Shown here: positions 1 through 64,000 of the stretch, one piece after another
How positions within the stretch are numbered: position 1 is the first letter of the stretch
How the letters are laid out: every line of letters begins with the position of its first letter
NCBI GenBank assembly: GCA_018466975.1
Contig: JAENRS010000022.1
Span: forward strand, 372,001-436,000
Direction: 5' to 3'
Origin: Sparassis latifolia
Lineage: Eukaryota; Basidiomycota; Agaricomycetes; Polyporales; Sparassidaceae
DNA length: 64,000 bases
Position numbers and translations under genes: made by a program
Notes under the pieces: generated by a model
What the model was told of the DNA's origin: nothing
Seen by the model: the letters and a program-made list of their open reading frames with translations, nothing else
Database searches by the model: none

Positions 1-293
1 AAAACGATACACCCGATTCGATTGCTAAAGCACCGTTTGAGATTACTCTGTAATCGAGGTAGCTGAAGGGATAGACTGATCACTCATCTTCGGAGAGGGG
101 TCTGTCCGAGAGACCAATAGGCCGAAGAGGCTGAGGTAATCACTCGAGCAATCAGCAAATAGGTGTATCAGTTTGAAGACAGAAGACACTCTACGGGCTT
201 GTTAGCTGACGACAAATGAACCCACTTAGTTAAGGATGGTGTGCAGTCTACGTGTAGATGTAGGTCACACAGGAGAATTTATCCACGCTGGAT

Positions 294-5482
<5,189 letters not shown>

Positions 5483-5602
5483 AGGATGAGGAAACTGGAA
5501 TGACTACCACGATGGCCTTCCTAGTTATCTTCCCAATCGTCCTCCACTGCACAACTCTCACTTTCCTTTGGATCATTCACCGAATCCTTATCAGACGACT
5601 CA

Positions 5603-5812
5603 TTGAACACATGCTCTTCACATGAGACAACCCACACGCTAACGGCTGGGGTGATCAGAACGATGCCTGGAACTGACCAGGCAGTTCTTATTTCCGTGGG
5701 AATGCTCTTTATCGCCCAATGGATTTTTATCTATTTGATTGTTACCCACATCCACGATTTTCTATTTCACATCACAGATAACCGCAATCCCCTTGATGAC
5801 CGAAAGGTATAA
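5603..5812 (+). CDS. Small ORF with one hydrophobic segment, between pol and the extra CCHC ORF
   Basis: A 69-residue frame starts at an ATG and contains one long hydrophobic stretch (about residues 27-55: VLISVGMLFIAQWIFIYLI and on) that could span a membrane. It sits where env-like genes lie in some Ty3/gypsy elements. No similarity to an envelope family can be asserted from the sequence. It may be part of the 3' region of the element without being translated. Confidence 0.3.
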   Translation: MNTCSSHETTHTLTAGVIRTMPGTDQAVLISVGMLFIAQWIFIYLIVTHIHDFLFHITDNRNPLDDRKV

Positions 5813-5838
5813 AGGGAGGAGAAAACAATGTATCACCA

Positions 5839-6582
5839 ATGCCCACTTCTGCTATAGATGACCTTGTTCACAACATACTCGCTGAAGTCATTTCTACGAT
5901 TATGAGCACCCTCGCATCACCTACGCTTGTCAATGGAATACCATCCCGAACACAAACACCCTTCATCCACGCTTCATCGCCTTCACCTTCGATCGAACTC
6001 AGTCACGCATCGGACGAACAAGAATTTGCTACATGTCTGATCTCGGCCATCCGCACCCCCGTCGACTTCACAGATATTCTCGTCGCCCTACGAAATCGCC
6101 CGCAAGATCGACAAGTGGTGGTTTCTATGCAACGAGCATTAGAAATGGTCGAGTGGATGCAGACGGCCAGACAAGAGCTCATTGCAGCAGAGGAGAGGAT
6201 GAGTAGAGCCCGAACCAGAGTCAACCAAGTCTGGTCTCTGATGCGCAGTACAGTCAGTCGTACAGCACAGGAGATCTGGAGGGAGCATGGGGACAAAGAC
6301 ATCGGGCACATCCTCGGATACACCATTGATAGGAGACCCGCATCCACTCCTCGTTCATCACCAGAACCAATTCCTGTTCGACCTCACCCCCCTCGTTCAC
6401 ACGTGCCTACAGGTCACTCCCCATTATCGCAACCCTCCTTCTCACACGCATCGACTTCTTCGCGTCGCAGTCACCCCTATCGTGATGGATGTACACATGA
6501 ACAAGGACCACAAGCTGGCCAAAGGATGTGCTACAGATGTGGAGGTGATCATTATGTCCGGGACTGTCCCCAACGACGATGA
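5839..6582 (+). CDS. Extra ORF of the retrotransposon with C-terminal zinc knuckle
   Basis: An intact 247-codon frame starts at ATG 5839, downstream of pol and ahead of the 3' LTR. Residues about 95-140 are helical and charged, with coiled-coil character (QTARQELIAAEERMSRAR). A Pro/Ser/His-rich linker follows, and the C-terminus holds a zinc knuckle, CYRCGGDHYVRDC (C-x2-C-x3-H-x4-C), with all four ligands present. Zinc knuckles bind nucleic acid in Gag proteins, so this looks like a second Gag-like or accessory nucleic-acid-binding protein. Unlike gag and pol of the same copy it carries no premature stop. The precise role is unknown. Confidence 0.6.
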   Translation: MPTSAIDDLVHNILAEVISTIMSTLASPTLVNGIPSRTQTPFIHASSPSPSIELSHASDEQEFATCLISAIRTPVDFTDILVALRNRPQDRQVVVSMQRALEMVEWMQTARQELIAAEERMSRARTRVNQVWSLMRSTVSRTAQEIWREHGDKDIGHILGYTIDRRPASTPRSSPEPIPVRPHPPRSHVPTGHSPLSQPSFSHASTSSRRSHPYRDGCTHEQGPQAGQRMCYRCGGDHYVRDCPQRR

Positions 6583-6630
6583 AGACTACAAATATTTCTT
6601 GTGGGACAAGAAAAGTTAGACGGGAGCTGA

Positions 6631-7271
6631 TGTTACAATGCTCCTCAGTTATGGTGCGTCTTTTCTTTTTCCTTTCTTCGTCCCCTTTACTTTACCAGAC
6701 CACATGATCCAACACGTGACTCATCGGAGCGCAACCTCTGATTCTATACCCAGATGTCCAGAACCCCTAGTCTAGGGTTACACCAGATCCAACTCCGGAC
6801 CCTCTTCTTATCACACATGCAAGACGTGCATGTATGCCTCATCTTTACCTCGTTCTGATACACGACTCGTTATCCCCATTAGTACTGATTATCTCTCACG
6901 ATCTTACTCAGCTTTCTCATATATATTACTTCCTTGCTGTTACCTTGCCCAGACGTCGTCTCACCTTATCTAGCCAATGAACGATCCCGTATTACTGCAT
7001 AGTACTGCGGATACCTTTTGTATAAGTAGATGACCTTGTCGAGCTGGATCCCCATCTCGACCTGGTTACCATTAAACCAGTTTTTCACTTGCCTTTAACT
7101 GAGATCGACCGTCAGTAGCAGACAGCTACTACGAGTCATAAGAACGAACTCTGATCGACCTTCAGTGCGAGGACATCACCAGAAGTGTCACTTGAACGGA
7201 CTTGTGTCTTAGACTAAGACCTTGTCTCGTGACGACTCGACTAGATGCTCGTGTTTTGCTGCCGGGTAACA
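6631..7271 (+). repeat. 3' LTR of the gypsy element
   Basis: The segment begins TGTTAC and ends GTAACA, a perfect 6-bp terminal inverted repeat with the TG..CA ends of LTRs. A purine-rich tract (AAGAAAAG ... CGGGAG) lies just upstream, as expected for the plus-strand primer. The length is 641 bp. The second LTR is not in the window, so the boundaries could not be confirmed by comparison. Confidence 0.7.
6974..7027 (+). promoter_or_regulatory. Probable LTR core promoter
   Basis: A CCAAT box at 6974-6978 precedes a TATAAGTA box at 7021-7028, inside the LTR and about 245 bp before its end. This is the usual position of the U3 promoter. Activity is inferred from the motifs only. Confidence 0.4.
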
Positions 7272-7277
7272 CCATGT

Positions 7278-7285
7278 GACTTCTG
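7278..7285. repeat. Left target-site duplication of element A (GACTTCTG)
   Basis: The 8 bp immediately outside the left terminus of element A are identical to the 8 bp immediately outside its right terminus (26676-26683). Homology between the A and B left-type ends also stops at this base, which sets the boundary independently. Confidence 0.8.
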
Positions 7286-7375
7286 CACACCGTTCAGTCA
7301 TGTTACCTGAACTGAACTCCCATTTACCCTGACATTGTCATGAACTGGACAGCCAGCGGACGTCAGCCCATTGTC
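7286..7375 (+). repeat. Left terminal inverted repeat of element A (L-type end)
   Basis: The sequence matches the inverted complement of 37780-37865 (right end of element B) almost base for base. It also matches the inner part of the two R-type ends at 26590-26675 and 32206-32300. L-type ends carry a short ACCTGAACTGAACT stretch where R-type ends carry TTGTGAACTGGA. Confidence 0.85.
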
Positions 7376-8455
7376 ACCATGTTGACCTCTACCAGCAGTG
7401 GGCCCATATCTTTCATGTGTGGGATACTAGCAGTGGGCCCACCGCTAGTGTTCTTATCCCAGTGCTCGGCCCACTAGCAGGGCATATTACAGTGTTGTAA
7501 CTGTTAAGCAATGGGCCCACTGCCACAGGTCAGAGGGTGGGCCGATGCCAGAGCATGTTATTGCCATCGATGGGCCCACTGCCAAAGTATGATCAATGAG
7601 CAGTGGGCCCATCGCCACGAGTGTAAGATGACGGATGGGCCCACCACCAAAGGTCAGAGTGTTGGCCATGGCCAGAGCATGTTTGTCTGAGCAATCGGCC
7701 CACCGCCAGAGTATGATGAATGAGATGATGAATGGGCCCACCGCCAAAGGTCAGAGTGTTGGCCATGGCCAGAGCATGTTTGTCTGAGCAATTGGCCCAC
7801 TGCCAAAGTATGATGAATGAGCAGTGGGCCGATCACCCAGAGTGTAACCTGAAGGATGGGCCCACCGCCAAAGGTTAGAGGGTTGACGATTGCCAGAGCA
7901 TGTTATCGCCAGCAGTCGGCCCATCGCCAAAGCACCCTCAGTGAGGGCCTTACTGCAAGCACCCATGGGATAGGTCATCGCCAGGACATGTTTCCGCCAG
8001 CAATCGGCCCACCGCCAAAAGCCAGTGGGTTGGCCAACGCCAGAGCATGTTATCGCCAGCAATCGCCCACCGCCAAAGGCCAGTGGGTTGACGATCACCA
8101 GGATATGTCATCGCCACCAATGGACCCATTGTCACATACAGCCCTGCAGTTTCTGGGCGCATTGGTGGTGATGACGTGCTCTGGTGATCGCCAATCCTCT
8201 GACCTTTGCCGGTGGGCCCATCACTCACCAGCACTCATGGCGGAGGGCCAATTGGTGGCAAAAACACGGCTTGGCGATGGCCAACCCTCTGACCCTTGGC
8301 AGTGGGCCCTTTGCTGATGGAGCGATATTCCCATGCAGTGAAGCTTTCACTCAGGTCCTTTGGCAATGGGCCAATTGCTGGCAACAACATGCCTTGGTGA
8401 TGGCGAGCGCAGTCCGCCCATCTGAAGAGTACACTGGAGGAGTGATGGGCTTTAG
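7376..8455. repeat. L-type subterminal repeat array of element A
   Basis: Degenerate repeats of a unit containing GGGCCCACCGCCAAAGG and a GCCAGAGCATGTT block recur across the segment. The palindrome TGGGCCCA is the most constant core. The CG in ACCGCC alternates with TG and CA between copies. Open frames across this array are by-products of the repeat and not genes. The same array appears inverted at 36640-37780 in element B. Confidence 0.85.
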
Positions 8456-8557
8456 AGCTTAGTGATGCAGAAGTGAATGTATCCATTTTGTACTGGTATA
8501 CAAGCTGTTACATAGCGGTCATATATTGCTAACACCAGAACGCTCAAAGACACTAGT

Positions 8558-9956
8558 TCAGTTGCTGCGATACGCCTCGCCACGAATGTCCCTCAGAATG
8601 TACCCCATTTGGAACACGGTCGAGCTGGCATTGAGGTTCGCAACGTGCATATCCTCAGTGAGGTTGAGCTCATGCTGAAGACGTACAATGCACTCCCCCA
8701 ACATGGCACGACGACGACTAACCGCAAAGCTATCACCTTTGTCATCGTCCACTATGAATAAGGTCAACATCAGACTGAAGGTTGCCAGGGATGTACTCAC
8801 TGGAACTGTCTGCCTCTGCTGCGATCTGCGCAAACGATCTACCGAGGTGGGCCACTTGTGAGCCAGAAGCGGCATTCGTCTCTCCAGGGACTGCCATTGG
8901 CAGCAGCTGTGTGGTATCTGGGAATAAGCCTGGAACCTGTTCCCAATGGGTGGGATGATGGATCGGCAGCTCATCTGGAAGTGCTGCCAGACTTGGCATC
9001 CTGAAAGTAACAGTGACTGGCTCGATGCTGCCTTTCATATAGTGAATGACAGGTGCATCGTGGCGGAAATTGCTGTCATCGAAAGTGCGAGCTGGCGAGT
9101 GAGAGGGCGCCGATGGCAGAGGCGGTGGACTTAAAACATCGTCCAACAAAGGCCGCCTCTTTGGAGGTGAAGTGCTGGGACTATTTAGCCACCGGACCTG
9201 GCTACGCACAGGCGTCACGCCAGGGCTGTCTATCACCAGAGCTCGCCATCGTCCTGGCGTGGCGGGAGGACTATTGTCAAAGTCCAGCAGTTTCGGCACT
9301 GGTTCCGCGTCAAGTGTCTCATCCACCAGCATGCCCCTCGCCATCGGCGTACTTGCTTGACTATCGAAGTGGATGGATGTACGTGGCGTAGCGTCAAGGG
9401 GCTCAGCGATGAGCGATCATCGAGGGAGTTGGGAGGTGTCAGGAGTGCGAAAGTTGAAAGTGTGAGCTGGTGGAGGAAGGGGAGTAGCTTCCAACAGGGC
9501 GCATCAAGGGATTGGCGAGATGCCAGGAGTGTCGAAGTTGAACATTCCACCGGGCGCAGTGGGGGTGAAATCTGAGAGGAGTGCACGCCTATGGATTGGC
9601 GAACTGCCACAACTTTCATCCCAAGCTGGCGCCAGAGGGTCAGGAATAAGTGCACGACTTCCCTCCACAGGCGCCACAGATCCAGATGACGCCTGTACCT
9701 TTGGTGAGGTGTGGCGGTGAAGATGCTCATGTGGCGAGTTGGATGGCGCAAATGGAGCCGCCAGGGACGGGGTAGTGTGGCGGGGCGTGAGGGGTGTCTG
9801 AGAAGCAGAGTGGAGAGGCAAGGAGATCTGGGCAGATCCAGGAGAGTCAAGGAGATCCGAAATGAGTGGACGACGGGGCTCAGCGATACTATCCTCCTCA
9901 TCCGACTCGCCCATCGTAATGTCCAGCGTGTCAGGAGGTTCCGCATCACTGGCCAT
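8558..9956 (-). pseudogene. Cargo gene 1 of element A: Pro/Ser-rich protein of unknown function, broken
   Basis: The frame starts at ATG 9956 (MASDAEPPDTLDITMGESD) and encodes a Pro/Ser/Thr-rich, probably disordered protein. An intron with a GTGAGT donor near 8808 and a TTCATAG acceptor near 8757 joins it to a last exon ending at the TGA at 8558-8560; that exon contains AVSRRRAMLGECIVRLQHEL. In-frame TGA codons at 9504-9506 and 9417-9419 interrupt it, both consistent with CGA to TGA, and the same compositional style continues past them. I recognise no domain. The gene is transcribed away from cargo gene 2, with about 370 bp between their starts. Confidence 0.6.
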
Positions 9957-10325
9957 GGCAGGTAGATTGTGGTGAGCAGACAAGTCTTTGATCAGTCCTG
10001 GATCGCAGGAGATCAGTTGTAGAAAGGGGATTGATATGACATAGAAAGGTCAGATAACATCACAAAGGAGTCAGATTCCACAAGGAGAGCAATAGAACTT
10101 ACTGTTGGGAGCCATGAGAACTTGCGGCAGGTCACACTGACCTTGAGAGACTTGAGAAATCGCGCAAGTCCAGCGATCACGTGCAAAGCACGTGGTCGCG
10201 TGGCGTGTGAAGTTGAACTTGGTGCAGATCGCATCTGCCAGCTCATAGCGTCGTCTGCTCCGCCTCTGCTGTACTGCAACCTCTGCTTTTGAAACACCCT
10301 CACGCTTTCTTCTGCCAAGCTTGCC
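9957..10325. promoter_or_regulatory. Divergent promoter region with twin CACGTG boxes
   Basis: The region separates the starts of cargo genes 1 and 2. Two CACGTG E-boxes lie at 10178-10183 and 10189-10194, five bases apart. CACGTG is bound by bHLH factors such as Cbf1 in fungi; binding here is inference. Confidence 0.4.
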
Positions 10326-13300
10326 ATGACTCTGGATATCGACCCCAACTATGTTCTGCAGGCCGCGCGACTGATGGCCATTGTTGCAGTGGCGCCTCGC
10401 CAGGACGACCCTCGCTATTTGGACTGGGAGGCGAGGATTTACCTCGAAGTGGTAAGTCATTGGTCGCAGGTCTGGCATACCCTCACCGAATATGCCACAC
10501 AGAGTCAGCTTGAAAAGAGTTTCCCGCAGCCCTTGAAGTCGTTGAGGATGCCTGGCATCGTCATCAGTGCGTTGCTGGAATTCACCCAGGCGTACCAGCA
10601 GAAGGCCCTGGCGCAGCTGGACCACATATCGAATGACGACGAGAGGATATACAAGAGGTACCCTCTGGCTGTGCGCGAGTATGGGGAGTGTGAGGACCTG
10701 GGAAGGCAGTGGTGGACTGAAGGTGAGTCACAAGCGTTGTGAGGCGTCGAGCGACACACTGACTGCACCAGATCCATATTGCAAGCTGCCACCGGTGAAG
10801 AGTACGCCAGCGGAGGGCTGGGGCAATGTGCCATCCGATGATGACACCCAGGGACGTGGCGAGGAGGACCTGGCTACTGGGGACCTCGTCACCAAGGGGA
10901 AAGGCAAGGAGAGAGCTGACAATGACGTCGGGACAGGCATGGTGGGTGAGCGTATCATCCACGTGGAGGCGGGGGAGGACAAGGGAAAGGGCAAGAGCAA
11001 GGAGAAGGCGCAGGGGAAGGCGGCGCATGCGATGAGCGAGGAAGAGGATGGGGGAGAGGGAGAGGAAAGGGAGAGGAGCAGGAGGGCGAGGACGACGACG
11101 ATGCCGACAGTGACGAGGACGACGATGCCGACAAAGATGACGATGCCAACAAAGATGACGACGATGAGATGGCGGAAGACGTGCCGGGTGCAGGCCAGCC
11201 CGAATCCATCAAGGTCGATGCGGCGTCGCCCCCTCCGCCAACTGCCAGACCAATATCGATCTCGCCAGCTGCCCCATCACTCCGAAAGCACAAGGCGGTC
11301 ATCACAGAGTCGAGTGAGGAGAGTGAGAATGAGGAGGTGGCTCCGAAGGTGAAGCGGATGAAGCCGATCGAGGTCGCAAAGGAGAAAGGCGAGGCCCCGA
11401 CCACCTCTGGCTGAGCGCAGCGTGCGCAGAAGAGGATGGCGCAGACTGAGGTGGAGGGCTCGAAGGTGAGCACGAAGAAGAGCGAGAAGAGGAAGGCGAA
11501 GGAGTCAAGCGATGAAGAGGAAGTACCGACCGTCAAGCTGCCAAAGAAGAAGTGTGCGATGAAGGAATACAAGAGCAAGGAGTTCATCGAAAGCGAAGAC
11601 GAGACTCCGGCACTGCCTTCCAATCTACCTGCCAAGACCGCAGGGGACTCTAACGATGGTGTTGCGAAGACGAATGCCCCTGCCAAACCTGTCAAACAGA
11701 CAACGAGGATGACGGCGACGCCTCATGTCGCACTGAAGGCGACGGCAAAGGGGAAGGTGACGGTGAAGGCGAAGGTGAAGGTGATGGTGTCGCTGAAGGA
11801 CATGTGGAAAAAGACGTCCACCCGCGTGTCTGACTTCATGTGGGCACATGCAACAGATTTGGTGAGTAACGATCTTGTGAGACATTGACCTGTGCTAATG
11901 TTCCTGCAGCTTGTCCCTTGCATTGGCTGCCAGGAGAAAGAGTGGCCATGCAAGCTCAACACCGCCAACTTCGGTCGCTGCCTCGAATGTGCAGCACGAG
12001 GCGTCAGTTGCAGCATCGCGCTGAGGAACATGGATGGCGTGCCCCTGCAAGGAAACTCACACACCGCACAGCGTGAGTTCCAAGAGATGTGTGCAGCGCT
12101 GGTGGTAGAGGGCAAGCCACTGCCCACATCGCCACCTCCATACGACGTCAAGGTCGACTCTGATGAGCCCGACGGTGCAGAACCCATGGTCATGGGAGCG
12201 TCGAAGCGCAAGCCGCCGAAGAAGACCAAGATGCGCAATGCTGCAGCATCCAGCTCCATGGTCAAGGGTGGCGAGGAGGTTGAGGCGACAAAGCAGAAGG
12301 TGACCGTCATGCCCTATGAAGCCAACGCTGAAGGCGAGGCCTCGGTGGAGAAATCGTCGAAGTCCAAGCGCGCCACCAAGTCCACCACCGCCACTGGAGC
12401 TGTGGCTCTGTCCAACTCTGGCGAGGTCACCAACTCTGGCGAGGTCTCCAAGTCTGGCGCGCCTGCCAAGTCTGGTGCGGTCGCCAAACCTGGCGAAGGT
12501 AAGAAATCAGGACCCAAGGCAAAGCCGGTGAGGAGCCAAAACTCAGGTGCGCAAGATGGTGGCGAGGTCACCAGGACCTCAGTACGTGAGCTGGATGAGG
12601 TCCCGCCTGCCAAGTCTGTTGCGAAGGAGGGCGGGCAGATGACAAGGGTGGCGATGGGAGGTCGCTCGGGCCCAATGGTGCCCGTGATCACCAGGAAGGT
12701 GAAGGCGAGTGCTCCGAAGGCAGCAGCCAAGATGCCTCTGGCGGAAGGCGATGGCATGGAGGAAGCCGCCAGGCTGGCAATGGAGGCGGTGCGGGCTATG
12801 GCCTTCCAAACAGGGCCAGCTGCTCTGCCGCAAGCTAGCAGCAGCAAGCGCATGCTGACACCAGTCGCCGAAGAGTATCAGGCAGAGGTGGCAGAGGATG
12901 AGGTAAGCAGGACATCTTGTCACAGCTGGAGTCGATGTAACCATGAAACAGCGCGCATCCTTGGAGCGGCCACACGACGATCGGTGGCGTTCGCTGCTGA
13001 TGCCCCACGAGACGAGCGCAGGAGCTGCCGAGGTGGCACAGGAGGTGACGCCCTCCCTGGAGATATCCAAGGCGTCGAAGGGAGCGAAGTCCTCCACATT
13101 GGCAAAGGCAGGACATCTCGATGAAGGGCAAAGGCCAGCTAAGAGGGGTGCCCCACTGGACCGCAAGGCAGCGAAGAAGGAGGCGGAGGCGAAAAGGGAT
13201 GCGAAGGCGAACCGCCTCAGAGCAGTGCCTCTGACCAGCAAGGGTAAGTGCGCCCGCCACAGCTTCGAATCCATGCAGCACTGACCAGGATACAGCACCC

Positions 13301-14077
13301 CACTTGCGCGACATCCAGCGAGTGTCTACAGGAAGTCCCGCTCCAGTGAACGAAGGCAACACCCCCAGTGGCGAAGAAACCTCGCAGTCATCCAACGATG
13401 ACTGCGTGAATTGTGCCGAGTTGCGACAGGAGTTCCTGGCGCACAAGGACGGGATGGAAGTCCAATTCCAGGAGAGGATGGCGGACCTCAACACCGTCAA
13501 GGCAGAGATCACAGCGGCACTCCAGCGAATCAACCCGCCATCCGCATTTCAAGAAAATGCCCAGAGCATTTGCGAAGAGGTCAAGTTGGCCATGGAGGAG
13601 TTTCGCAGGCCGGTCGCCATCGAGCTTCAGGAGAGCATGAAGTTGGCGGTGGCGGACCTCATCGCCAAGCGACATTGCCTGCCAGAGCTCAAGGAGAAGG
13701 TCAACAGGTTGGAGCAAGGTGCGAACCAGACGGTGAGCCAAGCGGACGTCGACAAGCTGCAGGGTGAATTGGCCGACCTCCGTCATTCGATGGAGCTCCA
13801 GGCAGCGCAGTCAGACAGCATGGAGAAGGAGCTCAGGTCTTCAGCGGCAGAGGCGATCGCTCAAGCGAGCAAGCTGGAGATGGAATTGGTGCTCACCAAA
13901 GAGGATTCGATGGCGGTGGTGATGTCCGCTTTGGATGAAGCGAAGAAGGTGGGGAAGGAGGTGGCGATGGCGAGAGAGGAAACCTCGCTGGTGGCGAAGT
14001 CTCTGGACGCATTCCGAGAGAAGGTCGACTCCGCCATGGTCTTCATCGCCTTTCGCCCAGATAGCCACAATGTGTAG
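10326..14077 (+). pseudogene. Cargo gene 2 of element A: lysine-rich protein with Cys cluster and C-terminal coiled coil, broken
   Basis: Five exons can be joined in phase: 10326-10722, 10772-11861, 11910-12902, 12952-13243 and 13296-14077. The N-terminal 130 residues are helical and start MTLDIDPNYVLQAARLMAIV. A long acidic/basic low-complexity region follows. At the start of exon 3 is a cysteine cluster, CIGCQEKEWPC ... GRCLECAARGVSC, that looks metal-binding. The last exon (about 260 residues) has strong coiled-coil character (ELADLRHSMELQ, MEKELRSSAAEAIAQASKLE). A TGA at 11412-11414 (CGA expected) and a one-base frameshift in the G/A-rich tract near 11060 break the frame. The combination suggests a chromatin- or DNA-associated protein, but I know no function for it. 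Confidence 0.7.
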
Positions 14078-14443
14078 TCATTAGAGTATTGATATACATG
14101 CTTTTTAACCTAGCATGGAATCTCCATGCACTCAATTCGCCACTGCCACTCCAAGTCAACTGAATGCCTGCTGAAGTTCTCGCCAACTCCCCTCGCCATT
14201 GCCACCATCTCCATGGCTTTACCTATGTAGATCTATGGGTCACATTAAACAATGTGGAAGCCTACGAGTCTACTTTGAACTGGAGTTATATTGTCAAGGT
14301 CTGGTGCCACCACTGCGGGTCTTGCGACCTGCGCCAACTTGGCCACTCTCTTTCACTTTGGCAGCTGCTTTCCCCAGATGGACCGGCTTCAGCTTGGTTT
14401 CTCCCTTGTCCTTGACCTCTGGGGTCTGAGGCAGAGCTCGTCT
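14078..14443. other. Convergent intergenic gap between cargo genes 2 and 3
   Basis: The 366 bp between two convergent gene ends show no coding frame, repeat or structured motif that I can support. The region probably holds both 3' untranslated regions. Confidence 0.4.
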
Positions 14444-17400
14444 TCACTTTGCAGGAGGCTTGTCACCATCATCCGAGTCCTCGGCCCTCGCATTCTTCTT
14501 CCTCGGTGAGGCCACTACCAACTCATCCCGAGTACCACGTCCACGCTTCCGAGGTGGCGGATTGTCTTCGCCAGAGCTGTCTTCGCCATCGGGCTCGGGA
14601 CGTGCTGGTTGACGTTTCCGCTTTGGATCAGGAAGCTTCTTCAAATCTTTCACAGCTCCTAGTGGATGCTGACTGTGGGTATTCTTGGCGGGCGACTCAT
14701 CCATCGCTTGATGCTGACTGCGAGTGATCCTGCCGGGGATATTACTCTGAAGGGCATCAGTGATCGACCTTCCCTGGAGCGCTTTGGCTTGACCTGACAG
14801 ATGGTCTTCCGTGGCTGCGGCCTTCCTCATCTTAGGTATAAACGGAGGCGGTGGCGGTCATTCAGCACCACTGCTAGGTACGGACAAGTGTGCATCGTTC
14901 TCTTCGCCATCGTCAGAGGCCCCACCACTGGTCTCCTGGCTCAGCCCTTTGTCTCCTCCACTTGGAATGATTGGTTTGTCAGCCATGGGGGCAGGCTGGT
15001 GAGCCTTGTGAACTTTGGCAGCAGTAACAGCGCCATCGTGAGTTCTTGCAGAGGCATCACCTTCCTGCTCCTCCTGGCCGCCAAGGCCATCGCCACCTTG
15101 TGGGGCACCGCGTATGGCAGGCTTGCTCACTGGCTTCACCATGGCATGGGTGACATTCCCTTCCATCATGTCCAAGGTAATGATCTTGCAACAGCGAAGC
15201 AGCTGCTCTACTGCATCAAATGAGATCGCTGAGTTCACCACATAGTCGGGAAGGTTGGTCAGTTCGCCCTCCTCAATGAACTGAGATCGTGTGAGGTCCC
15301 TCAGCACCATACCAATCACGAGTGCAGATTGTTGTATGCCCTGTGGATGTAAGAACTGATATTTTGTCAGCCATGATTTGTCGCCCAACCAGTTCTCGAC
15401 GATGTCAAAGTTGTCCACCGCATGAAATGACGGCGGGAGGTAGCGCTGGCCATACGACCATTCGCTCCAGGGAATCGGATCATACCTGGCGAAATGATAC
15501 ACCTGGGGCTATATGACGGATGATCAATAGTGGCTATGAATCCCCACGAAAGGAGCTCACCACAGTCGCAATCTTGACTTCCTTCAGCATATCCTGGTAT
15601 CGCGGTTCGATGGAAAGGGTGGCGAGAAACACGTCTCTCCTTTTCACGAGGTGGGGCACAGTACTCCCCACAGTACTCCCACCAGTGAGACGCGGGGCTC
15701 GGCCTTGAAGCTCAAGCCTGAGCTCCTTTGTACTGGGCTCCAGTTCACTCCATGCTTCATCGGTCTCCTCTGTGTCAAATCTGTGCAGTTCGCCCAGAGG
15801 AAGGTCTTGGAGACCTCGCTTTGCCTTCGTCTTGGCACCGCCGCTACCACTCGCTTGAGGTGCACCGCCATTGTTAGCCTTACGTCCATTGGTGGTGGCG
15901 ACTGCCTTGCCCTTCGCTTTATTCGCAATCACGCTCTCGCCATCCCCTGAATCTTCATCGCTGGCCGTATCTTCTTCGGAAGCCATGCTGGGTATATCTG
16001 GCGAACTCCGATCAGAGTCTTGGCTGCTTCTGGCATCGTCTTCCGAGTCGTATGCATCTTTCATCTTGCGTTTACACCCACCGCCTTTGGCTCCGCCAGG
16101 GGCCGCTTTGCCCTTTGTCGCCTTCGATGTCGCCTTTCCTATGACCTTGCACACAGGTTTACCCTTCTTCTTCGCCTTCCCCGCCTTCTTGGGTGTGAGT
16201 GCTTCTTGGACCTCATGTTCAGATCCTTCTTCTAATGCCTGTGCTGATCCGTCAAGTGGTGGAAGAGGATCATACTTGGCGGGAGCAGCTTCACCATCCT
16301 TGTCGAAGTACTGAGTGAATCGCATGGTCTGCTCAGGTCCATGTTCCTCTTGGCATGCCTGCTAGTGGTCGAGGAGGGCATGAACGGGAACACTTGTCAT
16401 CTTTGAGGGATCGATCCACTGGAAGTTCTCAGGTAGCCTCTCCGCTGGAATAACCTCATTGATGTCGTCTATGCTGTTCAGCTTCGTCCATGGTGACTTG
16501 CAGTTCCGAACACCCTTCGCCAATGCTGTAAACTGGTCAGCATCTCTCAACACCGAGTGGGAGTGCATACCGTAGTGATGATTCATGAAGTCTCGAACTT
16601 GTACCTTCATCACCTTGAGAGCCGCTTCCGCCGTACCTTTGGGCACTGACGGGAGCAGAGGAAAACCGTTGGCTGTCAACCGAATCTTGTCCATGGCCCG
16701 CATGCAATTGGCAGGTGTCTTCTTCACCGTCACCATAGTCTCAGTCACACCTAAGGAATCAGGTCAGTGTGCCAGCGACAATACAACTGAGGTCTTCTTA
16801 CCGTATTCGCCTTTGGCCCACTCAGAGAACACCTTTGCTAGAGGCTGGTAAGCACGCAGCCACCCAGGATAGGCCCCGAATGGAGTTCCATTGGTGATGG
16901 CGTGGTTGACCTCCACCCTTCACTCGGGGGTTAGCAGATGGCGACAGTCGGACGGTCTACGCTCACATCTCTACCTTCAGACTCCCCGCTTCCTTCGGAT
17001 ATGCTAGCATGAATGCCATGCGAATGCCCATGGTGTCCCACATAGTCTTGGCAAACTTCTTCAGATATTGCATCATTTGCTGCTCCCTCAGCCCGTCTTA
17101 GGTCAGGATTTGCCTTATGCTACGTGACAGGAGGTACGCACTTCATTTTCATCTTATCATCCAGAGTGCCATTGCGCCAACTTTCCGCCTTTTCCTCATA
17201 CACCTTCTGCTCCTCCTCGGACAGTTTTGCCCATTCGGCACTCCGTGCGACTCTCCACACCTTGGAGACATTGCAACCCTTTTCTGCCACGAGTGCTGGT
17301 GCGGCCTCAGTCACCTTGTCCCTCTCCAGCGCATCCCACACCTTAAAGGCATTGGGCTTGCCAGAAACATGCATACACTTTTTCGTCGCTTTCTCCTGCA

Positions 17401-17788
17401 CATGGCGGGCGTGGTTATTGAGCCACTCTCGAATTTTCTGCGGTGAGAGTTAGTGGGGACCTCACAGACATGAAACACTGCTCACAGTTTCCACAATGAT
17501 GTCATCATAATTTGACACGTCGACAAACTGTGTCTTCAGCTTCTGGCACAAGCTCTGAACCAGAGTCTTGCGACCCTTGGCATCTGCCGTGTCATAAGAC
17601 CGCAGCTTCTCAGAGAGTATGGGCTGATGCTCCATCAAAATTACAAATCTCGCCGGCATGCTTTCTCGATGTCGAGGATGAGATTTTTGTGTTGGGGCAG
17701 TGAAGGGGGTCGATAGTTCAACGGGCAGCACTTTGTCCATTTCCTCATCGGCCGCCCACAACTCAACATGCACGTGCTGATGGCCCAT
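14444..17788 (-). pseudogene. Cargo gene 3 of element A: HMG-like motif plus low-complexity basic regions, broken
   Basis: The gene starts at ATG 17788 (MGHQHVHVELWAADEEMDK) and runs left through at least six exons. Clear introns lie near 17440-17488, 17100-17132, 16925-16965 and 15509-15560. An early exon has WAKLSEEEQKVYEEKAESW (about 17190), which resembles the last helix of an HMG box. Other parts have conserved-looking segments (FQWIDPSKMTSVPVHALLDH; YHFARYDPIPWSEWSYGQRY) and long Lys/Ser/Asp tracts ending in PRKKNAR-type basic runs. A TAG at 16362-16364 and a TGA at 14858-14860 (CGA expected) break the frame. It converges on cargo gene 2 and diverges from the TET/JBP gene. A DNA-binding role is inference from the HMG resemblance. 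Confidence 0.62.
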
Positions 17789-18336
17789 TTGGGCTTACAC
17801 CAATTACCCTCCTCGCCATGGTGTGTGGTGACTGCTGAAGCATTGTATGTGTATTTTTCGCAGTGGCGGAAGGTGGTAGTAGGTATGCACTAGCATTCAT
17901 GCCTGGTGAAAGGCAATGTTGAATGCCACTTCTATGGCAGAGCACACCACGCCAACTTCATCTCGCGAATGCTGGGCGGAGGCAATCTGGCGATCATCTG
18001 CATGCCAATCTGTGGGATAAAGGGCTTCCTCAGAGTTAGGCTCGGCCAATTAGATGGCGGTGACAAAGGGCCCAGACATGGCGGACCACCCGGCCCATGA
18101 TCCGGCATGGCGGCATCAAGTCCGGCTCGGCGGCATGATGAACATGTGAGATGTGCAAGGGACGTGCTTGCAAGCAATATGCAGGCAGATGAATGCATAC
18201 TATTCTTTGCCATTCTGGCCCCTCCTACATTCTCCCCTGCATCTGCAAGCCAACCGCCTGAGCCCACCATACACCTGTGCGTTCCTTCAACCGATGCATG
18301 CTGTAATCATCCCATTGATTGGCAGATAGTATCAAG
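17789..18336. promoter_or_regulatory. Divergent upstream region of cargo gene 3 and TET/JBP
   Basis: About 550 bp lie between the two starts. The region is GC-rich and contains repeated GGCATGGCGG-type runs near 18080-18140. No defined TATA box or operator could be assigned. Confidence 0.3.
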
Positions 18337-19774
18337 ATGAGCAATCTGTCACCCATGCCACTGACCGATCAGATAGCAGGAGTCTTGAAGCTCATGTTCC
18401 GCCGAAAGCTCCATCTGGCCACTCATGCAGCCCATTCTGCGCCATCTATAGAAGTGCCTCCGTCCATGCCATCTGCCCTCCTATTGGAGTGCAATGGCAT
18501 TGCAGATGCTCTTGTGAAGGTCATCCGTAATCCTGGTAGTCATTAGTCTTGCCGCAGGTCTGATCACACTGATCACGCCATTGTAATAGTAAGGCTGCAG
18601 TGGGACATTGATAGATATTGCGACAGCCTTTCGATTCAGCCCACGGGGCAGAATAAAGTCCTTGAGGCAGAACTGGAACGGAAGTGGCCTCCTCCATTTG
18701 GTGAGAGCGAAATACACATAGACCAGCCCGCCACCCTCGTGGACATGTACGGACGCATCTTGGCTTGGATACTTCCAAGAGTGTTGATACCAGACCGCCA
18801 GGTGAGTGGCTTGCCCAGCCTTGCGCTGTGATCTGACAAATTTGTCAGACGAAGATGCTCCAAGTGACCAAGGCCCTACACCCAGCAATAGCAGCCAGTA
18901 AGCCTTCCAGCACCACCGCCAGTTGGCGACACAACCCGTTGTACTTCTTGCCTCCTGAGGAGTGTGCCCAATTCCCAGCGGGCTCCTTGTGTCTCTCGCC
19001 AGGTTGGTTCCAACAAGTAAGAGAGGTGGGTCTCCTCACCACACCATTTGCCTTGCGTCTGGACAGCCTTTGCAGCATATGGAGTCTGGGAGGCTGGAGA
19101 CCTCCGCCAGCCTGAAGCTTGAGGGCGGAAGAAGTTGGCTGCGTGATATTCATGACTCCTCCGCATTGCTGGGCGCCATCCTGGCCGTCGTTCACCCAAC
19201 ACTATATGCTGCAGGACGCCAGTGCTTAGGTTTGATCCAGCAAGACCCAGAATTGCGAGAGATGACGCTGAACTGGTCGTCGCCATTCAATGCGCTCCAG
19301 GTGATTGCCAACTGGGAAACTCCTTTCCACTGAGATAGCAAGACAAGATACACCTTCTACGACCTGTTGGCGACGTTGGGCAACTACACTTGCGCGTGGT
19401 TGAAGTTCCCCGCCATGCGTGTCGCCATCGATTATAGTCCTGGAACTGTCATAGCCTTCTGTGGAAAGGCGATTCATCATGGCATCACTCGAGCAGATGA
19501 CGAAAGGCTCGTCTATGCATACTTCATGCGAGAGGGTGTCCAGAACAGGCTAGGCATTCCGGCGCCCCACTGGATGCAAGCTTCATATTACGCCTCACAC
19601 ATTGGCATGTGCACAGTTCATCACCGAGTCTGCATTCCTAACTCAGAACAGGTCCTAACTGGCTCACTTATTAGAGGGACATCATGCCAAAGACTGATGG
19701 AGATGAGAACACTATGCAGAGGATGGAGACTGTCGATGGCAGCTTCATTGGCGAGACAAAGTTGGCAGAGGTGA
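18337..19774 (+). pseudogene. TET/JBP-family 2-oxoglutarate/Fe(II) dioxygenase, broken in the metal site
   Basis: TET/JBP enzymes oxidise 5-methylcytosine or thymine in DNA with Fe(II) and 2-oxoglutarate. The visible family marks are an upstream block (KWPPPFGESEIHIDQPATLVDM, then GRILAWILPRVLIPDRQ) ending at an intron near 18803-18849, a NPLYFLPPEE ... CLSPGWFQQ block, and the double-stranded beta-helix. The first metal motif HxD lies at 19328-19336, but its middle codon is TGA (19331-19333; CGA expected), so translation stops between the two iron ligands. Downstream the fold continues intact: DYSPGTVIAFCGKAIHHG with the distal His near 19478, then ERLVYAYFMRE with the Arg expected to hold 2-oxoglutarate. 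The exon 1 to 2 junction near 18513-18557 is uncertain. Fungal TET/JBP genes are known to travel with KDZ transposons, and here the transposase starts 530 bp downstream on the same strand. Confidence 0.85.
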
Positions 19775-20303
19775 TGGCGAAATGTATGGAGTCACGAATT
19801 ACCGAATCCTAGCTGAAGGTTGGCGAGTGCGCGGTATGAGTGCGCATTTCACATCTCGACAGTGTTCAGCTCAAGGTGTAGTTATCACTGATGGCAGCAT
19901 ATGGTTGGCGGACCTCGAAGTTGGCGGAGATGGTGGCGAAATGTATTCGGTCGAGAAGTTGTGAGTGCTAGTGGGGCAGATGGCGGCAGTGTTGGCGAGC
20001 GCGCGGTGCAAGTGCACGTGTCCCTTTTGAACATTATGCTACTCCGAGTCAAGGCAAAGTTAGCACTGAGGGCGACATACGATTGGCGGACCTCTCACCA
20101 ACATGGCATCCTTATCTGCATAACGCTGATATGGTGCCTAAAGAGACCACGAGGTGATAAGGCCCAGGCATTGCAGCCATTCTTAACCACCTTGATGAGT
20201 AGTCTGATGGGCAGCAAGGCTGTGTGTGATTTGCACGTGTTGTGCGATAGGGACACAATGCTCATTGATTGGCTTGGAATACGACTCCCCACTGACCTGA
20301 ACC
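19775..20303. other. Spacer between TET/JBP and transposase, rich in TTGGCGAG motifs
   Basis: The spacer contains partial direct repeats of GTTGGCG(A/G) followed by GATGGCGAAATGTAT (near 19770 and 19930) and the string GAGTGCGCGGTATGAGTGCGC. No gene is supported. It probably holds the 3' untranslated region of one gene and the promoter of the next. Confidence 0.4.
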
Positions 20304-23300
20304 ATGAGCAGACGCAACAAAAGCAGGCTCGTTGTAGACCTGGATGACGAGGTTGAGTTTGTGACCAAGGTAGCTAAGCAGACCACTAGGGGAGTACGCT
20401 ATGTGGACGTACCTTTGCCCATGCCCACGGGTTCAAACGTGCCATCACCTTCCAAAAGTCCATTGAAGGCTCCAGCTTCAGGCTCCTTATTTAACTTGGA
20501 TGATGGCGACGTCCTGGGCAACATAGGTGTGCCGATTCAGCTGGATCTGGCGGCTCGGAAGACAAAGGTGGGCACTCCGCCATGACCATCTGACGGTCTG
20601 ACCATGCGTGATAGACCCAGAATGACTTCATGAGGGACTGGATACCCCACCGTGATGACTATCTTCATGCCATTGTCGAGATGGAAGCCCCGCCTGAGCC
20701 CAGAAACTGTGCAGAATGCAAGGTTGGTGAGGGACGGTGGCGATGCCTGGACTGTATGGGCAGACTGCTCACCTGTACCGACTGCTGTCGTAATGGCCAT
20801 CAGCGTGCTCCTTTCCATCGGATAGAGCATTGGCAGGGTCAGTATTTTGAGCCGGCATCACTGTATCGGGTTGGCATCTGCATCCATTTGGGGCATGGTG
20901 GAGATCCCTGCCCTCTGGGCGCCTTCACAGCACATAACAACTCTGCGCCGGTGGTGGCCCCGGGGTCCGATTTCTGGAATGCCTCCAATGAAGACCTAAA
21001 TGCACATGATGGCGAGGTCTCAGATGATGGTGAGGTCCCATTCAACTTTGCACCTCTGGCAGGCACCCTTGACGGTGAAGCAAGGCAAACCGACGATGCT
21101 CCCGATCCCACTTGGGAGGAAGATGTGCCACCGGTGCTCTCCCGGCCACCTCGCTGTGACAGTTACGGGAATCGGATCATAGTCATTGTCGACATCTCTG
21201 GCGTTCACCATATCGGCATTGACTGGTGCCAGTGTGAGATGGCAGTGGAGCATGACATGCAGCTTCTTCAAATGGGACTTTACCCTGGTACCGTCAAGGA
21301 TCCCCATACCGCCTTCACATTCGCCGTCCTCGACGATTTCCTTCTGGAGAACAAAGAGTGCAAGACGGCGGCATTGAACTACTACAGCAAGCTCAAACGG
21401 GTCACGAGCAATGCCTTCCCTGGCACCGTTCCCGTAAGTGTTCACATGCATTCCCATGGCCCAACCGTTCATGCCAGTTCCTCGCCAGGACCGTTATCGT
21501 GAGCTGATGCAGGTGTCCCGCCAATGGCGCCAACTCAAATATCGCAAGTGGCACGGCTTCTCACACGATGCCCTCCGTCCTGTGGAGAAGGGTGGCCTCG
21601 CCATCTTTTGTCCCGCCTGTCCCCAGCCTGGGCTCAACCTGCCTTTCGATTGGCAAGCGGATCCAGTGCAGTGGAAGTTCAAACACGGCTTTGCCATGGA
21701 TGGCAATTTCAGTGCAGAGCACATGAAGATGAAGCACCCCGAGGAGGACGTCGCCCTCAGTGATGGCCAGGCATTCATGGTCGGCCAAGAGGATTACAAG
21801 GCTCATCTGGCGGTGGCCATGGAGTCCCATCAGGTGCGTGTCTGGCTGCACGTTCTTCTTCCGCCCTTGACTCCTAAGCCCACCAGCGCTCCACTTGTCA
21901 TGAGCACCGCACTGTCAATCAGGCCAATGTGGATCGCGCCAACCTCGACGCCACAGGAATCGGGGCCACTGCTTGCGCCAGACATGGTTTCTTCGTCCCT
22001 CATACTGTCGTCGATTTCCAGAAGGGAGAAAGGTTCGCATATGTCTCTTGTCATGATTCATTCTCACCGACACACCCTCTGCAGACAAATGAATATGGAT
22101 TACTCTCTCAGCAATGCGCTCCTGACCCTCACTGGTATCACCCTCGTCCTCGTCATGTACGACATCATGTGCCAGTATGGCGTCCATGTCCGCAAATGTT
22201 TCCGCCACAGCGCCTATCTGAGGATGCCCTTCGAGCTCAAGATAGACCAAGGCATCAGCTTGTTTCATGTGCACGGACACCAAGATTGCTGCTTCCAACG
22301 GTTCTCGCCCAACTTTATAGTTGGCGCTGGTATGGTCGATGGCGAGGTCATCGAGACCCTGTGGGCACCCACAAATGAGGTCTCAGGCAGTACCAGGGGC
22401 ATGACCCGAGCTCACCACCAAGAAGTCCTTGACGATCACATGAATGACTCCAACTGGAAGAAGACGACTCGCATGGGTGAGCCTGGTTCCTCCTTCCCTA
22501 TTTGCCACCTGCCTTATGCTGCCTACAGTGCCAACCTTGATGACAAAGTGGAAACACATGCTCCTGGGCTTCCCAAGAAGCAAGGAGTCCTTTGAAGCTT
22601 TATCTGCATCCACAGATGAGGAGGTCCTTGAGACATGGCAGAAGGAGTACGACGACGCTATGGAGGCTCGCCAAAATGATCCGAAGATTATGGACACCTT
22701 CGATGTCCAGCTCAGGAAGGGTGAGTATCCTTCCATCGTCGTGTGGCATGTAGTTGACGTGAATGCAAGCCCCGGGTAAAGACCTCACCCAACTCAGACT
22801 GGCGGGCGAGGAGTCCGCCAAGGGCTTGGAGAAGGGCACCGCCGGATGGTTGTCGACTGGCCTCAAAATTCAAGAAGCACAGTGAGTTTGCCTTGTCTTT
22901 ACAAAAATACAGCTCTGACGGCCTTCAGGCTTAAGCTTGCGAATGATATCCGCAAGGCGAGTCAAAATCCGAGCATGGCGGAGGACCTCAAGACTCTCGA
23001 GCGCCGTCAGCGCCTCGAAGTCAGCATTCTCATATTCCAACGTCACTCTGAGAAGTTCATGGGAAGGTTGGAGGATGTTCCCGCCATGGAAGATCGTGAC
23101 GATGGTGCGCTCTGGGATTCCTTGGATGAGAATCCTTTTCAAATACACCTGGAGGATGCTGAGTATGGCGAGGATGCGATTCCACCGAGCAAGCTTCCTT
23201 GAATTTACCTTCGCAGATCGGATTCGTGGCTGCCGTCGCCAATGGGCTCCAGACCCTGGTGGCCCAAGAGTTGGAGTTGCGCAAAGGCCTGATGAATGAC

Positions 23301-23993
23301 ATCCTCCACGAGCTTCGCATGGTGCTTGGACTGAAGTCTTACCTCTACCGCAAGAGGGTTCATCCCGCCAACAGCATCGGAACCATGACCCGTGCACAGG
23401 CGGAGGTTCATGCTGCCGATCAGACCGTCTTGGCCTGCGCCAGGCTCTATTCCGCCAACTGACGCGCCATTATGCGCTTGGGCGCCACCGATGAAGACTT
23501 GGCCCTCTATCGCCCTTTGGATAAGAAGGACCTGCACGTGAAGACTGCTGTCATCGAGGCTAGCACCTCCGGGCTCAGGAACATCAACCTGGCTTGGTTC
23601 TGGACTATGGATGTCGCTGGAGATCGAGGTTCATCAGAATGGATGGACGAGTGTTCGTAATTGTCCGATCGATCTCTAGGCCTCCTGCTAATTTACCCTC
23701 CAGTCTATAGAGTGAATTAGCTGCGTGCCAGAGCTCGATATGAGAGATGGAGGGAGGAGCGTGTCTTGGTCCACTCGGAAATGGCCTGGACCATAGCCAC
23801 CTTCAAGCGGAATGCGGAACGATGGGCTCACTGGCTCGAGATGACAGATCCTTCCTGGCGGGGTCATGTTTGCTATGCTGCCAGGCAAGTGAGTATGTGG
23901 TGGACCTTCGCCAGCCACGCCACTGACGCCTTCAGCCACATCCTCGCCCTGGACATTGAGGACAAAAGGGCAGGCGATGAAAATGTGCTTTGA
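20304..23993 (+). pseudogene. KDZ transposase of element A (CxC cysteine cluster plus DDE-type core), broken
   Basis: In-phase exons are 20304-20567, 20621-21433, 21489-21833, 21887-22032 and 22085-22476, followed by further exons to 23993. Exon 2 carries the CxC cluster typical of KDZ transposases (CAECKVGEGRWRCLDC, then LLTCTDCCRNGH). The core follows the family order: FPGTVP, DRYRELMQV, CPACPQPGLNLP, STCHEHRTVNQAN, GATACARHGFFVP, VVDFQKGER, QMNMDYSL, then YDIMCQY, HVHGHQDCCFQRF and GMVDGEVIETLW, which supply the likely catalytic Asp and Glu. The C-terminal helical part has LKTAVIEASTSGLRNINLAWFW-like family sequence. Stops at 23460-23462 (TGA) and 23718-23720 (TAG, Trp expected) break it. 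Length and order match complete family members, so it was an active transposase that decayed. Confidence 0.93.
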
Positions 23994-24206
23994 GTCAGGG
24001 TTCACTGGGGTGTACGCATATTCATGTTTGCTATATCGATGTAGTGATCGTCATGTATGTAATTCCTACTCACCAATATCACATTTGGCGAAGTGACCTC
24101 CATCCTCGCCTGAGGGCTTCATCTCGGCATGTGCTCTCCAATCGCATGACATCAGACATCAGATAAGGTCGATCAGATATCAACCTCGGCTCATCCACTC
24201 ACCGTC

Positions 24207-24927
24207 ATGTCTGCCCAGTCTTCAACATCAGATGCACGCCCCTGCCTGTTCTCCAGAGGGAGGTTGCAGTTGGAAGTCTACACTTGGAGGATCCAAGAAG
24301 CTGTTCTGGCACTGGAGCCTGACCCAGATCACTTCACCAAGGTCCGTTGGGAGGAAGGCTTGCGCCGGGAGATGGTACGCCTTTCTTGCTGATATCGCCT
24401 GACCCTGCTGAGTCCTGTGCAGTTCGCCGTCAGGGGTATCTGTGGCGACCTCGCGTTGGCGGGTCATGCTGACCATATTGACCATGGCGGAGTTATCGCC
24501 AGTGTCCTCACCGTCTGCACTTTCAATCGCGAAGTTCTGCGCCCCATCAGCATTGACGTCAAGGCGATTCCATGCCCCACCACCCTCGTTCCTCGTCCTA
24601 AGAACCTACTCGAGGATTCACCCGACTACTGGTGGAAATGGGATCGTCAGGTTGGGCCGGCGGGGAGCCCTATGGAGGCCTGGTGGTACAAACTTGGTGA
24701 TCCCTGGGTGAGTGGTACGTTCCAGCACCTTACAGTCTTGCTGAACCTCGAGAACGTAGGAGAAGGTGTACACCGTCTCTGAGTCTACACTGGTGCAGCT
24801 TGAACAGCTGCATGTTCGCGTCGCGAACCTCACTAGTTGGTTGCACGAGAGGACAGATCAGAACCTGGATGTGGTGCTGGAAGAGCTGCAGGAGGCGACG
24901 CGGCAGCTGCGTGAGTTAGGAATATAA
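24207..24927 (+). CDS. Intact three-exon small protein of element A, unknown function
   Basis: Exons 24207-24374, 24423-24707 and 24760-24927 all join in phase 0 with GT..AG introns of 48 and 52 nt and give an uninterrupted 206-residue protein. It begins MSAQSSTSDARPCLFSRGRL, has a Trp-rich middle (DYWWKWDRQVG, MEAWWYKLGDPW) and ends in a leucine-rich helix likely to form a coiled coil (LVQLEQLHVRVANLTSWLHE). I do not recognise a family. It is the only cargo gene of element A without a stop or frameshift, and it lies just downstream of the transposase on the same strand. Either it is under selection or it is too small to have been hit. Confidence 0.7.
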
Positions 24928-25035
24928 TCGCCCAATGCCAGGCGTCCGTTCGTGCTGTAGTGTGTCGAATATAAGGTTGTCATGTCTTTGTACCTGGGCA
25001 ATGTACCTGGTGTGGTAAGGCGAAACATAGTAGCC

Positions 25036-25363
25036 ACATACTCTCCTCAGGAGGGCACATCCCCAATGGTATCTGATGCATGGCTCGAAAGCCAATGCCA
25101 CATGGGAGAGTTTGGCGAAGTCATTCTGGACTGCATGTTCAGATGGCGAGTGATATCCACCACAGTTCGCCAACCCTACTCACGGTGGAAAGGACCGCCA
25201 TTCGTCTCCACATACTCTACCCAGAAGGGCACATCCCAAATTGTATCTGATGCATGTCTCGAGATGCCGATGCCAATTGGGAGAGTTTGGCGAAGTCATT
25301 CTGAACTCCATGTTCAGATGGCGAAGGATATTCACCACAGTTCGCCAACCCTTCCCACAGTGG
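25036..25363. repeat. Two-copy direct repeat of about 153 bp
   Basis: 25036-25188 and 25210-25363 share most bases, including the blocks GAGAGTTTGGCGAAGTCATT and CACCACAGTTCGCCAACCC. The copies are separated by about 21 bp. No coding frame is supported. It lies between the last cargo gene and the right subterminal array. Confidence 0.75.
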
Positions 25364-25580
25364 GAGAGAGTGTGATACTGCAAGAAGAGCTGATAGTGAG
25401 CTAACCAGAATTGGAGGGAATGATCGGTGGATTACGTGGAAATTATTGGCCGGTGGTAGCTTCATCATTGCCCTGTTAGGCGGTGGATCAATCACTGAAA
25501 AATATGCCCATGGTGGTTGACTGATTGCTGAGAACTACACCTATGGCGGTGGGCCGATAGGTCTGAGCAAGAGGTGCCGC

Positions 25581-25919
25581 ATGAGCAATGACTCGGCGTC
25601 GGAGCCCCCTTCTTCTGTGGTGTCCTTCGGCTCGTACACTGATTTGCACATGTCCGCATCCTCGTCTACTTCGTGCTCTTCGGTTGACTTCGGGTACAAT
25701 CCGTTCACTTCGTATGGTCTACTTCTTGGCTCGGGCAACCAGGTGTGGCATCCGCCCATGCTTCCCCCTGACCAATCTCCACGTTTCATACATCCGCCCA
25801 TGCTTCCCCCTGACCAATCTCCATGTTTCATACATCCACCTATGCTACTCCCTGATGAATCATCCGGTATGTTCCTTCACCCACCCATGCTTCACCAAGA
25901 TGACACGGACACGATATGA
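25581..25919 (+). CDS. Possible short ORF with four HPPML repeats
   Basis: A 112-codon frame starts at ATG 25581. Its second half is a tandem repeat of a 14-residue unit HPPMLPPDQSPRFI, encoded by 42-bp direct repeats at about 25747-25890. The first half is Ser-rich. It lies inside the right subterminal repeat zone, so it may be a minisatellite that happens to be open. Confidence 0.3.
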   Translation: MSNDSASEPPSSVVSFGSYTDLHMSASSSTSCSSVDFGYNPFTSYGLLLGSGNQVWHPPMLPPDQSPRFIHPPMLPPDQSPCFIHPPMLLPDESSGMFLHPPMLHQDDTDTI

Positions 25920-25989
25920 GCCCAGTTGACAACCTAGGGCAAGGCAAATAACTCAGCTATGCCCGGGCTAGTCAGATATTTCAGGCGAC

Positions 25990-26575
25990 CCATGCTTATG
26001 GGCTCAGAAATATACCTATGGCGGTGGGCCGATGGCTGTATAATAGCCCCGTGGTGGTGGGCCGATCGCTCAGAACACTACCTATGGAGGTCGGCCCATC
26101 GCTCAGAACCCTACCTATGAGGTTGTGCCGATGGCTGTATAATAGCACCGCAGCGGTGGGCTGATCGCTCAGAAATATACCTATGGCGGTGGGCCGATCA
26201 CTCAGAACACTACCTATGGTGGTCGGCCCATCACTCAGAACACTACCTATGGCGGTGGGCCGATCGCTCAGAACACTACCTATGGCGGTGGGCCAATGGC
26301 TGTATAATAGCCCTAGTGGCGGTGGGCTGATCGCTCAGAACACTACCTATGGCGGTGGGCCGATGGCTGTATAATAGCCTCGTGGCAGTGGGCCGATCGC
26401 TCAAAAATACACCTATGGTGGTGGGCCCATCGCTCAGAACTATCACCACGGCGGTGGGCCCATGCCTGTATAATAGTTGCATCATGGTGGTGGGCCGATC
26501 GCTCAGAAATACTCCTATGGCGGTGGGCCCATCGCTCCAGCATTCCCTTCATCGCCATGAGCCGATCGCTGACAG
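25990..26575. repeat. R-type subterminal repeat array of element A
   Basis: Units of about 32-33 bp, TATGGCGGTGGGCCGATCGC followed by TCAGAACACTACC, recur with a second type that replaces the tail by TGGCTGTATAATAGC. A few scattered copies lie further left, at about 25500-25560. The array is distinct in sequence from the L-type array but shares the GGTGGGCC core. It matches, inverted, 32300-32570 in element B. Confidence 0.85.
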
Positions 26576-26589
26576 CTCCTTACACAGAC

Positions 26590-26675
26590 TGATGGGCCGA
26601 CGTCCACTGGCTGTCCAGTTCATGACAATGTCAGGGTAAATGGGAGTCCAGTTCACAAACATGACTGAATGGGCT
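26590..26675 (-). repeat. Right terminal inverted repeat of element A (R-type end)
   Basis: Read on the minus strand it starts AGCCCATTCAGTCATG and matches the start of element B at 32206, and after the first 25 bases also the left end of element A. Confidence 0.85.
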
Positions 26676-26830
26676 GACTTCTGATCATGTTAGAAATACA
26701 CGACAGGACTTCTTAACATGTTAGAAACTCATGACAGGACTTCTGATCAAGTTAGAAACTCACGACGAGACCTTTGAATATGTTGAAAGCTTACGATGGG
26801 ACTTCTGATCATGTTGAAAATTTACAACAT
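26676..26830. repeat. 31-bp tandem repeat next to element A; first 8 bp are the right target duplication
   Basis: Five diverged copies of a 31-bp unit starting GACTTCTGATCATGTTAGAA follow the right end of element A. The first 8 bp (26676-26683) duplicate 7278-7285. The array therefore belongs to the target DNA into which element A inserted. Confidence 0.75.
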
Positions 26831-26987
26831 TTATTAGTAATGTAAGAACAATTAGAACAATTAGCAACAAGTGTATCTAATTTCCAGAAGGTTCATGACA
26901 GAGATGAACAGCCATATAATCATAGTGAAAAAGACACAATGTTAGTTTATATGTGTTGAAGATATTTACTTGAGCAATAATACTACA

Positions 26988-29933
26988 TTATTTGACTATA
27001 TCTTTAGCAGACAGATCTCTTGTCCTTTTCTGAAGTTGCAACTGCATGTGTTCCAAACTCTTCTGCAAGCCAGAGACATCAGTTGATGTTAGTTCTCCAT
27101 TCTCCAAACCATCAACAAGCCACATAAAGGAGTTATTCATCACACAAAGTGTGTGATCAAGTTCAGGGCATAGCATGTCATCCAGCATAGAGTGAGTGAC
27201 ATTGAGCAGAAGCTCAAGGTATAGATGGCACTGATTGATGTAACCCGCTCACAGAACTTCTTTGTCTTTTGTTCTGTTGGGTACTTCTGCATTAGGCCCA
27301 GTGGAGTCCTGAAAAAGTTTTAAGATTCATAAGGTGCATATGACAGTAAAGGTGTAGAAAATACCTTCATGGCTAGCAGATCAAAGATATGGCTAATCTT
27401 GGTGCAACCACATTGCATAATGTCTTTGTCACCAGAGGATAAGGGTGCTAGATGACCATGAACAGTCTCTGTATTGCTTGGCTGCTGCCGATTGTTGGCA
27501 TGTTTCAGACATCTGGAGCACAGCATTGTCTTCGCATGTTCCAAGCCTTTCAAGATATCCTCCACGCAATATGAAGCATTGTGCGCAAACTTGGTAAGAT
27601 GGTCATTCCTTCCAACTCGATGAGCGGGTGCAGAACGAGTCTGATTAGCAGCAGGTCATGCACGTTTCGCCATAGCAGATTGTGGCTCAGGTGACGTGGA
27701 GGGTGACCGAGATTTGTCTTCATCTATGAGAACTGAGTCTTAGCTGCTGTCAACAATAAATAGATCTAATCTAACATATACCAGAACTGACTGGATATGA
27801 TCGCTTCCGTGTTTTTGCTATTGGCTGATGCAACTCGTGTTCATCTTCATTGTCCCCACTATCTTTGCTCAGTTGCTGATTGTCCATGGTGTCCTCTTGT
27901 ATGTCATTTAATTGCAATGCTATACAACCGCAGTCAATTCATGCTCATTATTGTGACTATCTCACATACCATCCACATCCGAGTCTGAATCAGATGACTC
28001 CCAGTCACCTGAAGTGAATGGTGTCTCCTCAGGCAGCTGCAGTGCCTTCCTCGTCTCTCGTAGGAGTTCCACTTCTGCCAGCTCCTTGATCAACATGGTC
28101 GCTTTCTCATTGGCAGCTTCAAAGGTCCTGTGCATGGCCACCACAGCACCAGCAGCCTTGGCATGCTGACGATGCACTCCGGTGATTTGATTGACCTTGA
28201 TTTCCAGTGATTGCTTTGCATCTTTCAGCTTCATTTGAATCTTGTATTGCAGGTGGATGGCCAACTCGATTTTGTCCCACAGCTTTTGCCTCTTCTGGTC
28301 ATCATGCTCTGCAACGAGCCTGGTTTGATAACACCCCATCTTCAGTAGTACCTCCTCCAGGTTGTCCTGAATGGCATAGACATGTTCCGCACACTCTACT
28401 CGCTCCCTTTGCATCTCTCGCAATGCTCGATCCATGTTTTCATGTGTTTTCACTGCATCCTGAACGTCTGCAGCTGCTCTGTCAAGCGCAAGTTGGCTGA
28501 CTTCAGCCTGGTCCTTCAAAGACTCATAATGCTCCTCAAATTCGACTTCATTATTGCCATGAGGTGGACCAGGTGCTGGAGAGTCAGTGTTGCAATACCT
28601 TTCCTCGCTATCATCAGATGACTCCGAGTGAGCATCAAGGTCCCTGTCTGACAGTCCGCTGTCCTCAGCGAAGGCTCCATTGTCGCTGTTGGGCCGTCCG
28701 TGATCTCCAACAAAGGCATCTGGGTCACTGTCTGACCATCTGCCATCTTCGCCGAAGGCATGTACGTCATTGTCCGACAGTTTGCGAGGTCCACCTATGC
28801 CTCATTGGGCTTGGCTAATATCACTATCGCCGGCCTTGGTGTCGAAGAGGTCACATTGCGATGCATGAGCCTGAGCAACGATGGAATCAGGAGGGATATT
28901 CTGTCATACGGGAGATGACACTGAAGAACTTGCATACTCTGTGATTAAATAACAATAAGCAGATGAAGAAAATGGTTCATGAAAACCATGTGCACACCTT
29001 CAAGAGCTGCTAGTGCAGCACTGGCCGATCTGCCGTTGCCCACTGTGAAAGCTCAAACCTCTGGCAGTGTTTTGAGTGCCAGTTGAAGCGGATGGACAAA
29101 GTGGGAATGCTTATCAGTATTCAAATGAACACCATTATGCTCAGCAACCGAACATGGTGCATCTGCACTGCTTGCCTCATGCTGTAAAGATCGAGGGGTG
29201 TCACCTGTATCAAATGTTACTATGTTAGAGTCTGCATCTCATACGATAACAAGATACACACCATCGGACCTAGCCTGAAGTGCATCATCGACAGGCTGAT
29301 CTTCAGATACAGGAACCTCTGCAGAAGAGCTATCATAGCGGTGATTTCTGGCACCTGGAGCTGCAGGTCGATGCTCCTGTTGTCTGTCCGCCCCTCACCA
29401 TCATTCAGCCCCTCGTCATTATGCTCCTCATCTGGTTCCCCTCCTGCTAAATGTCCTTCACTTGGTTCTGGGGTGAGGCTCGACATCTGTGAGCTTGGGC
29501 GCAGACCTGAGGGCCCAAGATTATAGAGGTGATCAGAAGGGCTGCCGCTGGCATAGACCAGATACTGAGGTTCATCGATGTGAGGAACAGGGTCAGCTGG
29601 TGCACGCATCACTCTCAGATAGATTGATCTGAAGAGTGAACACAAAACTTACTCTCGAGCCCAAGGGCTGTGATCTGGCCCTCCACCTCTGCAGCCCGAG
29701 CCCGGAGCTGCATTCTCTCTGCTGTGAAAAAAACAATCATTGTCTATGACACTGGGGTGCACGTCGTCAAACCGCCACTCACTGTCAAAATTATTTCGAC
29801 CCTGGTGCGTTCTCGGCGCCGTTCTGAAACTGTGATTATCCAATTCCTGTCTAGCAAGGTGCATCTGGGCATACAGGGCCTTTACGTGCTGTACATCGAA
29901 GGCTGCTGGTGCTACCATTGTCAGAAGTGACAT
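26988..29933 (-). pseudogene. Acidic repeat and coiled-coil protein gene between elements A and B, broken
   Basis: The gene reads leftward from ATG 29933 (MSLLTMVAPAAFDVQHVKAL). Exons contain a Pro/Glu-rich stretch (SLTPEPSEGHLAGGEPDEEH), then three acidic repeats of about 18 residues (SDNDVHAFGEDGRW, SDSDPDAFVGDHGR, NSDNGAFAEDSGL) at 28630-28800. A long coiled coil follows at 28000-28520 (MDRALREMQRERVECAEHVY, KIQMKLKDAKQSLEIKVNQI). A Cys pair (CSRCLKHANN) lies near 27510 and a helical tail ends at 26988. Stops include a TGA near 28800 (after SDISQAQ) and another near 27658 (after MAKRA), both consistent with CGA, and a probable frameshift near 29340. It resembles the style of the cargo proteins in element A, but it is outside A and no family is recognised. 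Confidence 0.55.
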
Positions 29934-32094
29934 GGGCGACACTATAGCTGTTCAAGGCGAGCACGAGGACCCATGTAGCATGTCAGATAAAACAAAATCA
30001 GGGTATGAGTGCATGGACATCACCTGCTCTCCGGAAGACACCGGAAGAATGGGACGAAGCCAGAGACAAATAACACCAGCATGTCCAATGCGCACTGATG
30101 CGCCGTGCATCAAGACTTGACGTGTTCGAGCGGGGGGTAAGGCGGGAGAGGTCGGGGGGCACGACCGCATTTTCGACTGCATCATGTAATTGAGGATGTC
30201 AGCCCAGCAGTCAAGAACAAATAGCCAGATGAGGTGGGACTGAGGTGCTGATGGGTTAGAATATAACGCACAGGGAGAGGTCATGAATTTTGAACGAGGA
30301 TGCGTGCGTCTTGCGTAGATTCCTCCATGTGAGAATTTGACAGCCTCATAGCCTCGTGGGTACATAAGCAGGTCTTCCTTCAGCTTTGTAATGGACATTT
30401 CTAATGGTGTCGATGTGCCGTGTAATGGGGCAACACTTTCAGCGCCTGGCGTTGAAAGCCTCACTACCCGACACTTACTTACTTATTTACTTGGCCATCT
30501 ACCCGGACTACGGCGCCTTATGAGAGCCCTTCCTCCCGGCGTCTCTGCCCCATTGTAAACTGCCGCAAGATCTTCACTCAGATGTCACAGTCACACCATA
30601 AATCCACCACACTATGTTTGTTTTTTCCCCTTTATTTACCCCAGCACCGTAAACGTGATAAATGGCCGATCACGGCCAGGTGACAGGCCAGGCTTACCTA
30701 AGCCATCCTCCCATCGCTTGGAGGCTTTCCGAGCTCTGTCTCTCTGCCCCCACAACCCGCTCTCTGTTGCCCTTATGCTGCTGCTCTTCTATTTACTTCA
30801 CTGCAAGACTGGCATGACTGGCATGAGCTCTAATATTTAGCCATTGCGGGCGCCCACGGCCGTGCTTTCCATTTGTTCTCTTCTCCATCAACGACCTCCA
30901 TCCTCATCGTGTGAGCACCCTCATCCCTGTCTGCCAGTCTGTCGCTTGCCCACCGTGTTTCCATCGACCCTGAAAGTACCCCAGAACATTGTGAATTTGT
31001 GTGCTCATGACTGGTGGCACTCACCGAGGTGTGCTCCTGTGACAGAATGCCCGCACTCTCGATGAGACTGATCCATACTGGTGCCGCTCTATCAGATGCT
31101 GGCATCACTCCATCTGAACCTGACACTGATGCGTCTCACCATGGCGGACTGTCTCAGCCCAACAACATCCGGTGCATCTTCTTTCTGTGCCCTCATACCT
31201 CACAAATTGAGGTGGATGTTATTCCCACCAGTGTCAACTTATGTATCTGCTGAAACATATGGCAGTCTGATGGTGGGGGGACCCTGTGCGTGAAAATTGG
31301 TGGAATGGCATGTGGTTTGGATTCAGATGTCTTTCTTGTCCCCAGTTTTCGTGTATCTACTGTGCAGTCTGTACTGTACTGGGTCTGTCGTACTCAGCTT
31401 CTCATTGTAGTATCATTATCTGTCATTGAAAAGTGGGCTTATACCGTCATAAGTGTTCAAAACTAGTTGTTAGTGCCAAGTTCACTCTGCAGAGAGCCCA
31501 GCACTAGCTCTTAGCCCCAGTGGTTAGCTACTGTATGTGGGTCCATAAATTTACCAGGCTCCCACGCACGGGCCAGAAAATTCACCAAATTTACCCGCTT
31601 AGCGTAAATTAAAGTGCAGAGCTACTTTCTCCAGCCAAATCATACTTTTGTGCACTTTCTCCTCAAAAGAACCTCTGCCGCTGCAGTATGTGCTCCCATT
31701 GTGCTCCCATTGGCTGGCTGCACACACACTCAGGTTGCACGTTATGTTGCTACACTCCACACGTGCCATTATCTGTACCCAACAAGTCACCGGTGGTCCT
31801 CTACATTCGCTGAGTGCACACGCGGTGTGGCGCATCTGGCGCATCTGACGCGTTGACGCGTCAGTCATGTGGATGTAAAACTTCCACCGCAATTTCACTG
31901 TTCTCTCCTCACAACACTCTCGCCACTCAACGTGCTTCATTTGTGCATACTACCATCTGTCAGAGACTTCCACCACCACTGGGCTCTGTCCTTCCCAAAT
32001 TCTTACCCTCTTTTCATTCCCTTCCACTTGTTTATGACTGTATGTGGTTTGTGCTTCCTATCGCTCTCCTCTGCCTCCTGTCTCACCCTGGATA
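29934..32094. other. Gene-poor stretch left of element B
   Basis: About 2.1 kb show short frames only. I see no domain, terminal repeat or array. The part just left of element B (from about 32095) continues a reading frame that resumes beyond element B. The remainder may be decayed transposon or host sequence. Confidence 0.35.
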
Positions 32095-32205
32095 TGAGGA
32101 CTTTGCTAATATGCTGAAACTGACGGTCACGAAGATGCACAAGCTCACGGACCAGGACTGACCCTGGATCTACACTGACGTGAATGGTGTGATTGGGCCC
32201 GACGC
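32095..32205 (+). pseudogene. Left piece of the gene split by element B
   Basis: The plus-strand frame reads PWIYTDVNGVIGPD up to the element B terminus. It continues in the same phase at 37874 beyond the element (QRMEVKSIAPKAPEG). The last 8 bp (32198-32205, CCCGACGC) resemble the 8 bp after element B (37866-37873, CCCGATGA) at six of eight positions. A TGA just upstream suggests the frame is also broken on this side. Confidence 0.4.
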
Positions 32206-32569
32206 AGCCCATTCAGTCATGTTTGTGAACTGGATTCCCATTGACCCTGACATTGTCATGAACTGGACAGCCAGTGGACGTCGGCCCATCAGTCTATGTA
32301 GGGAGCTGTAAGCGATCGGCTCATGGTGATGAAGGGAAGGCTGGAGCGATCGGCCCACCACCATAAGTATATTTCTGAGCCATCGGCCCACTGTCACGGG
32401 GCTATTATACAGCCATCAGCCCACCGCCATAGGTAGTGTTCTGAGCGATGGGCCCACCACCATAGGTGTATTTCTGAGCCATCGGCCGACTGCCACGCTG
32501 CTATTATACAGCCATCGACCCACCATCACCATGGTAGTACTGAGTGATGGGCCCAGTGCCACTATTTTA

Positions 32570-34010
32570 GACTTTCTAGGTATATGGTGAGCCATGGCTT
32601 TACATGCTGGTGATGGCGAGACTCAATTTGCCAAAAAGTCGCCAACCTGGCTCTCCTTCTCTGGCGAAGTTTGTTAAACTTGAAGGTCTGTCTGAAACTT
32701 GTAGAAGAGGACTTATAAAGTGCAGTGCCACCATTCTATAAGTTCCTAGTATATGGCGAGCCATGGCTTGACATTCTGGTGATGGCGAGACTCAATTTGC
32801 CAAAAAGTCGCCAACCTGACTCTCCTTCTCTGGCGAAGTTTGTTAAACTTGGACGACAGTCTGAAACTTGTAGCAGAGGATTTATAAAATTAAGTTCCAT
32901 CATTTTATAAGTTCCTAGTATATGGCGAGCATGGCTTTACATCCTGGTAATGGTGTGACTCAACTAGTAAAAAACGCACCATCCTGGCTCTCCTTCTTTG
33001 GCAAAGTTTGTTAAACTTAGGGCACTGTCTGAAACTTGTAGAAGAGAATTTATAAAGTACAGCGCCACCATTTTAGACTTCCTGGGTATATAGCGAGCCA
33101 TGGCTTTACATTCTGGTGATGATGAGACTCAATTTGCCAAAAAGTCGCCAACCTGGCTCTCCTTCTCTGGCGAAGTTTGTTAAATTTAAAGGTCTGTCTG
33201 AAACTTGTAGAAAAGGACTTATAAAGTGCAGTGCCACCATTCTATAAGTTCCTAGTATATGGCGAGCCATGGCTTTACATTCTGGTGATGGCGAGACTCA
33301 ATTTGCCAAAAAGTCGCCAACCTGACTCTCCTTCTCTGGTGAAGTTTGGTAAACTTGGAGGTCTGTCTGAAACTTGTAGAAGAGGATTTATATAGTGCAA
33401 TGCCACCATCCTATGAGTTTCTGGTATATGGTGAGCCATGGCTTCACATTCTGGTGAAGGCGAGGCTCAACCAGTAAACACTTGCCAACCTGCCTCTCTG
33501 TCTCTAGCAAAGTTCATTAAACATGAAGCACGGTCTGAAACTTGTAATAGGGGATTTATAAAGTGAAGTGCCACCATTCTATAAGTTCCTGGCATATGGA
33601 GAGCCATGGCCTCACATTCTGGTGAATGTGAGACTCAACCAGTAAAAAACTCAGCAATTTGACTCTCCTTTTTTGGCAAAGTTCATAAAACTTGGAGCAT
33701 ATCTGGAATTCATAGTAGTTGGTATATAAAGTAAAGCACCACCATTTTATGAGTTTCTGATAGACGTTGAGCCATGGCTTCACATCCTGACAATGGCTAA
33801 ACTTAATCTGGTGATTCTTCACTAATCTGGTGGTCCTTCTCTGGTAAAGTTAATTCAACTTGAAGCACTGTCTGAAATTGATAACAGCTGTTGTATAAAG
33901 TGAAGGGCCACCATGTTATGAGTTCCTGATTGATAGCCAGCCATAGTTTCACACATAAAAATGCTAAACGACCAACCGGCACTGCTTCTGTAATGAAGTC
34001 TGTATGCAAT
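32570..34010. repeat. Left arm of the palindrome: nine tandem copies of a 168-bp satellite
   Basis: The marker TAAGTTCCTAGTATATGG, with variants, begins near 32574, 32739, 32908, 33073, 33243, 33412, 33580, 33748 and 33916, so the period is 165-170 bp. Each unit contains CCATGGCTTTACATTCTGG, then CTCTCCTTCTCTGGCGAAG, then GTCTGAAACTTGTAGAAGAG. Copies at the outer side are close to each other and copies toward the centre are diverged. Confidence 0.9.
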
Positions 34011-35190
34011 GGAGTATCATCTGAAACTTATGGTCAAAGTTATATACTGTGGAGTATGAACTGCAACTTGGAGTACCAATATCATATCGTGACTTAACAG
34101 ATATTAATTCTCAATAACAATTAAGTGTAACTCTTTGGAAAGAGCTACACTTATGTTCATGAAGTGTGTTTTGCTTTTCAGATAACTAAATGCCAGATAT
34201 TTATTAGAAAATGACAGATATATCTTTTTCAAGACAACATGTAGTCAACTGTAATGTTAAGTGATTGGCAAGCTTTACTTCTTAAAAAACAGCAAAGTTC
34301 ACTCCAGAAGAGTTAGCAATATTTCACTCCAAGCTCTATAGACTTCTTATAAGCTTGTCAAGAATCTATCTAGCTGTGATATAAGGTCTATATAATCATC
34401 ATTATTTAATGTAGATAGAAAAATGTATTAAAGAAGAATCTCAAATGTATAGAAGAAAACACATATAGGAGCCATTACATTCATGTAGATGTATGTGCAC
34501 TCCGAGACTAAAAAGGAAAGTGTGATTCCTTGACCAGTTCAGCAAGTCACATGAAGTTCATTAAAGGTAGACAATATTGAATTCTTCACATAACACTAAG
34601 TGATTACAATCAAAACTAACCACAACTTCATATCTCGCATATAAAGTGTTGTACTTTATTACACATAGTATCATGCAGAGAAATGGTAAGTTGTATGCTG
34701 AACTTCTCAAAGTGTTCACAGATCATTAGAATGACTGTGTGTATCTTGCTAAACTTCAAGAAGTAATGCAAGGCTTCTAATTTAGAGCATACAACTGCTG
34801 TTATAAGATTTAGTCACTCTTCCATATTATATATATATAAGATTATCACAGCCAGTTAGCATGCTAACTTGTGAGTGTATTTAGGATGATTAGATGTGGC
34901 TCACAACCAACTACAAAGTCATACAACACTGACATTGAACAGTAATGCAACTGCTGCTCTAAGTTTTGAAAGGCTTAGATACTTCACTTTATAATAAATA
35001 GCAGATTGTCAGCATTGAATCTCAGTGCATCCACACTTTGTACAAACATAGCCTGACATCAGCCAGAAGTCCATATAAAAGGACATCACAGTATATAGCC
35101 ACTGCTACAACTTATAGTCAGTACTTCATATCATATGAAATTCATCAGTGTATGTGAAAAAAGAAGTATCAGATTGCCAGTTACATTTTC
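34011..35190. other. AT-rich core of the palindrome, no gene
   Basis: About 1.2 kb of AT-rich sequence separates the two inverted satellite arms. There is no open frame of note and no motif I recognise. Possible short relics of the satellite (AAACTTC, AGAAGT) are scattered in it, which fits very old, decayed copies. Confidence 0.55.
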
Positions 35191-36560
35191 ACTGTGGCTC
35201 ACCATCTATAAGGAACACACGAAATGCTGGCACCACTTGATATAACATTTACTGCAATTTTTAAACTGTGCTTCAGGTTATACAACCTTTACCAGAGAAC
35301 AAGTGCCAGATTGGTCATTTTGTTCCTGGTTGGGTCTAGCTATTATCAGGATATGAAGCTGTGGCTCACCATTGATCAGGAACTCAGAAAGTGATGGCAC
35401 TTCACATTATGAAATGTCTACTATAAATTCCAGACAGTGCTTCAAGTCTGACTAACTTCACCAGAGAAGAAGAGTCAGGTTAACGATATGTTTATTGGTT
35501 GAGTCTAGCCATTATCAGGATATTAAGCCATAGCTCCCAACTACAAGAAACTCAAACAATGATGGTGCTTCACTTGATACCACAGCTACTATCAATTCCA
35601 GACAGTCCTCCAAGTTTGACAAACTTTACTAGAGAAGGAGAGTCAGATTGCTGAGTTTTTTACTGGTCGAGTCTCACATTCACCAGAATGTGAGGCCATG
35701 GCTCGCCATATACCAGGAACTCATAGAATGGTGGCACTTCACTATATAAATCCCTTACTACAAGTTTCAGACAGTGCTCCAAGTTTAACAAACTTCACTA
35801 AAGAAGGAGAGCCAGGATGGCGAGTTTTTTACTAGTTGAGTCACACCATTACCAGGATGTAAAGCCATGGCTCGCCATATACTAGAAACTCATAAAATAA
35901 TGAAATTTGACTTTATAAATCCTCTGCTACAAGTTTCAGACAGTCCTCCAAGTTTAACAAACTTCACCAGAGAAGGAGAGTCAGGTTGGCGACTTTTTGG
36001 CAAATTGAGTCTTGCGATCACCAGAAGGTAAAGCCACGGCTCGCCATATACTAGGAACTTATAGAATGGTGGCACTGCACTTTATAAGTTCTCTTCCAGA
36101 CCGACCTGTTTAATAACTTCACCAGAGAAGGAGAAGGTTGGCGTTTCAAATTGAGTCTCCCCATCGCCAGAATGTAAAGATGGCTCGCCATATACTAGGA
36201 ACCAAGTTGGAACTACTTTATAAGTCCTCTTCTGCAAGTTTCAGACGCCAAGTTTAAAAGAAGGAGAGCCAGGTTGGCGACTTTTTGGCAAATTGAGTCT
36301 CGCCATCACCAGAATGTAAAGCCATGACTCGCCATATACTAGGAACTCATAGAATGGTGGCACTGCACTTTATAAGTCCTCTTCTACAAGTTTCAGACAG
36401 ACCTCCAAGTTTAACAAACTTCGCCAGAGAAGGAGAGCCAGGTTGGCGACTTTTTGGCAAATTGAGTCTCGCCATCACCAGAATGTAAAGCCATGGTTTG
36501 CCATATATCAGGAACTCATAAAATGGTGGCACTGCACTCTATACGATAGCTACAATAAGT
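35191..36560. repeat. Right arm of the palindrome: inverted copies of the 168-bp satellite
   Basis: The complement of the left-arm unit recurs with starts (GGCTC[AG]CCAT...) near 35200, 35365, 35530, 35700, 35870, 36035, 36185 (internally deleted), 36325 and 36490. Copies nearest the outer side (36300-36500) are closest to the outer left-arm copies. Together the arms form an inverted repeat of about 1.4 kb per side. Confidence 0.9.
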
Positions 36561-36639
36561 TTCAGACAGGACTCCATGTTGTAAAAACTCCACCAGAGAT
36601 GTAGTGTCAGGTTAGCGATTAGGTGAATTGCTGAGTGCA

Positions 36640-37780
36640 GGCACTGCCAGCATTATGATGGTAAACCAATCACTGACTAATAACATCATGTCGGTGGGCC
36701 CACTGCTCAGAGGTACCCCTATGGTGGTGAGCCCATTGGTAAATAATAGCATCATGATGATGGGCCCACTGCTCAGATATACCCCTATGGTGGTGGGCCC
36801 ACTGCTCATTCATTGTACATTGGTAGTGAGCCCATTGCTGAGAGAAACATGTCCTGGTGATTGTCTACCCCCTGGCCTGTGGTAGTAGGCCCATCTTTCA
36901 TTTGATACTCTTGGAGATGGGCCCACTGCTCAGCTATTGTACTCTGGCTATTGGCCTATTAGTGGAGATAACATGCTCTGGTGATGGCCAACCCTCTGAC
37001 CTTTGGCGGTGAGCCCATCCTTCATCTTACACTCGTGATGATGGGCTCACTGCTCATTAATCATACTTTCGCAGTGGGCCCATTGATGGCGATAACATGC
37101 TCTGGTGATGGCCAACACTCTGACCTTTGACTACTCTGGCAGTGGGCCCATTGCTCAGACAAACATGCTCTGGCGTTGGCCAACCCTCTGACCTTTGGCG
37201 GTGGGCCGATTGCTGGCGGAAACATGTTCTGGTGATGACCTATCCCATGAGTGCTTGCAGTAAGGCCCTCACTGAGGGTGCTTTGGCGATGGGCCGATTG
37301 CTGGTGATAACATGCTCTGGCAATCGTCAACCCTCTAACCTTTGGCGGTGGGCCCATCGGTCATCTTACACTCTTGGCGATGGGCCCACTGCTCATTCAT
37401 CATACTCTGGTGGTGGGCCCACTGCTCATTCATCATACTCTGGTGGTGGGCCCATTGCTCAGAGAAACATGCTCTGGCGTTGGCCAACACTCCGACCTTT
37501 GGCGGTGGGCCCACTGCTCATTGATCACACTTTGGCGGTGGGCCCATTGATGGCGGTAACATGCTCTGGCAGTGGGCCCATTGATGGCGATAACATGCTC
37601 TGGCATCGGCCCACCTTCTGACCTGTGGCGGTGGGCCCATTGCTTAATGGTTACAACACTGTAATATGCCCTGCTAGTGGGCCGAGCACTAGAAGAAGAA
37701 CACTAGCAGTGGGCCCACTGCTGGTATCCCACACATGAAAGATATGGGCCCACTGCTGGTAGAGGTCAACATGGTGACAA
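36640..37780. repeat. L-type subterminal array of element B
   Basis: This is the inverted counterpart of 7376-8455, with the same GGTGGGCCCATTG cores, GATAACATGCTCTGGTGATGG blocks and the final GGGCCCACTGCTGGTA units. Near the terminus the match to element A is almost complete over several hundred bases. Confidence 0.85.
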
Positions 37781-37865
37781 TGGGCCGACGTCCGCTGGCT
37801 GTCCAGTTCATGACAATGTCAGGGTAAATGGGAGTTCAGTTCAGGTAACATGACTGAAAGGTGTG

Positions 37866-38087
37866 CCCGATGACCAGCGGATGGAAGTCAAGTCGATCGC
37901 ACCTAAAGCACCTGAGGGGCAGCTTGCAGTCATCTTTAACCCAAGATACATGCTCCCACAGGTGCCCCATGTGATGTCGGACATTATCTATGGCAGAGTG
38001 CAGGGAGCTGAGTTCAATGAGAATGCAGGTGTGTGGACCATCCTGTGTAAACAGATGCTAAACATCAGTTTCAAGTTCAGTGGGTAG
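37866..38087 (+). pseudogene. Right piece of the gene split by element B: aspartic-peptidase-like (A1) fragment
   Basis: The frame reads MEVKSIAPKAPEGQLAVIFN, then the conserved-looking LPQVPHVMSDIIYGRVQGAE, GVWTI and NISFKFSG. Basidiomycete pepsin-like peptidases have this order after the second catalytic Asp (a DTG motif followed by LPQVP, then GxWTxPC and xFxF). Here the DTG position reads NPR, so the catalytic residue is lost. A TAG ends the frame at 38085-38087. The assignment rests on motif order and not on alignment; it could be another beta-rich family. Confidence 0.45.
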
Positions 38088-39036
38088 GATTTTCGCCTTG
38101 CTGACGCCAGATAAATAATCTGAAAGTAAGTCCATTGGTGTTTTTTGAGGGATTGAAGTGAAGTCAAAGGAGACCGATATCCTTCACTCTACCCTCTTGT
38201 TTTGGACACCTTGTGCTGATGCCCCCGCAGATATCTTCAATGCCTGCAAGAGGCCTCAGTCGCAATAGGAGATCAAGCAGACAGAACAGGAGGTGCATGA
38301 TCAGCAACTCAGGCTACCTGATGCTCATCAAGGCCTTCTCATCATACACACTGACAGGCACGATGGTCACGCTCCTGCTGCTGCTGATGACTGCGAGCGG
38401 GACAAGCGTGAGCATTGGAGATGGTTGGGTGAACTCGTCGGACAGGTGTCGTATCCCTGACCACTGCGCGTGATCAGCAACCTGGGCTACCCAACGCTCA
38501 TCAAGGCCTTCTGCCAATGACCACAAGTGGGACAAGTGTGAGCATCGGGGATGGCTGGATGAACCCGTTGGACGCCACAATGATGAATGTCACCATTGCG
38601 TCATGCAGCCACCTTAACCCTTGGATGGGCCCAACTACCCTGTCATCACCACTGCACTCGTAGGACATCAGATGTGAACCGATGCACAGCCATGCTCTCT
38701 GCTCTCATTTCTTGGGTGGCTTGGTCACAAATTGCAGCAGCACAATCAGGAGTGCCAAAGCTGTCAGAGTCACTCCATTGTCATGGAGGTAAACATTTAA
38801 ATTATTGTGTAAACATGTTTTTTCTGTACCTCGTAAATTTATTTTTGACTGCCCAATCATCACAATGTGAGGGCTTCATTCTGACCTGTACAGGCTTTAA
38901 CCAATGCATCCTGAAACTTGAATGAAAGAATCGCGGGACTAAATCAATCGGGCAGCCTGTGAAGAGAGAATAGGAGCCATGACATAACATCATCCTCCCT
39001 GTCTGCTGTCTTCTGCTGACCTTCTCTTATTTAACC
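38088..39036. other. No gene seen
   Basis: About 950 bp with short frames only. Two related segments, ATCAGCAACTCAGGCTACC near 38300 and ATCAGCAACCTGGGCTACC near 38473, form an imperfect direct repeat of about 60 bp with the following CATCAAGGCCTTCT. No product is proposed. Confidence 0.35.
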
Positions 39037-39356
39037 ATGACAAGGACAAAGGCACCCAAGGTGAAGGTGAATGTGGAGGTTTTGGGAGCACCCACATCAC
39101 CAAAGCGGAGACGTTTGGGCAAAGCCTCAGCTGTGGCGACACCTCTCAAAGCACTCTGCAAAGCAAAGGATGCCGGAAAGAAGCAATACAAGCATGCCAC
39201 GAGTACGCATATCAGTTATGAACAGACTGTGGCTCGTATGCGGAAGTGGGCTGCTCAGTACGAACCTTCCGAGGGTCAGGCCGTAGACATTTCGCATGGA
39301 GATTCAACGTCTGAGGGCGCACTGGGTGTTGATCCTGAGTTCCGAGAGGCATTCAG
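39037..39356 (+). pseudogene. 5' part of a tyrosine-recombinase gene, cut by element C
   Basis: The frame starts at ATG 39037 (MTRTKAPKVKVNVEVLGAP) with a basic N-terminus (SPKRRRLGKAS). It then has a helical segment like the SAM-like core-binding region of tyrosine recombinases (THISYEQTVARMRKWAAQYE). It runs in frame to GCATTCAG at 39349-39356, where element C begins. The same 8 bp recur at 50819-50826 in the same codon phase, and there the frame resumes with family-typical sequence. The residues that the frame reads beyond 39356 belong to element C. Confidence 0.75.
39349..39356. repeat. Left target-site duplication of element C (GCATTCAG)
   Basis: The 8 bp are identical to 50819-50826 on the other side of element C. 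Both copies lie in the same codon phase of the interrupted recombinase gene. Confidence 0.88.
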
Positions 39357-39843
39357 CACCTGTCCCTGGCATACTGATATATCAAGTATGAAGGTTAGAA
39401 CCACGGACTGATACATGGACAGTGGTGTCTACCATAGGCTCTGATACATCATTCTGCAGTCCTTACCAGCCATTCCTGCACTGGGCTCACTTTCCATACT
39501 CCGTACCCATTGGCTTCCTCCTGGATCTCCCTTGTAGGTAGCCAATGGCACTGGCTTCGCCCGTCATTCCAGTAGATCGGTAGATTGTCTTGGATTTTGT
39601 AGATCTCTATGATCCCTTTCAAGTGCACGAAAATCCCGCCTCCTGTGCCACCCTGTGCCACCCCTTACTGTTTTCCTTATAGAGAATGTTACTTTTGATG
39701 TGAAAAATTGACGATTATTCAAAAAATACTCCCCTCACAACATCAACATACGAGCGCAACAATCTGTCTACAAAGGATGAAACAAAAGACATATATCTAG
39801 CCACACAAAAGGAACATGCAGGTATATGCAGCACAGTGCAATA

Positions 39844-42800
39844 TTAGCCTACTGACAGCGTAGGCACGGGAACAGAAGGTATCTCAGCAGCAGGTCCAAG
39901 GACAGCTGCAAAATCAATTGCAGGAGAATATTGTAGAGGGGCAGCCTCGCTGGAATCGACACCAGTGCTGACATCGCCTCCTGCTTCCAGCCAGGCAGGC
40001 ACGCCATGCCATATATACTGGCAGTAGTTCTGCATTGACTCCCAGATTTCTGCCTGACAGAATGCATATGCATTGGCACCTTCCAAATGTTCTTTCGATC
40101 ATGCAGGGATGGCATCGACTCGGTCCAGCCACCACTGCGCCATCCAACCGTGGAAGGTGATAACCCTGCGCATCTCCTCTGGCAGCTGGCAGCACTCTTT
40201 GATCCAGTGATGGGCCCGGGCACGAGCCTTGCACCACTCGATTTGGAGCTCTGAGGAATTGCATTAGCATTTCAGTTGTCAAGTACTAGTAAGTGAAATT
40301 TGACAAACCTTCACTGACAGCCGAGTCCATCGCACTGCTGTTCCTCACGCCATGTCTCCACCAAATCCAAGACATTTTCTTCTAGCTGTGGGTCTCGCTC
40401 GACTCACCCTCTGTCATCCCTCGCACGTCTTCATCCTGCAGCAGGACCAAGTCGTGAGGTGTTGAAGGCTCATCGAGCAGGGTCGACAGTGAATTGATGG
40501 CATTGAAGGCATGGAAATAGCGAGCAGCATCTGCATTTACCTTATTCTAGACTTGTGCAATGCACGACCTGGCGCAGGTGAGGTACCGCTGTCCATGGAC
40601 AAATCGGTCCTTGAACTTGTACATATGGGTACGCAGCTGTAGATGTCACTGAAGCTCCTCCAAAGCATCATGTGCCTGAGCAGTCCTTAGGTGCAATTCA
40701 TATATTCGAAGGTGAGAGTCGCAGGGGATATTAGAGGGTAACTCCGAAGGTAAATAAAGGGCCATATCTTGCATAAGAACCTCCTTGGTAGCGGCAGCAG
40801 CAGCTCATGCATGCAACGCCATGGAAACAGGGATGTATAGCTGCTGAGTGTCTGCCCAGCCCTCTATCTTGCGCCGAAGTGCGTTTCACCGCTCGACAAT
40901 TTTGACACATTGCAGATCTGTACTATGGGTTCCAAGGCCGGCGACATCTTGTCGAAGGTGATATCTGAAGAGAGAACTATGAGAATGCATCCACAGTAGT
41001 CAGGCTAACACTTACTGTTGCTCCCGGAGCTCCATTCCGACCATGATCATCATGCTCAGAGAGGGGAGCTTATACACTATCCCACTGCGCTCGCCATTCT
41101 CCAACTCTGCAGCCTCTTCGTTGGCCAACTGCAGCCGTACAGCTGCTTGAGTCACAGCTGAACACACGGAGCATCAAAAAGGGTGTCCTGCACCATAATA
41201 AAAACACTTACCAGGACGCGTAACAACAAACGGATTGGTTTGAGATGGGTTCTTCTCCCAAGCTTCGATGGTAGTTGTCCATTCACCATGATCCTCTGGC
41301 ATGATCGCACTGTTCAGTTCCACAAAGGTGAAGACTTGTTCATTGCGCTCCAGTAGTGCAGCTTTGATTCATGTTAAGAACAGAGCAGCTTTGGTATTAT
41401 TAGCCCAAAGATGTCGGTGTGAGCTTCGACGTAGTACTCACGCATGTCACATATTTTCTGCCAATTGTAATCTGCGAATGCATCATCAAAAAAGTCACAC
41501 CATGAACCAGGGCCCATCTCCTTTGTGCTCGAGGAATATAAGTTTGAGTCCGACCAGGGCCGCTCAACACCCTCGCCATCCATCTCACCAATGTGCGGAG
41601 TATTATGGAAGGAAAAGCTCATCTGGCACGAATCTTGATGAGCATTGATGTGGAATTTCGGGATCAGGAAGACAAAATCTTGATCGTCCTTCTTGAATGG
41701 ACAGTCTTCGTAAATGTGGTACCATTTCCACAGGTTTCTATGCCACTGACAAGCAATATCGTAGGAGACAATGACGTCCTTGGGGGCACTGTTCACCAGG
41801 GCCGAGAAGAAATGTAGTCCATGTTGACATACCTGTGTCGCAAGCAATGAGCACTGGAACATGAATAATGTCGAGGATCAGCCTACCGTTCTCCCTTTTG
41901 GAGGTCACCAACACTGCATGGTAGCCTCATATCGTGCCGCGTACACGTCGTGGCACCAACTCCGCTGGCAGCTGTTCCTGCAATGGAGCCCCTTATGTTC
42001 GCCAGCTTGACAGCATCATGACTGTTGCAAGTACTCTGTTCTTCTGTCACGAGGGAATCGTACATGCTGAGGTATTCCTTGTATGCACTTTCCTCCACAA
42101 AGTAGGCATATCCATGATTTAGCCCAGGGTCGACACTATCTGAAGATACCTTCTTGCACTTGAGGCGGAAGTTTGCATTGAGTCCAACAAACAGGCGATA
42201 TAACCATCTATCACTGCGTGTAAGTTACCAATCGAAACAACTAATCATGAACTTACTTTTGATCATCTGGAGCATCCTCCCAATCTGGCAGCAAATTTTT
42301 TCCAGGGTGCGGACAGGCTGGGCAAAGAACTGCACATGACCCAAGTGTCATTGCCTTGACACCATCAGGATCATGTCCTCATCCTGCTCATTTCAGCATT
42401 TTGAGATGCCTCCACATACGCATAATGCGCATGAAGGCAGGATAATGATCCTACATTGGATCAGCAATGGATAAAGCAGAAGGTCGACATAACACATACC
42501 TTAGGTGTCTGCACACCGGTGTTATCGGTCAGCTGGGCAAGGCTCTGGTAGAATTCATAGCCAGAGGTCTTGGATTGAGTCATCAGGAGGTGTGTATATC
42601 AGCAAAGCTGGAAAGTAGCAGCTGTCTTGGGGTTCGTCGATGTGGCTGGGAGGAGTCGCGCACGAAGCAGTTGCATCACATGAATTTCGGCTATCTTGCA
42701 CCCGCAAAAATCCAGTCCAACTTCGTGGATACTGTTCACACACAAGACTATGAAGTCATCACCTGTAGCTCACACAGGAAGATGACACCTATGCCCAACT

Positions 42801-43643
42801 GGGTGACCCAACTGGATGCACAGTCCAAGATTTTTCAATGAATCGCACCGAAAATGAGAGCCACACCATCTCTGAAACAGGTTTGCAAAAAAAGAAACTC
42901 AGTTGTACCTTCGAATAAGAGTAATAAAACCCAACTGACCTGCATGCAATGGAAAGGAGTGCACCTGTGAAAATTAACGGCGCATGTTTGGCAGTAAATA
43001 GCGAGGTATGAAACAGTCCTCGCAATGAACCATTGCCGGGCCCTCCTCGCAGAACTGGCAGCGCCCGGTGTCGAAACCACAATGCCCCTCCAGCCACAGC
43101 ATCTCGGCGAGATAGTTATCAATTTCAGGAACCCATTCCTGAAGTGGATGATCCTGGGCAAAGATATTAGATAGCTACACTTGAAAAATCATGGAAGCTC
43201 ACCCCTGCACCGCGACAGCGAGGCTTATGTCCACACAGTTTCTCTACATTCTCTAAATACCGGGGGTCCAGGTCGAAGAGATCTACGTCTTCATCATCAT
43301 CAGGGATATCAGAAGTTGGCTCACAGAGTTCAGACAGATCAAATGATGGCGCATCTTTATCACCCGCATCAGTGGTGGAAGCAGTATAGAAGGACGTCCA
43401 TGCAGATACTTTGTTGCCTACAGATGCGTATTCCATATGCCACACGATGTTGCGAGTCCGTGGAACGATGTAGTGGTTGTAGTTGGTGCCATCAGTGGTT
43501 TCTTCTAAGACGGTGAATTGCTCAAAATTGGGCGTTCTTTTCTTCCTCATCATGATATAGACCGCGGCACAGCAGTAAGACTTCAGCTTGTTCCAAGGAT
43601 TCATTTTGTCAGCGAGGCTAGCAAACATAAAGATGGACAACAA
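39844..43643 (-). pseudogene. KDZ transposase of element C, broken
   Basis: On the minus strand the N-terminal exon carries FEQFTVLEETTDGTNYNHYI and DPRYLENVEKLCGHKPR. The CxC cluster follows (GRCQFCEEGPAMVHCEDC, about 43030). Core motifs are GVGATTCTRHDMRLP with GDLQKGER (about 41900), SYDIACQWHRNLWKWY (about 41740), HINAHQDSCQMSF (about 41640) and GEMDGEGVERPWSD (about 41570). The C-terminal helical part ends at 39844. Many stops interrupt it, for example a TGA near 40100 before SKEHLEGANAYAF and stops near 40400, 40550 and 40810. Frames also shift in the CxC region (42850-43160). It is more decayed than the transposase of element A. The exact start is uncertain; MMRKKRTPNF is an alternative. 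Confidence 0.9.
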
Positions 43644-45626
43644 AAATAGGGTCAGTGAAAATTTTCACCACTGTTGCAGAGATTAGCATGCAGGTGTCAA
43701 AAAATAACTCTGGCACCACTTACTTAGTGCCTTTTTTGAGTGACTGCGTGGAATGCAAAGAGCGGCTAGCCACAGAACTGAATGGGTATAGGTCCTGAAA
43801 TAAATTCAAGTGAGTATGCAGAGCAAATTTCAAAGTCACACGAGCATCCAGGGGCATGATATATCATGCTCTGGTGGTGGAGTACACCCTCCTATTTCAT
43901 TCGCTGCATTCTCGCAGGTATGTATGCTTCACATCGTACGAGCCAAGTTCAATAACTCACCTTGTGCGGCTTCATCACCTTCATCGCCATGCATAGATGA
44001 CTGAGCGACTGAAGCAAACAGGAACTCATGAGAATGCAGCTATCGAAGAGTGTACGCCAATAGGCTTTGGTAGTAAGCATATCGTGTTTCACGCGAACAC
44101 AGTTAGCACAACATCCATACCGTACATAAGCAGAGGTCAGACCCAATTTAATTCATGCTATAATAATATATTCTCGCCAACTACCTACTACCAAACACCT
44201 ATGAATACAGGATGCTCACATGCTCGACTCTCTCAAACACAGCGACAGATACCTCGTCATATACCGCAATGTGACCCTCACAGTACCACCCCAGTCGACA
44301 TAAATGTAACAGCGATGACAACACCGTGATACCCACTGCACGACGTGGTCGACAACACAGCACCTCCACCAGCTAGCTATGCACGTGCACAACATACATA
44401 ACACCCTCAACACCGGTGGTGACAGCACCACCGAAGTCGATGTTCTCACATTCAAAGGCGGTGTTGAAGCTTGCGCTGGTCGTGACGGGACGTCGACCCC
44501 ATCAGTTGTTTGCAACTTGGCCAATGACAGCGCAGATGTCTGTCGCACGCACATCGTCGGCCTATCCTCGCACCCATACAACGGTGTCAACTAGGCGATG
44601 ACGAGAGTATCACCATCATCACGACATCGACATGATGGCTGTATCTACACAACGGCAGCGGCATCAACACAGCGACGGCAATAGAACCACGACCGCAATA
44701 GGAGCACATTGACCTCTCACGCATCTACATGAGATCTCAGTAAGCTCTATGATCTACCTACTCCACTACAACAGCGGAGCCACTACCACTGTTCACAGCA
44801 CATGGTAACCTATAAGGTTAACTCCCAGAAGGAAACTATCAGTAACATAAACATGACATTGACGAACGAATCAATTTCACCTTAGTCAATGCATCACCAG
44901 TCCCCGTGCACTGCGTATGATGGACCTGTGCTAGAACAAACAAGTTAGCATCCACAACTGCTGCCATCGCATTATGCAGAACAGCGGCAGCCTACCCAAA
45001 TCACCTACAACAGAAAATAAACTCTATGGAGAAAGTCATCAGTAACATACGCAATGTACAAACATATGAGGAGACTTACTAGACAAGCGAACAAACATAC
45101 CTGACAGACCACGCATCGACAATCCTGAGACAACATCAACGGCGAGACCTGTGCTAGAACAAACATGTTAGCACAACCAGCCACCACATCACCGAGGACG
45201 ACGACTACTCACCCGAGATGCCCACGGACCCTAGCACCCTCTTAGATAGCGACCCCAACACTAAACACCCATGACCCACACCGATGAGAACTGGGGAACC
45301 TAATGCTATCCTGACAGCACAAAGTTCATCAGCCATGGCAGCAATAAAAAAGAGAAGTCACTCACGATGACAAAACAACCAAATGACAACAAAAGAAGAC
45401 AACTGAATGAGAAGAAAAAAAGAAGACAACATCCACAGCACTTCCCCAGCCAGGTTGTACCCACCCTTCAATCGCGAGCAGTGCAGTCACAAGATACCTC
45501 CAAAGGGGGGAGAGTGCCTAAGCAGCCCTCAGTTCGGCGGCCAAGTGGGCCCCCAAGGGAGTGTCAGTCTACACATCGTGGATCCAGGCAGCCCTGACAA
45601 TGGGTACTGAGCCACAGCGACCCCGG
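43644..45626. other. No gene assigned in element C
   Basis: About 2 kb contain only short frames. A partial direct repeat (GACCTGTGCTAGAACAAACA) occurs at about 44926 and 45149. A TGATATATCA copy at 43857 is the only shared element motif. I propose no product. Confidence 0.4.
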
Positions 45627-47360
45627 TCAAGGTGGTCGTGAAGAAAGAGTTGAAACGAGGGAGGACACGTTGATATAGTACCTGAGGCAAGGTTTGAACT
45701 CCACTGGGTCATGTGCTGTTTTCCTCACGTGCTCCCAGCCAATGAGCGAGCGGATAACGATCCTACTGAAATCTCGTCCGAAGCTTTGTTTCACAAGCAC
45801 TTCAAATCTCCGCAGATTATCGATGAAAGTTCCGGTGAGTAAGCTTGTAGGTAGCAGTCCATTGTACTTAAAACCCCACAACCAGTCGCCTTATACTGCA
45901 TAACAGCAATGATAATAAGTACTCACAACTCAATTCAGCATTGTGGTGACATAGCAGGCACCTTTGCTACCCCGCACATTGTTCCATTATTATCGGTGAG
46001 TACAGACTTATTGGAATGTATTTGGAATGTACATAGTCTACCGCATGTTCATACGCTGGAATGGAAATTTTCCATCGTGGTGTTCCTTGTCGTATGCAGA
46101 AACTCCTTTACACCTGACATCTAACTCCTTGCTTAGGCAGCAGATTATCTTCGCTCCCCACTCCAAGTATATATCCCCCAATACGTTCCCTCGGACATTT
46201 TCACTTGCACTTCACCATGCTGCCATGCGCATGCAGAGCTCTTCTCATGCGCCTGCAGCACTGGCATCCCATCTGGTGTCATCCCTCCAGCTCTCGTAGT
46301 ACCGCTCCTGTCCCTGCCTCACCAACTCATTCCACTGAAATGTGTGGATCTGCTTCACCATGCCGCGCAGTACTCTCAAGGACCACGTATTGTTGGGTGC
46401 CTTGAAGGTGTATGGGTGTGTCCACAGCCCGAGATTCGGACTTTCTGTGACAACTGATTGAAAATATAGCGGAAAGTCTCGGTGTGCATATTCCATAAAG
46501 ATACACGGCACGTTGGGGAGTGGTTTCGTGAATGGCGTCGGGTAGTATTCCTCACGCGCAATGTATTGTTGTCGATTTTGTTCGCTCCTCGTGTTGCGGC
46601 CCCTATGCGTCGTGTGAGCTGAGTGCAATATAACAATATGATTACCTACTTAGCTGAGTGATCATATGCTCATTTTTGGTTTGACAGTATTCAAGGGTGC
46701 AGCAGTCACCAGTGTGGTGACAGCGGGAGGAGGGACGACAGCAGGAGGAGCAGTGACAGTGGGAGGAGGGACGACAGTGGGTGCAGCGGTGACAGTGGGA
46801 AGAGTGAAGATGGCAGGAGCAGCAGTAACTACATCAACCCCCTCATCCTCAGAGTCCATGACATCAAACTCACCATCATCATCAACAGACTCGTTTACCC
46901 TGCCGTTCCCGAACGCCATCATGAGCTCGGTGACCAACTCCCCCTCGCCTATCAGCAGGTTAGTGATCCTGCATACTCAGCAATGGGACTTCAGCTCACT
47001 GCGCCTGGGCTGTCTGCACTGGCAGAAGTTGCCTGTTGACAGGTTAGCATAGCTAAGTATTGAGAGGTCAAGATACATACCAGATTCATAGGCAATAACC
47101 CAAGCAAGGGTCGCTTTAAGAGCAACTCTTATCGATGTCCAATTGTACGCATCTCCGAAAGCCAGCGAACAGCCCGGGATTTCCGGAGACGATTGCAGTG
47201 GGACAAGCATGACGATAAATGGAGGCAGAAGGTAAGACAGACGACAGATGACAGATGACAGAGGTGAGTGCAGAACTGTTGAGATTGACGAGTTGAACGC
47301 CATTAAATAACTCCCAAGACAGGTGTGCTCGGTTAGCAGAGTAAGAAATTCTGGGGACAT
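45627..47360 (-). pseudogene. Unknown gene of element C with a Pro/Val repeat tract
   Basis: The minus strand reads from about 47360 through exons containing LAFGDAYNWTSIRVALKATL, then GEGELVTELMMAFGNGRVNE, an acidic run, and a tract TVVPPPTVTAPPAVVPPPAV encoded by an 18-bp-type minisatellite at 46700-46810. A segment with PLPNVPCIFMEYAHRDFPLY and NTWSLRVLRGMVKQIHTFQW (about 46320-46520) follows, then a tail to about 45640. Stops separate the segments. I do not recognise the family, and the exon boundaries and start are uncertain. It diverges from the gene at 47628. Confidence 0.45.
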
Positions 47361-47627
47361 GTCAAAGCGCTAGTGCACGTGGACAATTATGTCAGTCAAC
47401 TAGGGCGCTCCCTAGGCCTGGCGCTCTGTCAAACACTTTAGAGTGACTCTCAGGTATGTCACTTTACCTTTAGATTTAGCATTTTATCTCCCGGTCGTGC
47501 ATCAAACGCATGCTGGCAACTGTCAATTAACCTTGCATGTACACAACCTCACCACACACATGCGTATTGGTACGTCCTTCCCCCGTTCCTCATCTTTGTC
47601 GATTTATCTCTTGATGTCTGCTTCTTG

Positions 47628-49949
47628 ATGGCTTCACCGACATGGGCCAACAATGAAGAACTGGACTGGCTGACAGAGCGACTGCCACGCTTTCTTGACC
47701 ATCAGAAACGCAAGAAGGTGCAGTCCTTCTTTAGAACGTTATACACTGAATGGGATGCTCAGTATCCGGAGTGCACCCGTCTGTTTCCGGACATTGAACT
47801 GATGGCGCAGCTGACACCGGAGCAGGAGGTGGAGCTAACGGAGGCCATCTCTCTGCGACAAAGGGTGCTTTATGTTTTATGCATAGCTGGAACGAATCTG
47901 ATGGGGATACAGCAACTAAACAACTGGTACAATAACCACAGGCCCAAAGGGCACTCTGCCGACAAGTCTGTAATGGCTGCCCTCAAGGACTTCATTCCAA
48001 AGGATGCCGACCATGTCAAGCATCTTCCACAGGTCGTTGAAGTATACTCACACCTATATTACAAGGAGAAGGTCAAGGCGGACATCGATGCGGAGATCAA
48101 GGAGAAGGACATCAAAAAGGGCAAATTCGTGACAGTCGTCAGGCATCTCACACAGAAGCGGTATGAAGCAGAGACACCGGAAGTCCACGCTGAGATTGCA
48201 GCAGAGGTGAAGTGGATGAAGGCTCAGCACGAGGCTGAGAAAGCACAGACTGAGGAGGTGCATGCCCATGGAGAGTTCTCTCCGGCTGAATATCAGAGGT
48301 GTGTGCTATTACAGACACTCCCCAAGCTCCACACCTCATGTAAATATACAGGATGTTGTACAACATGCCAGCCATGTTCGATCAGTTCTTGGGTGCAATG
48401 GCGAAGGCCACTGGTTGGTGATTTTCGGTTTTTCGAGGAGGACCTAGCCCAGAAGATGGCGGGAATCTGTGGTCAATGGTGTAAGTCTACCTTTGTCTTC
48501 GTTCTCGAAAGCTTTGCTGATGGAGTGTCAGATTTCACTCGGCGGAAGGTTCCAATGATGTCAAATTCAGTAATACTGTACCAGAATTTGAAGCCCATTT
48601 CATGGAGCTGTTCGGGCAGTTCCTTACCATGGCATTTCGTGAGTCTTGTATGCGCTCTGACGTTTGGCCTCAACTAACCAATGTATCAGCTATGGCTGTC
48701 CGTCAGAAGTGAGCACTCGCGACATCGCTCACTCCAGGCTCATCAAAGACATCCCGAGAGGTGACACCAATTACTCTTGATGACATCCGATACCAGATAG
48801 AAGATAATTCCGACACTGAGGACCGTATCCCTCGTGTGGAGGCATCAAGCTTGTCAGGCACCACGGAGAATGTAGCTCACACACCTGTCACTACAACAGA
48901 ATCTGGCATTACAGCAAAACTATCTACATCATCCGAGGCTATGCGTACTCTCACGACCATCAGCTATACTCACCTGTCCTTATCAGCTTCTCAGCCCTCC
49001 GTGCAATCGTCCCCTGCTCACGCTTCCTCCATCCCATCATCTTCCCGAGATCAGCTCTCTGCATCTGCAAATACTGCGCTGGCATGGGTGCCAAACCCAG
49101 GAGTATGGCAGTTTGATCCCCCAGAGCCAGCATTCGAGTTGGAGCTGAACCTTCGGCCCATGTCTCTCGACAGTGCCATGCTTGGCACGGCGCTGGATTG
49201 AATGGGTTCTGTCAGTCAAATGACAGGCTTGGGATCCCAGAAACTCGCATATGCACTGTCCGGTCCAAGTGGCAGTTACAGTGCAACATCGGATGTCGCT
49301 CACCCTGAAGTAGTATCATTGGGCGCGAGCTCTTCCCCTTCATTCGCAGCCCAGTCTTCGTCATCTCCAACTGAAGCTGCTTCATCGGTATCTCCAGCCG
49401 AGTCCCTTTCTCGCTCATTTCCGGCCACCCGCTCTTCATCTCATTCAGCAACACCTGCAGTCACATCAGCCACTACCCCTCCACTCCTTGTATCATCTGC
49501 ACGTCCTTCATCTCTGCCGTCCCATCAGGAGCTGAACAGCACTGTCGAATCTGCGGATATTGCCCCACCCTCAATCACGGTGGCAAGTGCAAATGTGGAT
49601 ACAGGTCCAGCATGCAAGCATCATCAAGGTCGGAGGCATGCTGTGCCCGCGATTCTGGCAGCTACGGAAACAGTGAATGCCGGTAGGGAGGATGGGGCAC
49701 TCGCTGCGAAATCAGGCCGGCCTGCATGAATCCATGTCGCACCCAAGCAGGCCGATGCTCATTGGTCACACGGTGGGAAACAGCAACCTATCGTCACTGC
49801 AGGACCAGAGAATCAGCCTTCTAAGCCACCAATCTCATGCAGAGGGAAGTGGGTTGCAGAAGGGCAGTACGGGTAAGTTTAGTCATTGACCAGTTGTCTG
49901 CGATACTGATGCAGGTCTCAGTGGGCCACCATTGAAGAAGAAAAAGTAG
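47628..49949 (+). pseudogene. Transposon-associated coiled-coil/Ser-rich protein of element C, broken
   Basis: ATG 47628 opens a 224-codon exon rich in charged helices (WLTERLPRFLDHQKRKKVQS; SHLYYKEKVKADIDAEIKEK) that ends near 48297. Later exons read MLYNMPAMFDQFLGAMAKAT and FSVFRGGPSPEDGGN. This order occurs in a family of unknown proteins common in mushroom genomes near KDZ and recombinase elements. The C-terminal half is Ser/Thr/Pro-rich, and the last exon ends in SGPPLKKKK at the TAG 49947-49949, a plausible nuclear signal. In-frame TGAs near 48419, at 49199-49201 and near 49727 break it. The function is not known. Confidence 0.6.
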
Positions 49950-49999
49950 ATGCATGGCATGAGTAGGGAGGAGTAAAAAGGTACAATGTCTCGGCGACA

Positions 50000-50818
50000 T
50001 TCGAACATCTTCTTTTCTATGCAATTTCGTGTGCTAGGTTTGCATTCCACAGGCGTTCATCGTGATATTACATTCTTGGTAGTACAGTAGGTAGAAACCC
50101 TACTATAATAATATCTGTTTACCAGATCTCACTCATTGTGAAACTTGTGTGATTTTAAGCATGATTTGAATGGAGTGCTTCGACAATTGTACTTAGCACA
50201 TTTCTTAGAGGTTTGATCTATCAGCCACTGATAGGCTCAACAGGACAGCAGCACTTGGCACGGCACGGCACCCTGTCTGATATATCAAAACTGACAGCTA
50301 GCGCGAGCTCGTATATCATGCTTTGTAATGCTAACCCAATTACAAACTATGTGAACTACAGAGCACAACTACAGAGCACAACATTACACAGTCAATGATG
50401 CTTACTGAACTTTGGTAAGGATGACTGCAAAAGAACTAAACAACTACAACTAATAAAAAAGAATTCAATGTAGTCCTAAGCAAAGCCAGCATGCAAAGCC
50501 GGGGCAGATACTGGAATGTCGACCTACCTACCTGACCACCAGAAGGCACGGCCGAGTATGGAAAGAGGCAGGATGACAATGCACATCTGAGATTGGTGAT
50601 GCGCCATCTGTCAGATTGATGATGCGCCATCTGTCAGATTGGATCTCCAGTAAGATTCCCCCGGAAGACTGGGTCATCCAAAAGAGGATCGAGGATTTGA
50701 TTTGTCATGTGCACGGGCATGATATATCAATGCCAGTGAGTTGTAGTGACAACTACTGATGTATCAGATATGTGTTGCACTTCTCACTCTGTGATATATC
50801 AATATGACACATAGGCCT
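50000..50818. repeat. Right subterminal region of element C
   Basis: No coding frame is supported. TGATATATCA occurs at 50278, 50720 and 50792, with the variant TGATGTATCA at 50757. A direct repeat of GATGCGCCATCTGTCAGATTG lies at about 50597-50641. The region ends at the target duplication 50819-50826. Confidence 0.65.
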
Positions 50819-53035
50819 GCATTCAGTGGCCGACCGAAGAAGTGTTCAGGAGAAGCTTTAGCTTTGTACATCACGTTCAAGTGCATCGAAGAAGGTCGCA
50901 GCTCATCAACCACCGCGAGTGCACACGCCACTATAAAGAAGTACTGGGAGGAGCTGCAAGCAATCCACCTCTGGGTTTTGCAAGAAATACTGACCTTAAG
51001 TCATTCTGCAACAGAGATGGAGATATTTATCACGGACCCTGGCGCTATAATGAAGGCACACCGCACTGGGTTGGTAACTCGGCGACATGTGCTGAGGTGA
51101 GAGATATACTCACCTCAGTGAATAACAAGTGTGCAGCAGATGGCGGAGAATGCACGCACTCGGTCACGATGAGATATGAGTATCTCGAGCAAGTGATGGG
51201 GTGGTCCGAGAGAATCTGTCCAGAGATGAGCTTGAAGACGGCACTGAAGGATGTACGGAGCCGCACCTTCACCAGCAAACATTTACTGTTCAGGGCATTT
51301 GCGGCCATGGGTTGGACACTTTGGTCAAGGTAAGTATGAGTCGTGTTCAGCCATACCAGGTACTTACTATCTGCTCAACCAACCAGGAACTTTGAGACAG
51401 CTGCATTGAAGCGCAAGCATTATATTCCCAATGCACAAGGTCCATGGGGCACCAAACCATTCTTCAAGTTGGAACTTGTCAACCGAAAGGGCTGGCAGAG
51501 GAAGAATCAGAAAGACAGAAATGGGGCGGTAGAGCATGATCTCGAGGGTGAGCGTTGTCGATCTGATTACTGCAAGGCTATTCAGATTCACTGTATCCAA
51601 GGAAACACATACCACATCTATGATCAGCCATCACTTCCATCTGCAAACGTCTACCACTACCTCCCAGTATGGATTGAATATCTCGAGATGGCACACTATG
51701 AAAGGCCTCTAATGGATGAAGACTATCTGTTCCCGACGATCGGGGCAAATGGCATTATCCAGCCCCATCTTCCCATCTCGCATAATGTGGTTCAGCTGTG
51801 GCTCGGTGAGTTCACGAAGGAGGCTGGCATCACCGAGCTCGTTCATGGAGAATTTACCATGCACTGCTTCCGAAGAGGCGGTGCTCAGTACCGATTCATG
51901 TTTGCTCCAACGAGCGACAGATGGACCTTGGCGAGGGTGCGATGGTGGGGTGGCTGGGCAAAGGGTGAGCATGTGAGTCTTTCTGCCACACTGTGATGCT
52001 GCATTTTTCTTAGTTACATTACCGCAGCGGGACACATTGATCAGATACTTGCTCGATGAACTTTATATGTATGAAGAGAGCCATGCTGATGCACTGCAGC
52101 CCCCCTCAGAGCTGGCTGATTTTGATATCCTTGGTGCCACTGCCTCCAGTGTGTCGGAGAGCAACTTCCGGAATAGTTTGCTGTCCATACGAGAAGACCT
52201 GACAAGCGTCATGAGCAATGTCGTGTCCGACTTCCTCTCATGGCAACAGGCAAACACACCCATCGGTCATTGTGGTACATCTTCCAAAGGTAGCTACACG
52301 CGTTTGATAAGGCTCAGCTATCAACATCAATGCAGTATGCGGGCTCTCACCCTCTGTCACGCAGTGGGTACAGCCAGCTACTCGATGGCTGATGCCGATC
52401 GCTGTCCCAGTATCTCCCTCCATGGCGGTGATGACATTCAGTGCGCGATGTCCCCAGATCGAGGCCAGTCCAACATCATCTTATATGCAAGACCCTGCAA
52501 GGTTCATGCCACCGTTGATGGCTGCCCCGGCCGCTTCACCACAGCCACAGGCACCTGAGTACTTCATGCCGCCTCACAATGTCTGTGTCCTCAACGTTCC
52601 GATACCTCGCGCCGGCCAGCGCATCAAATCAGAGTCTTGGTGCGACATTGTCGAGCTTTGGGAGATCGGCATTCCGAATAGAGGCATTTCGTGCTGCGGA
52701 ACTGGCCAAAGGACTGGTTGATGGGTGAAAACAAGAGCAGGTTTGCCACGAAATACCACCAGCGAAGGGTAATTGCGGAGGAGTACCTGGTCAAGTGAGC
52801 ACAGAGTCCTCATCATTACTCACTACTAGTACTGTCCGGTGTGCTGACTTGGTCCCGTGGAAGCAGGTACAGACGCGATGATGCTGCGTTCCTCAATGCA
52901 TATCCGGAAGCCGCCAAAGGACATACGGCACTCCTCGCTGTGGTAAACCGTGCGTGCATTAAGAGGGGTGATGCGCACGAGCGCAACAGCAAGAACGGTA
53001 GTCCGTCCACCCGTTGGCAACTCCAGCTTCAGTGA
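50819..53035 (+). pseudogene. 3' part of the tyrosine-recombinase gene split by element C
   Basis: The frame resumes at GCATTCAG with FSGRPKKCSGEALALYITFK. Exons end near 51330, 51974 and 52290 and later near 52797. Recombinase marks are LWSRNFETAALKRK (first catalytic Arg at the exon junction near 51330), HCFRRGGAQYRF near 51860 (the HxxR box), WWGGWAKGEH, and DTLIRYLLDELY, whose RY is the likely nucleophile Tyr (about 52045). Order and spacing fit the Crypton-like tyrosine recombinases common in agaricomycetes. The C-terminal exons (NWPKDWLMGENKSRF; YRRDDAAFLNAYPEAAKG) end at 53035. Besides the insertion, one-base frameshifts near 50940 and near 52690 break the frame, so decay was not limited to the insertion. 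Confidence 0.8.
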
Positions 53036-53585
53036 GCAGCTGTGGTGCTCTCTCTCAAGAGGCATATTGCATCCACATTCTTTCTTCCTTATTTCTTGTT
53101 GTTGCTGCTACTCTAGTCCCGGCTCAGCTCATGCCAACCCGAGCTTCTTAGTCCACTGACCTTCTTGTGCTTTCATGATCCTAGTTCATTACCTTTACAG
53201 TGCTCTATTAGTTTATGGTATGTGCTCCTTAGTCAGTATAGTAGATGAAATTTGTATTGTACACGGCACAAGTCGAGTCGCGGTGTCATACCGAGGTGCA
53301 ATCCCGATGCAAAGACGACACGGCAGACACAGCGGGGACGTCGAGCGGAGGCCTCAGTAAGTAGCGGCGGAGGAGGACCCCGGCAGGCGCGGCCGGGGCC
53401 GGAGATCGAGGGGCGATCGGCCGGAGTTGCCATATCGGGCGACCGCTTAGGTCAGCCGCACCAGCAGGCGGTAAATTCCTCGGAAGAAGTATCTTCTGAG
53501 AGGTCCCCCGTGGGAACGGCGGAGTTTGACCATGCCGACGGCATGGCCAAAATGTGTACAAAACTTGAGATGTGAAGGAGGCAAT
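53036..53585. other. GC-rich segment with an open frame, possibly the end of a lost retroelement
   Basis: A frame at 53252-53575 encodes a Gly/Arg/Pro-rich peptide (SSGGGGPRQARPGPEIEGRS) and ends just before a purine-rich tract (GTGAAGGAGGCA). The composition is unlike the recombinase gene to the left. No domain is recognised. It could be the 3' end of an LTR element whose LTR starts at 53586. Confidence 0.3.
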
Positions 53586-54235
53586 GTGACATACGACGGA
53601 TATAAAAATTTTAGCATAGCTTCCAAGAAATGAGTGGCAATTTTTTCAGCACTTTTCGCCGGCTGAACTGTTGTGCAATGCATATATTTTCCTACTGCAC
53701 AGAGGGAGCTCAGCGTTCACCCGAGCAGAAGCTCGCGTCATGATTATGTGCAAATCATGTGAGGGCAAGCTGCTGTTGCGCCGACGTCAATATTCAAACT
53801 CAACGTTTCCCATAGCCAGGGGACCTCTCAGAGGCCTCTCATATGGTTCGAGACTAGTTCAGACACCACGGTCGATATCGCCTCGCTGCCGAAGGTGAGG
53901 GCGGAAAAATTGGACGTCATCAGGTGAACCCAATTTCAACTCTCACATCTTTCCTTTCCTGATACCTCCCCTTCCTCTTTCAGTAGGACACTGACGTCAT
54001 CGCCTACTCTCCTCCTGACGTCATTGCACAGCTCTACTGGTGACGCACCAATCAGAGGTCGAGAACAAAGAGTAAGGCGAGCATTCATATAAAAGAATGC
54101 TCATTCACTTTCCACCGCCCGCCACCTTTCGCTCCCGCTTTTTTCTCTCCGACAAGAGTCTAGTCCTTCCCAATTACAACGATTACAACAAAGTCATTAC
54201 AAAGTCCTGCTTGGCTGCACGCATTGATCACATAT
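53586..54235 (+). repeat. LTR-like segment with promoter module
   Basis: It starts TGTGACATACG after a purine-rich tract and could end TGATCACA near 54235. It contains two TGACGTCAT boxes (53992-54000 and 54016-54024), ACCAATCAGAGG (54047-54058) and TATAAAAG (54088-54095). No matching second LTR or target duplication was found, so the LTR reading is tentative; the promoter-like motifs are clear. Confidence 0.4.
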
Positions 54236-54404
54236 AACGTTCTTCGTATCGCTGCACGCGCATTAACCATGCCGTACCCAGGCTTGCCCGCGATCGCCCT
54301 AAGGTTGAGGATGTGCTGCTAGGTGCACATCATCGCATTTGTCAGTGATCTTCCCTTCGCCCCCCGTTTTGCGATTGACCTCCTTCTACGCAATCCTCCC
54401 TCGT

Positions 54405-54612
54405 GATACCGTGCTTGCGATGCCATTCCTGGCATCTCGGAACTCGAGGACGCTGGCGTGGCCGAAGTCATTCGATAATGCTGTGCAAGCCATCTGCGCT
54501 GGACCAAGGAATCTAGAGCGTCGTGCAGCGCGAGCCACCTTTTGATGAGCGACGCAAAGCCGGAAGGCGTCTTCAATGGGCCCGGAAGCAGCACACGCCA
54601 CGTAGCAGATGT
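54405..54612 (-). pseudogene. Broken partial copy of the Gfo/Idh/MocA oxidoreductase exon
   Basis: Read leftward, VLLPGPLKTPSGFASLIKRW parallels VLLPSPLKTLSGFASLNKKW of the gene at 60629-61983. LALHDALDSLVQ, matching LAPHDTINSVVQ, and further weaker identity follow. Homology starts close to the exon boundary of the parent (61465). About three quarters of the bases match over roughly 150 nt by eye. The copy lacks the Rossmann half and the C-terminus. It lies next to the LTR-like segment, 7 kb from its parent and in opposite orientation. Confidence 0.75.
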
Positions 54613-55070
54613 TATGTGGGTGTATGCGGTTATACAGTTAGAACTCCAGCTAATTGGCTCACCTCTGAAACAGTTGGCCATGGTATGCTGTGATACTTCG
54701 GGTGTAGTTAACGATGCACCCACTGAAGGCAATTCCTGGTTAGCTGCGCTGAATTTTGTTACCCGGTTGAGAGCTGGAGGCACTGTTACGATATGCCAGA
54801 CAAAGCCCCAGGAATGTCCAAGGAGCTGGGGAGGGATTGTATGAACTTCCAAGTTAAGCCTTGTGCCAACTGTGAAATTGTCTGCTAATGCTTCTTTACG
54901 GCCAGACTTCCGACCTGTTCGCTTCCTCAGTCGTCAACTGCGAATGGGTTGGATTCGAAATATTGACGGATCCTGTACAACACTGAGACACATCAGGTAC
55001 TCACTCCGCTCAATCTCTCCAACGCTCCCTCGCAGGACGGCAGCCACGTATAATCACACAAGCATGCCAG
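54613..55070. other. No gene seen between the pseudogene fragment and the ERT1-like gene
   Basis: Frames here are short or overlap the fragment. No motif is assigned. It contains the 3' flank of the ERT1-like gene. Confidence 0.4.
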
Positions 55071-56920
55071 TCAACACTTGATGAAATTACCCACAATCAG
55101 CGTCGGGATCCCATACGGGTCCCGGCGTATCGTAAACGAAAAGCAACAGCTGATGAAGCCCTCCTCACTCGGCGCACCCGCCCGCTCCTTCCCCCGCGCG
55201 GGCGTCGTCGACGCCGACGAGGAGGGTAGTAGGGGCTTGTATCGCAGCACACAAGACGTCAGCACCGCCTTCTGGTTCGAGTCGAACGCCACATTTCCAT
55301 ACTTCTGCGTTGGCGCAAGACCAATAAATCAATAGCAGCAAGCGGAGATTGTGCGGAGCACATACCTCCCAGTAGTTAACTGCGGAGTCCTCCGCCATGA
55401 GCTCGTATATGCACGTCCGACCCTGGTACACCTTCAGCATTCGAGACGACAAAGTGGGCTGTGACGCACGTCTCGCAGCATGTACCCATCAACGCCCACT
55501 AGCTCGGCGAACTCGCGGTTCGCCTTGTAGATCTCGCCCGTACGTCGCCATAGGCACGCGGGGATGGCCATAGCAGAAAACACACGGTCGTAGTCGAGCA
55601 GTAATCGCTCGAAGGCTTCCTCGATGAAGACAAGATCCTGCGGGAAATTCGTGAGCAGCACAAACAGCCAAGAAACAAATAGGCGCACGATATCCGTTAA
55701 TGACTCGGATTGTGCGATGGCCTGCAGAACCGATTAGTACACCGAAGGAAGCAATCCGAGACTAAGGCATACCCTGAACTTTGGCCGCAGGACCGACAAC
55801 GGCTGCAGAATCTTCTGTTTCGACTCGAGAGACACGCTGCGCATACAGTTAGCTCAACCGACACGGTCTTTCATTGGGGGGGCGCACTTTCGGTCCATCC
55901 AGCGGGACAGCCGGGCGTATCCCTTGACATAGTTGTACGGCTTCAGAAGGCCGGCCTCGTACTTGCTGCGAATGACCATATTGAGGCGCTCATTGCGGGA
56001 CCCCGACGCCTGGTCCGCCGCCGTGAGGAAGAACTTTTCCGTCTTCGTCGCCGCGGGAAGAACGATCGGCGCGGGTTCTTCAGGTGGTTTCTCGGGCGCG
56101 GAGGGTCCGGGCTCCTGCGGGTTCGTGAGGTATGCGTTCTCGACGGAGAGTGGGACCGAGTTGGTGTAGGGGGGCGGCGACATGAATGAGGAGCCGGCAC
56201 CGGTCGGCTGGCTGAAGAAGGAGCCGTCGTCGAGCGACTCGAGGAAGTCTCTGGGGCCTGCCAGTTAGGAGCAGCGCACGAGAGGGGACGAAGACGCACG
56301 AGAGCACGGAGAATTCGTTTTCGGGTTGGTATAGGAAGGCGTTCTGGGCAAGGCTGAGGCCCATGCCGGGCCATGAGTTCATGCTCGCGGACATCGAGGG
56401 TGAGCTGAATTGTGGTGTCTCTGCGCGCGCGGTAACTCGCTCAGCATGAGCATCGTGACAGCGAGCGACATTGGCGTACCTGCGGGGGCTGCCCGCGCGA
56501 CATCCACCGGTGGGTTTGGAATGGTGTGTTCCGTCGCGGGGGTCGACTTCTCCTTGGTCGACGCTGACTGTCTCTTCTCGTCGTGACACAGATGACCGAT
56601 CTCGCGTTTGATACTGCAAGTCCACGCCCGAATTCAAGTTGAAGGCGAGAGAGATGAGTGCATGAACATCACCGCGAAGAGATAGGGACGCACCAGCGCT
56701 GACAGGGCCGTCCTTCGTCGCAGGTCATATGGCTGCGGCGGCAGTAGAGGCAGGCATGGTTGACCTTCCGACGCTTAGGGCCCTTCTTCTTCTTGCCTGG
56801 GCCGTCGTTAGAGTCGTGGTCGACGGCGGAGGAGATGTCGGCGTGCTGAACGGGCGCGTCGGTGGAATCAGGCCTAGCAGGAGCATCGGCGTGGCCCGGA
56901 TCCGCAGAATATGTGGACAT
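55071..56920 (-). CDS. ERT1: ERT1/AcuK-family zinc-cluster transcription activator with PAS domain
   Basis: Proteins of this family activate gluconeogenic and carbon-source genes. ATG 56920 (MSTYSADPGHADAPARPDST) opens the frame; a longer GTG-led frame upstream is unlikely. The Zn2Cys6 cluster reads KRRKVNHACLYCRRSHMTC, DEGRPCQRC and IKREIGHLCHDE, with the fourth and fifth zinc ligands spanning an intron at 56614-56693. A Pro/Ser linker follows, then the family block EKFFLTAADQASGSRNERLN and YEAGLLKPYNYVKGYARLSR (about 55890-56050), then IEEAFERLLLDYDRVFSAMA and the PAS-like segment ACLWRRTGEIYKANREFAEL. The C-terminus contains AFDSNQKAVLTSCVLRYKPL and ends at the TGA 55071-55073. At least eight exons splice with consensus sites, and no premature stop is seen. 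It reads toward the transposon block and is the first host gene on this side. Confidence 0.9.
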
Positions 56921-57286
56921 GGTATCCCCTCGCAAGTCGGGCGTGCTCGGCGTCCCCGACAACCTCCATGCTTCCGTAAGCACATCCGGGGTACACCCTG
57001 CCCCCAGGCACTCCTACACGAATTAGTGCTCCCCGAACACACAGAACACACATAAAAAGAGACAGTGCAATAACGTCATGGTACAAGTACACGCATCCAA
57101 AATACACAACATAGAGGACAGATATCATTCGCCGACAATCTCCACCAACCACGCCGCCCCGCGCGACAGACATATTCACACCCCCAGCAATGCGGACACC
57201 CGAGCTGTCAACCGCGCGAACGGAGACTTCTTCGTCTTCGGCGACCCACCCTGCGCACTGTCTGAGTACACTTACTCACAGCCACA
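56921..57286. promoter_or_regulatory. Upstream region of the ERT1-like gene and 3' end region of the GH1 gene
   Basis: About 366 bp separate the ERT1-like start from the GH1 stop; both genes read leftward. No clear TATA box is seen. The region must hold the ERT1-like promoter and the GH1 terminator. Confidence 0.35.
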
Positions 57287-59814
<2,528 letters not shown>

Positions 59815-60628
59815 GTTTCAGTGAAGGAAGACGAGAGATTCAAGGCCACAAGTGCCAGCGCAGACTCTCTTAAACCGTCCCAGGCCGATATCATCTCTCT
59901 TGACGGCAAATCCAACACGAGAGAGCCGAAGTTAGTCCGCCACGGAGCGCGGGGTTCGGGAGTGAAAGGAGTGAAGGAGCGTGGGGAACGTCAGTGTGGG
60001 CTCCGTCGGAAAGGACGAGTGAGGAGAGACGGCCAAAATGGCAGCCTCACCAAAGGGTGTCAGCACCAACAACCCAGCACAGTCGATACCGTTCTAAAAT
60101 ATACCGGGACGTGCTGACACCAAGAGAGTTGGTGGTCATCGGGCCAAGGGCGTATCGTTCGCGACCTCCCGGAGATTCGGACAAACTGCTAGAAGGCACT
60201 GCATGCTTGCTGACCGGTCTAAACATACAGTATCTGCTGAAAGTTACTCCGTTGAAAACGACGCGACGATTGGTTCTCTGGCAATGAAACAGATGCTCAC
60301 CAGAACAGAGAATGGAGTAATGTGGGGCCTTGAGCACATACTGTCGAAAAGCCACAACAATATGGATGGCTTCCTGGACAAGTGCACCAGCTCGAGCAGG
60401 TCGTTTTCTACGGGCAAAGGCCCGAGGTGCCGTCCGTCCCGGCATGCCGGGCGTCAACAACTACTCTTCTTCAACACACCGAGATTTGTCCGAATGAACG
60501 GGCAGTCACCAGCGAAGCCGCAGATGGCGAGTTGGGACTTTATCATGATCCTGGTCATGCCTGATACTCCAGCCCATAAATCGTTGAGTGTTCGCCGTCA
60601 ATTTTTCCTCTGCCCACTCACCATCGTC
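59815..60628. promoter_or_regulatory. Divergent promoter region of the GH1 and oxidoreductase genes
   Basis: About 815 bp separate the two start codons. A long frame at 60203-60736 crosses it but shows no domain and overlaps the oxidoreductase start in another frame, so I do not call a gene. Shared regulation of the two genes is possible but not shown. Confidence 0.4.
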
Positions 60629-61983
60629 ATGGCCCCCACAGGAATTGCAATTCTTGGGTCTGGTATCTTCGCCAAGGAAGGTACGTGCACAATGTGCGTC
60701 AGAAGACTGCCGATACTGACCAACCTCTTTCCCTAGCGCATCTGCCCGCTATCGCTAAGGTAGGCAGCTCTGCGGTAGAGCTCAAGCTGTCTACTCCCGC
60801 TCCCAGAAGAGTGCCGCTGGGCTGGCCTCTGAAGCACAGTCTGCACTGAAGCTTGCAGCATCCCCAGCCGTTTATTCTGACGATCAGCCCAACGCGAATC
60901 TCGACGCACTCCTGGGGCGCTCCGACATCACCGCTGTGATCGTCGTCCTCCCCATCACCACCCAGCCGAGCATCATCCTGAGGGCCCTCGCCGCGGGTAA
61001 ACATGTGCTCAGCGAGAAACCCGTCGCCGCAGACGTAGTGCGCGGACTTGCGCTGATAAAGGAGTACGAAACAACATACAAGCCCAAAGGTCTCGTCTGG
61101 CGTGTTGCAGAGAACTTCGAGGTGGAAACTGGATATCAGACTGCTGCGCAGCTGATCAAGGAGGGCAAGATTGGCAAGGTTACCTTCTTTAATGCCCGCG
61201 TAGTCAACTACATCGACCAGACATCCAAGTGGTACAACACGCCTTGGCGGACTGTTCCGGATGTAAGCCATCCAGCTGAACTTCTAACCACAGACACTCA
61301 CATAACTATATGCGTGAACAGTACCAGGGAGGTTTCCTTGTGAGTGACCTCGATGCCTTTTTAATACAGTGAACTGATGACAACGAATCCCGCTCAGTTG
61401 GACGGTGGTGTGGTGAGTATTAACCTGCTAAAACATACTCACAGTCACTCAAGTTTCGGTCCAGCACACCATCGCTGCGCTGCGCGTACTGCTCCCGAGC
61501 CCACTGAAGACGCTTTCAGGATTTGCATCCCTGAACAAAAAATGGCTCGCGCCGCACGACACGATCAATTCCGTCGTCCAGAGCGCGGACGGCTCGCACG
61601 GCATCATCGAGATGACCTTCGCCGCGCCATTGCCTTCACGCTCCCAGACCGCCGGGAACGGGATCACGATAACAGGCACGGACGGATACCTCACGGTAAA
61701 CCAGGTGCAGGTCATCGATGGCGGGTCGTCCGTCGGCCGCTTTCGTATCACGCTGAGGACGGTACAGAAAGACGCCAACGGCAAGGAGACGGGCGAGGCG
61801 GAGGAGATTATCGACAAGCCCGTTGATGGTGTCCCCCAAGAGCTCGCACGCTTCCTCAAAGCAGTCACAGGTGAGGACGACGGGAAGGGCGATGCGCGCG
61901 GCGCACTTGCGGATGTTGCGGTTATTCAAGCCTCGCTCACGAGCAATGGCTCGCCGATAGATCTGCAGAAGCTCGTCCAGTAG
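60629..61983 (+). CDS. Gfo/Idh/MocA-family NAD(P) oxidoreductase (YMR315W-like)
   Basis: ATG 60629 opens MAPTGIAILGSGIFAKE with the Rossmann GxGxxA pattern. Then come HLPAIAK, AVIVVLPITTQPSIILRALA, the conserved EKP in HVLSEKPVA, WRVAENFEVETGYQTAAQLI, and the C-terminal sheet domain with HTIAALRVLLPSPLKTLSGF to LQKLVQ at the TAG 61981-61983. Exons: 60629-60680, from 60737, two microexons 61322-61339 (YQGGFL) and 61398-61412 (LDGGV), and 61465-61983. Between 60739 and 60807 the frame shifts. Either one base is missing near 60783 (LKAVYSRS expected), or a 47-nt intron (60760-60806) removes that strand. The substrate is unknown; the yeast relative is an NADP-dependent oxidoreductase. Confidence 0.85.
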
Positions 61984-63332
61984 GGGGCGCGGTTGAGAGG
62001 TGGTTGAGCTCTAAAGTCAGCAGGCAAATGTACTTGTATTTGTCGTTCCGAGAATTGTTGTATCTGTCACTCTGTCCGCAATATTGTCTAGTGGGTACCA
62101 ACACACCGACTGTCCCAGTCGGTGTCGACAGAATGATCACTTGCCGTAGTAAAGGGTATGACGAGGAGAAACGCACACTTCTAAATCGTTTGGGTATGTT
62201 GAATAAATAATTGACAGACGAGCCGGGCCAAGTAGGTATTTGCAACTGAGAGACTGTCGGAAATAGTGGGAGAGAAAAGAGAGGAAGAGAGATGAAAGAC
62301 GTTGAAAGATGGTCAAGCACCTTTTATACAGTATCCTAAATTCAGATCGGGACTTTCCGCATCCTCTGATTGGTCCGTTGTCAATGAAGGCAGTCGAGCT
62401 TCGCGGTATGACGTCAGTAGACAGGGTCGTACCGAAAGGGGAAGGTGAGATACCTATACAGGAAGACTTACCCTGACTTGCTCATCGGCGACGACAGCTG
62501 CCGGTTAACCTCAGGATCAATGCGACAGATATTCAATGATGTAATAATATTAGAGGTATACGCCCTAGGTACCCTGTACGCAGTTCTCTTACCATTTTAC
62601 GACATTGTATTTTCGTAAATTTAAGTCGTTGACTTCTTGTGATACATAACCTTCAACCAGACCTCGCTTGGTTGGCCCACTCCACGGCACCATACTTCGG
62701 GAGTTGTGTTCCACGTTGAAGGAGAAAGACATGGGATTATGAAAGCCTGGAAAGTGAATGTAAATGCCAAATAACGAGTACTAGCCTCCATGCACTGAGC
62801 TACGTGATCTAGCTCACGGTCGCATCGCGCTCAAAGCGCCAGGTACTGGCACTGCACTCAGTTCGTGAACGACGAGACGCTGGACCAACTATCTGTCAGT
62901 GGCGGCGATGCGGTCGGACAAAGAGAAACACAGCTTTCCCGTCTACTGTGAATGGCCAACGAGTCGTTGCTTCATCCCAGTTTGATGGCTTATCCGTGTG
63001 CAAATAGATGTCTTGCACCGACAGCTGCAGGAAATTCCCGGCTGCCAGCCCGCGAAGTCGAAAAAGTGCAGTCTCGAGCTGTGGGGTGGGCGTCGACTGC
63101 TAGACTGCTAGTGTGTTGAGCTACTCAGGGAGATAAGAGGATGTGGTCAAGTCTATGGTATTTCGCTGGTCGGGAACTATCAAAGACATAATGGAGCTCA
63201 TCGAGATACGCGAGGCATACGACATATGCACCTTAGTTAACGGCAAAAAAGAATGACACCAGATCACATAGAAAACACAGATATATCACACGGACGACGT
63301 ACGGTCACTATACCATCGCGTCGCAACCAATT
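61984..63332. other. Intergenic stretch with an LTR-like promoter module
   Basis: About 1.35 kb without a supported gene. The part around 62321-62416 holds a minus-strand promoter-like module (listed separately). A pair TGTCG (62123) and CGACA (62600-62604) could mark LTR ends, but no target duplication flanks them. Confidence 0.4.
62321..62416 (-). promoter_or_regulatory. Minus-strand promoter module: TGACGTCAT, ACCAATCAGAGG, TATAAAAG
   Basis: On the minus strand TGACGTCAT (62408-62416), ACCAATCAGAGG (62363-62374) and TATAAAAG (62321-62328) occur in this order, with gaps of about 33 and 34 bp. The same three words in the same order lie on the plus strand at 54016-54095. CRE-like, CCAAT and TATA boxes together form a plausible strong promoter, and no gene start follows within the next few hundred bases. 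Confidence 0.5.
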
Positions 63333-64000
63333 TCATGCATCTGAATCTGAATCTGCATCGTCGTCATCCGAGTCTAGGTTGAGCCCGCGAAACTGAACTT
63401 GTTGAGCGCTCCGTGTCGACGAGTAACTGTTCATAGCGTAACGCCATAAGCATCCGGACGCACTTGAGAAACAAAATCACACATACGTTGAGAGCTTGTC
63501 GAAGTCATATCCGGGAGTCAGCATTTGCTTCCGCAGATTATCACCAATGTTTAAGCCCATCTCCTTTGGCCCCGAGCCGTCTTCAGGAATCCGGTACCAC
63601 ACAAATCGCCAATGAGGATTTCCGGCCGGATCGAGCTTCAATTTGAACGGCCGAGTCTCCGAACCGGGACCGACGCCCAACGACACATAGCGCACCGACG
63701 GCAGATGCTGCCTCACCTCCTCCACGAGCGCCTGGAACAGCTCCTTGTGATCGACTTCGCGAGCTGTGATGATGTAGATGCGGAAGTACACGAGTGAAGT
63801 GCCTGAGAGAGGCTCCAAACATCACACTGGTGCAATTCAGGGAGTCAGCGGTGCGAAAGATGCGAGAGAAAGTATGACTCACCATCCTTTGCATCAACTG
63901 GGAAACAACACCAACCGCCGATGAGTCGTCCAAGTCATCATCCAACGAGTCGTCCGATTCATCATCCAACGAGTCGTCCGATTCATCGTCCAACGAGTCA
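63333..64000 (-). CDS. 3' part of an unknown gene with acidic repeats, running off the right edge
   Basis: The minus strand enters the window with three 24-bp direct repeats (about 63925-64000) encoding DDSLDDES-type acidic units. After an intron (about 63823-63880) the frame reads GTSLVYFRIYIITAREVDHK, RQHLPSVRYVSLGVGPGSE and NPHWRFVWYRIPEDGSGPKE. After a second short intron (about 63459-63482) it ends with FRGLNLDSDDDDADSDSDA at the TGA 63333-63335. It is intact as far as visible. I do not recognise the family; an acidic chaperone-like or regulatory protein is possible but unsupported. Confidence 0.6.

Follow-up and report, generated by a model that had tools for sequence, protein, structure and literature searches.

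The window, by which we mean the whole 64,000-nucleotide stretch of DNA that was analysed (C14:372001-436000 in a Sparassis latifolia genome of 41.4 Mb and 22 contigs), contains a complete KDZ-type DNA transposon, and this transposon carries a broken gene for a TET/JBP dioxygenase. The features are listed below with positions counted from the first letter of the window.

7279..7285, no strand: target-site duplication ACTTCTG, left copy, 7 of 7 bases equal to the right copy
7286..26676, plus strand: KDZ (Kyakuja-like) DNA transposon, complete, 19,391 bp, delimited by its recurrence in the genome, the breaks in its flanks and its CA..TG ends
7290..7371, plus strand: left arm of an imperfect inverted repeat of about 82 bp, starting 4 bp inside the element end
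17120..17449, minus strand: weak HMG-box-like frame, below the Pfam cut-off
18337..19812, plus strand: TET/JBP dioxygenase gene, broken, AG-type (Pfam Tet_JBP, CcTet alignment, splice model, S. crispa homologue P0001)
18337-18526 (uncertain), 18590-18801, 18849-19016, 19067-19627 and 19675-19812, plus strand: exons of the TET/JBP gene
19313..19315, plus strand: second CpG lesion, TGG (Trp) at the Arg codon CGG of NR.TP.HRD
19328..19336, plus strand: iron motif HxD, reading His-TGA-Asp (CAC 19328-19330, TGA 19331-19333, GAT 19334-19336)
19331..19333, plus strand: premature TGA, where 29 of 33 copies have CGA
19478..19480, plus strand: codon of the distal iron-ligand His, intact, from the CcTet alignment
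19505..19507, plus strand: Arg of the (G/D)ER motif (here DER), probable 2-oxoglutarate Arg, intact, from the CcTet alignment, role inferred
20301..22779, plus strand: KDZ transposase region, limits approximate (Pfam PF18803, CxC2, E 2.6e-27; PF18758, KDZ, E 2.8e-33)
26592..26672, minus strand: right arm of the inverted repeat
26677..26683, no strand: target-site duplication ACTTCTG, right copy, 7 of 7 bases equal to the left copy

The limits of the element follow from its siblings. Positions 9000-18400 are repeated almost in full at 12 additional genomic places (17 of 47 candidates scored), and the part from 19800 to about 26676 is found again, complete or incomplete, at many places (20 of 143 candidates scored). 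All 12 left ends, the window copy included, start with CACACC and their flanks diverge outward of it, while the right ends of 12 sibling copies terminate in GGCTG or AGCTG, so that CA..TG termini are found on the window copy and the sibling ends. Among six sibling end pairs, the two 7-bp sequences agree in three and differ in the other three. The CxC2 and KDZ domains both lie within 20615-22595, and the element that surrounds the gene bears out the earlier proposal, made from the sequence alone, that the TET/JBP gene is carried by a KDZ element. Because inverted repeats are present, the element is filed as KDZ, Kyakuja-like, a placement made by domains and termini. Positions 1-7271, to its left, belong to an LTR retroelement, a separate repeat in which reverse transcriptase and integrase are encoded.

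Several further observations concern the element and its relatives. Minisatellite-like arrays of GGGCCCACCGCC-type units lie at both of its ends (7500-8450 and 25980-26560); the two arrays are apparently inverted relative to each other and vary among copies. Long frames on both strands of 8742-17794 fill much of the 19-kb element, and none of those tested scored over a Pfam cut-off, the weak HMG box being the only signal below it; they are possible further cargo genes. A relic of the left end of the element, 74-82% similar, is found on the minus strand at 36789-37866 of the window (C14:408789-409866). On another contig, the left flank of L062 (C10:538596) and the right flank of L083 (C10:495520), in opposite orientation, have the 7-bp GATGGCA in common, and the flanks of L063 and L083 do not match; the L062 and L083 elements seem to have had their ends swapped by inversion or mis-assembly.

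The TET/JBP gene had been read as 18337 to 19774. By comparison with the homologous protein P0001 of S. crispa, it continues through a last exon to the TAG at 19810-19812; its first exon, opened by the ATG at 18337, lacks homology support and has an ambiguous splice site. The identity of the gene held up well. Pfam Tet_JBP, with a curated cut-off of 34.9 bits, scores below this threshold upstream of the stop (residues 63-124 of 18959-19333, 24.7 bits, E 1.6e-05) and downstream of it (residues 9-65 of 19334-19774, 29.3 bits, E 6e-07), and reaches 68.4 bits, above the cut-off, when the match runs across the stop. The downstream piece alone matches CcTet with E 4e-10, and the open frame of a sibling copy aligns with CcTet residues 251-408 (PDB 7vpn, E 7e-26; 8jkk, E 1.2e-25). 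The top-ranking protein relative comes from Sparassis crispa, with 81% identity over 88% of the query.

The alignment also settles where the iron site lies. NRETPFHRD of the open sibling frame falls on NRATPIHRD of CcTet, HRD upon HRD, and NR.TP.HRD stands at this position in all nine homologues inspected, out of 15 found in public data. The HxD motif is thus located at the stop itself, as the reading His-stop-Asp had assumed, and not elsewhere. The iron ligands HxD...H and the 2-oxoglutarate Arg are complete in the open sibling frame; in the window copy the HxD is broken, and the distal His and the probable 2-oxoglutarate Arg are present as previously stated. The Arg codon at 19475, just before the distal His, now encodes His. 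The family resembles CcTet of Coprinopsis cinerea (PDB 7vpn, 8jkk) in its HRD motif, its distal His and its equivalent of Asp337, which is conserved; CcTet is active, whereas the window copy would terminate after the first iron ligand.

In the sibling frame alignment, Thr takes the place of CcTet Gly331 in this family, and to judge from this residue the 6mA activity of the Thr-bearing enzymes may differ. Across the genome, 27 of 32 over-cut-off Tet_JBP matches run through the matched region without a stop. PF20515 gave no match in the genome and none in any control genome either, and is therefore uninformative. A second, diverged TET family is represented by L059 (C8:2238746-2242090), which keeps HRD and has a TGA a few residues after it, at a position with Arg in most relatives.

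The codon of the stop was compared among 33 copies that cover it, the window copy included, a number that is a lower bound for the family since 3 of 36 DNA matches fall short of the codon and are uncounted. Twenty-nine copies read CGA, two read TGA (the window copy and L028), one reads CAA (L025), which is the same CpG hit on the opposite strand, and one has a one-base deletion (L021). With CGA in 29 of the 32 other copies, the derivation of the TGA from CGA, first put forward without any sibling, is well founded. The Arg codon at 19313 has been hit in the same manner: 24 of 33 copies retain CGG, six have TGG (the window copy and L028 among them), one has CAG and two have a one-base deletion.

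The changes of the window copy are of a uniform type. Compared with the majority of the 33 copies over 18337-19774, its 25 substitutions consist entirely of C>T and G>A changes, with 15 at 148 CpG positions, 10 at 642 other C/G positions and none at 648 A/T positions. Seven of the 10 non-CpG changes are seen in other copies too, more than the average non-CpG rate would lead one to expect; they may stem in part from exchange among the gene copies or from other hot contexts. The sole change of another type in the gene, a T>A at 19801, falls in the last codons past 19774. Over 4.5 kb, the window copy has 52 CpG GC>AT changes, 19 other GC>AT, 3 AT>GC and 5 transversions (CpG versus other C/G, odds ratio 11.8, P 2e-22). 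The family follows the same pattern: 25 copies (30 less L022, L024, L026, L028 and L029) together show 900 CpG and 312 other GC>AT changes, 243 AT>GC and 182 transversions over 4.5 kb, with CpG transitions 11 times commoner than those at other C/G, on both strands. Among the premature stops in register in 32 copies (33 less L050), all 19 are due to GC>AT changes and 12 are CGA>TGA at the 8 CGA codons (odds ratio 8.0, P 1.6e-5, with copies taken as independent, and some of the 19 may be inherited and not separate hits).

We consider it highly probable, from this spectrum, that the window copy is a TET-bearing KDZ copy decayed by methyl-CpG deamination, the change of the HRD codon from CGA to TGA being part of that decay. 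The transposon has at least 33 copies, and on its own branch the window copy has gained changes that are mostly C>T and G>A and concentrated at CpG, one of which turned the CGA of the HRD motif into TGA. The copy was presumably silenced, its CpGs methylated by host enzymes of DNMT1 or DNMT5 type; spontaneous deamination of 5-methylcytosine would then have produced the changes, and the TET gene would have drifted without selection.

Candidate enzymes for such methylation are present in the genome, where PF00145 has five matches at four loci. A fragment on C11 matches chain 7r76 (molecule name Rad8) with E 1.6e-74, a chain that we take to be DNMT5. A fragment on C4 is DNMT1-like (E 4e-10), one on C5 is DNMT2-like (E 1.6e-19), and one on C7 has the PF00145 match only. 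In the accessible text of a review, DNMT1-RFD and DNMT5 are given as the core methyltransferase pair in Basidiomycota. The loss of a methylated C, proposed as the cause in the sequence-only reading, is supported by a methyl-CpG-type spectrum and by DNMT5-like and DNMT1-like fragments. In 2-kb steps, CpG o/e ranges from 0.15 to 0.85 over 1-54 kb and from 1.00 to 1.15 at 54-64 kb, a contrast that would fit methylation confined to repeats, although it is not assignable to repeat versus gene, since four frames tested in 54-64 kb gave no Pfam match. The interval 34001-36000, with CpG o/e 0.15 and GC 0.36, is far below the remaining window.

An active, RIP-like premeiotic hypermutation aimed at CpG in repeats, by which the load would have been made in a burst, is the most serious alternative, and we regard it as unlikely. 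The purely GC>AT changes of the window copy in 18337-19774 would suit it, and CpG hypermutation has been reported in the agaricomycetes T. matsutake (PMC6980582) and R. solani AG8 (PMC4014442), as far as the available parts of these papers go. However, the load is graded over the 25 copies, and the CpG count per copy is correlated with that of other GC>AT changes (rho 0.86), weakly with that of transversions (rho 0.42) and not with that of AT>GC (rho 0.18, P 0.40). The context is against it as well. The transition rate per CpG cell in the 25 copies is 10.6% for ACG, 7.7% for GCG, 7.0% for CCG and 4.0% for TCG, so that TCG is the context least hit, whereas the mutation reported for Pucciniomycotina is TCG-biased. 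The other C contexts stand at 0.1-1.1% and A/T at 0.5% over the same 4.5 kb. RIP of the Neurospora type was considered and set aside: it prefers CpA, and here C>T in CpA contexts amounts to 0.5-1.1% versus 4.0-10.6% at CpG.

A gene for an enzyme acting on methylcytosine could conceivably have shielded its own CpGs. The fraction of CpG cells changed is 6.3% in the TET gene (240/3841), 6.8% downstream (328/4796) and 8.4% upstream (332/3963), which is a slight deficit at most, and selection on coding sites could produce such a deficit; protection of the gene's own CpGs was accordingly rejected. It is improbable, in our estimate, that the TET cargo gives the element no lasting shield and that the cytosines oxidised by the enzyme may themselves raise the C>T load, the element thereby helping to erode its own catalytic codons. 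The data suggest that any protection of the element by TET enzymes would be limited to the time when a copy is young and expressed.

Sequencing or assembly error, in which the TGA or the entire CpG excess would be a base-calling artefact at methylated sites, is very improbable. The quality of the assembly lends it something: several copies are rich in one-base deletions, of which 96 of 216 lie in runs of three or more versus 12.5% of bases, and repeat polishing looks imperfect. In the window copy, however, a single such deletion occurs over 4.5 kb, and the CpG changes are sparse and differ from copy to copy. The copies concerned (L011-L014, L018, L021 and L023 among others) have 14-26 one-base deletions each per 4.5 kb, often in short runs, and these are likely to be unpolished long-read errors. 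Because they look like sequencing errors, pseudogene counts based on frameshifts are unsafe in this assembly. In the exon model, 3 of 33 copies (L009, L019 and L026) are without stops and frameshifts, a count that is unreliable as many deletions are error-like; L019, with its frame intact, has 21 missense changes.

It is less probable still that the stop was inherited, from a dead master copy moved by trans-complementation, or received from L028 by gene conversion. L028 shares the TGA at 19331 and the TGG at 19313, but it is not the sister of the window copy in either tree, L015, L005, L014 and L019 in between read CGA (the supports being weak), and the T of the window copy at 19306 is missing from L028. 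The tree of 30 copies is poorly resolved; in it, the window copy (L001) stands at the end of a long private branch, which measures 0.019 when all sites are used and 0.006 when CpG sites are left out, and the neighbour of the window copy is L015, with supports of 0.85 and 0.57. Since L015 reads CGA, an origin of the stop on this private branch is most likely. Independent hits in L028 and the window copy are the simpler reading of their common TGA, compared with a short-tract exchange between both.

The stop is not a singular lesion, for the same gene has 15 missense changes, including R>W in NR.TP.HRD. Its 23 coding changes, 15 nonsynonymous, 7 synonymous and 1 stop, compare with 14.1, 7.8 and 1.1 under a neutral, CpG-aware model, in which the probability of at least one stop is 0.69. 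The HxD codon is one of 8 CGA codons, so that landing in the iron motif is about a 1 in 8 event, and another of them, the CGA at 19529 (Arg of YFMR), has become TGA in 4 of 32 copies. The iron-site stop is an expected draw under neutral CpG-aware decay and is not special. The earlier view that the enzyme was inactivated by the very mutation that methylcytosine causes stands in so far as the spectrum fits; its claim that the TGA did the killing goes further than the data, as the TGA is not orderable before the 15 missense changes. Several hits would have disabled the gene, of which the TGA is one and may not have been the earliest: the order of losses cannot be told because the Arg of NR.TP.HRD is lost in the window copy too. 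The irony of a methylcytosine enzyme lost to methylcytosine decay is genuine but to be expected, and it applies to the whole family. Readthrough or recoding of the TGA, leaving the enzyme alive, is scarcely credible, for although the frame past it stays open to the family stop codon, R>W has hit the conserved Arg that precedes the motif, further missense changes are present and the N:S pattern is neutral.

When 28 copies are pooled (33 less L050, L057, L026, L028 and L029), the N/S ratio is 1.39 versus a neutral 1.80 (P 0.003) and there are 13 stops versus 23 (P 0.015), inherited changes being treated as independent in both comparisons; the signal of past selection on the TET family is weak.

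Much of the setting has been described before. TET-bearing Kyakuja transposons with AG-type TET have been published for Agaricomycetes (Kojima 2025, PMC12730594), which agrees with the premise that the link between fungal TET/JBP genes and KDZ elements is established. According to the accessible portions of that paper, their hosts include Polyporales, and the window element resembles them in its KDZ transposase, 7-bp duplication, CA..TG ends and HxD-type TET. It differs in its near-terminal 82-bp inverted repeats, whereas the Laccaria Kyakuja families (two of L. bicolor) are without TIRs; in its family's Thr at the Gly331 position, where the Kyakuja TETs have Gly or Ser; and in its TET copy being broken. 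The same portions cite Chavez et al. for 46 TET genes in C. cinerea, 32 of them likely active, a likeness in that part of the copies is catalytically dead, and they name no cause for that loss of activity. C>T mutation at CpG in agaricomycete repeats is likewise on record for T. matsutake (PMC6980582) and R. solani AG8 (PMC4014442), and in the available text of the latter TGA is the main nonsense product of CpG-biased mutation. Unlike in those reports, as far as their available text goes, the CpG decay is followed here in a TET-bearing element, by comparison of its sibling copies, down to a catalytic codon. A literature search outside subscription journals brought up no account of CpG lesions in the iron site of a TET enzyme.

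TET-bearing Kyakuja, dead TET copies (implied for C. cinerea) and CpG-biased mutation in agaricomycete repeats are thus already published, on the evidence of the accessible parts of these sources. To these the present analysis adds the codon-level history, the near-equal CpG decay of the TET gene and its flanks, the inverted repeats, and a family that numbers at least 33 copies. With so many copies, the decay of a transposon-borne demethylase becomes traceable codon by codon.
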